A DNA stretch of 64,000 bases. Source: Prorocentrum cordatum (lineage: Eukaryota; Sar; Dinophyceae; Prorocentrales; Prorocentraceae). Both the position numbers and the translations under genes were made by a program. Shown in pieces: positions 1-64,000 of the stretch. The notes under the pieces were generated by a model. It saw nothing but the letters and a program-made list of their open reading frames with translations. It was not told where the DNA came from and ran no database searches. Every line of letters starts with the position of its first letter. Position 1 is the first letter of the stretch. Location: contig CAUYUJ010019937.1 in assembly GCA_963575745.1 (NCBI GenBank), positions 431,562 through 495,561 of the forward strand. Direction: 5' to 3'.

Positions 1-60
1 GGAGGAGGCGGAGGAGGCGGAGGAGGCGGAGGAGGAGGAGGAGGAGGAGGAGGAGGAGGA
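1..60. repeat. GGA trinucleotide microsatellite
   Basis: The window opens inside a run of GGA/GGC triplets, so the left edge of the tract lies outside the window. Reading frames through it are low-complexity artefacts. Confidence 0.95.
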
Positions 61-699
61 CGGCCCTTTGCAGAAGGCTCGGAAGTCCGTCGGCCTGTTT
101 GGGGAAACTCTCTGGGCCTTCCTCGAAGACACAGGGAACTTGCCTGACGGCGCGCAGGCTTCCGAGAAGCCCCGTCGCGCTCTGCAGAGGCCTCCTTCTT
201 CTCCTTTGCTCCCCTTGCTCGCCCCCCTTCGCCCCCTTGATCCGCCCACCCATCCTTCCCCGCCCTCCGTTTGATCACCGAGCGCGTTCCGCTACTCGCA
301 AAGTGCCTGCTCGCAACCGTCCTAAAGAAAACAAGCGTGTTTTCCTCTATGCCGTGGATCGTAGGGCCCCCGCGGTGGATCCAGGCCACCTTGAGAGCAG
401 CTGCTCTTCGGGTCGTGGAGTGCGCTCGTCTCTTCGAGGAGGGCCCTCGGGCCGCGCCCTTTGGCCACGCTGCCGCCCCCGCGGGGCGGGGCCCATCCGT
501 CGCTGGCGATGTTTCTATCCCAACATCTGGCTCGTCGACGAAGAAAAGGAGCAGCTAAGGGAAGGAGGGGAGCCCAGGGATACACCCCCAGGTGCCTGTT
601 CGGACGCACCTCCATCGAGGAGGGGCGCCCCCCCCCCTCGTGTATCCCAGTGTGGGGCCCTCAATATTTGGCCCATGCGAAACTCAACGATCGGGGGAG
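61..699. other. GC-rich stretch, no gene recognised
   Basis: Several overlapping open frames exist on both strands, but they are proline/arginine-rich, start at arbitrary codons and resemble no family I know. Lack of stops is expected at this GC content. Nothing else was seen here. Confidence 0.5.
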
Positions 700-887
700 C
701 GTAAGACCCGGGTTTGCCAGGACTCGGGTTCGCCATCGTTTTTTGACGACCGCGCCTCGGATTTTGACGAGGAGGAGTTTCGTGGGATGTCTGCAGCGGG
801 AGGCCTCGTCAAAATGCAGGCTCGGCCTCGCCATTTTTTTGACGACCTCGTCGGGGATTTCCGAGTCCCCTGTACCCAGGCCTTACG
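700..887. repeat. Dispersed element family B, copy 1 (TIR CGTAAGACCCGGGT)
   Basis: A segment of about 190 bp starts with CGTAAGACCCGGGT and ends with its near inverse, ACCCAGGCCTTACG. It is almost identical over its whole length to 46302-46489. The interior carries TTTTTTGACGACC-type direct repeats. Matching inverted ends and a second copy 45 kb away indicate a short non-autonomous mobile element. Confidence 0.85.
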
Positions 888-976
888 TGCCCTTGATCAA
901 GACTTCAAACTGTCGTTCTGGGCCCAAAAGGAAACATATTCGTCTTGGGGATTGGAGTTGTGGCCTTCGGACATGT

Positions 977-1151
977 TGGTTACCATGTAGCCTGCGCACC
1001 ACATCTTACAGGCAGTTCGCTGGGTCAGGAGACGCAGGGCCGAAACGCATCGGGCTTGAAGGTTACCACAGAGCCGACGCACCACATCTCACAGGCAGTC
1101 CGTTGGGTCAGGAGACGCAGAACCGAAATTCTGTACCCAGGTCTTACGTCC
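977..1151. repeat. 83-bp tandem duplication plus family B tail
   Basis: GGTTACCA...GCGCACCACATCTTACAGGCAG and the following bases recur 83 bp downstream with about 85% identity by eye. The second copy runs into GTACCCAGGTCTTACG (about 1131-1148), which matches the right terminus of family B. Confidence 0.75.
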
Positions 1152-1156
1152 CCCTG

Positions 1157-1256
1157 NNNNNNNNNNNNNNNNNNNNNNNNNNNNNNNNNNNNNNNNNNNN
1201 NNNNNNNNNNNNNNNNNNNNNNNNNNNNNNNNNNNNNNNNNNNNNNNNNNNNNNNN
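1157..1256. other. Assembly gap of exactly 100 N
   Basis: The run of 100 N is a placeholder for a gap of unknown size. It separates a family B terminus from a TCC microsatellite, so the two sides should not be assumed adjacent. Confidence 1.
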
Positions 1257-1318
1257 TCCTCCTCCTCCTTCTCCTCCTCCTCCTCCTCCTCCTCCTCCTC
1301 CTCAGCTTCCTCCTCCTC
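1257..1318. repeat. TCC microsatellite
   Basis: A near-perfect TCC triplet run abuts the assembly gap and is the likely cause of the assembly break. Confidence 0.95.
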
Positions 1319-1705
1319 CTATCCCATTTGCATTGTGGCGGACGATCAATGGAGAGGAAGCATGTTGCCGAATAATTCCCAGATGGCTAGAACATGTGTT
1401 AAATTTTTTGACATGTCAAACGCATATTTTAAACATTGTCAGGGCAATTTCTTACATTTTAGACACATATTTAGTTCGATGATAGGACTGTTAGGGTGCC
1501 CACTGCCGTGGCATCCACAACATTTGCAAGGGACAGTTTTTTTCGGAAGCGGTGAAACAATTGCCCTGCCGCTTCCGGGGGCGCCGCCGGCCGTGGCCGC
1601 CCAGCGAAGGGCCCCGAGCAAAACGCCTCCGAGAGCGTCTCGGCTTCGCTGCAGGGGGCGCGAGCGGCAGCGGTCCAGCGAGCCTCGGGCGCGTGCCTCC
1701 GCGAG
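1319..1705. other. Unique sequence, no gene recognised
   Basis: This holds a short AT-richer patch (about 1370-1500) and then GC-rich sequence. No frame here looks like a conserved exon. Confidence 0.5.
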
Positions 1706-1850
1706 GGAGGAGGAGGAGGAGGAGGAGGAGGAGGAGGAGGAGGAGGAGGAGGACGAGGAGGACGAGGAGGACGAGGAGGACGAGGAGGAAGACGAGGACG
1801 AGGAAGACGAGGAGGAGGAGGTGGAGGAGGAGGAGGAGGAGGAGCCTGCG
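1706..1850. repeat. GAG/GAC microsatellite
   Basis: An interrupted purine-rich triplet tract (GAG, GAC). It reads as poly-Glu/Asp on one strand and poly-Ser/Leu on the other, all artefactual. Confidence 0.95.
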
Positions 1851-1995
1851 CGCACCCGCCGGAGCGCTCTTTTCTGTTGCGAGTTCGCTCGCGCGCTGCG
1901 CCGTGGTGCGGCCGACGGGGGCGATGACCAGCGGGCGTGAAGAGGGGGGCGGGGCGACTGGATCTGTATGGATGAGCCCATGGGGCGGCGTACGC

Positions 1996-2090
1996 GCCCC
2001 CTCCCTCCTCCTCCTCCTCCTCCTTCTCCTCCCCCTCCTCCTCCTCCTCCCCCTCCTCCTTCTCCTCCTCCTCCTCCTTCTCCTCGTGGG
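1996..2090. repeat. CTC microsatellite
   Basis: An interrupted CTC/TTC/CCC triplet tract followed by a G run. No coding support. Confidence 0.9.
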
Positions 2091-2258
2091 GGGGGGCATC
2101 TGCACCGCTCCTCTACGGGCTTGGCAAGCGGCGGTGGGTACGTTCAGATGTCGTCCCACTAGGGGAGGCGTCGGCGCAAGGAGGAGGAGGAGGAGCAGTA
2201 TGCATTCGGACCTTGGCTCTTCACTGGCCCGAAGAAGAAACAATTGCATGAACACGAC

Positions 2259-2383
2259 CTCTCGGAGCACCGCGCGGATTTCTTGGATCGGCGCTGGGCA
2301 TCTCTGGCGGCGCCTTTGGCGCCGCCCCTGGCGCGCGGGCGGGGTCAGCGCCGATTCCAGAAATCCGCGCGGGCCTCTGATCT
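2259..2383. mobile_element. Hairpin element family A, copy 1
   Basis: A left arm with GCGCGGATTTCTTGGATC and a right arm ending AAATCCGCGC are inverted and flank a palindromic core (GGCGCCTTTGGCGCC). The same arm sequence occurs at 37.46, 39.03, 40.39, 44.76 and 47.11 kb. The layout fits a MITE/introner-like element able to fold into one long hairpin. Confidence 0.8.
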
Positions 2384-3063
2384 CTCGTACTCCTCGTCGT
2401 CGTCCCCCTCCTCGATCCCTGGCAGAGGATCCGTTGCCCTTCTTCCACCTCGCCCGCGAAATCTACCCGGGCAAGTACGCGCCAACTTCGGCGCACGCGT
2501 TCTTGCGACTCTTGCAGGCACCATTGTTGCTTGATTTTTTGCGCCCGAGTTGTGTGTCTGTACGCCATGCATGTTGCGACATGTTTATATAATGTCGGTA
2601 CCAGTGCCATGTTGCAGAGGTCACGGTGTGGTCGCTTGCCGTTGCCGGCACAGCCTGAACCGGAAGGATGATTCGGCTTATTTGGTGTGGAACTTTAATT
2701 CTTTCTGCCTGACTGGCCACCCCCCGTTTGGAAGGGATGTCACTTTGATTTATATCACAGCAAGTTGACTCTTTGTCTGGTTCTTATGGTTTCGTGCATC
2801 ATCGGGACGAGTACGGGAGCTGGTGGACTATATAGAGTAGCGGGGCTGCTGGATGGTTTGGAGAAGAGCCGCTCAGTGATGAGCGATTTGGTCACGATGG
2901 TATGCCATTTCTCGTCACATTTACCGTGTTCGTGCTGTGGCAAGTGCACATCGTTCGCGCGGTGGGTATCTTAATATCCCCCAAACATTCAGAATAGGTG
3001 AGTCCTCGTTTTGAAGACAGCGCGCCCCGTTTCCCACTCACTCATCCCCCCCTCCTCCCTCCT
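2384..3063. other. Unique sequence, no gene recognised
   Basis: Moderate GC. No frame has the codon character of the coding-like segments at 9-19 kb and I recognise no homology. Confidence 0.5.
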
Positions 3064-3295
3064 CTCATGATGATGATCATCATCATCATCATCAGCATCA
3101 TCATCATCATCATCATCATGAGCATCACCAGTCTCGCTATTATTATTATTGTTATTAATAATAATATTATTATTATTATGATGATGATTATTATTATTAT
3201 TATTATCACCATCAGCATAATCAGCAGCAGCACCATCAGCATCATAATTATTCTCATTAGCATTGCCGTTATCATTAGCAATACTTTGACCATTA
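3064..3295. repeat. ATC/ATT compound microsatellite
   Basis: ATC triplets grade into ATT triplets and then mixed ATC/AGC. Poly-Ile/Met/Asp/Asn frames here are artefacts. Confidence 0.95.
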
Positions 3296-3309
3296 CCATT
3301 GTCGCCATG

Positions 3310-4925
3310 GAGCGCGTAAAGGGTGTGCCGAAACGGGCGTGACGCCCACATGCGAACGCCACCTCTGGGGTCTTCGGATGAGCTCCCTATGTGGCCACGG
3401 AACATATGAGAAGTGTGTCAGAATGGGCGTGAGGCCCGCACGCGAACTAGGCCACAAGGGGGGCGCTCGGTGGAGCCCCCTGAGGGTCCACAAATCGCGT
3501 GAGGGGTGTACCCGAACAAGCGTGACGCCCACATGAGAACGCTTTCTCTGTGGCCGGAGCGCCCTACGGGGCCACAAAGCGTGTGCGGTGTGTGCCGAAA
3601 CGGGCGTGACGCCCACGTGCGAACGCTCCGTCTGGGGCCTTTGGTGGAACTTCCTTTGATATGGAACCACGGGGCGCTTGATGGGTGTGCCGAAACTGGC
3701 GTGACTCCCACATGCAAACAGTCCCTCTGGGGTCTGCCTTATTTGGAGCTCCCTATAAATCCACAAAATTGTGAACGGTGTGCCGGACGTAAACTCTCGC
3801 TCTAAGGCCTTGGGTGGAGCCCCTTTTGGGGCCACGGAACGCGTGAGACGTGTACCGAAACGTGCGAGACGAACTCCATCTGTGGCCTCCGGTGGAACTC
3901 CATGTGGGGCCACGAAGCGTGTGAGTGGTATGCTGAAACGGGCGTGACGCCCACATGCGAACGCTCCCTCTGGGGCCTTCGGTGAAGCTCCCTGTGGGGC
4001 CAGGAAGCGCGTGCGTGGTGTGCACAATGAGGCGTGACGCCTACATGCGGAAGCTCCCTCTGGGGCCTTCGGAGGAGGTCTTCGTGGGGTTACGGAACCC
4101 GGGACGCATGTGTGGTGTGCCTCAGCTGGCGTGACGCCCACATTCGAACGTTCCCTCTGGAGCCTTCGGTGGAGCTCCCTGTCGGGCCACGGAACGCTCG
4201 AGTGGTGTTCCGAAAGGGAACGACGCCCACATGCGAACGCTCGCTCTGGGGCCGTCGGGTGAGCTCTCCATAGGGCCACGAAGCGCGTGAGGGGTGTGCC
4301 GATATGATTGACATGCGAAGGGCAGAGTCCAGGACGGAAGGAGGGGGGGGAGAGCAGCGGAGGAGGGGAAACGCGGGGTGTTGTCTCTTCAAAGCGAGGG
4401 CCCAACACCACAAGAGGCTGGAGAGCCAACAAAAGGGTGGGGATCCGCATGCGAACTGCGCCACGGAGGCACTCGGTGGAGCTCACTCTAGGACAACGAA
4501 CCATGTGAGGAGCCCCCTGTGGGGCGTTCGGTGGAGCCCCCTGTGGGGCCACGAACCGCGTCAATGGTGTGCGGAAACGGGCGTGACGCCCACATGCCAA
4601 CGTTTCCTCTGGGGCCTTCCGAGGAGCTCTCTATGGGGCCACGAGAAGTGTGAGGGATGTACTGAAACAACGAGCCGTGACGCCCACATGCGAACTGCAC
4701 CACGGAGGCACTCGGCTGAGCTTCCCATGGGTCCACGAAACGTGCGGGGGTGTGTTGAAGTGGCTGTGATGCCCACATGCGACCTGCGCCACAGGGGCCT
4801 CACGTGGAGTTCCCAATAGGGCCACGAAGTGAGAATCCTGTGCCGAAGCAGGCGTGACGCCCACATGCAAGTTGCGCCACGCAGGCACTCAGTGGAGCTC
4901 CCTACGGGGCCACGAAGCGTGTGAA
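3310..4925. repeat. Tandem array of ~95-bp units (array 1)
   Basis: About 17 degenerate units can be counted from the recurring motif GTGACGCCCACATGCGAACG (for example near 3341, 3523, 3609, 3946, 4229, 4587, 4857), spaced roughly 80-140 bp. Each unit also carries GGGGCCTTCGGTGGAGCTCC and TGTGGGGCCACGAAGCG. Those two motifs recur in the separate array at 43.0-43.8 kb. The 435-residue minus-strand frame across the array is a consequence of unit repetition, not a gene. Confidence 0.9.
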
Positions 4926-4930
4926 AGTGC

Positions 4931-5342
4931 TTGCATGGGCAGATGATGATGAGGTTGAGGACGAGGATGAGGATGAGGATGAGGATGAGGATGCGGATGA
5001 GGGTGAGGATGAGGATGGTGATGGTGATGCTGATGCTGATGCTGAATATGATGACGATGTTGATGTTGATGCTGATGCTGATGTTAATGCTGATGTTGAC
5101 GATGATGATGCTGATGAGGATGATACTGGTGATGATAATGATGATGGTGGTGGTGGTCGTGATGATGATGATGGTTATGGTGGTGATGGTGGTGGTGGTG
5201 GTGTTGATGATGTCCATTATGATGCTGTTGCTGATACGGATACCGATGATGATGCCGATGTTGATGCTGATGCTGATGCTGCTGATGATGATGATGCTGA
5301 TGATGCTGATGATGATAATGATGATGATTATGATGATGATTC

Positions 5343-5392
<50 letters not shown>

Positions 5393-5393
5393 C
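4931..5393. repeat. GAT-rich microsatellite (first block)
   Basis: Long interrupted GAT/GCT/GAG triplet tract ending in pure GAT. It reads as poly-Asp (plus) or poly-His/Ile (minus). Not coding. Confidence 0.95.
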
Positions 5394-5705
5394 TGCTGAG
5401 GGTACCTGCAGTTTTTCCTCTCCATGCCGGCGGCACGGTGTATCGTGCCCTGAGATGGTCCAGCAGATCACCGTCATGCGTTTTTGTTAGCGTGCAACTC
5501 CAGGGAGTTTCAATTCAGAATCGGCGCTTGCATGTCCGGCGTCATCCAGTTCGTTGAATTCCCTTTTTCGATTTCATCCAGTTCAGTAGCATTTGAAGTT
5601 GCCTCAATTGTCCTGAATCCTTCTGGGGAAGACCTCTCAGGAGTTGCCTCTCAACGTTTCGGGGTATTGTGCTGGCCTCCGGCCAGTGCCGATCCGGGGC
5701 GTTCC
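5394..5705. other. Unique spacer between GAT blocks
   Basis: About 310 bp of ordinary complexity. No frame resembles a known protein and no repeat partner was noticed. Confidence 0.5.
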
Positions 5706-6124
5706 TGATAATGATGATTATGATGATGATGTTGATGATGATGATGATGTTAATGTTGATGATGATGATGTTTATCATTGTAATGGCCATGGTGAAGAGC
5801 ATGAAGATGGTGATGACGGCGACGAGAATCAGGATCGTGATGTTGGCGATGGTGATTGTGGTGATGATAGCGGGTTGCCCACAATGATGTTGATAATGAT
5901 GACGGTGGTGATGATGATGTTGCTGTTGTGAATTCTCAGCGTACTAAGGGTGGTGCAGTTGGTGAGGATGGCGAGAGTGATGGTGACGTTGCTGCTGCTG
6001 TTGATGGTGATGTTGATGATGACGATGGATGATGGTGATGACGGATGATGATGCTGCTGATGATGAGGATGATGACCATGACCATGATCATGATCACGAT
6101 GATGATGGTGATGATGATGTTGCT

Positions 6125-6180
<56 letters not shown>

Positions 6181-6190
6181 CGTTGACCTT
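5706..6190. repeat. GAT-rich microsatellite (second block)
   Basis: Interrupted GAT/GTT/GCT triplets, with a pure GAT run near 6140-6180. Confidence 0.95.
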
Positions 6191-6269
6191 AGTGATGGTG
6201 GTGGGGATGCGGACGACATGAAATTGATGAACAGGAGAAGGTAAACCATCATATGATGCGTCCTGGGGC

Positions 6270-6400
6270 TGTTTTTGGTTTTTGGGAGGAGGGAGGAAGA
6301 GGATGGAGGAGGGAGGACGAGGGAGGAGGGAGGAAGGAGGAGGCAAGAGGTAGAGGGGAAGAGAGAGTAGGGAGAAAGGAGGAGGTGAGGGGATGAGGAC
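6270..6400. repeat. GGGAGGA purine tract
   Basis: Low-complexity GGAGG/GAGGA repeats without strict period. Confidence 0.8.
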
Positions 6401-6469
6401 TGAGGCTCTGCGGATGATGCCGGGCCCATTAAGAATCCTCAGGCTCGAGGATTGAGGCTCAGGGGATTG

Positions 6470-6830
6470 AGCAAGGGACCTGGGGAAGCCTCTTGGGGCT
6501 CGTTTTGGGGCCTCTTGGGGCTTCTTTCGGGCCTCTTCGGGGCCTTCTGGGGCTTCCTGGGGGCTTCTTGGGGGCCTGTTGGGACCTTTTGGGGGCTTCT
6601 TGTGGCCTCTTGAGAACCTCGTAAGGGGAAAGGCTGGGATTTCGGCTCGATCTCCACTTCTTGGGCCTCTCCTGGGGCCGTCTTGGAGCCCTCTTGGGCC
6701 GTCTTGGGCCGCCTTGGGCGCTTCTAGGGCCGTTTTGGCGCCCTCTTGGGCCGTTTTGAGGTCGTCTTGGGAGCCTATTGAGCCCTCTTGACGCGGTCTC
6801 GGGGGCCTCTGGGACCGCCGGCAACGTCGT
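6470..6830. repeat. Minisatellite of GGGCCTCTTGGGG-type units
   Basis: Degenerate units of about 10-20 bp built around GGGCCTCTTGGGG / GGGCCGTCTTGGG. On the minus strand they read as Pro/Lys/Arg-rich peptide in all frames. Similar sequence lies at 24.53-24.58 and 42.3-42.7 kb. Confidence 0.85.
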
Positions 6831-6962
6831 GAAGGCCGAAATGACGCATAAGGTAAGAATCTGCGTTTCCCCATAGAAATTGGACAATTTGGACTTCGTG
6901 GGTCTCTCTTCGCAGGTGGTTGGATACCTACTGGGGCGTCTTGGAGGCGTCTTGCGAGCACG

Positions 6963-7235
6963 ACATGCGTCGGGAACGGCGTTTAGAAGGGCGTCGGCCC
7001 CCTCCCCCTCCATGGTTAGAGCGTCGGAACGACGTCGGGCCCGCCCCCGAACAGTAAATGCGGCGGGACCGTCGCCCCCCCCCTCCCCCCTTGATGGTGT
7101 GGGCCCCCTCGCCCCCGAGCACTAAATGAGTCGGGATTGGCGTTCCCCCCCCCCCCCCCCCTCCCTCCTTAATGGTGTGGGCCCCTCCGCCCCAAACAGT
7201 AAATGCGACGGGAATGGCGTCGGGAATGGCGTCCT
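6963..7235. repeat. ~73-bp tandem repeat, about four units
   Basis: TAAATGCGGCGGGACCGTCG-type starts recur near 7053, 7124 and 7199, with a diverged unit near 6963. The units contain long C runs and GATGGTGTGGGCCCC. Confidence 0.75.
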
Positions 7236-7905
7236 CCCCCCTTGCAGAGCGAAGCTTGAGCGAGCTCAAGTCCACGCTCTAAGACGCTCACGCGCCGGAT
7301 CGGCGAATTTCGTCTGGCCTGGTTCTCCATTTGTGCCCCGTGCTAGGAGAAGCGTGTGCTCCGGCGCTGCTACACCCAGAACATAGACACGCTCGAGCGC
7401 ATGGCGGGGGTGGAGGCTGGCGCAGACTTCGGATCTCCAGATTTGACCGGGTTGGTTATACCATGGATGATTGCGTTGGGTCTGTCTTAACCTTGTTGTC
7501 AGCCACGCGTACTTCGCAACCACACAAAACCATTCTGGTTTTCATCGTCGGTTCTCCCTCCTCCCTTCCTTTTACAATTACACACTATGAAAATACTCTC
7601 CCACTTCCCCTGATGGCGACCCGAAGATATTCGACACCCCCCCGCGTATTGTTTTGTTACACACAGGGTTCCCGGGAAACGGGTTTTCGCTTGTTTTTTT
7701 TTTTTTTTTTTTTTTTTTTTGTCAAAATGCTGCTCTCGCTGAGGCGCCGGCCTCATTTCTGCTCCCGAATCGTTCCGAATCGTGCTCCCGCTGCAGCGTG
7801 GGCCTCATTTTTGGATCGGTGTTTGGCCTCCGTCGTTCAGGATGGCGTTTCGCCCCAGCGCGGGCCTCTTTCTCGCGCGCCCATCCGCCCGCCACCACCG
7901 CGCCG
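7236..7905. other. No gene recognised; contains poly-T 7694-7720
   Basis: Mixed sequence with a 27-T homopolymer at 7694-7720. It is not next to any coding segment I can support, so I do not call it a retrotransposed tail. Confidence 0.5.
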
Positions 7906-8045
7906 CACCACCACCACCACCACCACCACCACCACCACCACCACCACCACCACCACCACCACCACCACCACCACCACAACCACGCACACACGCACGCACG
8001 CACGCACGCACCACCACCACACCACGCACGCGCGCGCACGGAGCA
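7906..8045. repeat. CAC microsatellite followed by CGCA/CACG tract
   Basis: Near-pure CAC triplets to about 7977, then CGCA/CACG dinucleotide-like repeats. Poly-His/Trp/Val frames are artefacts. Confidence 0.95.
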
Positions 8046-8625
8046 CGGTCCGCTACGACACGCGTCCGCGGATAGAGAAAAACAGCGCCATGGTAAGGGA
8101 TGGGAGGAAGGGGTAGGACGTCAGATATGACGCGAGTGCACCTAGCTTGTCACCCTCCCCTCTCCCCCTTCCCACCCCTGCTTCCTCCGTCCAACTCGCT
8201 CCTCCCCGCACCATCCACCTTGCCCCTTCCTCTCCGCCCTCTGCTCCTGCAGCTCCTTCTGCACCTCCTCCTCGCGCACCACCTCTCTCCATACAGTCGG
8301 GGCGCTGCAGAAGGAACTCTTGTCGTTTGGGAGGGGCTCCGTGTTCCTTAATTACTGTGCTGTTGCCTTTCGTTTTCCTTTGGTTTTCGATTTGAAGCCG
8401 AAGTTGAACTTATGGAAGCAAGGGGCTTCGTTCCTTCCTAGAGTTTCTTAGGTCAAGGCCCCAACGGTAACCGCGCGCGGGCGATAATAAAGGTCGTCCC
8501 CCCTTGACCCGCCCGAATGTTTGTGTATATGTATACATATGTATATATATGTATGTATGTATATATACCTCCGGCCACAGGGATTGAAATGTGGAGAAAG
8601 CGCGGAGGCCGAACTTTTTAATCCA
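8046..8625. other. Pyrimidine-rich and unique sequence, no gene recognised
   Basis: CT-rich low complexity at about 8140-8290, then unique sequence with a short ATGTATAT-rich patch near 8521-8570. No exon seen. Confidence 0.5.
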
Positions 8626-8745
8626 CGGAAAAGTTGCGGGGATCGAAGTTGCTATCATATCGTGTTGACTAGCAACAACATCAACAACGTTGAGCATGGC
8701 CATGGCTGCGTCACCACACCAGCTTCCGCAACCACGAGCGTGTGG
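8626..8745. repeat. Dispersed repeat family H, copy 1
   Basis: The sequence around GATCGAAGTTGCTATCATA, TTGACTAGCAACAACATC and GAGCATGGCCATGG matches 53640-53770 over roughly 110 bp. A shorter part matches 13243-13300. No inverted ends were seen. Confidence 0.7.
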
Positions 8746-9155
8746 CAGGGTTGTGGGGTTCTCCCCAGTTCAGTTCGCCCACGTTATGACCGTGCGACAG
8801 GGCCATGGGATTCTCATGTTTCCAGCCGTTCCCGAATCAGGAACGCGTGGTATGGCCATAGGGCCGGGTTGGATTTTGATAGTGCATGCGTTTTTCGAGC
8901 AGGCAGGGCATTGGAGTTAGTTCGTTGAATGAATTACATGTCAAGCGCACCCCTCACACGGTTCGTGCCCTTTCCTCCTCCTCCTCCTTTTCCTCTTCTT
9001 CGTCCTTTGTCCCCGCAGCTGTCCAGGCCCAAGCTTTCCGAGTCTCTGGGGCTCCAAGCCTTCGAGCCTCTTCGAGGCGTCGGGCCTCTTCGCCCAAGGG
9101 GCAGCGATAGGGGGGGATGGGCATGCTTATGCATCGGCGATGTCCCGCCGATGCG
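8746..9155. other. No gene supported
   Basis: Contains a CT-rich tract at 8960-9010 ending in CCGCAG, which could serve as a 3' splice site, but the following frame is too short and biased to call an exon. Confidence 0.4.
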
Positions 9156-9280
9156 TAGGCATTGGGGGGGGGGCATCGAGTTGGAATCGGCGATACATCG
9201 CCGATGCATTGGGCGCGCATCGCCGATGCATCGGCGATGTATCGCCGATTCTAGGTCGATGTCCCCCCTCAAATGCCTAT
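9156..9280. repeat. Large imperfect palindrome of CATCGCCGATG motifs (family C related)
   Basis: A left arm of about 52 bp (9156-9207, from TAGGCATTGGGGGG to ACATCGCCGATGC) is mirrored by 9228-9280 (GCATCGGCGATGT to AATGCCTA), with about 20 bp between. The arms are themselves built of CATCGCCGATG/CATCGGCGATG units, which also form the dispersed family C. Confidence 0.85.
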
Positions 9281-9289
9281 TCCCCCGCA

Positions 9290-10075
9290 TCGTTGCCCCT
9301 GACTGCATCGCGAGCACCAGCGGTGGCCCAGCCCGCCGAGCGCGCAGCGGCGGCGAGCGCCCCCGTCGAGGCGCGGAAGAGCGCGGCGGCCCCGAGCCCG
9401 AACTCGAACGAGATTCTCGCGCGCATGGACAAGCAGGAGGAGAAGATCCTCGAGGTGCTGTCCTACCTCGCCGTGAAGGCCTCCATCGCCGAGATGCGCC
9501 AGTGCCAGTCGAGCGCGCAAGGTACGGATGCAGCGAGGATAACGAGCTGCTACTTCAAGGCCGAGGGCGCCTCGTGGTCCAGCAGCGCCCAGCCAGCGGC
9601 GCTCGAGATGGCGCGCCAAGGCGGGCCCCACAAGAGCATCGCGTACGGCCGCATCCTCGACGAGAAGGACAAGAGGCGCATCGAGCTGGCCGTGGCGGTG
9701 TTCTTCAAGACCTACGTCGAGAGGGGCGATCACGTGCACGGCGCCTTCGGGAACCACGGAGAGCCGCCTAAGGACGACCTCTTGTGGCTCACGTCGACCA
9801 TCGGGGCCAATCTGCAGGAGCTCGCCAAGAATAGAGACATCGAGCTCGGCGCCGAGAACGTCGAGCAGCTGACCCACGGCTCCTACACCGAACGCATCGG
9901 GCATGCCCTCCCGCGCATCCCCGCCGAGCTCATCCATCTCCACGAGATAGCGCTGCCTCCCAACAGGAAGTTCGAGCCCGTCGAGCACTTGGGCGAGGGG
10001 CCCGCCGAGAACGCCGAGATGCTCACCAACATGATTCCGAGCAGGGCCCGGGAGTGCGCCGAGTGGTGCAACTAG
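9290..10075 (+). CDS. Hypothetical protein, unrecognised family
   Basis: The open frame ends at TAG 10073-10075. From the ATG at 9425 it gives 216 residues, but coding character (G/C third positions, balanced composition) extends upstream to about 9290, so an earlier exon or start may exist. The first part is Ala/Pro-rich. The ATG region reads MDKQEEKILEVLSYLAVKAS, a probable short coiled coil. The middle is charged (RILDEKDKRRIELAVAVFF) and the C-terminus contains PRIPAELIHLHEIALPP. No signal peptide, membrane segment or known motif is visible. The next coding-like segment follows within 60 bp in another frame and may be the continuation of the same gene after a frameshift. Confidence 0.5.
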   Translation, partial: SLPLTASRAPAVAQPAERAAAASAPVEARKSAAAPSPNSNEILARMDKQEEKILEVLSYLAVKASIAEMRQCQSSAQGTDAARITSCYFKAEGASWSSSAQPAALEMARQGGPHKSIAYGRILDEKDKRRIELAVAVFFKTYVERGDHVHGAFGNHGEPPKDDLLWLTSTIGANLQELAKNRDIELGAENVEQLTHGSYTERIGHALPRIPAELIHLHEIALPPNRKFEPVEHLGEGPAENAEMLTNMIPSRARECAEWCN

Positions 10076-10128
10076 ACCTCCATGGTGTCGACGTTGACCG
10101 ACGGGGTCGCAAGGCCACCACCCAAGCA

Positions 10129-10416
10129 ATGATCAAGCGACGCTGGTCCATCAAGGAGACCGCCAGCATGGGCTGCGAGCTTTGCGAGCAGAGCTGCCGC
10201 GACAAGCGCGCAAAGCGGGGCTACTCGAAAATCGTCGAGCAGCAGCAACGCGAGCAGATGCTTCTCGAGAACCGCGTCAAGCTTCACTTCAACAAGTGTG
10301 CGTCGATCCAGGCCGAGTTCGACGAGCCCACCACGAGCAAGCGCGATGACGAGAGGAATCAGGCCGACACGAAGGCCGAGTCAGAGCCCGCCTCGCCCAT
10401 GCCCGTGGTCGCCTGA
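10129..10416 (+). CDS. Hypothetical charged protein or frameshifted continuation
   Basis: The open frame from ATG 10129 (MIKRRWSIKE) to TGA 10414-10416 gives 95 residues. It contains a cysteine cluster CELCEQSC, then a charged, probably helical stretch (EQQQREQMLLENRVKLHF) and an acidic Ser/Pro-rich tail. Codon bias matches the preceding segment, and the frame is open upstream to about 10054, overlapping the end of that segment. Either one gene has suffered a frameshift near 10050-10130 or two short genes overlap. I do not recognise the family. Confidence 0.45.
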   Translation: MIKRRWSIKETASMGCELCEQSCRDKRAKRGYSKIVEQQQREQMLLENRVKLHFNKCASIQAEFDEPTTSKRDDERNQADTKAESEPASPMPVVA

Positions 10417-10599
10417 GCGCGCGAGCTCCCCGCGCCAAGCGCACTATGCATTTCGCTGCGAGGGCGCCGTTTCGAGGCGCGCGCTCGAGCCCCATCTGCT
10501 TTTCATGCCCCAAGAGAGCGCCCGGGCACGCGCGAGCGGCGCTCCATACAGCGGGGCGCTACTCCCCTCCCCTCGCCCCCTCGCCGAGCGGTCCTCGAT

Positions 10600-11700
10600 C
10601 GTGCATCAGGGAACCAAGCGAGCTCGATCATCCATCCTCGGATCGATCACCCGAGATCTTGAGTCCGCGCATATTCGGGCGCTCTGGGTCCTAGATCCGA
10701 GAGTCGCCAAGCTCGGGCTCGAAGATCTGGCGTCCGCGATCCGAGGATCGAGGATCGAGCCTCGGCGATGCTCGGTCTCTACACTGCAATCGAGCATGCT
10801 CGGCCCTCCATCCTCGGATCGAGGATCCGAGATCTTGAGTCTGAGCATCTTCGAGCACCTTGGGTCCTAGATCCGAGGGTCGCAAAACTTCAACTCGAAG
10901 ATCTCAAATTCGACGCCCGAGGCTCGAGGACCCGGCACGAGCGATGGTGGGTCGCCCTTGTCGCCGTCATCGGGCCCACGCTGCCAACAAGCAGGCTCGA
11001 TCCTCCATCCTCGGATCGACGGTCCGAGATCCTGGTCTCGAGCATTTGCGAGCACCTAGGATCCGAGTTCCGAGAGTCGCCAAGCTTGGGCTGGAAGATC
11101 TCGGGTTCGACATCCGAGGCTCGAGGACCGAGCTTCGGCGATGGCCGACCGCCCTCGCCGCCGTTTTCGAGCCCACGCTGCCACCGCGCAGGCTCGACCC
11201 TCCATCCTCGGATCGAGGATCCGAGATCTTGGCCCCGAGCATCTGCGATCGCCTCGGATCCTAGACCCGAGGGTCGCCAAGCTTGGACTGGAAGATCTCG
11301 GGTTCGACATCTGAGGCTCGATGGCCGAGCCCAGCGATCCCCCGCTTGTCTTCGGGCCCAATCTGCCACCGAGCAGGCTTGATTCTTCATCCTCGGATCG
11401 AGGGTCCGAGATCTTGGTCTCGAGCATCTGCGAGCACCTCGGGTCCTAGACCCGAGGGTCGCCAAGCTTGGACTGGAAGATCTCGGGTTTGACATCCGAG
11501 GCTCGAGGGCTGAGCCCAGCGACCCCCCGCTTGTCTTCGGGCCCACTCTGCCACCGAGCAGGCTCGATTCTTCATCCTCGGGCCGAGGATCCGAGATCTT
11601 GGTCTCGAGCATCTGCGAGCGCCTCGGATCGTAGGCCCGAGGATCGCCACGCTTAGACTTCAGGATCTCGCGCCCCGGTTTCGAGGGTCGAGGGTTGAGC
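10600..11700. repeat. ~190-bp satellite, six units
   Basis: Units start with TCCATCCTCGGATCGA-like sequence at 10631, 10807, 11004, 11201, 11386 and 11571 (spacings 176, 197, 197, 182, 185). Each contains CCGAGATCTTGGTCTCGAGC and GTCGCCAAGCTTGG. The monomers are rich in TCGA/GATC palindromes. The 312-residue minus-strand frame across the array is not a gene. Confidence 0.9.
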
Positions 11701-11729
11701 CTCGACGCCTGGCGGCCACGCGCGCGCGC

Positions 11730-12085
11730 AAACGCGCGCGCGCGCAGCCGCGCCAACGCGCGCACGCACGCACACACACACACACTCACACACTCGCACA
11801 CTCGCACACTCGCACCCCCCTCGCGCACTCACGCACCCGCACTCCCACACACGCACGCACTACCACACACTCACGCACAATACCACAAGCACAAATCACT
11901 GCAGCCGCGACAACAATAGCTGCACAGCAGCACAGCAGCACCAGCAGGGCATAACAGCAAACAGACAAACAGCAATGATAACCAACAACAGCTGCACACC
12001 CGCACGCTCGCAAAACAGCAACAAGACAAACAAGAATAGCAAAAGCAACGAGACAAACAAGAACAGCAACACGAACAACAACAGG
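11730..12085. repeat. CG/CA dinucleotide tract, then CAACAG low complexity
   Basis: CGCG/CACA runs to about 11880, then AACAGCAACA-type sequence. The 432-residue minus-strand frame through this region (11786-13084) is Val/Cys/Leu low complexity. Confidence 0.85.
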
Positions 12086-12107
12086 TCGTGGCCAATTTAG
12101 GCTCAAG
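12086..12107 (+). other. Possible degenerate spliced-leader relic
   Basis: The 22 bases end in GGCTCAAG and contain CGTGGCCAATTTA. They resemble the dinoflagellate spliced leader (ends TTTTGGCTCAAG) with one insertion and two or three substitutions. A partial match inside low-complexity DNA could be chance. Confidence 0.25.
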
Positions 12108-12227
12108 CATTCTAAGCCAGCTGAGGACGCAGCGCAACATGGCCGAGACGCAGCGCCCCATGGCCGAGTCGGACAGCGACGATCGTCGGCTTGTCGCCGA
12201 GCGGTAGGACGACGAGAGCGTCGGCAA

Positions 12228-12692
12228 GTGGGCGAAGGGCGACGAGTCGGCGAGGGAGACGGAATCACCGCGCTGGGGGAGGGCGCCAGCAAACCCGAGA
12301 CGAGCCTTGAGGACAAGAAGTTTGACGACAAGAAGGCCGCGCTCTTGGTCGAGCCGAACGACGTGAAGGTCGAGGTGGAGGACAAGAAGGGCTCCCCAAA
12401 GTTGGAGAAGAAGGAGAAGCTGGAGGTCAAGCTCGGCCCTGAGGAGACGCGCAGGCGCCCCTGCAAGCCCGCAACCACGAGGCAGCGCGACGCCTCGCAG
12501 GCCTCGGGCCCGAGTCCTGACTCAGCCCCGGGGCGCCTCGCGAGCCGCTGGGAACTCTCTGGGCGAGGTGCTTTCGGGCAGAGTGAGGGCGATGTGCTGA
12601 GAACTCTCTGCGGGGCGACCCCCGGCATCGAGGGCGCCAGAAGAAAGAAGGAACGACAGGTGCCCGAGCGACGCAACCACCAACGCAAATAA
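12228..12692 (+). CDS. Hypothetical Lys/Glu-rich protein segment
   Basis: The open frame ends at TAA near 12690 and has no internal ATG, so it is either an exon or a fragment. The first 65 residues are strongly charged (SKPETSLEDKKFDDKKAALL, then KVEVEDKKGSPKLEKKEKLE), typical of a disordered or coiled-coil linker. The remainder is Arg/Gly/Ser-rich. GC3 is high as in neighbouring segments. An ATG-initiated reading at 12139 (MAETQRPMAESDSDDRR) lies upstream in a different frame and stops at 12207, which again suggests a frameshift. No function is assigned. Confidence 0.35.
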   Translation: MGEGRRVGEGDGITALGEGASKPETSLEDKKFDDKKAALLVEPNDVKVEVEDKKGSPKLEKKEKLEVKLGPEETRRRPCKPATTRQRDASQASGPSPDSAPGRLASRWELSGRGAFGQSEGDVLRTLCGATPGIEGARRKKERQVPERRNHQRK

Positions 12693-12925
12693 CACAGGCA
12701 CGCGCAAGCACCGCAACGCGCTGACACAACAGCAGCGGTCACACAAACAAGCGCAACGGCAACCCGCGCAACAACATCACCACCAACAACAGCAGAAGCA
12801 ACAGCAAGCAAGCACAACAGCAACACCAGCAACCGACGCAACAGCAAACCACAACAGCAGCGAAACAAGCAAGAACAACCAGCGAACATCAAGGAGCACC
12901 AACGACCAGCTAACGCGAACAACCT
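12693..12925. repeat. CAACAGCA low-complexity tract
   Basis: Degenerate AACAACAGC/GCAACAGCAAG repeats. No gene. Confidence 0.8.
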
Positions 12926-12947
12926 GCCGTAGCCACACGGGCTCGAG
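12926..12947 (+). other. Possible degenerate spliced-leader relic (second)
   Basis: The 22 bases begin GCCGTAGCCA and end GGCTCGAG. They agree with the dinoflagellate spliced leader at 17 of 22 positions by eye, and the mismatches cluster in the T run. It lies 32 bp upstream of a possible exon. Without a copy-number background this is only suggestive. Confidence 0.3.
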
Positions 12948-12979
12948 GTTTTCTGTTTCGAGCTACTGCAGCTTTGCAG

Positions 12980-13169
12980 CGTTACTCCGGTGGTCGCGCC
13001 GACGAAGCAGACGAGCTTGTCGAGCCTCTGGGGCCTGCAGACCTCGCCGCCCACGGTCCCGAGCTCGCGCGAGAAGCCGAGCAACTCGCCACGCGAGACG
13101 GCCGACTCTGCCGCGAGTTTCCGCGAGCAACTCGAGGCCGCGAGGCTCGAGGCTGAGGCGGCTGAGCAG
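12980..13169 (+). CDS. Candidate exon, unknown protein
   Basis: It is bounded by a polypyrimidine-like CTGCAGCTTTGCAG acceptor and a GAGCAG|GTTTTT donor. The frame reads a Ser/Thr-rich stretch (SSLWGLQTSPPTVPSSREKP), then an Ala/Glu helical segment (REQLEAARLEAEAAEQ). The sequence after the donor is T/C-rich and looks intronic. The partner exons were not identified. Confidence 0.4.
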
Positions 13170-13242
13170 GTTTTTCCTTCCTCATCCTTCTCCCGCTGTT
13201 ATCTTGTTTCTCCTGTTGTCCTTCCATTTCTCTTATATTTTG

Positions 13243-13300
13243 GATCGAAGGTGCTATCGCTTCGTGCTGTCTAGCAACAGCTTCAAACATGCTTCTGCCT
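13243..13300. repeat. Dispersed repeat family H, partial copy
   Basis: GATCGAAGGTGCTATCGC and GTCTAGCAACAGCTTC match the first half of the copies at 8.63 and 53.64 kb. Confidence 0.6.
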
Positions 13301-13483
13301 TCCCTTCTGTCTTTCAATTTGCTTATCTTCCTTTTCTCGCTCTCTCTTTCCGCCCCCCCCCACCCCCCGCCGGGATCCGATTTTATTTTCCCTGCAGGGA
13401 ATATGCTTGTACAACTTAATACCTGTGGCCCCGAATTTGTTTTTTGGTTTTCAGAACCCATCCTGGGGCCATCCTCTTCTCCC

Positions 13484-13632
13484 CCCCGCCCCCCCCCCCC
13501 CCCCCCCCCCCGCACGCGCGCGCGCGCGCACACACGCACACACACACACACGCGCGCACACGCACACGCGCACGCGCGCGCGCACGCGCGCGCACGCGCG
13601 CGCGCACGCACGCACACGCACACGCACACGCA

Positions 13633-13663
<31 letters not shown>

Positions 13664-13665
13664 CA
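13484..13665. repeat. Poly-C followed by CG/CA dinucleotide tract
   Basis: C homopolymer to about 13511, then alternating CG/CA, potentially Z-DNA forming. All frames through it are artefacts. Confidence 0.95.
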
Positions 13666-14039
13666 TTATCATTCCTCTCTTCCTGCCCGTGCCCGCGCTC
13701 CTACTAGTAATATTCCAATCAACCCGCGTGGTAGGGGGGGGGGGGATCTTGCCACTTCGGCCCATCTCTGGGCCTTGCATGGACCTTGCATCTTTGCCGC
13801 TCATCCTTACTGCGCGGGCCGACTGCAATGCTATGAGCATCCCCCCCCCCCTTTCCTCCGCGCAGGGGCGACTCGCGGCCGCGGCCGCGCGCCGAGAGTT
13901 TGCGAGCGCTGGGGGCACGCCCCTCGCCGCGCGCGACTTCGGCCGAGGTGCGCAGCGAAGCTTCGGCGTGGGCGGGGGGCCCCGCAGCGCGAGCGCGGAG
14001 CACAGGGGAACGCACACCCCCCCAAGATGCGCCCACGTT
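13666..14039. other. No gene supported
   Basis: GC-rich sequence upstream of the next coding-like segment. The plus frame continues open but looks non-coding until about 14040. Confidence 0.4.
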
Positions 14040-14612
14040 GCGACGAGACCCAAATTGCAGTCCAAGCTCCAGATCTTCCTCGGCTGGAGCAAGCGCGCGG
14101 ACGAGCACAACAGGACGAAGTTCGCCTCCCCGCCGCCTCGAGCGAGCGCCGAGCTGCAGCACAAGTTGCACTGGGGCCACGAGACGGTTGCACGATGGCA
14201 AGGCCTTCGAGCTGCCCTCGAGAAGATGGTTGCCACGGCGAGGCTGGGCAAGAACGGCCTCGCAGGCTGCGGGTGCGCCCGAGTGAACCAGCAGAGGCGC
14301 AACAGGAGCCAGGGCGCCAGGCTGTCCTGCCAGATCCCTGGTCAAGTCACAGCCAAGCGCCCGCTCGAGGGCCTCGTGCACCGCCTCGCGCGCCGGTTCA
14401 AGCGGGGGCGCGAGCACGGCCACGAGGTCAGGAAGAAGACCTTTCTGTCGCGGCTGCGCAACGCGTTGGCCTTCGAGCAGGACAAGCAGCTCCACTTGCT
14501 GAGGATCAGTCAGAAGAGTTACATCGCCGGGGCCCTCAAGAGGGCGACCAAGCGCCTGAGTACCTTCCAGCTTATCCAGACGACCAAGAAGGACAAGCAG
14601 CGGGTGGAATAA
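14040..14612 (+). CDS. Hypothetical basic protein segment
   Basis: The open frame ends at TAA 14610-14612. A plausible acceptor (AAATTGCAG at about 14058) precedes the region where codon use becomes coding-like. The protein is strongly basic (AKRPLEGLVHRLARRFKRGR, KKTFLSRLRNALAFEQDKQL), probably helical, with a CGCARVNQQRRNR patch. There is no Met start nearby and no recognised domain. Coding-like sequence resumes at 14626 in another frame, so the stop at 14610 may reflect decay or a sequencing error. Confidence 0.45.
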   Translation, partial: ATRPKLQSKLQIFLGWSKRADEHNRTKFASPPPRASAELQHKLHWGHETVARWQGLRAALEKMVATARLGKNGLAGCGCARVNQQRRNRSQGARLSCQIPGQVTAKRPLEGLVHRLARRFKRGREHGHEVRKKTFLSRLRNALAFEQDKQLHLLRISQKSYIAGALKRATKRLSTFQLIQTTKKDKQRVE

Positions 14613-14625
14613 TTAATTCGCCCTC

Positions 14626-14727
14626 TCGAGGATAAACGCAAGCGGGCGCAAGGGCCAGCGCCTCTCCGACCGGAGGACGCAGACCCTCAGGAGAAGGCCG
14701 CGCTCACCTGGGCAACGGCGGACAGGT
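14626..14727 (+). pseudogene. Frameshifted continuation of preceding segment
   Basis: A short open stretch reads LEDKRKRAQGPAPLRPEDAD followed by PQEKAALTWATADRW. Its composition fits the upstream basic protein, but it lies in a different frame after the stop. It runs into TAGTAG-rich low complexity. Confidence 0.35.
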
Positions 14728-14861
14728 GGCACTATTAGTATTAGTAGTCGTTAGTCGTAGTAGTGGTAGCACTGACTAATACTAGCTGTAGTGGTCGGAG
14801 GAAATAGTTACTAGTCGTGATAATTACGAGTGCTGCTCGTAATTACTATTACGATTACGAG

Positions 14862-14985
14862 TAATTGGACTAGTCGCTGGATCGAGCGCGACCTGCGCGA
14901 GATCCGAGGCGAGGGCCGCCAAACGCACGATGCGCAACCGCGGCAACGAAAGGCCAGCGACGACGATTTGGCCACGACCAGATAC
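14862..14985 (+). pseudogene. Gene fragment homologous to 18552-18690, cut by a TAC microsatellite
   Basis: Reads SRWIERDLREIRGEGRQ. Roughly 54 bp are near-identical to 18555-18611, where the frame reads SRWIERALREIRGEGRR within a longer open frame. A weaker match (GGCCAGCGACGACGA) follows in both. After about 14990 the copy is replaced by TAC triplets, so it is a truncated paralogue or partial duplicate. Confidence 0.6.
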
Positions 14986-14989
14986 TATT

Positions 14990-15020
14990 AATATTTTATT
15001 CCTACTACAAGAATCTACTG

Positions 15021-15087
<67 letters not shown>

Positions 15088-15095
15088 CATTACTT

Positions 15096-15131
<36 letters not shown>

Positions 15132-15343
15132 AGTACTAACTACTAACTAACGAACTACTAACTACCAACTACTAACTACTAACTACTTCTACTACAACAA
15201 CAACTACTACTACTACTACCACTACCCGGTACTACTAGTAACCCCATACTTCAAGATGCTACTACTACCAGGTACTACTGCTACCATGTACGATTACAAG
15301 GTACTACGACTAGTAACGATTATTAGTCGTAGTAGTAGTAGTC

Positions 15344-15376
<33 letters not shown>

Positions 15377-15480
15377 CGACTACCACTGCTACGATCGACA
15401 CCTCAACTATTACGACTACTACTACTACTACTTCTACTACTCCTACTACTTTTACGACTACTTCTATTACTACTACTACA

Positions 15481-15517
<37 letters not shown>

Positions 15518-15615
15518 ATACTGCTACTACTACTATTACTGCTACTACTGCTACTACTACTATTACTACGAACTTCAACAACAACAACAACAACTACTAC
15601 TACTACTACTACTAC
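14990..15615. repeat. TAC/TAG microsatellite
   Basis: About 600 bp of TAC, AAC and GTA triplets. Poly-Thr/Tyr (plus) and poly-Val/Ser (minus) frames are artefacts. Confidence 0.95.
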
Positions 15616-15625
15616 TACCACGAGG

Positions 15626-15845
15626 TTCGTGCACCTGGTGGCCAGGGGCGGCTCCGAGGACCTCCGCCTCTTTTTCGGGGGCCCCGAGACTTTTACCCAG
15701 TGCAGGGCCCGCGCGAGCGTGGTCGTCGTCGACGCCGCCGCGCTCGGGCTCAAGCTCCGCGGCGAGGAGCGCGCGCACGTCAGCGAGAGCGCGGTCCCGG
15801 CACGAGCGAAGTGGGCGCGGAACGACAGGAGGCCACCTGCCCAAC
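15626..15845 (+). CDS. Hypothetical coding segment
   Basis: Open frame directly after the TAC tract, reading VHLVARGGSEDLRLFFGGPE, then ASVVVVDAAALGLKLRGEER and a basic tail. The hydrophobic VVVVDAAALGLKL stretch looks like a buried strand-helix. The beginning is lost in the microsatellite. Family not recognised. Confidence 0.4.
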
Positions 15846-15934
15846 AGCGGCCGCTGTTGGTTCGGTACAACATTTGTTGCGAGGCATTGTGCCCATTCTT
15901 TGCGCGCCCATTTCGGGCGCCCACGTGGCGCGCG

Positions 15935-16119
15935 TAGCGGGCGCCAAGAAGCGCATCGCGAACCGCCGCAAGAAGCGCCGCGAGACGAGCAGCGAGCGCG
16001 ACAAGGCCAAGCACTTGGCAGAGCACCCCGATCAGAGGGCGCAAGCGGAGCAGGCTTACTCGAGCGCAGGAGACAAGTACAGGATCACCTTCATCAACAT
16101 CTTCGCGGTCGAGAACTGA
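15935..16119 (+). CDS. Hypothetical basic coding segment
   Basis: Open frame to TGA 16117-16119 reads AGAKKRIANRRKKRRETSSE, RDKAKHLAEHPDQRAQAEQA and ends GDKYRITFINIFAVEN. The Lys/Arg-rich start resembles a nuclear localisation signal. It is not in the frame of the preceding segment. No recognised domain. Confidence 0.45.
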
Positions 16120-16152
16120 TTCGACCCGAGGAGGGGGCCCAAGCCCGCCAAG

Positions 16153-16525
16153 ATGCGCAGCGCCCCCCTTGTTCCCCGCGCAAGGCACTGCCGAGTCAGC
16201 GACACGACTCTCGAGGAGGGCACCTGGCCGCGGGACGCCATTTACGAGCGGAGCGATGGCGAGGCGGGGCGCTTCCGAGCAGGCGAGCCCCTGGGGGCAT
16301 TGCTCAAGGGCTGGCGCAACGCTCTGCTCAAGTTCTCCGAGGAGGACCGCGCAAGGGTCTTCGAGGCCATCGACGCGCGGGGACAGCCGGGAGCCTGGAC
16401 GGACGATCTTGTGGCAAGCTGGACCGTCGACTCTGTCGAGCAGGAGCGCGGCCAGAGCTTCGCGTTCCCAGACTGCCTCTCGAGCCAGTGGGCCGAGGCA
16501 GCGACGCTGCGAGCGTGGCTCAATA
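16153..16525 (+). CDS. Hypothetical coding segment (ATG start)
   Basis: ATG 16153 opens MRSAPLVPRARHCRVSDTTL and continues through EGTWPRDAIYERSDGEAGRF, EPLGALLKGWRNALLKFSEE and DRARVFEAIDARGQPGAWTD. The composition is globular, acidic and aromatic-containing with strong GC3. Around 16525 the convincing frame changes to that of the next segment with no intervening sequence, which points to a frameshift rather than an intron. Family not recognised. Confidence 0.5.
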
Positions 16526-16526
16526 T

Positions 16527-16735
16527 ATGTCATCTACGCGCCTGGCCCCTGACGTCACGAGCTTCTCGCAAGTGCCCGACGCTCGCGAGCGCGGCCAGCT
16601 CGAGGCCAAGATCCGAGAGGTCAAGGCTGAAATACCTCGGGCAATGGAGCAAGACTGGATCCAGAAGACCAAGGCCGAGCCCCAGAATGAGTACACGTCC
16701 TGGACACAATGGGGACCGACGAGCGCCCCTAGTGC
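16527..16735 (+). CDS. Hypothetical coding segment, frame-changed continuation
   Basis: Reads MSSTRLAPDVTSFSQVPDAR, then ERGQLEAKIREVKAEIPRAM and EQDWIQKTKAEPQNEYTSWT. A probable amphipathic helix (EAKIREVKAEIPRAMEQDW) is present. The ATG at 16527 could be a true start, but continuity with both neighbours suggests one broken gene. Confidence 0.45.
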
Positions 16736-17455
16736 GTCTCCGAGGCCCGCGCCCGCTTCCGCGGGCAGAACAACGGCGCGGTGCCGCTCCGAGGGCTGCA
16801 AGCCCACCAGATGCTCGCGGTCAGGCCGACAGGGCAAGGCGAGCTCATGGTCGCCGCGGGCACGGGGCCGTGGAGCTACCCCATCGACCCCGCCCGCGGC
16901 ATCGAGACAAGCCTGGCGAAAGAGCGCCTCGAGGGCATCTGGAGCTGGCCCGAGGGCGCGCCGCCCGTGCCCGAGTGGAGCGAGTGCTTCCACGTCGAAG
17001 ACGTGCCGAGGGACCACGAGCAGGACGAGAACCCCTGCCTCCTGGATTTCCGAGAGTTGGACTTCGAGCCCACCGGCGAGCAGAAGGACATGCCCAAACC
17101 ACCAGAGGAGCGGATCAAGGAGGTCAAGTTCCCGCGCGCCCTCGAGAACAGGATCAAGCTGAAAGCGAGCATTCAACGCCACCACAGGTGGGCGCCTAAG
17201 TCCGCGGACCAGTCATTGGGCAAGCACGCTCGCAAGTGGCAGCGCGAGAAGGTCAAGACTGGCGGCGAGACCTCGCTCGAGCACCTCAGCAGAGGCGCGG
17301 CCGAGGCGAAGCTCACAGGCAGGCCGCCGAAGGCGCGCGCCAGCTTCTCCAAGAAGCCCAGGCAGATGGAGCAAGCGGACGACAACGCCAAGACAAGGAA
17401 CAGGGCCAAGCAGGAGAACGGCCTCGAGGCTTGCGAGGGCCCCCCCCCCCTGGCA
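16732..17455 (+). CDS. Hypothetical protein, longest clean segment of the 15.6-19 kb chain
   Basis: About 240 codons of consistent coding character. It opens CVSEARARFRGQNNGAVPLR and includes MLAVRPTGQGELMVAAGTGP, a Trp-rich acidic stretch (LEGIWSWPEGAPPVPEWSEC), LLDFRELDFEPTGEQKDMPK and a basic C-terminal part (HARKWQREKVKTGG; PPKARASFSKKPRQMEQ). The frame remains open until a C homopolymer at about 17446-17455, where coding character switches frame. No signal peptide or membrane segment. I do not recognise the family. Confidence 0.5.
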
Positions 17456-17690
17456 CGGCAAGGTGGCGCGCGTCGCCGAGGAGGTCAACTGCGAGGGCAG
17501 GCGCGGCAGAGCGCACGACGTCTGGCGAGTCCCGGGCACCGAGGACGAGCACCGCCCGCGCGTCCTCGAGGTGGAGACTGCAATGACCTTTCAGCTCGAC
17601 AGCAGCGAGGCTGGGCGGGGGCGGCGGCAGCAGGCGGAAGTTGGCGGACAAGGAAAGAGACGACAGCGGAAGCAGGCGGAAGCACCGTGA
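17449..17690 (+). CDS. Continuation after poly-C frame change
   Basis: After the ten-C run the good frame is PPWHGKVARVAEEVNCEGRR, GRAHDVWRVPGTEDEHRPRV, LEVETAMTFQLD, followed by a Gln/Arg-rich tail ending at TGA 17688-17690. A length error in the C run would join it in frame to the preceding segment, so this may be a sequencing artefact rather than decay. Confidence 0.45.
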
Positions 17691-17751
17691 AGCGGAAGCA
17701 GGCGGAAGCTAACGAGCGCCTGCGAATCCCGAGCGCCACAGGTCACGATCG

Positions 17752-18160
17752 CGCATGGTTGCAAGGGCCCCGGGCCGCAGAAGCTCGACTGGCGCCAGAC
17801 AAGTTTGTGTCGCCGCGCCGCGCTCGCCAAGGGGCTCGCGATCATGAGCTGCGAGCAGGTCGTCAAGGGCGACCCCCTCGAGCTGGGCACGGTGCATTCG
17901 CTGCTGGGCGAGATCGAGGAGCGCGCGGGCGCCCCCGACAACGTTTTGGCGGTCGAGCCCACGGCGGCCGTCGCCCGGGCTCGAGGGGGCCAGGGCGAGG
18001 ACGCACCCGCCGCCCAGCAGCCCGAGGAGCAGGAGCTCTGGGCCGAGAGGGTCGACGAGGCCCAGCACGCGCTGGCGCGCGTGCACTCCGAGGCGCCCGC
18101 GCATTGCGCGCGCCTCAAGGTCGGCGGCTGCTGCAATGGCCCCCTGCCCCGGGGCGCCTC
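17752..18160 (+). CDS. Hypothetical acidic coding segment
   Basis: Reads HGCKGPGPQKLDWRQTSLCR, LAKGLAIMSCEQVVKGDPLE, LGTVHSLLGEIEERAGAPDN and an acidic Ala/Glu/Gln-rich part (PEEQELWAERVDEAQHALAR). It is helical, probably a coiled coil at the end. Family not recognised. The frame changes again by about 18215. Confidence 0.45.
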
Positions 18161-18214
18161 CAGCGTTCAACTCCGGTTTGGAGCGAGCCCTGGAGGCGCC
18201 CTCGCGGCTATTCC

Positions 18215-18345
18215 CACCGGGTTTCGAGGATCGACGGGGGCGGCGTCGAGGTGGAGTACCGCGACGCCTTCAAGCAGCCGTCCGAGAACGCCGAGCAGGC
18301 CCAGCAGGGCCACGCGCGAACTCACGCCGGCGCCCCGCGAATTCT
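18215..18345 (+). pseudogene. Short coding-like fragment in a third frame
   Basis: Reads SRIDGGGVEVEYRDAFKQPS, then ENAEQAQQGHARTHAG, and fits the preceding acidic segment in composition. It lies between two segments in other frames, consistent with a chain of indels. Confidence 0.3.
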
Positions 18346-18458
18346 GAGGGGGGAAGGTGAGGTTCACTTTTCTCGGGAGCTGTCGAGCGAAGTGCGCCCC
18401 GCCCTCCTCGTCAGAAATCGCGGGTAGGGTTCGCGCGTGGCCCCCCAAGGCCGCCGCG

Positions 18459-18986
18459 ATGATCCCCCGCGAGCTCGGCGCCATTGGCCCTGGCGAGCAC
18501 TTCCCAGCTCCGAGCAACAAGCGGCGCCAAGTAAACGGTTGGAGTTGCGGCCTGTGGACGAGTCGCTGGATCGAGCGCGCCTTGCGCGAGATCCGAGGCG
18601 AGGGCCGCCGAGTGCCAGCGCGCCCCCGCGCCGCGGTCGCTCGAGGCAACGAGGTCATCAGTAAACCCAGGGAGGCCAGCGACCACGACGCGGTGATGGC
18701 CAAGGCCAAGGCCGCGGCCAAGCACAAGTCCAACCCCTGCAAGGACCCGACGGCGGCCGAGCCGAAGTGCGCCACCTACGAGGAGGCTAGCGCCGCCGCG
18801 CAGCTTTGCACCAAGTGTCTCCCGTGCAAGGACGGCTCCAAAGGATGCCGTGCTTGCGTGGGAGAGTGGATCGAAGTCCAGCGCGAGAGGGGTTTCTTGG
18901 CCAGATCTGCCAATGACCTCTCTTGCGCTGGCAAATCTAGGCGCCTGTTTCGCCGCGAGCTTCGAGATCGCCCCAGTCAGCCTTGA
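18459..18986 (+). CDS. Hypothetical cysteine-containing protein
   Basis: ATG 18459 (MIPRELGAIGPGEHFPAP) to TGA 18984-18986 gives 175 residues. It contains SRWIERALREIRGEGRR, the segment duplicated at 14.86 kb. A Lys/Ala-rich helix (DAVMAKAKAAAKHKSN) and a cysteine cluster CTKCLPCKDGSKGCRACVG follow. The cluster spacing (C-x2-C-x2-C-x6-C-x2-C) would suit zinc binding, but I do not recognise the domain. The C-terminus reads into the 60-bp tandem repeat that starts near 18951, so the natural end may have been altered by it. Confidence 0.5.
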   Translation: MIPRELGAIGPGEHFPAPSNKRRQVNGWSCGLWTSRWIERALREIRGEGRRVPARPRAAVARGNEVISKPREASDHDAVMAKAKAAAKHKSNPCKDPTAAEPKCATYEEASAAAQLCTKCLPCKDGSKGCRACVGEWIEVQRERGFLARSANDLSCAGKSRRLFRRELRDRPSQP

Positions 18987-19120
18987 GTCGTGCGCCTCTG
19001 CTGGTAAGTCGCCACGAGCCTCGAGATCTCTCGAGTCGGCCTTGCGTCGCGCACTTCTGCGGCCAAGTGGCCACGAGCCTCGAGATCGCTCGAGTCAGGC
19101 TTGCGTCGTGCGCCTGGTTT
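18951..19120. repeat. 60-bp tandem repeat, three units
   Basis: GCCACGAGCCTCGAGATC-type units start near 18951, 19011 and 19070. The first overlaps the end of the preceding open frame. Confidence 0.8.
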
Positions 19121-19458
19121 AACTTCCTTTTCTTCCTCCTCCTCCATCATCGTCGCCATCTTCATCGCCATCATGATACCTTCCCAGGGAAAATCCTTTA
19201 TTATCCCCGCGGGAACCGCGAAGTTTATTCTCCCAGGGGGGTTATTATCGCCCGCGATCGGTTACACCTGTCCCCTGCCTCCCCGCGGCACCTCCCTCCT
19301 CTCTCCTCGTTGGCGACTGGTCCTGCGCTGGCCGGCCGTTGGGGCGAGAGGCCCCGAGCGGGGCGCTCCGCCCGAAATCGTGTGGCACGTCCCCCGCGCG
19401 GCCCAACCAGAGGACGATCATCGAGAACAAAAAAGAACCGTTAATCCTCATAACGCTA
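19121..19458. other. No gene recognised
   Basis: Pyrimidine-rich start (CTCCTCC and CATC repeats), then GC-rich sequence with poor coding character in all frames. Confidence 0.5.
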
Positions 19459-19520
19459 TGGCGACGTGGCCTCAGTGAGATCCCCGTCTTCGCAGTAGGG
19501 ACGATACATTTGGGCGGTGT
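19459..19520. repeat. Dispersed repeat family G, copy 1
   Basis: GCGACGTGGCCTCAGTGAG, CCCCGTCTTCGCAGTAGG and ATTTGGGCGGTGTCTG match 51369-51425. The first half also matches 24174-24205. Confidence 0.7.
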
Positions 19521-20060
19521 CTGCCCTGGCACATTGCAGAAAAGACAACATGTCCCTAATGTTTCGGGTCCTCGAAACTCGCGTCCCCTTCCCAAAGGGT
19601 CAGGGGGGTCCTTTCTGGATGAATCATGTTCTGAGAGCTCCATGATCACCGCGATGTAGCAAGCATAGCACTTGGGCACCCCAAGGGGACGCATGTCGGG
19701 CACAGCGCGCACGGTTGCCACCGCCTGGTCGGTGGCGAGACAAGAAATCCCAGACTGGTGACCTCACGGGGGATCGAATCGAACCATGTTCCAACATTTT
19801 GTGGCATTGGCTGGAAAACTGCCTTTTTTCGTGGCCGGCCGGGCGGGTGGTAATGGGGGGGGGGGACCGAAATTGGAGATGAAGGAGAAGATCCTAAACG
19901 TGGGCTTGAAAAGGGTTTTTTCTTCGGAGCCAGTTGGTGCCCAAAACGGGCCCCAAAATGCCCTTTCGGATTTGTTCATGACCCGCGATTTCGGTCACCC
20001 CCCGTTACCACCCGCCCGAAGGGAGGCGGCGCCTGATCTACGGCAGCGGAGCCGCGTTTC
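19521..20060. other. No gene recognised
   Basis: Mixed sequence with a G run near 19855-19865. The minus frame across 19245-19721 has no recognisable domain. Confidence 0.45.
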
Positions 20061-21224
20061 GTGCGGGGCGAACGCGAGTTCGCGAACATGCAGTACGCGA
20101 GCCAAGTACAGTCAGGTCTGCCAGCATGCCCGTCGGATGTTTTGTTTCCCGATGGGCCTGACAGAGAAAGCGTTGCCATTGCATCGATGGCACCGTATCT
20201 GTCAGTCGTTCGCGCCAAGGCGGCGGGGGGCGCAAGAAACACGACATTGATGCAGCCGTTTCGCCTGCTCCCGCGCCATCGGATGGGGCAAAGTAGATGG
20301 ATATCCCAAGGGCGGGATGCGCGCGCATTCGCCGGGGAGCCTCGTCGACGATCCGGGCGGCTGGCCCCCCTGAGCAGATGTGACGCCAATTGCCCTTTTG
20401 GGCGATCCGCCCCCTCTGCAGCCGCCGACGACACGGCCCCAGCTTGTCGGAGGCTCTTGCTGGCGCGACCTCCTGGTCGACGTCCAAGCTCTCCGCCGTG
20501 GTTGGGGCCCGGCGCTCCCCTCGGCGCGCTCGACGATGGGAGGGGCCGCCTTCTCGCCCGCCCGTGCAGCACGCAGGCGTCGCGGTCTCCCAGCGACCGA
20601 AGCAGGCTTTCCGTTTCCGCCACCCTGCCGTCGCGCCCGTCGTTTTCGTTGCAGCGACCGGCTGTTCCCCCATCCCCCACATCCGGGCTACCAGTCCCTC
20701 CCATTTTTTCCCCTCGCCTCGCCTGCGTGCCCGCCCGCCCCCCTCAGCGTCAACGCCCCCCCCCCCTTCCCCCTCATCACCCCCCCATTCGCCCATCCCT
20801 GCCGACCGCCCCCTTCACCCCCCACGCCGCCTGCGTCCCAGCCTGGCCCCCTCCCATGTTTTGTCTTCCCCTGCGGCCCTTGTCTCCCCCTGGCTCACCC
20901 CCCCCGCTCCAGCCTTCTGTGCCCGTGGGGGCCACCATTGCAAGACGTAGCCGTCATTATTGGATGGCCGCGGATGGCCGCGAACATTACCAGAGAGCCC
21001 GGGCGGCGGAACGGACCGTAGGGCAACATAATGCAGATCATATCCCCCATGCTGGAACCCATACGTGGCTTCTATTGCCGCGTTCCGAACGCCAGAGGAC
21101 CCAGTCGCCTGTGGCTGATTTCTGCCCCTTTTTATCCGCCCCGATTGCCCCCGTCGGATCAACAATAGACACGCGCTCGCCTGGATGGATATGCGCCAGG
21201 AGGCGAGGGTGGCTGCGTCGGTGA
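20061..21224 (+). other. 387-codon open frame, coding status doubtful
   Basis: A GTG-initiated frame open for 387 codons. The first about 110 codons look acceptable (MAPYLSVVRAKAAGGARN, MQPFRLLPRHRMGQSRW). The rest is Pro/Arg/Ser-rich, and comparably long frames exist on the other strand, as expected for GC-rich DNA. No motif or repeat partner was seen. Confidence 0.2.
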
Positions 21225-22459
21225 AGACGGCCGAAGTCGTTGTGCCATTTCGTAGGTAGGATACCAGGACGCAGCGGCACGACAACAGATTGGCCAGGAT
21301 CATATCTGCCGAAAACCACCGACGACCACCAGACCAGAATGATCCCAGAGGATTGAAGTGAGGCAAAACAACGGTTGAATCCGACGAGCTCGTATCGCTG
21401 GTTGTCCCCCAGGCTTTGTGGGCCGTGGAAACGACAGGGCATGTTTTTCCCTGTTCCGTCCTGTCGTTTTCTTGTTGGTTCCGACGGTGTTTTGTTCCGT
21501 CTCCGTGTGTTGTTTGCCGGTTCCAGGTCTAGCTCCAATTCTGGAACCGTTTTGGCTGCCTTTTCCAGTCACCGTTTTTTATGTGTTTGCCGTTTCATTT
21601 TTCAATATTTCGGAAACTGCGGGAAAAGATACGAGTTTGCCGTCTCCAGGGCCACATTTTCGCCAGGAGCCTTCATCACCCCTACCCTCCGCGGCGGCGT
21701 TTATCTACCACCATTGCCCGAGGAATCGGTCTTCGGAGAGTTCGGCAGGCAGCATGTGTGGATATACGCGGTGTGTTCGGGGCCAGCGTGCATCCACACC
21801 CTCCGACCTGTGGGGTCCCAGGGCGTTGGTTCCCCAGACGGCGGATGAGGGGTACATCCCCGCTTCGGCCCCCCTCCCCTCCTGTATACCCCTTCCGCCG
21901 GGGTCCGCCCACCCGTTCCGCCCGCACGCGCGCGCCCGTTTCTTCACCGCCTGTCGCCACCACGCCGGCCACTGCGTCTTGGGCTTCCGTGGCCGCGGGG
22001 CGCCGCATCCAGCCATGGGCGCTCGACGTGCGGGCCGGCGTCCTGCACGTGCCCCCCTTCCATCCCCCCCGCCCCGCCCCGCGCCGCGCGGGCTTGCGCG
22101 TCGGCGGGAGACCGGCCGAGGAGGCGCGGCTCGTCGGCGTTGCCTGCGGGGATGGGCTGGGCCATGGACGAATTACGGGTCCTGTGGGCTTTCAAAAGGC
22201 CGCCCGGCGAATGACTTTCCATCACCGAGCCCAGCGTGTGAGTACACAAAAACAGACCGACCAATGAGTATGTGTATAATCGCCGACGACATTGACGGCG
22301 CGGTCGTCCCATGCCGAAGCGGATCAATGCAGGAGTTTTGCGTTCCCCTTGCCAGGTTGCCCCCGCTTCCTTTCGATCCATGGTGGGTGGCCGGATATCC
22401 AGATCCGTGGATGGGCAATCGCTGGTCATGGGGTCTCGGGGCCCTTTTGGGGTCATGTT
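21225..22459. other. No gene recognised
   Basis: Moderate-GC unique sequence. Open frames are unremarkable and none has recognisable motifs. Confidence 0.45.
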
Positions 22460-22695
22460 TTTGTGTGTGTGTTGTGTGTGTGTGTGTTTCTGTTTGGTTT
22501 TTGTTTCGTGTGTGCTTGAGTGTGTGCGTGTGTGTGTGTGTAAATGTGCGTGTGTGTGTGTGTGTGCGTGTGTGTGTGTGCGTGTGTGTGTGTGCGTGTG
22601 TGTGTGTGTGAGATTGAGTGTGTGTGTGTGTGTGTGTCAGGGGGGTGCGCGTGTGTGTGTGTATGTCTGCGTGTGTGTGTGTGTTTGTGTGTGTG

Positions 22696-22731
<36 letters not shown>

Positions 22732-23255
22732 TGTGCGCGTGGCGTGGTGTGCGTGTGCGTGTGCGTGTGCGTGTGCGTGTGCGTGTGCGTGTGCGTGTGC
22801 GTGCTCGTGTGCGCGTGCGTGTGCGTGCGCGTGCGCGTGCGCATGCGCGTTCGCGTGCGCGTGCGCGTGCGCGTGCGCGTGCGCGGGCGTGTGTGTGTGT
22901 GTGTGTGTTGTGTGTGTGTGTGTTGTGCGTTGTGTGTGTGTTGTGTGTGTGTGTGTGTGTGTGTGTTTTGTGTGTTTTCTGCTTGTGTGTTGTGTGAGTG
23001 TTGTGTGTTGTGTGTTTGTGGTGTGTGTGTTGTGTGTTGTGTGCGTTGTGTGTGTTGTGTGCGTGTGTGTGTGTTGTGTGTTGTGTGTGTGCGTGGTGTG
23101 TTGTATGATTTGTGTGTGTTGTGTGTTGTGTGTGGCGTGTTGTGTGTGTTGTGTGTGTGTGTGTTGTGTGCACGTGTGTGTGCGTATGTGCGTGTGTTGT
23201 GTGTGTCTGTGTTTGTGTTTGTGTGTGTGTTTGTGTATGTGCTTGTGTGTGTTAG
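22460..23255. repeat. GT/GC dinucleotide tract of about 800 bp
   Basis: Alternating purine-pyrimidine GT, GC and TTGTG sequence, a candidate Z-DNA-forming tract. Val/Cys frames (plus) and Thr/His frames (minus) of up to 388 codons are artefacts. Confidence 0.95.
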
Positions 23256-24173
23256 GGGCCCCATGCGCCTTCTGGGGCTGAAAGGGTCGAATGGTCGGTT
23301 CGAACTCATCGTCGTGGGGGGGAATGTGAGGGGGCAGTCGCGGGGCCCCCGTTGGACAGTCTTGGGCGCGGGCTGTTTCGGGGCCGCCTTGGGCCGTCCA
23401 GGGGCCCTGTTTGGGACCTCTCATACCGTGTTGGGGTAGTCCCGGTGGCCTGTTGGGTCGTCGCTTGAGCGTCGGAAGCTCAAATAAAAAAAGGAGAGCC
23501 CGAAGAGCAGTGCAACATGTGTGGGGTATCATTACCTTTGGCCCCTCGAGGCCCTCGTGGGGCGGTTCTTCTGTCCGCCCTGGGACATTTCGAGGTCGTG
23601 ATGGCCGTCGTGGAACCATCTTGGGCCGTCATGGGGCCAAAGTGGCCCGTCTTGTAACGATATCTGGCCGTCTTCGGACTTGGGCTTCGAGGGCGCGAAT
23701 TTGTTGCATTTTGGAAAGAGGGGTAGGGTCTCGGGAAAACGTGGCGGTGCATGCGCGCGGGCGCGCTTACAAATTGGGTGAGGGGGTTTGGGCCTTCGAG
23801 CATCAGACAAGCCCTCGCAGGCAACACCTGGCATTCTGGCGCGCCCCGGTGGCGGATTCTGCGGGCGAGAGTGGGGCGAGGACGACACGGAGAGATCGGA
23901 GGCGAGGGCTGGGGGAGGAGGGGAGAGGGTCGAGGACGAGGGGGAGCGAGAAATCGGAACCTCGGCGAGGGCGAGGTCGAGGGCGGGGGGGAGGAGGGGC
24001 GGGGGCGGGGGCGGAGAACAGCACAAGAAACACCGGGGGGGGGGCAGGGCGGAGGCCCCCCCGCCGCCGCCGTCCGACGCCGACTCGGCACCGCCCGGAC
24101 GTGTGCAGTCCTGTTCTCGGCGAAGACCATCGATCATCGAGAACTGGAGAAGCCCGAACCCTGACAACATAGT
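23256..24173. other. No gene recognised
   Basis: GC-rich sequence with a GAGGCGAGG-type purine tract (about 23870-24050). Overlapping long frames on both strands lack motifs. Confidence 0.5.
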
Positions 24174-24210
24174 GAAGACGTGGCCTCACTGAGGCCCCCG
24201 TTTTTTTTTT
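24174..24210. repeat. Dispersed repeat family G, copy 2 (partial)
   Basis: GAAGACGTGGCCTCACTGAGG followed by CCCCGT and a T run. The first about 35 bp match the copies at 19.46 and 51.37 kb. Confidence 0.65.
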
Positions 24211-24929
24211 TGAGTAGCATCAATGGGGGTGATCAGTTTTGGCGACCCGATTCGATCCATCTGCAGAGACGAGCCCCCGTCCCCAATACTGTGGCCCTCC
24301 CATCTTAGGCCCTCTCCCACGGGGTTCGGGGTCCTCTTTGGGTTAGTCAGCTGAGGAGCGCGTTGGATCACCTTGGGGACAAAGCGTGCGAAATCGAACA
24401 CAGCGCACGGAATGGACGCCCGAGCGATGGCCAGCTTTCGGTGCCGGAAGACTTTGGGCGTATTCTGCGAAGTCCAGGAAATGTCAAGCCATTGCTGGTC
24501 ATTTGCGGAGATTCCCCTTGGGCCGTTTGATGCTTCCTGGGGGCCTTTGGGGGGCCTCTTGGGGCCTCTTGGGCTCATCTTAGGATTTCCGTCGAACATC
24601 CGTCCGACGGAGCGTTTCCCACGCCAAGTCTCCAGCAGAGCACCCCAGTAGCAGCAGTGGGCACGGGCCCGTAGGACTCGTGAGACTTGTAGGACTTCTG
24701 CGTCGTGTGGGGCCTGTGGGTTCTGAAGGGCCTCTGTGGCCCTGATGACCTATATCAGGCGATCGCAAACGTGGATCAAGTGGGCGTGGATTCGCGACGG
24801 GTGCCGCTTCCATGAAAAATCACGGATTTCCGCCGACGGACAAGGCGGCACCGGCCTTATTTTGGGGAGGGCACCTCCCCCGATCCATGGATTTGGCGAC
24901 CGCGCGCCAAATCCGTGGATCGTTAACCC
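24211..24929. other. No gene; short minisatellite at 24530-24580
   Basis: Unique sequence with a GGGGCCTCTTGGGGCC patch similar to 6.5 and 42.4 kb. Nothing coding recognised. Confidence 0.5.
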
Positions 24930-25600
24930 ATGTCTGCGCGCCCCGGGTATAGGGCTTGCGGGACATGTGGGGCAAGTGGGACCTGTGGAACTCGAGCGCC
25001 CTGTGGGAACCAGTGGGACTTGTGGGGCCCGTGTGACCTGTGGGACGTGTGCGACCTTCTGAATCTCTGGGATCGATGGGGTCCGCGAGACCTGAGGGAC
25101 TTGTGGGACCTGTCGATCTTGTGAACATTGTGGGGCTTGTGAGACCTGTAGGACCAGTGGAACAAGTGCGGTCAGTACGACGTGCAGGAATTGTGGGGCC
25201 CGCGGGACCTGGGGCACACGGGGCACTCCGAGCCTGTGGGACCTGTGGGGCATGTGGGACGCGTAGGACCGCTCGGGCCTGTGAGACTTGCGGGAGCTAT
25301 GGGACCTGCGCGGCATTGCGATTTGTGGTATTTGTGGCGTCCGTGCGACTTGTGGGACCTGTGGAATTTGTGGGGCTTGTGGGACCTGCGGGACATGTGA
25401 GACCTGACCTGTGGGACTTCTGTGGCCGATGGTGCCGATGAGACTTGCGACACCTGTGTGACCTGTGGGGCCTGTGTGACTTGATGGACCTGTGAGACCT
25501 GTGGGTCCTGCGAGACCTGCCAGCCTTTTGGAACTTGTTGGGCGTGTGCGACCTGTGGAACCTGTGGGACCTGTGGTGTGGGACCCGTGGGACGTAGAGG
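24930..25600. repeat. 9-bp GTGGGACCT minisatellite (first block)
   Basis: Degenerate GTGGGACCT/GTGGGACTT units. Because the unit is 9 bp, one plus frame gives Gly-Pro-Val and one minus frame gives Pro-Thr-Gly, both collagen-like. There is no flanking coding context. Confidence 0.9.
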
Positions 25601-25781
25601 GGCACCTACACGCTCGGTTCTGGCGGCGTGGCCAGACAACGGCGAACAGCCCTGCGCATGCGGGGGTTCGGAGGCTTGGCGAGATCCGTAAGCCTGCCCT
25701 GAGAGGGGCCAATGGGCGACTACACGGTCCTCGTTGGCACATCTCGGATGTTTGAGTTGCCAAACGAAGGCGCATTGTGTG

Positions 25782-26580
25782 TTACGCCGCTTCATTCTGC
25801 CGCCAACTCACGACACCAAAGTTAGGACTGGCTTTGCCGAGCCCCAGGGTTCTAGTGGTCGCATACTGGTAGCACCGCTTGCAAAACAGGAGCGTATCTC
25901 TAACCTCGGCCTCTGAGTGCGGGGTGAGCGCGCACCACTCGATATCGTGCGTGTGGGCAAACCGGGTCACACGCTTGAAACGTTGAGGCGCCTCTTCTGG
26001 TCGGCAATCCTTCCGATCGAGACCACTAGATGGGATCACCTTCGACCTCAAACATCGCTTGCACTGCCCCCTGGACGGGCCGACCTGAAGAAACCCGCGA
26101 GCAATCTTGCAGGTTGGGACCTTACGGGTGGTGGCCCGTTGCAGAAATGTCCACTCGTCTCGAGGGGTTGGCCCCAACTCGAGCACACGTGAGGCAGCAT
26201 ACCGAAATTATTTTACCCGAGCCAGTTTGTCTTATAGTGAGACGAGGGTTGGGCCAAGCTCATCGTACAGCTTGCAGGCCATCTTTGCCGCTTGGTCAGC
26301 CTGGTCATTGAACCAGGGTCGTCACTCAGACGGGGTCTCGGGGCTCCCGGGAACCTCGACGTGGGCCTTCTTCTCGAGGAGCTTCCGAAACGCCCCATCT
26401 TGCTGAGCAACGCACCTCTAAGCACTGGCAAATCGGCCTTTCGGGGCCGCACCTCTGAAGACCCCAAGACGGCCCACAGAGCGCACGGCATTACAGTCGC
26501 TCATATAGCTACACGTGCCATCGTTGAAACGAGCTCCAGATTCGTACGCCGCGTGCTCTGGACTACCTGTGGGACTTGTG
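25782..26580 (-). pseudogene. Retroelement relic: RNase H end and C-terminal Cys knuckles
   Basis: Read on the minus strand, successive frames give [15 protein letters not shown] and [13 protein letters not shown] (RNase H-like E and D motifs). After stops these are followed by WFNDQADQAAKMACK, an N-D-Q-A-D motif like the last RNase H aspartate. An uninterrupted 134-codon frame then carries two cysteine knuckles, QCKRCLRSK and LLFCKRCYQYATTRTLGL. This order matches the C-terminal half of dinoflagellate LINE-like polyproteins as I know them. In-frame stops and frame changes show it is dead. The 5' end is cut by the 9-bp minisatellite near 26570, so the reverse transcriptase is missing. Confidence 0.65.
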
Positions 26581-26735
26581 GGACCAGTCGGACCCGTGGG
26601 GCCTGTGGGGCCTGTGGGATTTGTGGGACCCGTGGGACTTCTGGGACCTGTGGGACCTGTGGCACCTGTGGGACCTGTGGCACTTGTGGCACTTGTGAGA
26701 CCTTTTGGACCCATGGGACCTGTGCGGCCTGTACG
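26565..26735. repeat. 9-bp GTGGGACCT minisatellite (second block)
   Basis: Same unit as 24.93-25.60 kb, lying at the truncated end of the retroelement relic. The two blocks bracket the relic. Confidence 0.9.
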
Positions 26736-26944
26736 ACCTGCGGGATCGTGGCAGTCCGAGCACCAGACGCTGCCAGCGTGGAGGCGAGAGCACGACGCTT
26801 GTTCACACCGTGATCATGTCGGAGGCGAGACGGCTGCCGGACAGGGGGCGGTCTCGGGCGCCAGGTCTTCACCGTGGTGGCTGGCATGGAGGCCAGGGCA
26901 CGATTCCATGGGCTTGCTTTCCACCACCACCATAAGCTGGAGGG

Positions 26945-27085
26945 GGAAGGAGGTGGAGGATGAGGAGGAGGAGGACGAAGAGGAGGAGGAGGAGGAGGAG
27001 GAGGAGGAGGAGGACGAAGAGGAGGAGGAGGAGGACGGAGAGGAGGAGGAGGAGGAGGAGGAGGATGAGGAGGAGGAGGAGGACC
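26945..27085. repeat. GAG microsatellite
   Basis: GAG/GAC triplets ending in a C run. Poly-Glu/Pro/Leu frames are artefacts. Confidence 0.95.
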
Positions 27086-28160
27086 CCCCCCCCTCCTACT
27101 TGTGGCGTTGGCGATGGAAAAGAAGCCAACCACGATCCCTGCATCCATTCTCATTCTCAGGAAGTCTCAGACGACAGTGCCGCGGAAACGCTGAGAGCAC
27201 GGCCATATGAGCGACGCAACAAAAACGGTGCCGTCTGTGCCGACATCGGTGCGTAAGCTGTCCGCGTAAGGTCGCGCGTGAGCGCCCTCGTGTCCAATGC
27301 AGCGTTCCGCGCTGGCGGCCCGCGTAAGCCACCGCGTAAGGTCGCTATGTCATCTCGCGTAAGGTCCGTTTTTGATTGTCGTTCATCCGTACTTCAGTTC
27401 GGTTGCAGGGACTCGCGGCCGCCCGGGCCAAAGATGTACCCGGCATCAGGGCGAGAGCATGATGTCTGAATCACACCTGCGGAAGTCTCCGGCGAAACCG
27501 CCTCCGGATCGGGCGACTGGGGGCTCCCCGCCCCTCCTGTGTGACTCTGCTTTTTTTTTGTGGGGGGGGCGGCACAGTCCTTCGAACCTTTTGGCGAAAA
27601 TCCATCGGGGAAAGATGAGATTGCATGGAGAATGTCATTGAGATGTGTTGCGGGGCACCCGCTGAAGCGTTTGCTAAGTGTCCGAATTTCCGCCAAACTT
27701 CCGTCCACTGGAGCGACGCTCGCGAGGTGGTTCCTTCACCTACAACAGTGGAGCTCCATTTCCAGCGCTTACCACACGTAGGGTTTGTCATAGAGCCTTC
27801 GTCCCACTTAACGACGCTCACTCCGCCGCGCTGGCTATGTGTATCAACAAAAGCAGCGCTCCCATTTAAGGAGTTGCCGTGTTCCTAGATGTTCATCGAG
27901 CCTCAATGTTCGTGGTGATGCATTGTTACGAAGCTTCAGTCAGAAGTGAGTGTATGTTTTCGGATGCATGTGATGGGCAGATGTTCGTGAACTCGTTGTT
28001 CAGTTGTTGTTTTGTTCTGGTTGTCGGATGCATGTCTTCTCGACTTGGGCGTAGACGTTGGGGTGGTGCCGCGCTTTGTGCGTGGCGCAGGTTCGATGCA
28101 GTGGGAGCGATCCCCCTGCATCGTTGAAGCTGTTGCAAGTTTCAAATTCCGGGTTCATGC
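27086..28160. other. No gene supported
   Basis: Moderate-GC unique sequence. The minus frame 27471-27821 (WRKFGHLANASAGAPQH and following) looks somewhat protein-like but shows no motif I can name. Confidence 0.4.
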
Positions 28161-28420
28161 AGTGGAAACTCATGCGTAGGAACACCCTTCTTGCCTCCAG
28201 GGTGCCCCGGGTTTCTTGGGTATCGATGGTTGTGCTGTGGAAAGCGCTACGTTCCCACACCAAAAATCGGTGGACGTCCTGGGGTCTCAGGGCTGGGTTT
28301 CTTGTGGAAGGTTTCTTGTGGTCGAGCCCCTCCTGTAGGCGAAACGCTCGGCCCGCCCCACCGGCAACCAGGATGTGTTTTACCTATCAAGACAAGGGTG
28401 GGAGGCGGATGAGGCGAGGA
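28161..28420. repeat. Dispersed repeat family D, copy 1
   Basis: About 260 bp from GTGGAAACTCATGCG through TTGCCTCCAGGGTGCC, GGTGGACGTCCTGGGG and GAAACGCTCGGCCCGCCCC to GGAGGCGGATGAGGCGAGG. Near-full copy at 32748-32990, partial copy at 36969-37150, all in the same orientation. Confidence 0.85.
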
Positions 28421-28572
28421 GGAGGAGGAGGAGGTTCGAGGGGAGGACGAGGGGACAGAAGGAAGAGGGGAATGCGAGGGGAAAGAAGAGAAGAAGGAGC
28501 TGGGAAGATGGCAAGAGGCCCTTGGAAGACGCAGAAAAAAACAGAAGGGGGATGGCGGGATTACATGAGCGG
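28421..28572. repeat. GAGGA purine tract
   Basis: Low-complexity GGAGGA/GGGGA sequence. Confidence 0.7.
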
Positions 28573-28712
28573 TGATGTTCCTCGATGTGGAGCCCGAGTT
28601 TCTGTACGCCGACAGCGCCGGTCTATCGCAAACGCCTCCGATGTATCGCAGATGCATCGGCGATACGGCGCAATCCTCCGACACCATCTATTCGGATCCC
28701 ATCTTGGAGGCC
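28573..28712. mobile_element. CATCG-palindrome element family C, copy 2
   Basis: Carries GATGTGGAGCCCGAGTTTCT, CGATGTATCGCAGATGCATC and the right end AATCCTCCGACACCATCTAT followed by TCGGATCCCATCTT. The same order occurs at 49304-49536 and 63162-63352. Confidence 0.75.
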
Positions 28713-29046
28713 TGATAGTTTTGAATGCGTGATTGCTTCATTTTGAAAGGTAAGCGCAGTGTAGTGGGGGTGAGAGACGCGCCCAAGGATTCATAGTTTT
28801 CCTGGACGACTTCGGAAGATAATGCGTAAACAACTTGCTAGGTTCAGTTACAGAGCTACGTTGCGGCTTGCACTTCTGGCTCCCATTTCTTGCTTGATAC
28901 CCCTTTGCCTTAAATTTAGTGTTTGATATGATGTTCATATCCGTAAGGGCTTCGCCCCCTGCCGCCGGCCCCCTCTCTCGGAGACTGGGCCATGGAAGAG
29001 CGAAATCATGAGGCTTTGGCTTCGCCGTGAAGCAGTGTCAGGACCT
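28713..29046. other. No gene recognised
   Basis: AT-richer unique sequence upstream of the 73.5-bp array. Confidence 0.5.
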
Positions 29047-29975
29047 GTTTGTTTTTCGACCCTGACTCTACGGATCTGCGTGAACGGTGCCGCCGAATTT
29101 CAAAAATGTGGCAAGTCCCCTCTGTGTTTTGGACCCTGACCCTGCCGATCTGCGTGAGGAGTGCCACCGAATTTTAGAAATGTGGCAAGTTCCTTTTTGT
29201 TTGCGGACCCTGACCCCGCCGATCTGCGTGAGGGGTGCCACCGAATTTCAGACATGTGGCAAATCCCCGATGTGTTTTGGACCCTGACCTTGCCGATCTG
29301 CGTGAGGGGTGCCACCGAATTTTAGAAATGTGGCAAATCCCTTCTGTTTTTGGACCCTCACCCCGCCGATCTGCGTGAGGGGTGCCAGCCCATTTTTAGA
29401 AATGTGGCAAATCCCTTGTGTTGTTGCACCCTGACCCCGCCGATCTGCGTGAGGGGTGCCACCGAATTTCAGAAATGTGGCAAATCCCCTGTGTGTTTTG
29501 GACCCTGACCTTGCCGATGTGCGTGAGGGGTGCCGCCGAATTTCAGAAATGTGGCAAATCCTTTTTTGTTTTTGGATCCTGACCCCGCCGATCTGCATGA
29601 GGGGTGCCGCCGAATTTCAGACACATGGCGAATCCCTTGTGTTTTTGGACCCTGACGCCGCCGATCTGCGTGAGGGGTGCCACCGAATTTCAGAAACGTT
29701 GCAAATCCCTTGTGTTTTTTGGACCCTCACCCCGCCGATCTGCGTGAGGGGTGCCGCCGAATTTCAGAAACGTTGCAAATCCCTTGTGTTTTTGGACCCT
29801 GACCCTGCCGATCTGCGTGAGGGGTGCCACCGAATTTCAGACATGTGGCAAATTCCTTGTGTTTTTGGACCCTGACCTTGCCGATCTGCGTGGGGGCTGC
29901 CACCGGATTTCAGAAATGTTGCACATTCCTTGTGTTTTCGACCCTGACCCTTCCGATCTGCGTGAGGGGTGTGAA
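29047..29975. repeat. 73.5-bp tandem array, about 13 units
   Basis: CCGATCTGCGTGAGGGGTGC recurs at 29145, 29219, 29293, 29366, 29440, 29514, 29587, 29661, 29735, 29808, 29881 and 29953, plus a diverged unit near 29072. Spacing is 72-74 bp with a mean of about 73.5. Each unit also contains GAATTTCAGAAATGTGGCAA and TTTTTGGACCCTGACC. Because the period is not a multiple of 3 and the unit lacks stops, open frames persist on both strands. Confidence 0.95.
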
Positions 29976-31947
29976 TTTTTTTTCATCCCAGCAATTCAGA
30001 CAATACGATTTGGGCGTGGTAGAGATGCCCGTTTTGGGCCTCCCCCCCTCGCGCGGTGCATCAACAAGGAACAGTAAGCAGCAATAAGTCATTAAGGAAC
30101 AGTAAGCAGCAAGAAGCAGAACTGTAACAGTGGAAACTGGAAGCTGCAACTGGTACAGGAAACTGCGAACCTCCGGCCTACAGCCTGGTGGCCCCACAAG
30201 GGGGCCGGCGGATTTTCTTGCTCAATGTGTTGCTCTGTTTATGGCTCAAGTTTCTTGCTCAATTTCCTGTCCACGTATCCTCATCAATTGCGTGCTGAAT
30301 GTCTTGCTTAAGGTTATTATTTGATGCGCGAATATCATGTTCCATGTCCTCTTTTTTCTTGTCTGTCCGAATTACTTGTCGATGTCCGTGCTCAGTTGTC
30401 CCCGTGAATTATTAGTTGTGTGAATTAAGCAGGCTCTTCTTACGTTGGCGACGATTCCTGGCCCTCAACGACGTCGCTAAGTAATTATGTTTTCTTTGGT
30501 TGCTCTGGTTGGCACGCTCTGTGTGTAGCCAACTAAGCGGGACATGAATGGCGCAATCAGGGGGCACACATGGGGAGGTCCGGGAGCAGAGTTTTAAAAA
30601 TTCTGGTTCGGTAGTTTTCCTTATTTTCCTGCTCAATTTCAGGCTTCAGTTTCCTTGTCGGTTTCCTGCTCAATTCTCCTGGTTACGTTCCTACTTGTTT
30701 TCTTGCTCGAATCCGTGCTCAATCCCCTATCTCCGGTGACTACATCACACATCGTAGCAGTTGGATTGTGCTCAAGGATTTTGACGACGTCCGCTGCGGT
30801 CGAGCATGGTTGCCGACGCCCGCCCGACATGCGCCCGCTGATGACGCCCGCTGCGCCCGCCCGTTGATGGCGCCCGCTGCGCTCGCCCAGTGAGGACGCG
30901 AGCCGCCCGTTCATGGCGCCCGCTGCGCCCCACTTGTTGACGAGGTTCCATCGCCGCCCCCGCGCCGGGGAAAGATCGAGGAGGGGTCGGAGTGACGTCC
31001 CAACTGAATTTAGCCCCGATCACCAGAACGAGTTCCGCGCACCAAGAAAGCACCGAAGCTGGAGGGTTTTCACGCGTCGGGCCCTTGGAGGTGATACTGT
31101 TTCGATAGTTCTCAGGGTGCTCGAAATTGTTTCTGGCATCTGGTCCTGAAGTACGATTGGAGCAACTGTAAGAATTGGGAGTAGCGAGGAGAGGGGGATG
31201 ACAAACGGACGGAGCCCTCAGAGCATCAGAAGTGGGGGCTTCAGGAGGAGAAGGCGGAGCCAGGAGCGAGGAACGACGAGAAGGGGGCAGGATGAGGACA
31301 AGACCCCACCACCTGCTGCGAGTCCTTGCCTTGCGCAGCGCCCTAAAAAATGCTGGCGTGCGCATCCTCTCCCTCCTTTTCCTTCTCGGGACGCCGCAGC
31401 AGTCCGAATTATTCACCGGATCACTCAATCGGTAGGAGCGACGGGCGGTGTGCACAAAAGGCAAGGACGTAATCACTCGAGCTGATGACTCGCGCTTCCT
31501 GCCTTCCCGCTCTCGCATTCCTCGCCCCCCACCCCTCCCTGTCCTCTTGCCGCCTGGGGGCCCAGACGCGGGAGGGCGCGGGGGAGGACGGAGAGGGGGG
31601 GGGGGGGGAGGTCGCGGCTTGGACGAAGGAGTGGGACGCGAGAGGAGGCGGAAACGCCGGGGAGGACGTCGGAGGAGAAGGCGTGTTGTGGTTTTCGACG
31701 GTTCCGTTGGTGACTCGTACATAAAACCACAATTGCGGAACATTGAATCAAACAAGCCACAAATTTTCAAAACAATAAGCCGCCACGACTGTCTAACGGA
31801 ACGCAGCCCCGCCGCAGCGTAGGTTGCATTTTGGCATCAGCCACATTGTTGTGCGCGTGTTTTGCGGACACGTGACTGCGCTTTGGGGGTGGAAGTTATT
31901 TGATGAAAGCTACGTCGTGTAACCGATTCGGAGTTTGCCACGGAGGT

Positions 31948-31950
<3 letters not shown>
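29976..31950. other. No gene recognised over about 2 kb
   Basis: Contains short GGAACAGTAAGCAGCAA duplicates (30068-30115), degenerate TTCTTGCTCAATTTCCTG repeats (30210-30310 and 30620-30730), and a GCGCCCGCTGCGCCC patch (30820-30930). GC-rich frames at 30.8-31.8 kb are Arg/Pro-rich with no motifs. Confidence 0.5.
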
Positions 31951-31991
<41 letters not shown>

Positions 31992-31999
31992 GTGTGTGT
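31951..31999. repeat. TA dinucleotide microsatellite
   Basis: (TA)n with a GTATATATATATGTGTGTG tail. Confidence 0.95.
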
Positions 32000-32747
32000 T
32001 GTGTAAGCCATGGGTGAGGCTAGACGGTGTCATTTGGATATGGCAGCTATGAAAAAGAAGTTCTGCGAGGTAGGTCTCGTTGCGCACACCCAGTGAGTTC
32101 TGTGGCGCACCCCGAGTGATGGAAGCAATGTGTTGCAAGTTATGCGATGAAAGCTATGCCGCGTGAGTTCTGAACGCGGGACGCACACGAAGCGCCAACG
32201 AGGGTTCACAAACGGCAGTGTGGCGCAATTTTGCGAAATTCGCCCAGCGCGCGGGGCGCCCACGAGGCGAGTCGGGAGGCAACATTGCGAAATCATTGCA
32301 ACCCCACCAAGCTACTTGATAAGTACGGGTAATAACCTCTTGGATAAGATCAAATGCAAGCCCTGCTCTGTGAATATGGGCAATTTCGCAAGCAAACGTC
32401 AAAAAGATGAAGGACATTGGCGATAAGGGGGGGTCGCACCAAATAGGCAAGCATGGCAATCTACGTGATCTCTTGTTGTGTTGCCCCCCCCCAGCTCATC
32501 CGTGGAGCCCCAGATGTTTCCGCGGAGCGCTGGAGCAGCCGTTTCGCCCCCACTCCTTGGAAATTGCCCTGTTTGTATGGGGAGAGCACGAACGATCGAA
32601 CTGAAAAAAAAAACCGTAAAACAACGAGTTCGCGCACACCATGCGTGTTCAACAACAAGGACGCGGAGGGTGGGCGGCGACTCTGAGTGTGTTATTTGGG
32701 CATAGTCGGGGAAGTAAGGAGAGCAGCAGAATGGGGGGCACATCAAC
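32000..32747. other. No gene recognised
   Basis: Mid-GC unique sequence. GCGAAATTCGCCCAGCGCGCG patches but no motif-bearing frame. Confidence 0.5.
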
Positions 32748-32990
32748 AAACATCGTGCTTTCCTCCAGGGTGCCCTGGGTTCCGTGGGTTTCGATAGTGT
32801 TGCAACGGAAGGAAAGCGTGACGTGCCCACACCAAAAATGAGTGGACGTCCTGGGGTCTCAGTGTTGGATTTCTTGTGGAAGTTTTCTTGTGGTCAGGCC
32901 GCTCCCGTAGGCGAAACGCTCGGCCCGCCCCACCGGCAGTTGGGAGGAGTTCTACATATCAGAACAAGGGCGGGAGGCAGATGAGGCGAG
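32748..32990. repeat. Dispersed repeat family D, copy 2
   Basis: Same order of motifs as 28161-28420, ending GGAGGCAGATGAGGCGAGG and running into a GAGGA tract, as copy 1 does. Confidence 0.85.
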
Positions 32991-33179
32991 GAGGACGAGG
33001 AGGGAAGACGTGAGGACGAGGGGGCAGGAGGAAGGAGGGAAGGAAGAGGAGGACGAGGAGGGAAGATGGCAAGCGCTGCTGCACTCAGACTTGTGCAGTC
33101 TTGGAGGGCGAGGGGGAGGGGTGGGCAGGGAGCGAGGCCGACGCCCGCCCGCCTGGCCCCCCCCCCCCCCGAGGGGCGA

Positions 33180-33450
33180 CCTCAACGCCGACGCCGACGG
33201 GGGCGGCGACGTCGACGTCGACGGTGGGCCTCGACGTGTCGCCCTCGACCTGCACGCCGCGGACGGCCAACGGCGTCGACCTCGGCCTCTGCCCTCGACC
33301 GCAGTGGCCGTCGACCACGTCGACGTCGACTGAGCCGCGTCGACGAAGACGTCGATGTCGACCTCGACCTCGACCTCGACGACTTCGACCACCTCGACAT
33401 CGACGAGGACGACGATGACGGCGACGGCGACGGCGACACAGGCGGAGCGT
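33180..33450. repeat. GACGTC/CTCGAC hexamer-rich tract
   Basis: Degenerate CGACGTCGAC and CTCGACCTCGAC repeats. Asp/Val-rich frames are artefacts. Confidence 0.85.
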
Positions 33451-34039
33451 CTCGTGGAGGCCCACGGGAGCTTCGCCCAGGCCCCGCCGCGGAGGGAGGG
33501 GGGGGAGCCGTTGTGTAACGGATCGTTGCGGTGAGGGCGGTTCTCTTTGGGCCAGAGACGAGGAAGGAAGGGCGCCAGGAAGGAAGGAGGGACGGAAGGA
33601 GAGAGGGAATGAGGGGCGGATGAGGACGGGCCTGAGGAGGAGGAGGAGGAGGAGGGCGAGGATGATATGGAGAACAAGGAGGTCTGGGGTGAGGGCGATG
33701 AGGAGGAGGACGGTGGAGGAGAGTTGAGGATGGAGGAGGTTGAGGATAGGCGGAAGGGGCAAGCTTGAAGGATGCAGGAGGCGACGATAGCCGCACGTGG
33801 GAAGGCAGAAGGACTAGTTTTTCCTCTGCGAGCCAGTGGTCAGGACCGACGAGGCCAACAGTTGAGCCTGATCTGGGGGGCCGCGCTCTGGCGAGCGGCC
33901 TCTCCCGCCTGGATGCGGGACAGCAATACAAGCATCCCAGGCGTCTGCACCAAACCCTCCAGACCCTGCGTTGGCGTTGTAGCTTCGGTGGGAGGATGGG
34001 CGGTTGCGGAGCAGTGAAGATAGTTAGCACCTGTCCTTC
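33451..34039. other. No gene recognised
   Basis: GGAGGAAGG tract (33560-33760), then unique sequence lying just past the 3' end of the retroelement relic on the minus strand. Confidence 0.5.
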
Positions 34040-36060
34040 AGGTCTGCCGGACGCGCTCATCCTCGTTGCTGTAGTCGGGATGGGAACCATCCGAACGACG
34101 GGTCAGAGTGGTCTTGGCCCCTGGCAGCTTCTTGCCACAGCACTCCTGTCCGATTCGAGGGCAGCGTCTCGAGGTGTACGCACCACGTGTGGTGCACGCG
34201 CAGAGATTGATGTCTCTGTCCCGGCGTGAACCCACCGCGTGCGCAAGCGTGTGACCTTTACTGAATCCGAGCACGCGTCGCCACGGGGACCCTTGCAGCC
34301 TAGCATGGGGCGAGTGCCAGGGCCTCGCTACAAAGAGCACCCTCCAGGGCGTCGCAGTGGTGCCAGCCTCCTGACATGCATAGCTCAAACCTAGGTCCGA
34401 GCTGATGTCTATCAAAGTCCTCGGTATGAAGCCGCACAAACCCTTTACCGCCACGCTGGCCGCACAAGCTGATCCAGATGCTCGCTGACGTCATGCCAGC
34501 TCGCTGCAGTTGGTTGAGGATTGTGAAGGAGGGCTAAGTTGGCTAACTAAGCAGTCCGCGCGGAATTAACCATACTGATCGTTGCGGTCAGCCCCAGGGA
34601 GGCAATCAAGGATGTCTCGAGGCATCTTGGCAGGGGGGTGACAAATCTGAAATACATGGTCTGTCTCATGCAGCAGAGCCCCCCGACACATTCGCTCATA
34701 GCGGTGCTTCCTACACACTTGATGTTGAGCAGACGTGTTATCACGTTTTGGTGATTGTGGCACCATCGTAATACCCAGGGCTCGAGCTACACAGTGTTTG
34801 GGCGATGTCGTAGACCGTCTTCATCTCGATTTAGTTTTTCTCAGCAAAGGCAGAACGAAGACAGCAAGAAGGACTGCACCCACAGACCGGAAACGAACAA
34901 CATGGTTTAGTTCGAGCCCTGCTGACTCCCGTCTCCGCGGTGGGATGGCCATCGCCTGGTTCACCGCTGCTTGCGGAGCTTGCTTCAGCACGAGCCATAC
35001 AGTTCGTTTGCAAAGCGTGGGCAGCGGTATGATCTGCATCATCTAGCGCATAACCTGGTCCAGAGAAATCCTTGATGGTGTGGCGTATACAAGAACCGCC
35101 CATATAATCGTCAAGACCTCGGCGACTCCAGGGGATCCCAAGGAATCTTAGCCCCACCGGGGCTCTACAAAACGGGGTTGGGGCTGTCATTGACGAAGGC
35201 CATTTTTGACCCAGCGTGTTTCCACTTGAGCTCGTCCCAGAAGAAGCGATCCTCACTCTCGTTGGCCTCCGCGAGCCACTCTGGGTGATCTCCAGCAGCG
35301 TCCCTTCGAGCCTGGACAGCTTCTTGGTAACCGCATGTCCAAACTCGATGCCTGACACTGTTGGGTCTGGCGCATAGCGGGCACTTTCCGTCGCTCCCGT
35401 AGCTTGCAGCCCTAGCGCTGCGTCTCGTCCAGACGCCTCCACAAACACATGTGATCGCCATACATTTTTCCCTGGGAGAGAGTTGTTTGGAACGGGGGCC
35501 AAGAAGCTTAACCAACGGGTTGAGTTAGACCCTGGATCTCTCGAGCGAAGAGGTGAGCTCCGCAAGAACTCTTTCGCGGTGTCTTGAGGTGCCCTGGCGA
35601 CATCTCTTGATCACTCATGCCCACCACCGCCGACTGGAAGGTTGCAGCAAGGGGCCACACACGCGACACTATTCTTACCGATGCGGCCCTTCTGACGTGG
35701 GAGGCTTTCACGGTACCTTCTCAAAAGCCGATGTTGTTGTTTCATGTATGGGAATATTTGTTTTCGTTTCCGTAATTCATGTATGGTCGAACGCATTTGT
35801 CTTTGCGCCAGATCGGGCCCCAAAACCACAGCCGAGTTAATGACGGTGCCCGCCATGGTTCCAAGCAGGTTGCCGAGCCTGCGCGCCAACGGCAGGGAGT
35901 TGCCGAATGTCGTGAGCGTCTTTGCTTGCAGTTGCACATGCCGCTCGTCTCTGAAGATGATGAACATGGCCGCGGCCGCCTGTGTCATCGTTGCCAGCAC
36001 TTCCTTTTCATGTTCATCGTCTGAGGTAAGAGAGTCGTCGTCATGCAGAAGGAATGAGAG
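34040..36060 (-). pseudogene. Decayed LINE-like reverse transcriptase-RNase H
   Basis: Reading the minus strand from 36060 down: SFLLHDDDSLTSDDEHEKEV carries an xDD motif in the position of the RT catalytic aspartates. It is followed by TQAAAAMFIIFRDE, a K-T-x-T-F-G-N stretch and VVLGPDLAQRQMRS, the usual order after RT motif C. Next comes a basic connection (RLLRRYRESLPRQKGRIGK), a zinc-like CPLCARPNSVRHRVWTC at about 35383-35333, RNase H-like pieces in shifting frames (GALLHETDHVFQICHPP; GADRNDQYG), and the C-terminal GHTLAHAV, then NLCACTTRGAYTSRRCPRI and GSHPDYS. Frame changes and stops make it non-functional. The N-terminal endonuclease and fingers were not found upstream. Confidence 0.7.
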
Positions 36061-36968
36061 AAGGAGTGAGGAATGCATGACTCCCCCCCGAACGCCCTGC
36101 CCCCAGCCCCGAACGCCACCCCCCACCCCCCGCACTCACTGCCCTCTTCTTCGTTTGTGTCATCCTCCTCTCTCCATCCTGCCCTCGTATCGCTCGAATT
36201 CACGGTTGGGCGCCTTTCCACAAGCGGCGAGGGTGTCATTTTCGATCTCCTTTTCGAGCTTGCGAGGTTGACAGATCCAGCAGGCCGTGCATGGAGAGTT
36301 GGCGGGCATGTTGCCCCAAGCACTGCAAGAATCAGCATTGTTTCCTTTCTGATTCTGCTTGTGGAGTTGCCTTCGCGTGCAGCGGCACCTCAACACCGCA
36401 CTTGGCAGCATGGTCCGCCGCCGTGCCTGGGCTCGAGACGTCCAGCGTCCTCGAGGCTGGCCTCCGCCCCCTGCCAGCACTCCGGCGCAGCATCGAGAAG
36501 CTGGCAGCATGGTATTGCCGACCCCCCTCAGAGATGTTCGGCACTCAATGAGCGGCGAGCACATCCGTATCCGCGCCCTCGCGGTCCCGATTCCGAGGCG
36601 CGCTCCCGCGGATATGCGGTCGCACGGATACGTTGCGCGTGGGGCATTCGCTAAAATTACTGCCCACCCCAACCCAGCCCGAAGGCCACGATTTTTCTTT
36701 CATTTCCAGTGGCGGGGGGTCGGGGAAGAACGCGTACCCCCCCCAACCCGAAGTTCTGGTCTTTGGGGTGGCCTGGTATGTAGTCATTAAAACATCGCAT
36801 CGGATCCGCGGGGACGAGGCCCAGGGGCCCAGCCCGCGAGGCCGCGGATACGGACATGTGGTTCGCCCACGAGGCACGGTAGGTGTTCGTGTTGTGTCGG
36901 CGCGGCGGCAACCAAGGCGCGTGCGTGCGAGCTGGAGCGCCACAGTTGGCCCAGAACCAGCACATATA
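36061..36968. other. No gene supported upstream of the RT relic
   Basis: C-rich tract at 36085-36135, then GC-rich sequence. I looked on the minus strand for earlier RT motifs and could not find them. Confidence 0.5.
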
Positions 36969-37150
36969 GTGGAAACCCATCCCAAGAAACACCCTGCTTG
37001 CCTCCAGGGTGCTCTGGGTTTCTTGGGTTTCGATGGTTTTGCGATGGAAAGCGTGACGTTCCCACACCACAAATCGGTGGGCGTCGTGGGGTTTCAGGGT
37101 TGGCTTTTTGTGGAAGGTTTGTTGTAGACTGGCCTTCTCTGTAGGGAACA
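36969..37150. repeat. Dispersed repeat family D, copy 3 (partial)
   Basis: From GTGGAAACCCATCCC through TTGCCTCCAGGGTGCTCTGG to CTGTAGGGAA. It lacks the GGCCCGCCCC 3' part of the other copies. Confidence 0.85.
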
Positions 37151-37456
37151 ATCCAGCATTCGAAAAAGCCGCCAATCGTTCAAGGTTAGGCGATCCACGC
37201 GATGTCAGAAACCAACGCCAGTGTCGACACGACACGAGCCTCCCGTGCACTCCTGGCTCTGCGAGGGTGTCCCTGTTGGACCCCAGGCTGACCACCCTGG
37301 GAACGATTGCTCCGACGAGCTGCTCGGACTGCTTCAGCGGACTTGGGCCCTCTTGAGGCGGCGCGCGACCTTCTCGGGGGGAGTGGGTGCGCCATACTGC
37401 GGCCCTTCCGGCGCAATCTTCCACTGCCGTGCCTCGAAGAATACAACATTCCACAA
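37151..37456. other. No gene recognised
   Basis: Unique sequence, no motif-bearing frame. Confidence 0.5.
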
Positions 37457-37628
37457 ATGTATAATTTCTCGGCGTTCCGCGTGGATTTCGTGCATCGGCG
37501 TTCCCCCCCCTTGCGGCGCCTCCGGCGCTGCCCCTGGCGCTCTTCGCGCCAGGCCAGGAAGGGGGTCCAGCACAGGTCCAAGAGATCTGCGCCGGCCTCC
37601 GAACGTGTGTGTTCATGCTTGTGTTAGG
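37457..37628. mobile_element. Hairpin element family A, copy 2 (degenerate)
   Basis: Left arm GTATAATTTCTCGGCGTTCC then GCGTGGATTTCGTGCATCGG; core GGCGCCTCCGGCGC and GGCGCTCTTCGCGCC; right arm diverged (AGATCTGCGCCGGCC). Same architecture as the copies at 39.03 and 40.39 kb. Confidence 0.65.
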
Positions 37629-38260
37629 TTCCCGGCTAGTGCGGCCCTTCCGTGGCAATATTTGTTTATGTTTGGGATTTGATTTATTGGGAGTTGTGTG
37701 CGGGCCCCTCGAAGATCTTCCGTATCCACATCACGCGTGAGGAGGGGTGGGGAGCGACATGTACGTGCAAACCCGATGCGCTTTCAGCAGTTTTGGCCTC
37801 CCGGGACTCTTCTGGAGTTCTTGTTCCTCGGGGCGATTTTTGGTTTTCCCATGGGTTCTGGCAGATTTTGATAACCGTCTTGGGCTGAGCAGCGCACGGA
37901 GGAGCAAAGAACACGTTTTCGCGTCGCAGCGCGGCAGAGCCAGTCCGCGCGCGCGTCCAAGCAACCCAGGCTGGGGAGCAACGAACACAAGTTAAGTTCA
38001 TTGTGTAGAAACACAGGCTGCCAACAGGCATCCTGGCAGTTTGACACGCCTCGACGGGCCTTTTGGCAAAGTGGCGGATCTCGAACCTGGGCGGCTTGCG
38101 GGCGTGCGCCCGGCGGCTCGCCGCTTCGCGCCCTGCTGCCGATGTGTGAGAGTTTTGCCCGCGCCGTGTGCCTGCGCTCGCGCTGTCCTCGTATGCGCCT
38201 CCGACTGTCAAGAGGCTCCGCCAAGTCAATGGCTCGGCGACCGCCGTGAGGAGCCGTACC
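37629..38260. other. Upstream flank of the GALNT-like gene
   Basis: No repeat or second gene recognised. The reading frame of exon 1 is open upstream to about 38168 without an earlier ATG, so the transcript leader probably lies here. No TATA-like element is evident. Confidence 0.4.
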
Positions 38261-39004
38261 ATGGCGGCCAAGCGCCGCCGCCAGCACGGCTTGCTGGACT
38301 CGTGCGCGGTGCGCTGCGTGCTCGTGCCGCTCGTGCTCGCGCTCGCGCTCCTGTCGCTGTTCCTGGCGCCCCGGAGCTCCGAACTGCACACCGCACAGAA
38401 GCACGCGCACCTTGCGGTGGATGCCGGCACCGCCGCGCTGGCGGCTGGCGTGGCGGCATCGTCGGAGAGGGGGCTCTCCGCCGTCATCATGATTCCAGGG
38501 GGCAGGCTTGCGCCGAAGGCCTGCGGTCCGGACGGGGTGTACCTCAAGCGGAGCGTTGAGGCCATCGTCGAGGCGACGGGGGAGGTGTTGGCCGAGGTGA
38601 TCGTCGTTGACGACGGGACAGAGCCGCCCGTGCGGAAGCCTCAGCTGGCGGGCCTCGACTGGGAGCACCTGGACAGCCCGCGGCGAGCCGCCAGGCGGCC
38701 GAGGCTCCGGTGGCTGCGGAACGACCGCCCGACGTCGGCCACCGCGGCGCGTGGTCGAGGTGGCGACGCCGCGGCTGGCGAGGCGATCGCCTTCTTCGAC
38801 TGCTACGTCAAGCCTACGAAGGGGTGGGCGGAGCCCGTGCTGCGGCTGCTGCGCGACAGGCCGCGCGCCGTTGCGCTGCCCGCGCTCCACGACATAGACA
38901 AGGAGGCGTGGGAGCTCATCGGGCCGCGGGGGGGCACGAAGACCCACTTCGACAACGTCATCACCTGGGAGGCGGAATCGATACAGCTCTACTTCCCCCC
39001 GAAG
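38261..39004 (+). CDS. GALNT-like exon 1: anchor, stem, first half of GT-A domain
   Basis: 248 codons from ATG 38261. Residues 1-7 are basic (MAAKRRR), and residues about 17-36 (VRCVLVPLVLALALLSLFLA) form a signal anchor. The stem runs to about 70. The GT-A fold begins SAVIMIPGG (73-81), with AEVIVVDDGTEP (111-122) equivalent to the ILVDD nucleotide-binding strand. AIAFFDCYVKPTKGWAEPVL (175-194) aligns with the family motif FLDxHxExxxGWLEPLL, but the metal-binding D-x-H is D-C-Y here (Asp180, Tyr182). VALPALHDIDKE (204-215) matches the following V.P.ID.I strand. The exon ends after CCG AAG at a GT donor (39005), phase 0. Confidence 0.8.
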
Positions 39005-41690
39005 GTCAGAGGATCGGAGAAGAAAAAGCAGTCTAAACATAAACTGTCGACGCTCCGCGCGGATTTCTTGGATCGACGCATGGGCCTTCCTCGCGGCGCC
39101 TCCGGCGCCACCCTTGGCGCGCTCCGCGCGCCAGGGAAGGGTCTTTGGCGCGGGTTCAAGAATCCCGCGCGGACCGTTGAAAGTTTATGTTTACGCTGCT
39201 TTTTGTTCCGCTAAGTGAGGAAGACGTACTGATACCGCTACCTTTTGCCTCGTTTTTGTCTTGTAGGGCCTCGGGGGAGGCCTTCGTCGCCCTTGCTGGA
39301 TTCGCCTCGAAGTTCTGGTCAAAACGCACCCCTGGAGAGGTCCGGGGAGTAGCAGTATTGGTACCCTTGCTTTGCCCAGAAGGACGTCAATTGGTCATTC
39401 CCGGTTGACCAGGGCAACGTGCCAGTCTTCAGCAGTAGTTGGTGGAAAGAGTCTGGAGGGTACGACCGCCTGCAGGTTGGCTCTTCGACGCTCTTCACCG
39501 AGAACATTGAGATGTCCTTGCGGGTGTTGCTCTGCGGAGGAGAGTTCGTGCCAGTATACGACAGCGTCGTGGGCTTTTGCCATTCGCAGCACGGCACGCT
39601 GCATCACGAAAGGCCAGACATGACGCTCAACCAGGCCAGGATCATGACCGCATGGTTCGGCAGCTGGAAGTCGAAGGGCCTGTCCAGGCCAAAGTTCGTG
39701 GAGTTCCTCACAGGTCAGCGCCAGGTTGGAGATCTGTCAGGCATCAAGGAGGTGCAGCGAAGGCTCGGGTGCGCAGACTTCGGGGTGTTCCTGCAGCGCA
39801 TGCGAGTGCCGCTCGAGATCATGGGCCTTCTTCCAAGGGAGGTCTTCTCTTTCCATGAGAAAAGCACGGGGCTTTGCTTGCAGGAGTGGGACGTGAACAC
39901 TTGGGGGATGGCCCCTTGCACCGGATCGGACAGCTCTGGGCAGCTCTTCGTGCCGAAGAACGCGGCCCTGGACGGAGCCGGGAAGCTCACCTGCTGCACC
40001 TCGTATGGGCCCTGGAACTTCGTGGCAGGATCGGCTTCCTACTGCCTAGACTCGAGGATCGGCGGCGAGCGAGGGGAAAATGAGAACGCGAGGGCTTCTC
40101 AGAAGGCGGGGGAGCTTCTGAGAAGCCCTCGCGCCTTCTGAGAAGTGTTCCGTGTCCTCAGAACACTTCTCAGAATGCCAGGGGGGTTCCGAGCCGTCTG
40201 AGAGGACACGCACCTTCTCATTCCCCCCCCTGGGCTCGCCGCCGAGAGGAATGGGGACCCGGGTCCTTGGATGTGCTCGTTCTGGGCGCCATCACCAGAG
40301 AGCCAGCATTGGGTGTTGACGAACGACGGCCAGCTGCAGAATGGCGGCGTGTGTCTTGCGCCAGAGCCCGTCTCGAAGAACAAAAGGCAACATTAACATG
40401 ACTGTTTGTCGCTCCACGCGGATTTATTGGATCCGCGCTTGCCCCCCCTCCTTGGTGCGCGGAGCGCGCCAGTGGCGGCGCCGGAGGCGGCGCCGGAAGA
40501 CCCAGCGCGGATAGAAGAAATCCGCGCGGAGCGCCAAAAGTTTATGTTTATGTCGTTTTCTGTTCCTCTACCGTCTCGCTGGGCCGGCCAGCCGAAGAGG
40601 CCTCGCTTGTGCAGTGGGGCTCCTGCCAGAGTGACTCCGAGGGCCTGGCGGTGCCAGCGCAGCGCTTCGAGCTGCGCCACGTCTCGGGGGTTGCTAAAGT
40701 TGCCCCTGGCCCAAGGTGCCCGCAGCTTTTGGCTCAATTTTGGAGCCTCTGGGGCCCTCACGGCCTCGTGAGGGGTGCTCTGGAGGTCGCGGGGGGCCTC
40801 ATTGGAATTCCTGGGGGCACCTTAGGCCAGGGGCACTCCCAGCAACGCCCGAACGTCGAGGGTTCGCCGGCGGAGTTCTCCCTCTCCCTGGAGGGGGGGC
40901 GCTGCCTGAGCTCCAGCCTGCCCGGCTCCAGCGAGCCCGCGGTAACGCCGGCCATGCTCGCGTGCAGTGCGGGAGATCGTGCGCAGCGGTGGCGGTGGTT
41001 GAAGCCCTCGGAGCAGATCGTTGGCCTGCTCATGGGGGTGCCAGCCTTTTGGGGGGTCCTCCCTCCCTCCTCCCTCCTCGTCCTCCTCCTCGTCCTCCTC
41101 CTCCTCCTCCTGCTCCTCCTCGTCTCCTCCTCCTCTTCATCTCTTCCTCCTGCTCCTCCTCCTCCTCCTCCTCCTCGTCTATTCCTCCCCGTCTCCTCCT
41201 CCTCCTTCTCCTCCTTCTCCTCCTACTCCTCCTCCTCCTCCTTTGGCCTGCTCATGGATGCTTTTGGGGGTATCAGAACCCCCGAATCATCAGGGCTTTG
41301 GGGCGGTCAGGTGTAACTACAGATTCGCGCCTCGGGGGCCCAGACCAGAGTTTCCCCAGAGGGCCCCAGACCGCAGTCATCCCGGATAATTCGGGCGTCC
41401 AAAGGTGGGCTCCATTCTTGGGATGTTCGTTCGGGGCCGATTTTGCTTCAGAGCATGATTTGTTTCTTGGGCTTTCCCGGGGACTTCCTTTGGGCATTCT
41501 TCGCCAGTGCCTGCATCTTTACGGGATTTATATGTTTCTCTAGTTTGCCCTTCAGTGGCTCTGACCCCAAGAAGTCTGACCCCCATTGGCAGGCCAATGA
41601 GCAGATTGGCTTTGCCTCCGTCGCGCATGCTGGCCAGTGCCTTGACATTAACGGCGGGCGAGGCCCCGTGCTGTACCATCCCGGCGGCGC
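38261..41690 (+). CDS. GALNT-like glycosyltransferase gene with trefoil lectin exons (gene span, minimum)
   Basis: The gene encodes a type II membrane glycosyltransferase expected to act in the Golgi, adding GalNAc (or a related sugar) to Ser/Thr of proteins. By eye: exon 1 38261-39004, exon 2 39380-40066, exon 3 40247-about 40386, exon 4 about 40592-40689, exon 5 40861-41019, exon 6 about 41593-41690. A further lectin exon lies near 44.33-44.50 kb. Exons 1-2 hold the anchor, stem and catalytic domain plus the first lectin repeat; later exons hold single lectin repeats. Family assignment rests on the exon 2 block ESGGYD..ENIEMSLRVLLCGG and the downstream N-Q-A-R..GDLSGIKEVQRRLGC pattern. Introns 1-3 consist largely or wholly of dispersed repeats. 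The catalytic motifs are diverged, so activity is uncertain. Confidence 0.8.
39033..39195. mobile_element. Hairpin element family A, copy 3 (in intron)
   Basis: Terminal inverted arms start TAAACATAAACT and run about 48 bp (CTCCGCGCGGATTTCTTGGA inside). The right end reads AAGTTTATGTTTA. The core has nested palindromes GGCGCCTCCGGCGCC and GCGCGCTCCGCGCGC. This is the best-preserved copy for defining element length (about 163 bp). Confidence 0.9.
39265..39379 (+). repeat. Dispersed repeat family E, copy 1 (3' end of intron 1)
   Basis: GCTGGATTCGCCTCGAAGTT, CTGGTCA and GAGAGGTCCGGGGAGTAGC align with 58363-58477. The first half aligns with 48935-48985. In both long copies the repeat ends at a polypyrimidine tract and CCCAG followed by an open exon. 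Confidence 0.8.
39380..40066 (+). CDS. GALNT-like exon 2: catalytic C-half and first lectin repeat
   Basis: 229 codons in the same phase as exon 1. VPVFSSSWWKESGGYDRLQ corresponds to the family MAGGLFxIxxxxFxExGGYD block. LFTENIEMSLRVLLCGGEFV corresponds to WGGENLExSFRxWxCGG, but the WGG is replaced by FT-, so the acceptor-loop residues differ. NQARIMTAWFGSWK, GDLSGIKEVQRRLGC and ADFGVFLQRM follow the GALNT order. After a linker, STGLCLQEWDVNTWGMAPCT, GQLFVPKN, KLTCCTSYGPWNF and ASYCLDS begin a ricin-type beta-trefoil (alpha repeat with a CLD-like start). The frame stays open into the next intron, ending ATC GGC GGC before a GA donor at 40067. Confidence 0.85.
40067..40246 (+). mobile_element. 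GALNT-like intron 2 = hairpin element family I, copy 1
   Basis: The whole 180-bp intron is an inverted-repeat element. GGCGGCGAGC at 40061 is inverted as GCTCGCCGCC at its end, then GAGGGGAAAATGAGAA versus TTCTCATTCCCC. Inside are two perfect hairpins, GAGGGCTTCTCAGAAG / CTTCTGAGAAGCCCTC and AGAAGTGTTC / GAACACTTCT. Splicing GGC|GAGCGAGG...GCCGAG|AGG keeps frame and would use a GA donor, a class reported in dinoflagellates. Related copies lie at 63753-63946 and, inverted and partial, at 57180-57262. Confidence 0.8.
40247..40386 (+). CDS. GALNT-like exon 3: lectin repeat
   Basis: Reads RNGDPGPWMCSFWAPSPESQ, HWVLTNDGQLQNGGVCLAPE and PVSKNK. This supplies the second half of one trefoil repeat (W-x-C, SQHWVL, D-G-x-L) and the start of the next (VCLAPEP). 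Phase 0 at its start. The 3' border is unresolved: the frame would hit a stop at 40394, and a GC donor (AAAAG|GCAAC) or a nearby site must be used. Intron 3 starts immediately before element A copy 4. Confidence 0.7.
40391..40552. mobile_element. Hairpin element family A, copy 4 (fills intron 3)
   Basis: Left arm from ATTAACATGACTG to ACGCGGATTTATTGGATCCG; right arm GAAATCCGCGCGGAGCGCC then AAAAGTTTATGTTTATG; core GGCGGCGCCGGAGGCGGCGCC. It occupies about 80% of the interval between lectin exons 3 and 4 (40387-40591). Confidence 0.85.
40592..40689 (+). CDS. GALNT-like exon 4: lectin repeat piece
   Basis: After GGCCAG acceptor, reads EEASLVQWGSCQSDSEGLA and VPAQRFELRHVSG. The V-x-W-x-x-C ... 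AQRFEL pattern is that of a ricin-type trefoil repeat (W/C then Q-x-F). Ends at GGG|GTTGCT, phase 0. The following 171 bp stay open in frame but look intronic (GGGGCCTC-type low complexity). Confidence 0.6.
40861..41019 (+). CDS. GALNT-like exon 5: lectin repeat piece
   Basis: After GTCGAG, reads GSPAEFSLSLEGGRCLSSSL, PGSSEPAVTPAMLACSAGDR and AQRWRWLKPSEQI. GGRCLS...LACSAGDRAQRWRWL is a canonical CL-x..C-x..Q-x-W trefoil repeat. Phase 0 at both ends. Donor ATC|GTTGG at 41020. Confidence 0.65.
41058..41250. repeat. TCC microsatellite inside intron 5
   Basis: CTCCTCCTCC-rich tract flanked by a short direct duplication (TTGGCCTGCTCATGG at about 41021 and 41243), so the tract and one flank were duplicated together. 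Confidence 0.9.
41593..41690 (+). CDS. GALNT-like exon 6: lectin repeat piece
   Basis: After TTGGCAG, reads ANEQIGFASVAHAGQCLDIN, GGRGPVLYHP. GQCLDI is the typical start of a ricin-type repeat. Phase 0 start. An alternative acceptor 12 bp downstream (GAGCAG|ATTGGC) is also in phase. The 3' border is uncertain. From about 41735 the sequence resembles part of hairpin element I (GGCGGGGGCCTTC, CTTCTAAGCCTTCTAAG). Confidence 0.6.
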
Positions 41691-41739
41691 ACGCAGAGGG
41701 GGTCGCGCCAGGTCGGAGGCCCTCCAGGACGGCACGGCG

Positions 41740-42224
41740 GCTGCTTAGGAGGCGGGGGCCTTCGTGGAAGCGCCCGGAGACTTCTAAGCCTTCTAAGCAG
41801 TTCTTTCTCAGAAGCCACCCCTCCAGACCCCCTCGAGTAATGAAACAAATCATGACGGAAGGTTTTTCATCATTTTCGGTTTTGGGGGGCCCTTACCGGG
41901 TTTCGGGACCGTCAAACATCGACTTGGAAAGAAACACTGGTCCTGGGGACTGGATCGAGACCTCGGGGGTCGACGCACATGAAAAAAACATTATCCTGGG
42001 CAAGGACCCAAACATATTCAGTTGTGAGTACCGCAATTGTGAATTGTTGACGCTTCGCGAATCCCCACCAGCCCATCCAGAAACGATGCCCAGAGGAATT
42101 GCCTCGATCAGGGAAGTGGGCAGCACACAGAGGAAGCCATTATGAGACACCCTGGGAATGTCTGGAGCCATCTTGGAGGTCATTTTGGGCTCTCCCAGGT
42201 GCTCTTGATCTTAATCAGTGCCCC
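41740..42224. other. Probable intron sequence, no exon supported
   Basis: The plus frame 41850-42145 (SNIDLERNTGPGDWIETSGV and following) is open and protein-like, but has no lectin pattern and no clear splice borders. Confidence 0.35.
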
Positions 42225-42855
42225 CCCCCAAGAGGCCAACATGTGGCTAAAACCTGCGTAACATCAATGACTTGGCATTCTCGCCAAGGCCTCTTGGAGC
42301 ATCTTGGGTGCCTCTGGGGGATCTCTTGGGGCTTCTTGGGGGTCTCTCGGGGGCCTCCTGGGGGCCTCTTGGGGGCCTCTTGGGGCCACCTTGGGGCCAT
42401 ATTGGGACCTCTAGGGGCCTCCTGGGCGCTTCTTGGGGCCATCTTGGAGGAGATCGATCAAACAAGAGGGGAGCATTCATTAGCGTCCCCCCCAGGAGGC
42501 CAAAAGTGGGCCAACACCATAGTAAAACCAATGAGTTTGGCTTCCTCGCCGAGGCCGTTTTGGCATTCTTGCCAAGGCCTCTTGGAGCATCTTGGGTGCC
42601 TCTGGGGGGTCTCTTGGGGCCTCTTGGGGGTCTCTTGGGGGCCTCCTGGGGGCCTCCTGGGGGCCTCTTGGGGCCATCTCGGGGCCATCTTGGGACCTCT
42701 TGAGGCCTCCTGGGCGCTTCTTGGGGCCATCTTGGTGGAGATCGATCACAGGAGGGGGGTGTTCAATTAGCGTCCCCCCCCCAGGCGGCCAACATGAGGC
42801 CAAAACCCTTGTAAAACCACTGAGTTTGGCTTCCTCGCCGAGGCCGTTTTGGACG
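42225..42855. repeat. ~265-bp tandem repeat, about 2.5 units
   Basis: CCCCCCAGGAGGCCAAAA-like starts near 42223, 42489 and 42776, each followed by GCCTCGCCGAGGCCGTTTTGG or a variant and (first two) TTGGAGCATCTTGGGTGCC with a GGGCCTCCTGGGGG minisatellite and GGAGATCGATCA end. Pro/Arg/Gly frames on both strands are artefacts. Confidence 0.9.
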
Positions 42856-42999
42856 CTCCGACGACTCGCGACCCCCCCCCCGTCCAGGTCCAGGGGAGGG
42901 GGTAGGGGGAGGGGTCAACCCCTCGCCGAAGGGGAAGAATGAGGGTGGAAGAGGAAACGCCCTGAACCACCGACGCCCAGAGGGCTGGTGGGATATCTT

Positions 43000-43850
43000 C
43001 TTCGGCTGCGCTCCCTATGGGGCCACGAAGCGCTGCACTGGGTGGGGGGGAACGCATGCGGGCGGTAGCTCTGGGGCCTTCGGTGGGGCTCGTATGGGGC
43101 CACGAAGCGCTGCACTGGATGGGGGGGGGGCGCATGCGGGCGGTAGCTCCCTATGGGGCAACGGAACGCTGTACTGGGTAAGGGGGGCGCATGCGGGCGG
43201 TAGCACTGGGGCCGTCTGTGGAGCTCAGTATGGGGCCACGAAGCGCTGCACTGGGTGGGGGGGAACTCAAGCGGGCGGTAGCACTGGGGCCTTCGGTGGA
43301 GCTCCGTATGGGGCCACGAAGCGACGCCTGCGGGCACCCCCACTAGGGCCGTCGGTGGAGCTCCCTACGGGGCCACGAAACCCTGCATTGGGTGGGGGGA
43401 CCGCATGCGGGCGCCCTCATTGGGGCCGTCGGTGGAGCTCCCTATGGGGCCACGACGCGCTACACCGGGTGGGGGGCCCAGGTGCTGACACCCCTACTAG
43501 GGTATTTGGTGGTGCTCCCTATGGGGCCACGAAGCGCTGTACTGGGTGGGGGGTCCGTATGCGGGCACCCTCACCAGCACCTTCGGTGGAGCTCCTCAGG
43601 GTTCCACGAAGCGCTGCACTGGGTGGGGCGCCGCATGCAGGCACCTCTCCTAGGGCCTTCGGTGGAGCTTCCTATGGGGCCACCAAACGCTGCACTGAGT
43701 AAAGCGCCGGCATGCTGGCACCCCCACTGGGGCCTTCGGTGGAGCTCCGTTTGGGGCCACGAAGCGCTGCACTGGGTGGGGGGACCGCATGTAGAGGCCT
43801 TCGGTGAAGCCCCCTCTGGGGCCACGAAACGTGTGAGGGGTGTGCCAAAG
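43000..43850. repeat. Tandem array of ~73-bp units (array 2)
   Basis: About 12 units marked by GGGGCCACGAAGCGCTGCAC, spaced mostly 60-80 bp (for example 43021, 43096, 43234, 43312, 43372, 43448, 43526, 43677, 43757). They share GGGCCTTCGGTGGAGCTCC and TATGGGGCCACGAAGCG with the array at 3.3-4.9 kb. Confidence 0.9.
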
Positions 43851-43862
43851 TGAGGGGGTGAC

Positions 43863-44198
43863 GGGATGAGGGAGGAGGGGAAGGGGGAGGAGGAGGAGGA
43901 GGAGGAGGAGGAGGAGGAGGAGGAGGAGGAGGAGGAGAAGGAGGAGGAGGAGGAGGAGGAGGAGGAGGAGGAGGAGGGGGAGGAGGAGGAGGAAGAGAGG
44001 AGGAGGAGGAGGAGGAGGAGGAGGAGGAGGAGGAGGAGAGGAGGAGGGAGGAGAGGAGAGAGAGGAGAGGAGAGGAGGGGAGAGGAGAGGAGAGGAGAGG
44101 AGAGGAGAGAGGAGAGAGAGAGAGAGAGGAGAGGAGAGGAGAGGAGAGGAGAGGAGAGGAGAGGAGAGGAGAGGAGAGGAGAGGAGGAGAGGAGGAAG
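43863..44198. repeat. GAG then GAGAG microsatellite
   Basis: GAG triplets grade into GAGGA/GAGAG pentamer-like repeats. After it, GAGGACCCAACACCACAGGA matches GAGGGCCCAACACCACAAGA at about 4395, beside array 1. Confidence 0.95.
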
Positions 44199-44325
44199 TC
44201 TTTTTAACACGAGGACCCAACACCACAGGATGGTTGGGAATGACGTTGGGGGTTTGGGCCCTTTCTGGGAAGGCCACTCCCCTGGCGCCACCCGCATGCA
44301 CGCGCCGCCAACTGTTGCTACACAG

Positions 44326-44498
44326 TGGAGGACAGCACGGCCTTCCACGGCATCCAGAGCACGAACCAGGCGCTCTGGCTGTCGAAAGCTGGGCACATCT
44401 CCCAGTGGGGAGTAGTCGACACCACCTTTACCAATGTCTGCCTCGATGGCTCGTCTAGGCCCACGCACGCTGGGAGTCTCAAGGCTCTGCCCTGTGAG
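44326..44498 (+). CDS. Further lectin-repeat exon, probably of the GALNT-like gene
   Basis: After CTACACAG, reads EDSTAFHGIQSTNQALWLSK, AGHISQWGVVDTTFTNVCLD and GSSRPTHAGSLKALPCEE. The N-Q-A-L-W-L..G-x-I..VCLD..C pattern is a complete ricin-type repeat. It lies 2.6 kb beyond exon 6 across only repeats and on the same strand, so it may be the next exon with a very large intron between; a separate lectin gene is possible. Following sequence near 44567-44620 (EPVKHGTASVCLGAD) could be another short exon. Confidence 0.55.
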
Positions 44499-44757
44499 GA
44501 AACCCGGCGCCGCGGGATCTCATGGGCGAAGAGAGGCCTTCGCATACCCGAGGAGACGCGATTGCTGCAGAGCCCGTGAAGCACGGTACTGCATCAGTCT
44601 GCCTGGGTGCAGACGAACGATTTGGGGTGCCACCGGGAAGCACGACGTGGGGACATGTTGGCATGGGATTGGAGTGCTTGAAAAGGGCAATTGCTCAAAG
44701 GTTGGCTCAGCCCCATGTGCCGCAGATTGAAGAAAAGCAGGTAACAAACTTGCACAC

Positions 44758-44914
44758 AGTTGATCGGAGCGTCGCGCGGATTTCCTGGATCGGCGCTGGT
44801 CCCCCCTCCCCCCATGGCAGTGCTGGAGGCGCCACCCACGGTATGCTCCGCGGGCCAGGGAGTGGAGGCCCGCGCCAATCCAAAAAGTCCGCGCGGAGCT
44901 CCGCAAGCTCATGT
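44758..44914. mobile_element. Hairpin element family A, copy 5
   Basis: Left arm GGAGCGTCGCGCGGATTTCC then TGGATCGGCGCTGG; right arm AGTCCGCGCGGAGCTCC; core GGAGGCGCC and CCGCGGGCCAGG. It follows the last lectin-like exon, so it may again be intronic. Confidence 0.8.
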
Positions 44915-45019
44915 GTACCCCATCTGCGGCGCTCCAGGGGGCAGCGAAGAGGGAGGGGCGGAGGCGGGGAGAAAGGTCATCACGTGTCATCATCGTCCCC
45001 ACCACCATCAGCGTCCCCA

Positions 45020-45090
45020 CCTCCTCCGCCTGCTCCTCCTCCTCCTCCTCCTGTTTCTCCTTTTCCTCCTCCTCCACCTCCTTCTGTTTG
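45020..45090. repeat. CTCCTC microsatellite
   Basis: Short interrupted CTC/TTC triplet tract. Confidence 0.85.
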
Positions 45091-46301
45091 CGGGAGCAAA
45101 TTACGACACCGACCCCGCAATCCAGATGCCAATCAATTTTCATTACTCGTGACGCGAAATTTGCCTCGGGGTCCAAATATGCCGACTTCGGGGGGTCGCA
45201 TGGGACGTCTTGGACGAGTTGCCGACGCTTCGCGGAGGCCGCCTTCGCGGGGGCCCAGCGAGCCCGCCGACTGCACGCGGCCATACAGGTCGCCGCCAGC
45301 ATCGGTGATGCTCCTACTCGTCTGCACGGGTGGGATCGGCCCTCGCGAATCCGCGGTATGTCCAGAGGCGTTTCGTTTTTCCGCGGGACAGCGGGTGTAT
45401 ACAAAAACCACCCAAAAACATGATGTACACCCGCCCACACGAAGTATACACCTACCCCGAAATTTATACACCCGAGCAAAAGCAAACCACGTGTTTCAAG
45501 AAACGACGTATACACCCACCAAACCCGGTGCGCCGAAGTTTGGCGTACTTCTAGAGACGAAAACCCTCTGGCGCTGAGTCGCCTCGTCGGTGCCTGCGGC
45601 GAGAGCCGCGTGGCTGGCTCACATCAGCAAGCCGCGGATTGCTTGCGCGTGCTCCAGGACGGAAGCTTCAGGCTTGCGCGGCCCCGCGCGCGTGGCTTGT
45701 TCGGCCACGTGCATCCTGCCAGTCTTGCCGACGATGGGAAGTGCGACGTCGGGGTACCATTTTCGGGGCCCTCCGCGGGCCCCCTGCCGAAGATATACGC
45801 GTACTTGGGCGCTGTAAGGCAGGGTGGGCGTTGATGTTTAGCTCCCCACTGTTCCTCGTCGTTCGGGGGTGGACAGAACCCCCAACAGTGACACGTCGAT
45901 TAGTGAAGTATCCGTTTTCGGTTCTCGTGAGGGCGCCGTGGCCGTCATTTTCCAGGCCTGCGCCCGCCAGGATTGGGCCTCAGGTCGTTTTCACTAAACC
46001 ACGTTTTACTAAAGGGAGGTCTGTCCATCCCCGAGATGGCGCGCACTGGGCCTGGAGGTTGTCCCCGGGGCGGCGGGCTCCTCGGGCGCGGGCGGGGCGA
46101 GCGCCCGGGGCGCGCGCGGACGGGGGCGGCACGGCTTGCCGGCGCGGGACGGGCGAGCGCCCGCGCGCGAGGGTCGAGGTGCCCCCCCCCCCCCCCCCCC
46201 GAGGGGCCCGCGAGTGGAGCTGCCGTCCAATGCCCTGGCTGTAACCTCGGAAGGGCCCTTAAGTTCGGAGGAGGGAGAGGTACCCCTACCTGTCGGGGGA
46301 T
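45091..46301. other. No gene firmly supported
   Basis: GTATACACC recurs several times at 45395-45515. The plus frame at about 45610-45780 (QQAADCLRVLQDGSFRLARP and following) has a C-L..D-G-S-F pattern faintly like a trefoil piece but is not called. C-run near 46182-46200. Confidence 0.35.
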
Positions 46302-46489
46302 CGTAAGACCCGGGTTTGCCAGGACTCGGGTTCGCCATAGTTTTTTGACGACCGCGCCTCGGATTTTGACGAGGAGGAGTTTCGTGGGATGTCTGCAGCG
46401 GGAGGCCTCGTCAAAATGCAGGCTCGGCCTCGTCATTTTTTTGACGACCTCGTCGGGGATTTCCGAGTCCCCCGTACCCGGGTCTTACG
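46302..46489. mobile_element. Dispersed element family B, copy 2
   Basis: Perfect terminal inverted repeats CGTAAGACCCGGGT / ACCCGGGTCTTACG enclose 188 bp nearly identical to copy 1 at 700-887. Flanks read GGGGGAT on the left and TCTCCCCGATC on the right, so the inverted symmetry may extend a few bases. Confidence 0.9.
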
Positions 46490-47111
46490 TCTCCCCGATC
46501 GTACCTCCCCCTGTCCATTCGGCGGTGGATAGGGCTGGTCCTAAAACCTCCTTCGCCTCCTTCGCCCCCTCCCCCTCCCTGCCCTCCTCCTCCCCCTTCC
46601 CCTCCTCCTCCCCCTGCTCATCATCCTCATCCTCCCCCCGCTCCGCATCGTAGTCGTAGCTGGCGTCGTCGTCGTTGCGCAGCGGGCGCCGTGGACACAA
46701 AAATAGTTACGTCCTATTGGTGGGACCTTGGGGCCCCAGTTCTTCAATACGGCCGCCGAAAAATGATGAGTTACCCCCCACAGGGTGGGTGGTCAAAAGA
46801 CCCTTCAGGATTACATGGAGTCGGAGGATCGCGCAGCATCACCGATGCATCGGATCGATGCGGCTCGGCGCGGAGAAAACTACACGTGCAAACTACACGT
46901 GGAACTACACGTGCACGTGGAGTGGACGTCTGGGCGATGTCGAGTTGGGGGGTCCACGCCCTCGAGTAGAAAAGGGCGCTGCCTCGAGCACGCGCGCCGG
47001 CATCCCCAACTGGCGGCCCCCCTCCTTAAGCCGAGGGCGGGCCCGCGCGCACGCTTTTGGGCGATGGGGGGGAAGAAGGGGGGAGGGAGTCGAAGAAGAA
47101 AGCACGCCGTA
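46490..47111. other. No gene supported; partial family C element at 46815-46870
   Basis: A CCTCC-rich tract (46540-46640) is followed by a plus frame (RRGHKNSYVLLVGPWGP and following) without recognised motif. GGAGTCGGAGGATCGCGC and CACCGATGCATCGG near 46818 match the start of family C. ACTACACGTG repeats follow. Confidence 0.45.
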
Positions 47112-47160
47112 ACCATAAAGTTTTGGCGCTCCGCGCGGATCTCGTGGATCCGCGCTGGGT
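47112..47160. repeat. Half-copy of hairpin element family A
   Basis: One arm only, from TAACCATAAAGTTTTGGCGC to GATCTCGTGGATCCGCGCTG. No inverted partner was found within the next 500 bp. Confidence 0.75.
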
Positions 47161-47366
47161 CCCCTTTCTTTTTCTAGGGAGGGGAGGGAGGGATAGGACG
47201 GGGTTGGGACGAGGATGGATCCCTTCCAGAGCGTTTCAGGACGCTCTCAGGGCGTTCCTGGACGCTCTGAGGAGGCCGCGGCGCCCGAGACATCTTCCAG
47301 TACCTTCGCATCTCAGAGGTTATCGATTTATCCCCACCCGATATTATCATCGTCCTGGTTTCGTCC
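47161..47366. other. Unique sequence
   Basis: No gene recognised in either strand. Confidence 0.4.
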
Positions 47367-47374
47367 TCAGAGAG

Positions 47375-47420
<46 letters not shown>

Positions 47421-47421
47421 G
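47367..47421. repeat. GA dinucleotide microsatellite
   Basis: (GA)n with a few A-rich interruptions. Confidence 0.95.
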
Positions 47422-47823
47422 GCATAGGCTCAGAGGACGACGCATCGACCTCCATTCGCCCACTGATCGTCGACAGAGCGCGCGGATGGGCCATCGGGGG
47501 CCTACCGCCGATTTGTCCGCGATGACTCGACGATTCCAGCTCGATGTTCTCCCCCTGCTTGGGATACACTTCCTGGGGGGGTAACTTCCGCAACGGCGCT
47601 GGCATATCCGCCGCTAAACACCGGCCAAATCCAGTGCGTTCTTGCCACTGCGGCCCGTCTTTTGCCGTTTTCACTGGTTGCCCGTCGCCCCGAAAAAATA
47701 ACTTCGGCCTCCAAGGGTCTCGCGTCCTTACCACCCATCCTTAAGATAAGTGTTCGCTGTGCTTCGATGCATGGCCCTGCACTCGGGCCCAATATCCCTT
47801 GACCGCTCTTGCGGAGAGCCCCC
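47422..47823. other. No gene recognised
   Basis: Unique sequence. The minus frame (RKLPPQEVYPKQGENIELES) is open but shows no known motif. Confidence 0.4.
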
Positions 47824-47960
47824 TGGAGCTGCCTCTTCCTCCTCCTCCTTCTCCCTCCTCCTTTTCCTTCTCCTCCTCCCTCCTCCTCCTCCTCCTCCTC
47901 CTTCTCGATCTCCTCCTCCTCCTCCTCCTCCTCCTCTTCCTCCTCCTCCTCCTTCTATAA
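47824..47960. repeat. CTCCTC microsatellite
   Basis: CTC/TTC/CCT triplets. Artefactual Ser/Pro/Leu and Arg/Glu/Gly frames. Confidence 0.95.
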
Positions 47961-48044
47961 CCTTGAGAGACGCTCCCCCCTCGTACTGCCCCTCCGTGGG
48001 GCTCGCCCGCCTCCGCCTCCCTCTCGAGGCTGCCCCTCGTCCCC

Positions 48045-48165
48045 ACGCCGACGGCGCCGATGCATCGCCGACGTCGACGCATCGGCGATGCGTCGCCGAT
48101 GTTTCGGCGACGCGGCGCGATCCTCCGACCCCGTCCGCTCGGAGCCCCACTGGGAGATCCAGGCG
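48045..48165. mobile_element. CATCG-palindrome element family C, copy (partial)
   Basis: GATGCATCGCCGACGTCGAC, GCATCGGCGATGCGTCGCCG and the right end GCGCGATCCTCCGACCCCGT then CCGCTCGGAGCCCC. The left terminus is missing or diverged. Confidence 0.7.
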
Positions 48166-48309
48166 TCCAGGGCGGGGGGCCGCGGCGTCCGGCCAGGTGC
48201 GCCCGTGGGCCGTAGTCGCGAGGCTCCTGGGCGTCGCAGGATGCTCGAGCTTTGCCGAGGCACCGGCGATCGTCCGACTCCAGCGGAGCCTCGCACAGAA
48301 AGACGGGTT

Positions 48310-48525
48310 TCGCGGGCCCCCAGACGGTGTGGTGACCACACCGTGCGGTGAGTCGGTGGGGATTCGGGGTCACCGCACGGTTTTGGGACTCGGGTCGTTC
48401 TCCGAGGACGTCTCGGGCGACAGGGGCCTCCGGGGTCCCAAGACCGTGCGGTGACGGACCGTGCGGTGAGGTCTTGGAGGATTTCGAGGTCACCGCACGG
48501 TCCGTCACCGCACCGTTTGGGGACT
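48310..48525. repeat. Nested inverted repeats of ACCGTGCGGTGA
   Basis: ACCGTGCGGTGA or its complement occurs about seven times. The strongest pair is 48446-48472 (ACCGTGCGGTGACGGACC...) against 48490-48517, 27 bp with one mismatch, with a loop of about 20 bp. A weaker stem pairs about 48320-48350 with 48388-48402. Confidence 0.85.
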
Positions 48526-48655
48526 CCAAAGGGTTCATTTGCGCCGACACTGGCGCCCAAGCTGCCCGCGCGAGGTTGCGCGCAAGCGGCCTCGTTTCCA
48601 CCGCGGCGTGCCGCGCGGGCGGCCCGCGTGAGCTGCGGCCCGAGGTTGCCGTGCC

Positions 48656-48847
48656 ATGCCGCGCAAGACCCGTCTCTTCTCGTCGCTCGTCGTTTGGGAC
48701 CCCGCCTCTAGCAGGCTCACTGCGACGCCGGCGAAGGCGCTCAAGGTCGAATTCTGCGATGCGGAAGCACCGAGGGACACGGTGACGCCACTGGAAGCGA
48801 TGGGGTTCATTCTGGAACGATCGGGGCCGCGATCGATTCGAGGTTGA
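48656..48847 (+). CDS. Small open frame, unknown
   Basis: ATG 48656 to TGA 48845-48847, 63 residues: MPRKTRLFSSLVVWDPASSR, LTATPAKALKVEFCDAEAPR, DTVTPLEAMGFILERSGPR. Balanced composition and a real ATG make it better than most frames here. It could be an exon or a small protein. No motif recognised. Confidence 0.3.
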   Translation: MPRKTRLFSSLVVWDPASSRLTATPAKALKVEFCDAEAPRDTVTPLEAMGFILERSGPRSIRG

Positions 48848-48934
48848 ACGATCGACGCGGTGTCAAAAACTTTTGCGCGCGCCGACGCCGCACGAATTTG
48901 CCGTACCTCCCCTCGTTCTCGCCCTGGTGCGTCT

Positions 48935-48985
48935 CCCAAGAGGCCCTCGTCGCCACCGCTGGATTCGCTTCGAGACTGTGAAGGC
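48935..48985. repeat. Dispersed repeat family E, copy 3 (first half)
   Basis: GAGGCCCTCGTCGCCACCGC then TGGATTCGCTTCGAG aligns with 39278-39315 and 58370-58415. The half with the splice-like end is missing; a GAC microsatellite (49018-49080) follows. Confidence 0.6.
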
Positions 48986-49032
48986 CTTATGGCCTGTGCC
49001 GCCGACCCTGCAAGACGCTGACGACGACGACG

Positions 49033-49071
<39 letters not shown>

Positions 49072-49099
49072 TCGACGACCGCGAACCCACCGTACTTCC

Positions 49100-49275
49100 C
49101 CCCTCCCCTGGCCGGCGCGGCCGAGGCCCGGTGCATCGCCTGCGGCCGCCCGCAGCCCAGCGACTGGGTGCGGCAGGAGCGCACCCGCGGCGCGCGCGCG
49201 GCGCGCGCCTTCGGAGGCCCCCGGAGCCGCCTCGGCAACGGGGCCCCTGGGAACCTGGCGCTGCCTGGGCGTCGC
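49100..49275 (+). CDS. Candidate exon with CxxC motif
   Basis: Frame reads PPPLAGAAEARCIACGRPQP, SDWVRQERTRGARAARAFGG, PRSRLGNGAPGNLALPG. C-I-A-C plus following G-R-P-Q-P-S-D-W looks like half of a zinc-binding knuckle followed by a basic linker. Strong GC3. The partner CxxC was not found, so exon borders and family are open. Element C copy 5 begins about 30 bp downstream. Confidence 0.4.
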
Positions 49276-49303
49276 GTAGTTCTAGGCCTCCCAGATGGGG
49301 TCG

Positions 49304-49536
49304 GAGAGTCGATGGGGTCGAAGCATCGAGCCGCATCGCCGATGCATCGGCGATGCATCAGCGATGCGGCGATGCGGCTCGACGTGGGGCCAGAATTTCT
49401 CCACGCCGATGTCGCCGTTGAATCGCCGACGTCGCCGATGCATCGCGGGTGCATCGCCGATGCAGCGCTGATGCATCGTCGGTGTTTCGGCGATGCAGCG
49501 CGGTCCTCCGACCCCATCTACTCGGACCCCATCTAG
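49304..49536. mobile_element. CATCG-palindrome element family C, copy 5
   Basis: Starts AGATGGGGTCGGAG and ends CTCCGACCCCATCTA then CTCGGACCCCATCT, giving inverted termini of about 14 bp. The interior contains GTGGGGCCAGAATTTCTCCA, CATCGCCGATGCATCGGCG and many CATCGC units. Best full copy of the family with 63162-63352. Confidence 0.85.
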
Positions 49537-49929
49537 GAAACTTCTAGTAATGGAGAGGCGATAATCGGGAAACGTAAGACTCTAGTAATCACCCTTCACG
49601 TAGTCGATTCATCTTGAGCATGGACGACCAGGGTGTCACAGAGCGGCGCCCTCCTTCCCCCGTAGACTCCTAGCACAACGGCCTTCGGCCTGGCGGAGCA
49701 GGAGAACTACCAAGGGTTCTCCCTGGTGTACGCGTAACACTATACACCCAATTAAGATCAAGTCCCTCCCTCTATACGTTCACAAGGGGAAAATCACTCC
49801 CGGCCACTTCCATGCAACTGCGAATATCTCCACATATGAAAACGTCAGCGCCCAAACATGACAATGTTAACCAAGATGAGTAAACTTTCGTAACGGAGAT
49901 GTGCTCTAGAACTTGAGTTCACCTAGGGT
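49537..49929. other. AT-richer unique sequence
   Basis: Contains CGTAAGACTC at 49573, a possible left end of family B, but no supported gene. Confidence 0.5.
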
Positions 49930-50079
49930 TTTTGTTTTACGAGCGCGTATTGGACTTTGACTGTCCAGTTTTCGTGGGGTGCCTGCAGCGGAAGTTCCCA
50001 TCAAATTTCATTTGGGGTTTCGTAATTTTCCCGATGGCCCCGTCAGGCCAATCTAAGTTCCCCGTACCCGAGTCTTACG
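49930..50079. repeat. Dispersed element family B, copy 3 (diverged)
   Basis: TTTTCGTGGGGTGCCTGCAG and the right end GTACCCGAGTCTTACGTCTC align with family B. The left terminus is diverged or lies at 49573 with an insertion between. Confidence 0.65.
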
Positions 50080-50339
50080 TCTCCCCAAGAACAATGGGGG
50101 TCAGCGAGGGCTGTGCTGAAGGGGCCCTTTAGGGCCCAAGAGGGGGCCTCTAGGGCCCGCAAGGTTGACCTTTCTCCCCCCCCTTGCATTGTGCCCCCAT
50201 TGAGCTCAGGAGGGAAAGAAACACACAGACACAATTAATCGTCGATTCCCCGGAAAATGGGAAAATATGGTAAGTGGGGGGAAGACAAAAACCTAGACAA
50301 TATGGGACAATCTGGGGAATCTTTTTATTTGTGTGCATT

Positions 50340-50342
<3 letters not shown>

Positions 50343-50431
<89 letters not shown>
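50343..50431. repeat. GT dinucleotide microsatellite
   Basis: Near-perfect (GT)n of about 88 bp. Confidence 0.98.
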
Positions 50432-50432
<1 letters not shown>

Positions 50433-51368
50433 GGGCCCCTTCATGAGCGACGCCCGAGCTGCACTTTTTTCACAACGGGCGTGTTCGCCCAGTTTCGGGC
50501 TCTGGGACCCTCCGAGATCCGTCTGGCTCGAGAAATGGGGCGTACCGATGGGGTCCAGGGCTCGGGTCGTGGTTTTCGGCGACGTGTTGCAACTTGTAAG
50601 CAACGTCGGACCTGAGTCAGGAGGGGAAAAAACACAGAGGCACCATTCAATGCCGATTTTCACGAAGCTATTGGAAAATATGGGGAGTGGGGGGGAAGAC
50701 TAAAATTGAGAGAATATGAACATCTGGGGAATCATTGGCTTTGTGTGTTCCTGGGTCCCTTCACTGAGGGTACGGTACTGGAGGCCTCCTGGAAACCCTC
50801 CTGCGGAGCCCCCCCCTCCTGCGGAGCACTCATGCGGGAGGCCCTCTCGGAGGCGCCCCTTGGAAGCCTTGAGGCAGCTGCATTGTCTGCCAAGGTTGCC
50901 CATGGGTCGTTCAAAGTAGGTATTGGTATTTTTGGATTCTCAGATTCCAATCTGCTTTAAAAGCGCCTTCCTACAATGACCGAGTGGCTTCCCCTTTTCC
51001 GTCCTTCCAAGGCTACTTTCAACGCTTTTCTACTTCATGTTTCTACCTACTTCTTCCGACCGATGGGTCCTTGCATGGAGGGGGGGGTCGTGGCGAGGCC
51101 CGGGAGGACATCTGAACTCCACGCCAGTTGGGACTCACGTGCATGCCTGTTCGGCCCAGCGATGTTTGAAAAGGCAGCGGAGCGGGGTTCCCAGGGATCA
51201 ATCAGTGGCGAGGCGTCCTGGCTTCCATACAGTGCTAAGAACCTGTTATGTTTTGCAGGACATGTTCTTGGAACGTTCCTGGCTGAAACAGTTGTGTGTT
51301 AATGAATCGGCTCCATGTTGTAAGAACATTGCTTTTGCTATCAGAGCACCAAGAAGCTTCTCGTGGTG
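50432..51368. other. No gene firmly supported
   Basis: The plus frame 51075-51302 (MEGGVVARPGRTSELHASWD, SRACLFGPAMFEKAAERGSQ and following) is open from an ATG and protein-like, and 50830-50902 (MREALSEAPLGSLEAAALSA before GTTGCC) could be an exon. Neither has a recognised domain. Confidence 0.3.
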
Positions 51369-51430
51369 CCTATGAGGACGTGGCCTCACTGAGGTCCCCG
51401 TCTTCGCATCAGGGATGATCATTCGGGGTG
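51369..51430. repeat. Dispersed repeat family G, copy 3
   Basis: GAGGACGTGGCCTCACTGAGG, CCCCGTCTTCGCATCAGG, ATTCGGGGTGGTCTG, matching 19459-19520. Confidence 0.7.
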
Positions 51431-52412
51431 GTCTGACACATCGGCAGACAAAACCCCCTCTCCCTTGTGTTTTTGGCCCTCCTAGGGATCCTTTTTTGGT
51501 CCATCTTCTGAGGCCCCCTGGAAGCCCCTGGAGGCCGCCCTGCAAGCCCCAGCGGATGGCCCCGACATATTGCGCCAGACGCACTACTCCAGCTTACGGT
51601 ACCGTCTATTGCAGATCGCACCCTTCTCCTTTCTCCTGGCAGTCACACAAAGTGCCAAATAAGGAAAAAGGATCACGTGCGCAAGGGCACTCGTGCATAG
51701 TCGTCTCCTCGGCGAATATTCCCAAACTAGTACTCCGTACCCAGCGCGTTCGCTTCTGTCCGACGCTGGTCGCCGAATGGCCATTGCAATCGCTACCTCG
51801 TTCTGTGACGACAGTTCTGTAATGGGTTCATAAGATTGAGGCCGAACAGCGCGACCTGAATCGGCGTATAGTTGCATTCACATCGGAGTCAAACCACGTA
51901 CAGATGTGTATATATACACACATACATATCTCCCACAGCATCTGGAGATAGGTCGTGGGATGGCTAGGGCATGTCGAGGGACAGCAGGAGCCGTAATTGA
52001 GCTTGTCACGAATAGTCGAAGATTTCCTTTGAGACCATTGCGTCACCCTGCACATTTCATTGATGGCCCCCGCGTTTGGAAACACCCCGAGGGGGTCGAA
52101 CATAAACCTCCAGCGCGTCCTTTTCGTGTTGCCTGAGGCTTGGGCGTGCCATCAATGCGATGCGGGCCAAGCTGGCTCAATCCAGAAGGATCCAGCTTGG
52201 TAGCTAGTCGACATGGTAACAGCTCTCTGTCGCGGCCGCAGACGGGAGCTGCCGCCCGAAGCGGGCGGGCGGCGGGCAGGAGATCTTCGCCGAGCGCGTG
52301 CCGGTCTTGTGCCCCAGGCGCGCGAGGGCCCTCGCCGCGCCTCTGTGTTTGTCTGTCGCCAGCGACCTATTCCCAGGCCCCATTTCCGCGTTCCGCTCCG
52401 GGTAGACGGTGA
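51431..52412. other. No gene recognised
   Basis: Unique sequence of mixed GC. The frame around 52280 (GGGQEIFAERVPVLCPRRAR) is coding-like but short and unassigned. Confidence 0.4.
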
Positions 52413-52790
52413 ACTATGAGGAGGAGGAGGAGGAGGAGGAGGAGGAGGAGGAGGCGGAGGAGGAGGAGGAGGCGGGGGAGGAGGAGGAGGAGAAGAGGAG
52501 AAGAGGAGGAGGACGAGGAGGAGGAGGAGGAGGAGGAGTCTGTGCTGGTGGGGCCGTGGGGCCACTTGGTTCAGTGTTACTAGCAGCCAGCGGCCTCGCG
52601 CCGAGTGGCGCGAACAATGAAGAACGGGCGCCTCCCAGGAGGGGGGATGAGACGACGGGAGGAGGACGGAGGGTGGAGGAAGAGGCGGAGGAAGGGGGAG
52701 GAAGAGAAGGAGAGGGAAGAAGAGGAAGAGGAGGAGGAGGAGGCAGGCACAGGGGGAGGAGGAGGAACAGGGAGTGGAGGAGCAGGCGGA
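52413..52790. repeat. GAG/GGA microsatellite, interrupted
   Basis: Two purine-rich blocks (52413-52535 and 52650-52790) around a short unique segment. Poly-Glu/Arg/Gly frames are artefacts. Confidence 0.9.
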
Positions 52791-52867
52791 GAAGGAAGTC
52801 AGAGGCGAGACGGGCGAGGCAGCAGAGGAAAACGGCAGGGACGAGGAGGACGAGGACGACGAAGCCA

Positions 52868-52999
52868 GCGAGGATTGCAAGGAGAAGAACGAGGAGGGGA
52901 AGCTCACCAGCAGCAAGGGGAACAGCCCCTGGGGGCCGCCCCGCAGCTGTGGCGACGGTCTCGTCAAGCCGGACATCGTTTTCTTCGGCCGCGGACTCG
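52868..52999 (+). CDS. Sirtuin-like exon
   Basis: Frame reads EDCKEKNEEGKLTSSKGNSP, then WGPPRSCGDGLVKPDIVFFG and RGL. P-R-x-C-G-x-x-LVKPDIVFFG matches the strongly conserved sirtuin (NAD-dependent protein deacylase) segment after the zinc cysteines, just before the usual E-x-L-P. Only about 14 residues are diagnostic. A CCCCGCAG acceptor at 52945 could make the exon as short as 52946-52999, and GGACTCG|GTGCGG is a plausible donor. The upstream acidic stretch may be insertion or intron. The NAD-binding GAGxS and TQNID motifs were not found nearby, so this is a partial gene or relic. Confidence 0.5.
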
Positions 53000-53144
53000 G
53001 TGCGGTTAGTGCATTTGGTGTCGGCCGCTGCTGCTGTGTAGAGAGGTGTCGGGGGCTGGGGGTCATGCGTCGGATTGCGCACAGACAGCCCACCCACCCT
53101 GCCCATTTCGGTACTGGAAGTGTCCATTCGTGACCGATGAGAAC

Positions 53145-53250
53145 GCTCGCTACCGATTTTGCTTGCTTTGAATTTCGGTATTGGTCGCGAACGATTTGCT
53201 TTAGAATCGGTCGCGACCGATTTGTCGCGACAAATCGGTCGGATACCTTT
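53145..53250. repeat. Palindromic repeat family F, copy 1
   Basis: Cluster of AATCGGTCGCGACCGATT-like palindromes (ATTTGTCGCGACAAAT, TCGGTCGCGACCGA). Same motifs at 55160-55260 and 62158-62325. Confidence 0.85.
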
Positions 53251-53394
53251 TTTGGTTCACACAAGGGAAAACTCGTGTTACCCCCCATTCCTGCCCCCCT
53301 TCCCCCCCCCGTAACGGTAACGCCACGGCCCGGTCCAGTACCCGATCCCGGGCTTCTTCAGGCCTGTGCTGCACGCAGGCCCTTTACTGCCGCG

Positions 53395-53475
53395 GTGCCC
53401 GCGGGCGTGCACTATGGTGTTCGCAGGCACTGCGGTGTACAAGGGCGTTGTGGCGCACACGTCTGTCGTTGCAGC
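53395..53475. repeat. 18-bp GTGTACGCAGGCGTTGTG-type repeat, first cluster
   Basis: Consecutive 18-bp units such as GGTGTTCGCAGGCACTGC and GGTGTACAAGGGCGTTGT. Confidence 0.75.
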
Positions 53476-53639
53476 AGCAGCAGCACAGGCATAATTAGTG
53501 GGTGTACGCAAGCATTGTGGTGTAACCCCGTTTCCCGGATAATATGGAGTACCCCCGCCCCCCCCAACGGTTACTATCCCCGGGTCAGAGAGATTTGATT
53601 GTGGAGAGGGGCGGCGAGGCCCAATTTGATTATCGCTGA

Positions 53640-53770
53640 GGGAAGTTGCGAATCGAAATTGCTATATTCTTATGCTGACTAGCATCATCATAAAAACAAC
53701 AGTGAGCATGGCAATGGAGGTCTCACCATTTCAGCTTTCGCAAGTCACGAGCCAAGACCAAGGAGCGCCA
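53640..53770. repeat. Dispersed repeat family H, copy 2
   Basis: Same order of blocks as 8626-8745 (ATCGAAATTGCTATATTC, CTGACTAGCATC, GAGCATGGCAATGG, CACCATTTCAGCTTTCGC). Confidence 0.7.
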
Positions 53771-53862
53771 AGGACCTCCTTTGCGCAGGCCACCTTTAGA
53801 TGCGAGACCCGAGGACACCAAGGACAGTTTTGTGCCAGGCTCTAGTTACACGAGCGCCAAGG

Positions 53863-53865
<3 letters not shown>

Positions 53866-53921
<56 letters not shown>

Positions 53922-53992
53922 TATGATCATCATCACTATCATCATCATCATCATCATCATCATCACCATCTTCATCACCATCATCCTCGGCC
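53866..53992. repeat. ATC microsatellite
   Basis: Near-pure ATC triplets to about 53920, then interrupted. Confidence 0.97.
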
Positions 53993-54049
53993 GGGAGAAA
54001 CGCTTATCATTCCCCAGACCCCGGATGTTATGATCCCTAGGGCTTTAGT

Positions 54050-54990
54050 ATCACGGGCATGTGGGTACACATTTCAAGCCCTGTGGTGTACACGTGCGCC
54101 GTGATGTACACAATCGCTGTAGTGCGCAAGGTCGTTACGCAAACTCGCTATGATGTAAGCGTGCATTGTGGGGTATAATGTGCCCACGCATCTTTTCCTA
54201 TTGCCTCATCCCTCCTCATTTTCGTCGTCGTCCTCCATGCGCATAGAGGACGCGGTCATTGATGATGAGGAGGAAGAAGAGGAGGAGGAAGAGGAGGACA
54301 GAGGAGGAGGAGGAGGAGGGATAATCATAATATAGGTGGGCGCAGGCTGTGCGTGGTGCATCACGCAGGTCAGTTGGCGGCCTCGTGTACAGATTCTTGC
54401 AGCGAGCTTCTCTTAGATGATGGGTTGCACCTTGGAAGCGCTCTCTGAAAAAAGGCGCGGGCCCCGAGCCGTCGATCCCGTCGCGTGTTTTTGTTACTCC
54501 TGTTCCTCGTGTTGTTGCTGTTGCTCCTCTTCTTCTCCTGCGTGTATTCCCCCGGCAGACGCTGGTCCGCGATCCCCCAAGCCATGCGGTTCACGGACGT
54601 CGTAGTGCGCGAAGTTGCCATGACGTACGCAGTCGCTATGGCGTACACAGGCGTTGTGGGCCCAACATATCAGAGCGTTCCTTGGGCCAGAAAAAACAAA
54701 TACACACAATCAACCCAGATATTGACTGAGATACGTCCAGGCCCCCGACGATTTTCTGGATCTTGGTTCCGTCGGCGCCTTCAGGCTTGCGCAAGTTCGT
54801 GGTGTACGCAGGCGCTGCGGTGCCCAGGGGGTGCTGAAACATCAGCTGCGGTGCGCGCAGGCGCCGTGGTATGCGCAAGCGGTGTGACGCACAAATGTGC
54901 TGTGGTGTACACGGTTGTTACGTCGTACGCAGTCGCCGTGGTGCGCACACGTATTATTTGTGTAGCAGTACTGGTGCACAAAAACATTGC
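54050..54990. repeat. 18-bp repeat clusters, with open frame 54485-55129
   Basis: Degenerate 18-bp units (for example TGCGCGAAGTTGCCATGA, CGTACGCAGTCGCTATGG, CGTACACAGGCGTTGTGG) occur at 54050-54180, 54596-54660 and 54796-54990. In the plus frame 54485-55129 they read as hexapeptides such as VREVAM, TYAVAM, AYTGVV. Period 18 preserves frame, so the 214-codon frame could be repeat-driven rather than a gene. A GAGGA tract lies at 54260-54320. Confidence 0.7.
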
Positions 54991-55159
54991 GGTGTATGTG
55001 CCCGCGTCGGGTGCGCGGGCACTGGGCTTGGACGGCGACGACGCCGCCACAGGCGGTGCACCTCTGAGAGAGCGCGCCGCGGCCGCTGTTACTGTTATCC
55101 CCCACCCTTCCGCCCACTTTCCAGGGTAACGCGTGTCATTTCCCAAGAATAATACATTG

Positions 55160-55262
55160 TTTCTCGCGACCGGTCGCGACCGATTTTGAGATCGGTCGCG
55201 ATTGGTCGCGACCGATTTGGGGTGCCGTTCGGTCGCAAGCGGTCGCGATCAGAATATACGGT
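55160..55262. repeat. Palindromic repeat family F, copy 2
   Basis: CGACCGGTCGCGACCGATTT, ATCGGTCGCGATTGGTCGCG and GCAAGCGGTCGCGATCAGAA. Confidence 0.85.
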
Positions 55263-55717
55263 ATTCAATGATCTAGGCAGGTCTTCCAGGCTGGTCTCAA
55301 CATGGACTCAGCAGACTTGTTTGGGTAATTCGGGGCGGTCGCAACGCGCTGGCGCGTTCTGCGGCGGTGCCCTTGTGGCGCTCCGCGCCACAGGGTTGAC
55401 ATGTTGAGGCCTCCCGGGACTATTCGGGGTGCTTGGTGAGGCCTGCTTGGGTTTCTTGGGGGGCCTGCTGAAGCAAGCCGGGCCAGCTCAGCTGGGACCT
55501 TGGGCGGGCTGTTAAAGCACCGCCCGAAGCCTCACCAGGGTGGAGGGGATGTCCCATGAGGCGACGCAGAGTTCCGACGTCGCAAGCAAAAATGCAACGT
55601 CGTAGAAAACACGACTTGGGCCCTGGACGTTTTTTTCTGGTGCATTTTCAGGGCTGGATCCATCCGCGAGAGTCCCAGGGCACGGGGTAAAACAGGATCG
55701 CCAGGGCGATCGTTTTC
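55263..55717. other. No gene recognised
   Basis: Includes a small palindrome GTGGCGCTCCGCGCCAC at 55374-55390, resembling the core of element A without its arms. Confidence 0.5.
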
Positions 55718-56740
55718 TTATTCATTGAAGTGCCGAGCGGCGCGGGCCCTCGCACCCGCCCCTCCCCCCTCCTGGAGTAGATCCGGGTTGGTTTTTGGCG
55801 ATTGTTTCATGCAGGTGGAGTTTCTTCCGGAAAACGCACGGTTCCAAACAGTCGCACTAAGCAGAGGTCCGGCACCAGGCCCCCCCCTTTTCCGCCCAAT
55901 GCCGAAACGCCGAATAAGAAAACGCTCATGGGTGCGGAAAAATATACGACGCCAGCGTGTCAGGGCACCGTGGCGCCAAGTGAAGGCCTCATTGTTGGAG
56001 GCTCCGACTGCGGTCGTAGCGTGTCTGGTTGACCCAAAAGGGGGTACAGCTACAAGTGGGTGGTGCAATAGATTTGTGGGTTGCAATCGATTTGGAGCGT
56101 GCTGGACATTTTGGGACGTACGATGCTTCAAGTCATTGCGCCACCCCCTTTCAGCTGGACCCCCCTTTGGGCCACCTAAAACGTAGCCAGACCTGATTGT
56201 GTCGCGCGAGCCCCACTGTAGCTTGCAATTGCTAGCGTTGGTCTCTGAGGTCGTCACCATGATGCCATGATAAGCACACACACACACACGCCCTCCCCGG
56301 ACAAAATATGGGTGGTTCTCCCAGCATGCCCTTCCCCCAGTGGTGGGCGTGGGTGCGGAGAAGCAACCAGAAACATATGGCACCCACCCGCACCCAGGTG
56401 GGTTTGGCCGATTGGGGGGCTTCACCGTAAGTCGGGCGTGTCCCTGTACAGGAGGAATATTCAAAAATAGTCCGGGTAACATATTTGGGGGACGATGTTC
56501 ATGGTATTGTTGACGTTTGTTTGAATAATTCCTGATTGTTTCTACTTGCTCGTCCAGAATATGCCTGTAGGAGGACACGCCCGACCTAAGCATTACCTGC
56601 CCAGACCAAGACGGCATGGGAACGAAATTGAGGGGAGGTGGGAGTGGTGGCGTTGACGAGCAAGGATGGGAAAAAGGGGGGGGGAGTTGTGTCGGTGCCG
56701 AGTAGTGACGAACATATGGCTGGGCCTCCTCCTCCTCCAC
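55718..56740 (-). other. 340-codon open frame, coding status doubtful
   Basis: A GTG-initiated minus-strand frame open for 340 codons in DNA of only moderate GC, which is longer than expected by chance. It includes MLPGLFLNIPPVQGHARLTV and FFRTHERFLIRRFGIGRKRG. The plus strand of 55725-56186 is also open for 153 codons. No recognised domain, no internal repeats. Confidence 0.25.
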
Positions 56741-57179
56741 CCCTGCTCCTCCGCGGTTGTTCTACGCGTTCCCACCCGCTCGTGCGCGCCCAGTGTCGAG
56801 CGCGGCCCGTCGGCCCTGCCGGCCAGCGCTGCGAACAAAGAAGAGCAGTCACGACCATAGTTGTAGCTGCGAAGTGACGGAGACCCACCCGCGAATGACG
56901 GGTTCAAGCAAGATGAACATAGTGTTGTTGTGTTGTTGCTTGTCTTGCAGGTTGTACGACCATTGCTGAAACACGATTAGCTCTGACAGCGTTGGCATGC
57001 TCGACATTCGGCGTCGTTATCGGTGATGTGCACTTGTGTGCCTCCAAGAGCAAATTGCATTAGGCCAACATGCCGACCAGCGCGGTCGGTCCCCGCTGAA
57101 ATTCTGCTGGGCGCAGGCCAGCGGCATTTGTCAGCAGCGTGCGACGCGCCATCGACATCCCAGGCCGCCCGAATTGGGC
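56741..57179. other. No gene supported
   Basis: Unique sequence. Frames on both strands overlap without a clear winner. Confidence 0.4.
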
Positions 57180-57262
57180 CAGGGAAGTTGTCTGTGTCTT
57201 CGGGGAAGGCCGGGGGACTTCCCAGCCTTCTGAGGAGGCCTCCTCCTCCTCGCTTCCCCGCG
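57180..57262 (-). mobile_element. Hairpin element family I, inverted partial copy
   Basis: Read on the minus strand (GCGAGCCCGCGGGGAAGCGA, then GGAGGCCT, AGAAGGCTGGGAAGTCCCC, GGCCTTCCCC) it aligns with the first half of 63753-63946. The second half is absent. Confidence 0.6.
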
Positions 57263-57689
57263 GGCTCGCTGCCCACTTGTCCATCTCGCATGCATCGGCT
57301 GTCGGAGCTGCGCGATCCTCCAACCCCACCTGCTCTGGCCCCGCATAAAAGTGGCCCCCTACCAGACTCAGAGGAGCGGGAAGTCATGATGACGATGCCT
57401 TCCGAGCGTTCCAGACATTCGAATTGCCCCGAAGAGCCAGGGACGAACGGCCGAGTCCGAAAGGCTGAGGGCCCTGAGATACTCGAGAACTCCTCGAGCG
57501 CATCCTGAGGCAATCCCATCATACCATCGCCCACGTCCCGCAACGCCCCGGGGAGTGGCGCCGCGGGAGAAAAGGCCTCGTCGCAGCGCCGCGGGAAGAG
57601 CGCCCGCAGGCTGCGCGGGGCGCGGTGCTCCGTCCGATCTCCCGCCTCCCTCCTCTGCCGACGCTTTTTTCTGACGGTGCCTGCATGAA
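57263..57689. other. Open on both strands, gene uncertain
   Basis: Plus frame ending at 57508 (MMTMPSERSRHSNCPEEPGT) and minus frame starting 57543 (MRDVGDGMMGLPQDALEEFS) both look acceptable. No motif decides the strand. Confidence 0.3.
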
Positions 57690-58085
57690 TTTTGGCGGCC
57701 CAGCTGTCGTGCGATGCGTGAGGCGGGAGTTCACGTCAGACTCCAGATCTCGGCCTCGCCTTGTCTCTGACGGTCCCATCAGGCCAGGTAGAGCCCCCAA
57801 GAGTCGAGTCTCACGTCTTCCCGATCCTCCTGCTCATCCTCGGCTCTGGGGTGTTCTCCGACGGCCTCCCGAGCTACGGACCTGTCAGGCCAACTCGAGC
57901 GCCCACAAAACTCGAGTCTTGTGTCTCCCCGACCCTCCTCCTCCTTCCCTGATCTGGGGCGTCCTCCGATGGTCCCCCGAGCGGAGCCCGAGGAGCAGAT
58001 TTTCTGACTGCCTCTTCAGGCCCACTCGAACCCACCCAAACTCGGGTCTTGCGTCTCCCCGATCCTCCTCCTCCTCCTCCTCGGC
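57690..58085. repeat. Family B-derived tandem repeat, three units of ~115-130 bp
   Basis: The family B right end (ACTCGGGTCTTGCGTCTCCC and variants) recurs near 57805, 57915 and 58045, each followed by CGATCCTCCTCC and GGCTCTGGGGTGTTCTCCGA-like sequence. Confidence 0.75.
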
Positions 58086-58157
58086 TCTCGGGGCGTCCTC
58101 CGAGGACCCCCCGAGCCGAGCCTGAGGAGCCGAAGACGAGCGGGCCCCCGCGCGCAG

Positions 58158-58276
58158 AGCCGAGGCGAGGACCTGCCCGACCGCTTCCACGAGCTCAGCC
58201 TGGGCGACTTCCCCGAGGCCTCCGCCGCGGGGGCCTTTGGGGGTCCGTGGCGCTGCGGGGTGGACTGCATCGGCAG
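58158..58276 (+). CDS. Candidate exon, unknown protein (first of pair)
   Basis: After CGCGCGCAG, reads SRGEDLPDRFHELSLGDFPE, ASAAGAFGGPWRCGVDCIGR. Globular composition, strong GC3, and a possible CGGCAG|GCCC (GC) donor. The next coding-like exon at 58478 lies after a copy of element E, the same arrangement as GALNT-like intron 1. Family not recognised. Confidence 0.45.
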
Positions 58277-58362
58277 GCCCAGGGCCCCTCGCGTTGTAAA
58301 AAACAGATTGGCCAGAGATCTTGGGGAGGACAGGGTACCTCTACCCTTCGCAGGCTTTCCCC

Positions 58363-58477
58363 TTTTTGGGCCTCCTGGGAGGCACCCGTCGCGACCGCTG
58401 GAGTCGCCTCGACATTCTGGTCAGAAACCTGAGAGGTCCGGGGTGTAGCGTGATCGGTACTTTTTGATTTCTCCCAG
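58363..58477 (+). repeat. Dispersed repeat family E, copy 2 (3' end of an intron)
   Basis: GTCGCGACCGCTGGAGTCGC, CTCGACATTCTGGTCAGAAA and GAGAGGTCCGGGGTGTAGCG align with 39278-39356. It ends with TTTTTGATTTCTCCCAG, a strong polypyrimidine-AG acceptor. Confidence 0.8.
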
Positions 58478-58605
58478 AATTTTGTGAGGGTTGGAGCCGT
58501 CTGGGGTTCTGAGGCGGCCCAGCACTGGCTCCGGCCAGCAGGAACGACTGACAGGTTCGAGGTTCTGGGCTTGGGGAACCGCGCCGACGACTCACACCCA
58601 CATCC
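58478..58605 (+). CDS. Candidate exon, unknown protein (second of pair)
   Basis: After TTTCTCCCAG, reads NFVRVGAVWGSEAAQHWLRP, AGTTDRFEVLGLGNRADDSH. A mix of aromatic, charged and glycine residues with good GC3 suggests a folded protein. It runs into a CTC microsatellite at about 58600, where the donor is probably hidden. No family recognised. Confidence 0.5.
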
Positions 58606-58650
58606 TCCTCCTCCTCCTCCTCCTCCTCCGCCTCCGCCTCCTCCTCCTCA
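58606..58650. repeat. CTC microsatellite
   Basis: CTCCTC run, followed by a short ACTCAGTGTCACTCAG duplication-like patch. Confidence 0.9.
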
Positions 58651-58699
58651 CTACTCAGTGTCACTCAGAATCACACTAAGGGTCACTACCCAGGTCTTG

Positions 58700-58754
58700 A
58701 TATGAGGATGCTTGTGATGATTCTGACGATGATGGCGATACTGGTGATGACGGA

Positions 58755-58824
<70 letters not shown>

Positions 58825-58987
58825 TTGATGGTGATGATGATGATGTTGATGTTGAGGCATATTATGTTGATTATGATTGTGATGGTGATGATGCTGATTA
58901 CGATGATGATGACGATGCTGCTGATGAGGATGATGACGATGATTGCGATGATGGCGATGATGATGATGATGATGACGATGATGAATG

Positions 58988-59019
<32 letters not shown>

Positions 59020-59528
59020 CTGATGATGCTGATGATGATGCTGACGCTGATGATGCTGATGATGATGATGCTGCCCATGGTTATGATTATATGATGAGCA
59101 GATGGAGGAGGAGGCGGAGGAGGATGATGATGAAGACAACGATATTGATGATGAGGATGATGATGACGATGATGATGTTGACGATGCTGAAGATGGTAAA
59201 TGATGGTGCTGATGCTGATTCTGGTTATGATTCAGATGATGCTGATAATGATGATGAGGATGATGTTGATGATGATAGTGATGATGATAATGATGGTGAT
59301 GCTGATGATCATGACGATGCTGCTGATGAGGATGATTGCGATGATGACGATGGTGATGATGATGGGGGTGATGCTGATCATGTTTATGGTTTTGATGATA
59401 CGGAGGAACAGGCTGCGGAAAGCAGGAGGAGGATTATGACTACGACGACAATGATGACAATGAATGTGATGATGATTATGATGATGATGTTGACGGTGAT
59501 GATGGTGTTGACGATTATGATGCTAATC

Positions 59529-59567
<39 letters not shown>

Positions 59568-59925
59568 GTGATGGTGATGGTGATGGTGATTGTGAGGTGT
59601 TGGTGGTGTTGATGATGATCATGATGCTGATATTGATGATGATGATTTGGTTATAGTGACGAGGAGGCGGATCATGTGGAGGAGGATGATGACGACGACG
59701 GGAATGATGATGCTGATGACGCGGATGACGCTGATGATGATGAGGATGATGATGATGACGATGATGAGGATGATGTTGAGGGTGATGATGTTGACGATGC
59801 TGATGATGCTGATGATGATGCTGTTGATGATGATCGTGATGGTGATGGTGATGGTGATGGTGATGGGGATGTGTTGGTGGTGATGTTGTGTTGATGATAA
59901 TGATGATGACGATGATGATAACGAT
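58700..59925. repeat. GAT microsatellite, about 1.2 kb
   Basis: GAT triplets with GCT/GTT/GAC interruptions, one short unique island near 59400-59440. Poly-Met/Asp/His/Ile frames are artefacts. Confidence 0.97.
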
Positions 59926-59929
59926 GCCG

Positions 59930-60640
59930 AAACAGATTTCGACGATGTCTCCAGCGAGGCCGTAGTTTTCGTACACCCAAGTGGGAGCGCCAGGGGGTAT
60001 CGCACGGGCCCGTTCCGGCCCAGATTGCGGGAATGTCTCGAGCGGTTTGGTCCTTTGCATGCTGAACATTTTATGCTTTCGGAGCCGATTTTGAGAATGT
60101 CCCGTGCGAGGCGCTGGTTTTCGTACACCCAGTGCGGGGCGCCAGGGGGTATTGCACGGGTCCGTTCGCGCCCAGATTGCGGGAATATCTCAAGCGGTTT
60201 GCCCGCTTGCATGCCCAACAGCCTTTGCTTTCGGATCAGATTTTTAAAGATGTCCCTAGCGAGGCGCTGGTTGTCGCACTCCAGGGGGCCCAGATTGCGA
60301 GACCTTGTCGAGCGGTTTGCTTGTTCTGACGACCAGACTCGTCTGCGTTCAAAGCAGATTTGGGGGATGTCTCCAGTGACGCGATGGTTTCAGCATCCCC
60401 AAATGGAGGGGTCGCCAGGGTGTACCTCATTCATCCGTTCGCGGGCAGGAATACCTCGAGCGGTTTGCAGGAATGTCTCGGGCGGTTTGCCTGTTTACCA
60501 ACCCAACATCTGCTGCGTTCGGAGCAGATTTTGGGGACGCTTGGGCGAGGCGCAAGCTCTCGTACACCAGGGGGCCCAGATTGCGGATGTCTGGAGCGGC
60601 GTGCTTGTGTTAGTAGCCAGGCTCGTCTGCGTTCAAATTG
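59930..60640. repeat. ~155-bp degenerate tandem repeat, about five units
   Basis: ATGTCTCCAGCGAGGCCGTAG-like unit starts near 59945, 60098, 60250, 60367 and 60535, each with GTTTTCGTACACCCA or a variant, GGGCGCCAGGGGGTAT and CGAGCGGTTTG. Long open plus frames (226 codons from 60025) come from the repeats. Confidence 0.85.
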
Positions 60641-60649
60641 AATCCTATA

Positions 60650-60851
60650 CATTCTATCCATGTTCCTATAGATTGCCCCTGTTGCTCCAATCCCTCGTGT
60701 TCTAAACGCGTTCCTGTAGAATGGGCCCCTCCTGGTGCGCGAAACCGCTGTGTTTTACATATGCTCCTATACTTTGCCCTTGTCCTGTGGCTCCAGTTCC
60801 AAGTGTCCGCACATGTTCCTATATCTATATATATATATATATATACACGTG

Positions 60852-60892
<41 letters not shown>

Positions 60893-61370
60893 GTGTATGT
60901 GTATATATAGGGCCTTTCCTGGGGCACGAATCCTCCCTGGAAGGCCCCAGGAGGCTCCGGGAGGTGTCAGGAGGCACTAGGAGGCAAGAGGAGGCACTAG
61001 CAGGCGCCAGGAGGCACCAGGGGGCCCCAAGAGGTTCCAGGACGCCCCAGGAGGCCTCAAGAGGCCCCAGGAGGCCCCAGGAGGCTCCAAGCCAGGGAGT
61101 TCAAGGAGGCCACAGGATTGGCTCCAATCCTGGATGTTTTACGCATGTTCCTATGGATTGGGCTTCTCCTGGGGCACGATGGTTTGCCCTTCTGTGGCCT
61201 TAGTCTTGTTGTGCTCTCCCGATGTTCCTATATATCGGGCCTCTCTTAGGGTACACATCCTTGGTGTGTTACGTATTTTCGTATAGTTTGCCCCATTCTT
61301 GTGGCTTCAATTCTAAGTGTTTCACGCATGTTCCTATAGACCGGGTCTCTCGTCTCCGTGGCGTGGCTGG
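60650..61370. repeat. ~70-bp GTTCCTATA repeat, with TA tract and GGAGGC minisatellite inserted
   Basis: CATGTTCCTATAGATTGGGC-type units at 60655-60830 and 61130-61350. Between them lie a (TA)n microsatellite (60826-60909) and an AGGAGGCACCAGG-type minisatellite (60935-61100). Confidence 0.85.
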
Positions 61371-61613
61371 TTGTATCACGGTCCAGCCTCTGCGTGAGAA
61401 TTTCTCGACCAACCAACGAAGCGCAAGGGTTTCGCACGGCGTTTGCATGAGCACCCCTACATGATCAGGCCACTGACGCGCAGATGCACCCATCCTAAGC
61501 TTAGACAGATTCAGACCCATGCGCATCGACTCGCACGCACTACCGAGATTCACGCACACTCCAGAGCCATTCACGGTTAGACTCGCCCCCAGTTTGTCAA
61601 TACCCAAGCCCGT

Positions 61614-61955
61614 TTATATTCGAAAGTTCTTGGGCCCAGACACTAACGGCGGGAAGGTCCATGCAAATACATGCACATGAGGGGAGCCCCACGCCTGCGG
61701 GGGCCGCGGGGGCCGCTTTCGGGCCCCAGGACCATGATCAAAAGGGATCCTGGGTGACAAACAACACCGAATGGACCCCAGGAAGGGTGCTGGGACCGAT
61801 TTGAGCGAATTCGTCTTCACCCCCCCCCCCTGATCGATTTTCCAAGGGGCCCACCAGGTCAGACTCCCAGGCCGCCGCCGAGTTAAGGACGTTGCGAGCT
61901 CAGCGGCGCAGAGCAATAACAATATGAACGGAAGCCTCATGACATTAATATGCAT
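61614..61955 (-). CDS. Candidate secreted/membrane protein start, unknown
   Basis: Minus-strand ATG at 61955 (second ATG five codons later) reads MHINVMRLPFILLLLCAAEL then ATSLTRRRPGS. This is a good signal-peptide pattern: a positive residue, an L/I-rich core and a small-residue cleavage region. The frame runs 113 codons to a stop, but after about residue 45 (WWAPWKIDQGGG, at a C/G homopolymer) the composition weakens. It may be the first exon of a secreted protein or a chance frame. No family recognised. Confidence 0.3.
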   Translation of the reverse strand: MHINVMRLPFILLLLCAAELATSLTRRRPGSLTWWAPWKIDQGGGVKTNSLKSVPAPFLGSIRCCLSPRIPFDHGPGARKRPPRPPQAWGSPHVHVFAWTFPPLVSGPKNFRI

Positions 61956-62157
61956 GGAAAGGCAGAGCGGGGTGGGGTGGCAAGGAGGGGAAGCAGCAAG
62001 GAGGATCAAGACAGATATTGATGACCTGGGGGGGGCCTCAAAGGGTTTGCACACGGGCTCCCAAGAGCGCCCCGGACCCAGACCACTCGTGCGTCGTGAA
62101 AATACGACGCACAGTTCTGTTGCTATAGTCGGCCCCCCCAGATCGCTGGATGCTAGG

Positions 62158-62325
62158 TTTTGTCGGTCGCGATCGGTAGCGACCGATCGGCACTCCAAAT
62201 CGGTCGCGACCGATCGCGACCGATTCCAAAATCAGTCGCGACCGATTGTTTGCGGCCGATTCTAGAGCAATTGTGTCGCGACCAGCACCAGAATCTGAAG
62301 TAGAATCGGTAGCAACCGCAACCGT
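62158..62325. repeat. Palindromic repeat family F, copy 3
   Basis: TCGGTCGCGATCGGTAGCGA, AATCGGTCGCGACCGATCGC and AATCAGTCGCGACCGATTG. Longest of the three clusters. Confidence 0.85.
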
Positions 62326-63161
62326 CTCGTCGTTCGCGGCCAGGAGCATCCGGTATCCAATGCTCAGGGTCTGGGGCCCTCGCCAGGCCCTGGGACCGGC
62401 AGCGAAAGCGACTCGGGGCGATAGCTTGGCCCCACGTTGTGGGTCGAGCACGCTCGGAAGGAGCCGGGACGTCCGGGCAATCTTCGATTTTCCCGTCTTC
62501 GATATCGGATCTTCCATCCTCGATCTGCGATCTTCGATCCTCGACGTTTCGATCCTTCGGTCCATCGATCCTCCATCCTCCCGTGTGCCAGCTCTGCGTC
62601 CCAGGTCCGCTCTGCCGCTGGGCCGGCGCAGGAGGGGGCCATTTCGGCGGCCGAGCGGGACGCATTCCTTGGGGCCTCTCCTCTCGGCCTTCGAGGTGGG
62701 ATCCGAGTTGATGGGTTGGTGGTCCTCAGTACGTGTGTCATCCTGGCGCCCAGCCCCTATCGGCCATGAAGGCGCGTGACCCAACGCATATGAGGCCGAG
62801 AAGGTGCCCGAAATTGTAAGCGAGAACGCAGTTGGACCGAACGATGTTGTGAGCCGAACCGAACCTATAGTTGCTTTCGAACCAGCCAGTTCAGCCACCC
62901 TCGGGCGCGGTCTCAAATGTCGGGCGCCGGTTTTGGTTACTCTCGGGTAGATGTTCGTGGACCATTTCGGTCACTACGCCCCCCTGAAAGAGACAGGGCT
63001 TTGCGCGTGTTGCCTCAGTGTGCGTGCTACCCGGTTCAGGTCCACGGGTGGCACGCAGCGTGTGTCGGCCCTGATTACGCTGCCTTCGTCCCTTCGTCGT
63101 ATGGAGGGGCTTCGGTGGACGGGCATGCGTCGGCGGGCGCGAACACATTTTGAGGATCATC
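62326..63161. other. No gene supported; GATCTTCGATCCTCGA patch at 62470-62590
   Basis: The TCTTCGAT/ATCCTCGA repeats resemble the satellite at 10.6-11.7 kb. Frames at 62917-63153 (ERDRALRVLPQCACYPVQVH) and 62951-63352 are both open and neither shows a domain. Confidence 0.4.
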
Positions 63162-63352
63162 GGATGGGGTCGGAGAATCTAGCGCCGATGCATCGGCGAT
63201 GCGACTCGATGTGGAGCCCCAATTTCTCCACGCGGGCTTCGCCGACTCATCGCCGGCGTCGCCAGTGCATCGTCGATGCATCGTCGATGCATCGGCGATG
63301 GATCGGCGTTGCGGCGCGATACTCCAGCACCATCTTTGCGGACCCCATCTGA
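63162..63352. mobile_element. CATCG-palindrome element family C, copy 6
   Basis: Starts GATGGGGTCGGAG, contains GATGTGGAGCCCCAATTTCT then CCACGC and CATCGATGCATCGGCGATG units, ends ACTCCAGCACCATCTTTGC then GGACCCCATCT. Confidence 0.85.
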
Positions 63353-63650
63353 GAAGCCTCCAATCCGCCAGCTATCGCAGGGAGGGGGGGCATATGGGGC
63401 AAGAATTGTTTCCGTGTCCACTGCGTCTTGGAGTTTCGGCCTCTTTTCCCCAGAAACCCGATGAGCAGTGGATGTGGATAAACATTTGGCTCCCAGGTGT
63501 TAGATTGCTACCCACATCCACTGCGCCTCGGCCTTTGGGCGCCCCTTCCGAGAGAGTCCACGACGCAGTGGACGTAGCATGGAATCTCGCACGCAGGTCT
63601 GGAAGGCTTCTCCAGTCCCTCAACCAGCGCAGGGAGTTGGCAGGGAGACG

Positions 63651-64000
63651 TGGGCACCGACACACACCGACGTCGATGCCCAGGAGGGTGCGAGAGAAAC
63701 CACGGGGAGTGGAGGGCACGACGAACATCCATGACATACCCGTTTGGGTCGGCGGCGAGCCCGGGGGGGAAGTGAGAAGGAGAAGGCCTTCGTTCTCGGA
63801 AGGCCCGGAAGCCCCCTGGCCTTCCCAGAATTTTCTGAGTTGTTTCCCGCAGGGCACCGGAATCTCCTTAGAAGGCGCGAGGGTTTTTGAGAAGTCCTGC
63901 CGCTTCTGAGAAGGCCTTCGCCTTCTCTCTTCCCCCCCTCGCTCGAAACTGGGCACAGACACACACCGACGTCGATGCCCAGGCAGGTGTGGGAAACACA
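63651..64000. repeat. 300-bp direct repeat, second unit cut by window end
   Basis: GGGCACCGACACACACCGAC then GTCGATGCCCAGGAGGGTG at 63651-63690 recurs at exactly 300 bp (63951-63990) as GGGCACAGACACACACCGAC with the same continuation. Element I copy 2 ends just before the second unit. Confidence 0.85.
63753..63946 (+). mobile_element. Hairpin element family I, copy 2
   Basis: Left end GGCGGCGAGCCCGGGGGGGA then AGTGAGAAGGAGAAGGCCTT; right end GAAGGCCTTCGCCTTCTCTC then TTCCCCCCCTCGCTCG. The inverted arms are about 26 bp. Internal TTCTGAGAAGG and GAAGGCGCGAGGG motifs match intron 2 of the GALNT-like gene. Confidence 0.8.

Follow-up and report, generated by a model that had tools for sequence, protein, structure and literature searches.

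Short inverted-repeat transposons as introns of a GALNT-like gene of Prorocentrum cordatum, some of them likely removed without recognised splice dinucleotides

Results and Discussion

In this study, we report a GALNT-like gene of Prorocentrum cordatum whose six introns include at least four small hairpin transposons inserted into coding sequence. Most of these introns cannot be cut out exactly by the splice-site rules of dinoflagellates, a point that the initial annotation of this DNA, made from the sequence alone, had overlooked. Introns made by introners are already known in this species; what was less expected is that four of the six (introns 3 to 6) are excised without recognised splice dinucleotides, which we regard as likely rather than proven. 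The reading that we consider probable for the whole locus is that DNA transposons became introns and that part of them are excised by a structure- or repeat-guided route.

The GALNT-like gene and the placement of its introns

The window, that is, the whole stretch of 64,000 nucleotides that was analyzed, has a G+C content of 59.65%; the published P. cordatum assembly has 4.15 Gb and 59.7% G+C (PMC10666404). The product of the GALNT-like gene (Table 1) contains the Pfam domains Glycos_transf_2 and Ricin_B_lectin, and its best PDB match was polypeptide GalNAc-transferase 12 (phmmer, E 1.7e-18). Ten long ORFs of the window were run against Pfam, and none gave a match above the cut-off. The gene lies wholly within a 15.6-kb intron (33481-49125) of a sirtuin-2-like gene on the same strand, which is about 90 kb or more in length and occupies 2.4-58 kb of the window plus its flanks (-8.6 to +81 kb in window coordinates). 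No P. cordatum sirtuin transcript was present among the 120 of 803 matches listed, the best-scoring of which, besides the deposited P. cordatum protein P0002, showed 61% identity.

Table 1. Position of the GALNT-like gene, its exons, its introns and the elements within them. Positions are those of the window. Inverted-repeat p values are against 20,000 random pairs, and fold z values are against shuffles (dinucleotide shuffles for introns 1 to 3).
Feature	Position	Strand	Element or remark	Direct repeat or duplication	Inverted repeat at ends	Fold z
GALNT-like gene, glycosyltransferase and ricin-B lectin	38261-44576	+	Seven coding exons; spans 6.3 kb			
Exons 1-2	38261-39004; 39383-40056	+	Mapping of P0001			
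Exons 3-4	40249 to ~40375; ~40579-40683	+	Mapping of P0001			
Exons 5-7	~40858-41018; ~41605-41679; 44315-44576	+	Mapping of P0001			
Intron 1, 378 nt, GT-AG	39005-39382	+	Tandem hairpins, A then E	GAAGG, 39001-39005 / 39379-39383	None at outermost ends, p 0.42	-8.9
Family A element in intron 1 (approximate ends)	39017-39212	+	Hairpin A, 39033-39195		Arms, p 5e-5	
Hairpin E in intron 1 (approximate ends)	39213-39372	+	From the fold; repeat E, 39265-39379			
Intron 2, 192 nt, GA-AG	40057-40248	+	Family I element, 40059-40245 (hairpin I, 40067-40246)	GAGGA, 40054-40058 / 40246-40250	p 1.5e-4	-7.8
Intron 3, 203 nt	40370-40572	+	Family A element, 40373-40570 (hairpin A, 40391-40552); between 40368 and 40578	CCGTC, 40368-40372 / 40571-40575	p 5e-4	-6.6
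Intron 4, 174 nt	40681-40854	+	Inverted-repeat element, 40684-40852	ACGTC, 40679-40683 / 40853-40857	p 5e-5	-8.4
Intron 5, 588 nt	41017-41604	+	Element, 41018-41600; terminal inverted repeat TC(G/A)TTGGCCTGC; CTC-rich tract inside	GCAGA, 41013-41017 / 41601-41605	p 5e-5	+1.3
Intron 6, 2,636 nt	41679-44314	+	Imperfect inverted repeat of ~30 nt at ends	1 nt only; no target duplication	p 4e-4	

The six introns were placed by P0001, a predicted, transcript-like protein of 715 amino acids from a 2,486-base contig, which reads through all six junctions and was 98% identical to the full query in the predicted-protein database. P0001 was compared at the protein level. Exon by exon, its identity to the window was between 88 and 100%, the low values corresponding to matches that overran the exon ends. 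Given that two aligned residues differ from the window, P0001 represents another allele or strain. Since the gene extends over 6.3 kb with an intron of 2.6 kb, the contig must be RNA or an intronless copy. An intronless paralogue was rejected as its source: no second copy of the gene was found in the P. cordatum assembly used in the genome searches (4,128,499,153 bases in 21,875 contigs), where the other matches listed were at most 39% identical and the best-scoring one 35%. We infer that P0001 represents the spliced transcript of a gene in which these introns are present. A search for transcript fragments covering the lectin half of the gene yielded none.

Exact removal of the introns restored the reading frame and gave a protein matching P0001. 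Symbiodiniaceae orthologues align across the junctions with the exactly excised protein, with small gaps at junction 3, and the Cys-Tyr at junction 6 was kept in all three orthologues reaching that point.

Terminal repeats and target duplications

Direct repeats at the junctions of introns 1 to 6 measured 5, 5, 8, 5, 8 and 1 nt, respectively. For a repeat of at least 5 nt, the chance was 1.2% when random pairs were taken from the window and 0.8% when they were taken from the gene. The ends of introns 2 to 6 all carry inverted repeats (p from 5e-5 to 5e-4), and when the same test was applied to six sirtuin introns, four gave p > 0.8 and two gave weak values (0.003 and 0.02). With the element ends set at TC, introns 2 to 5 are bordered by exact and flush 5-bp target site duplications (TSDs). 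For introns 3 and 5, a duplication of 8 bp was considered and rejected, as both the inverted repeats and the ends of other family A copies gave 5 bp, the extra 3 nt being attributable to chance. Folding predicts that both ends of introns 2 to 5 are paired. The fold of intron 5 as a whole was no more stable than those of its shuffles.

The initial annotation had proposed that intron 1 holds hairpin A plus repeat E, that intron 2 is hairpin I and that intron 3 is mostly A again, and the P0001 junctions and the fold z values confirmed this composition. Its statement that each of these introns is built from a different element is not exact, as introns 1 and 3 share A. The gene has three further introns, of which 4 and 5 likewise consist of inverted-repeat elements flanked by duplications, whereas only inverted ends are seen in intron 6.

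Intron 1 is composite and folds as two adjoining hairpins. The A element stops short of the intron ends, and therefore A alone did not create this intron. Within 39001-39383, the string GAAG, with ACGT or GACGT after it, is seen again where A meets E and where exon 2 starts, as if a second element had landed in a copy of the target of the first one.

A blind scan of the 64 kb for terminal inverted repeats (TIRs) with a 5-bp TSD gave 6 matches among 1,192 pairs, four of them being introns 2 to 5. The number of matches was not significant (6, against 1 to 9 with a mean of 3.8 at 18 shifted offsets), and only the coincidence with four transcript junctions carries weight. A stricter scan gave 5 matches among 1,653 pairs, which included introns 4 and 5, introns 2 and 3 being absent. 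Two other structures of the window were recorded, namely a 64-bp element at 48448-48511, with a perfect 12-bp inverted repeat, a 5-bp duplication (ACCGT) and a start other than TC, and a tandem array at 28981-29911, with a period of 73-74 bp and about ten copies in register.

Element families in the window and in the genome

Repeats of the window were identified by blastn, general repeat finding being dominated by simple repeats. As the initial annotation had stated, A, E and I recur elsewhere in the window: family A at 2230-2336, 37461-37619, 44773-44917 (in two pieces) and 47092-47161; family I at 63749-63945 (71% over 200 columns); and repeat E at 58362-58460 (74% over 105 columns) and, weakly, at 48940-48973 (34 nt).

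The genome search for A and I that had been recommended was carried out, and both are genome-wide families, with thousands of first-look candidates each. These candidates are unconfirmed copies, of which 40 were scored per query. The family A element of intron 1 gave 3,066 candidates, with the 39 other scored copies at 81-86% identity; that of intron 3 gave 3,468, with the 39 others at 81-88% and covering 152 to 194 of 198 positions; and the family I element of intron 2 gave 2,230, with the 39 others at 77-81%.

In family I, 23 of the 39 other scored copies matched from end to end (positions 1-187 of 187), and 20 of these were retrieved; they terminate in TCGGCGGCGAGC and its complement, only slightly altered. 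The duplications flanking these 20 copies matched at a mean of 3.45 of 5 positions, with 5 exact and 10 matching at four or more, against a mean of 1.37 and a maximum of 2.4 in 5,000 mispaired controls. Inspection by eye revealed AGG in none of the 20 left duplications, and these insertions therefore brought no usual acceptor. For family A, 39 copies were fetched, two duplicates were dropped and both ends were recognised in 16 of the remaining 37. Their duplications matched at a mean of 2.5 of 5 positions, compared with 1.31 in controls (maximum 2.25 in 2,000); exact duplications were found in 2 of the 16, a number equalled by shuffles (maximum 2).

One of the 20 family I copies was recognised in a coding exon, the other joined frames having been judged by eye. 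It lies inside a PPR exon of contig C1969 (G000:C1969:22346-22546) with an exact duplication, TAATC, and its joined flanks matched PPR_2 above the Pfam cut-off (E 2.2e-7; 31 of 31 positions for PPR). None of its six exact junctions is canonical. It must be noted that this match is limited to a single motif, of which one flank supplies no more than the first residues, and that this gene could be dead.

The elements had been described as unrelated, which is only partly right. The left ends that could be placed, those of introns 2 to 5, are all TCG and the duplications all of 5 bp, which suggests one mobilising system behind them.

Splice sites at the observed junctions

At each junction, we listed which donor/acceptor pairs within 60 nt yield the protein sequence of P0001; for junction 4, at which P0001 differs, one residue was first set to the window letter (L to F). 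With this sequence preserved, GT-AG can be used at intron 1 and GA-AG at intron 2, since their direct repeats by chance contain AG|GT and AG|GA, respectively. In introns 3, 4, 5 and 6, the pairs that reproduce P0001 numbered 9, 6, 12 and 2, respectively, and none of them is GT/GC/GA-AG. The donors and acceptors accepted for dinoflagellates are thus found at two of the six introns and not at the other four.

Regarding the surrounding sirtuin gene, G(T/C/A)-AG fits at all 11 junctions assessed by homology (six by script and five by eye), a count that does not include the interval separating the exon at 67.3 kb from that at 72.8 kb. These junctions are a weak control, as they were placed on homologues of ~60% identity and chosen to fit, whereas those of the GALNT-like gene were placed by a near-identical protein. 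The share of AGG acceptors reported for P. cordatum models is 79.7%; it reaches 93-97% in another five core species and is 56.5% in Amoebophrya ceratii (PMC10666404). In our own interpretation, the lower share in P. cordatum is a hint of non-canonical introns.

An alternative that we consider unlikely, although it deserves attention, is that introns 3 to 6 are missing from the allele or strain behind P0001, either because the sites are empty or because a cDNA-derived intronless copy is involved, and that the reference uses nearby GT/GC/GA-AG sites and gives a slightly altered protein. The two residues by which P0001 and the window differ are in its favor. At introns 4 and 5, moreover, there are GT/GC/GA-AG alternatives that add only one residue, and P0002 carries the residues that the canonical site at intron 4 would give. 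At intron 3, however, the nearest such alternatives would delete 9 residues or insert at least 20, and at intron 6 they would either delete Cys-Tyr-Thr, including the Cys-Tyr kept in three orthologues, or insert 25 residues. The family I copy in the PPR exon, in which the same pattern is seen, also speaks against this alternative.

The age of the intron 3 element is a further point against it. No scored copy is above 88% identity to this element, suggesting that it inserted before the lineage of P0001 split off, provided that the source copy has survived and that no closer copy was missed. In this regard, another family A copy (L014), retrieved for intron 1 and 88.4% identical to the intron 3 element over 189 columns, was absent from the 40 scored; the scored list is therefore not the full top of the ranking, and a closer copy could exist. 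Because the element looks old and the two proteins differ at two residues, the allele of P0001 should carry it. Judging from these sequence comparisons, the seemingly old element and the single-copy gene argue against a recently empty allele.

Origin and removal of the introns

The explanation that we prefer is that short non-autonomous TIR DNA transposons inserted into coding sequence with 5-bp target duplications and would thus have given rise to introns 2 to 5, introns 1 and 6 having probably had a similar origin. In the pre-mRNA, the inverted repeats would fold and bring both target copies together. Ordinary dinoflagellate splicing would suffice for introns 1 and 2. Introns 3 to 6 would be removed without a GT/GC/GA-AG pair, introns 3 to 5 exactly between the target copies, most likely through structure- or repeat-guided splicing such as that inferred in Amoebophrya. 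The hairpin may have a role in this removal, which the structure of the transposon itself may guide.

The initial annotation had proposed intron gain of the introner type. This is well supported for introns 2 to 5, with their TIRs, flush 5-bp TSDs and restored frame, and only in part for the composite intron 1 and for intron 6, which has inverted ends and no duplication. The stacking of several families in one gene, which it had presented as the striking feature, does not stand as such, introners and many families per genome having already been published (PMC9860276, PMC11453091, PMC10666404).

It could also be argued that ordinary transposons landed in introns that were already present and did not create them, which we consider improbable for the locus as a whole. 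For part of intron 1 it is likely, since A stops short of the intron ends. Coding-like flanks, moreover, are absent from most family A copies (three flanking ORFs with coding-like composition among 37 distinct copies), and P0004 and P0006, two of the five aligned Symbiodiniaceae proteins, break a few residues from junction 2, which hints at an intron there. Nevertheless, the duplications of introns 2 to 5 sit in coding sequence at the junctions, and no remnant of an older intron is seen, which contradicts this reading for these four introns.

The nearest named protein is P0002, from P. cordatum, which appears to be a chimera that combines the GALNT-like gene, minus its exon 3, with the sirtuin gene. 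When it was compared with positions 38261-67436, it skipped this exon, which is present in P0003, P0005, P0007 and, minus three residues, P0004, and it continued from intron 5 into the sirtuin exon at 49126. In the published annotation of P. cordatum, the aligner was adapted to GC and GA donors and PASA to non-canonical sites that are not specified in the available text (PMC10666404), and the flawed structure of P0002 might be what such an adaptation to GC and GA donors leads one to expect. That all six introns are ordinary GT/GC/GA-AG introns and that P0002, the deposited P. cordatum protein for this locus, is a correct model is most improbable, given an exon lost that four orthologues have, a fusion into a sirtuin exon and an aligner already adapted to those donors (PMC10666404).

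If the preferred explanation is true, non-canonical introners are not peculiar to the parasite Amoebophrya and extend to core dinoflagellates, and their origin and machinery become open to study in a culturable alga. Gene models built on GT/GC/GA donors would be wrong at such introns, as exemplified by this locus, whose deposited model is one exon short and joins two genes. RNA reads would allow a direct test of whether splice sites are required for a transposon to become an intron. A broader proposal, that a free-living core dinoflagellate has a general means of excising transposons with inverted repeats at the RNA level, precisely at the target duplications and irrespective of their sequence, is put forward tentatively, its chances being in our opinion slightly short of even. 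If it were true, exon insertions of such families would be nearly harmless and introns could spread without splice sites.

Comparison with known introns

Introners have been described as non-autonomous DNA transposons with TIRs and TSDs, several families of which occur per genome (Gozashti et al., 2022, PMC9860276), and introners were also reported by Roy et al. (2023, as presented in PMC11453091). GC or GA donors have been published as well (PMC9860276, PMC11453091). Introns 2 to 5 resemble these introners of dinoflagellates and other eukaryotes in having the features of TIR/TSD transposons that create introns in exons (PMC9860276, PMC11453091). TSDs were found at introns 2 to 5, in 20 family I copies and in family A, and not at intron 6; TIRs were found at introns 2 to 6 and not at the outer ends of intron 1; and family I, in intron 2, and family A, in intron 3, have similarity running up to the intron ends. 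The introners of Gozashti et al. take their splice sites from the element, the TSD or the neighboring exon (PMC9860276), whereas GT/GC/GA-AG is missing from the junctions observed for introns 3 to 6. Introners of this same species, and inverted and direct repeats in its introns, are also dealt with in the P. cordatum genome paper; it looked within predicted introns, and its available text makes no mention of junctions without GT/GC/GA-AG (PMC10666404). In the literature within our scope, outside which most subscription papers and supplements lay, no report of such junctions in a core dinoflagellate was found.

Nonconventional introns of euglenids and noncanonical introns of diplonemids (PMC6221363, PMC12621601) are alike in their variable borders and in the base-pairing of their ends, and a structure joining the ends, as in the euglenid type, is likewise given by the predicted folds of introns 2 to 5. 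They belong to another eukaryotic lineage, however, and a transposon origin is not part of their definition in the available texts.

The non-canonical introns of Amoebophrya have inverted repeats of 8-20 nt and direct repeats of 3-5 nt, and their families share terminal triplets (Farhat et al., 2021, PMC7789003). This combination, with noncanonical borders, was found in introns 3, 4 and 5; intron 6 is without a direct repeat, and introns 1 and 2 are compatible with canonical splicing. Both systems have inverted repeats at the ends, direct repeats at the boundaries, splice dinucleotides that are not fixed and a terminal triplet common to families, and in Amoebophrya too a hairpin is thought to join the ends (PMC7789003). 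In contrast to that parasite (PMC7789003), P. cordatum is a free-living core dinoflagellate, the duplications are of 5 bp and the ends mostly TC(G/A), and other introns, such as those of the sirtuin gene that were assessed, fit GT/GC/GA-AG.
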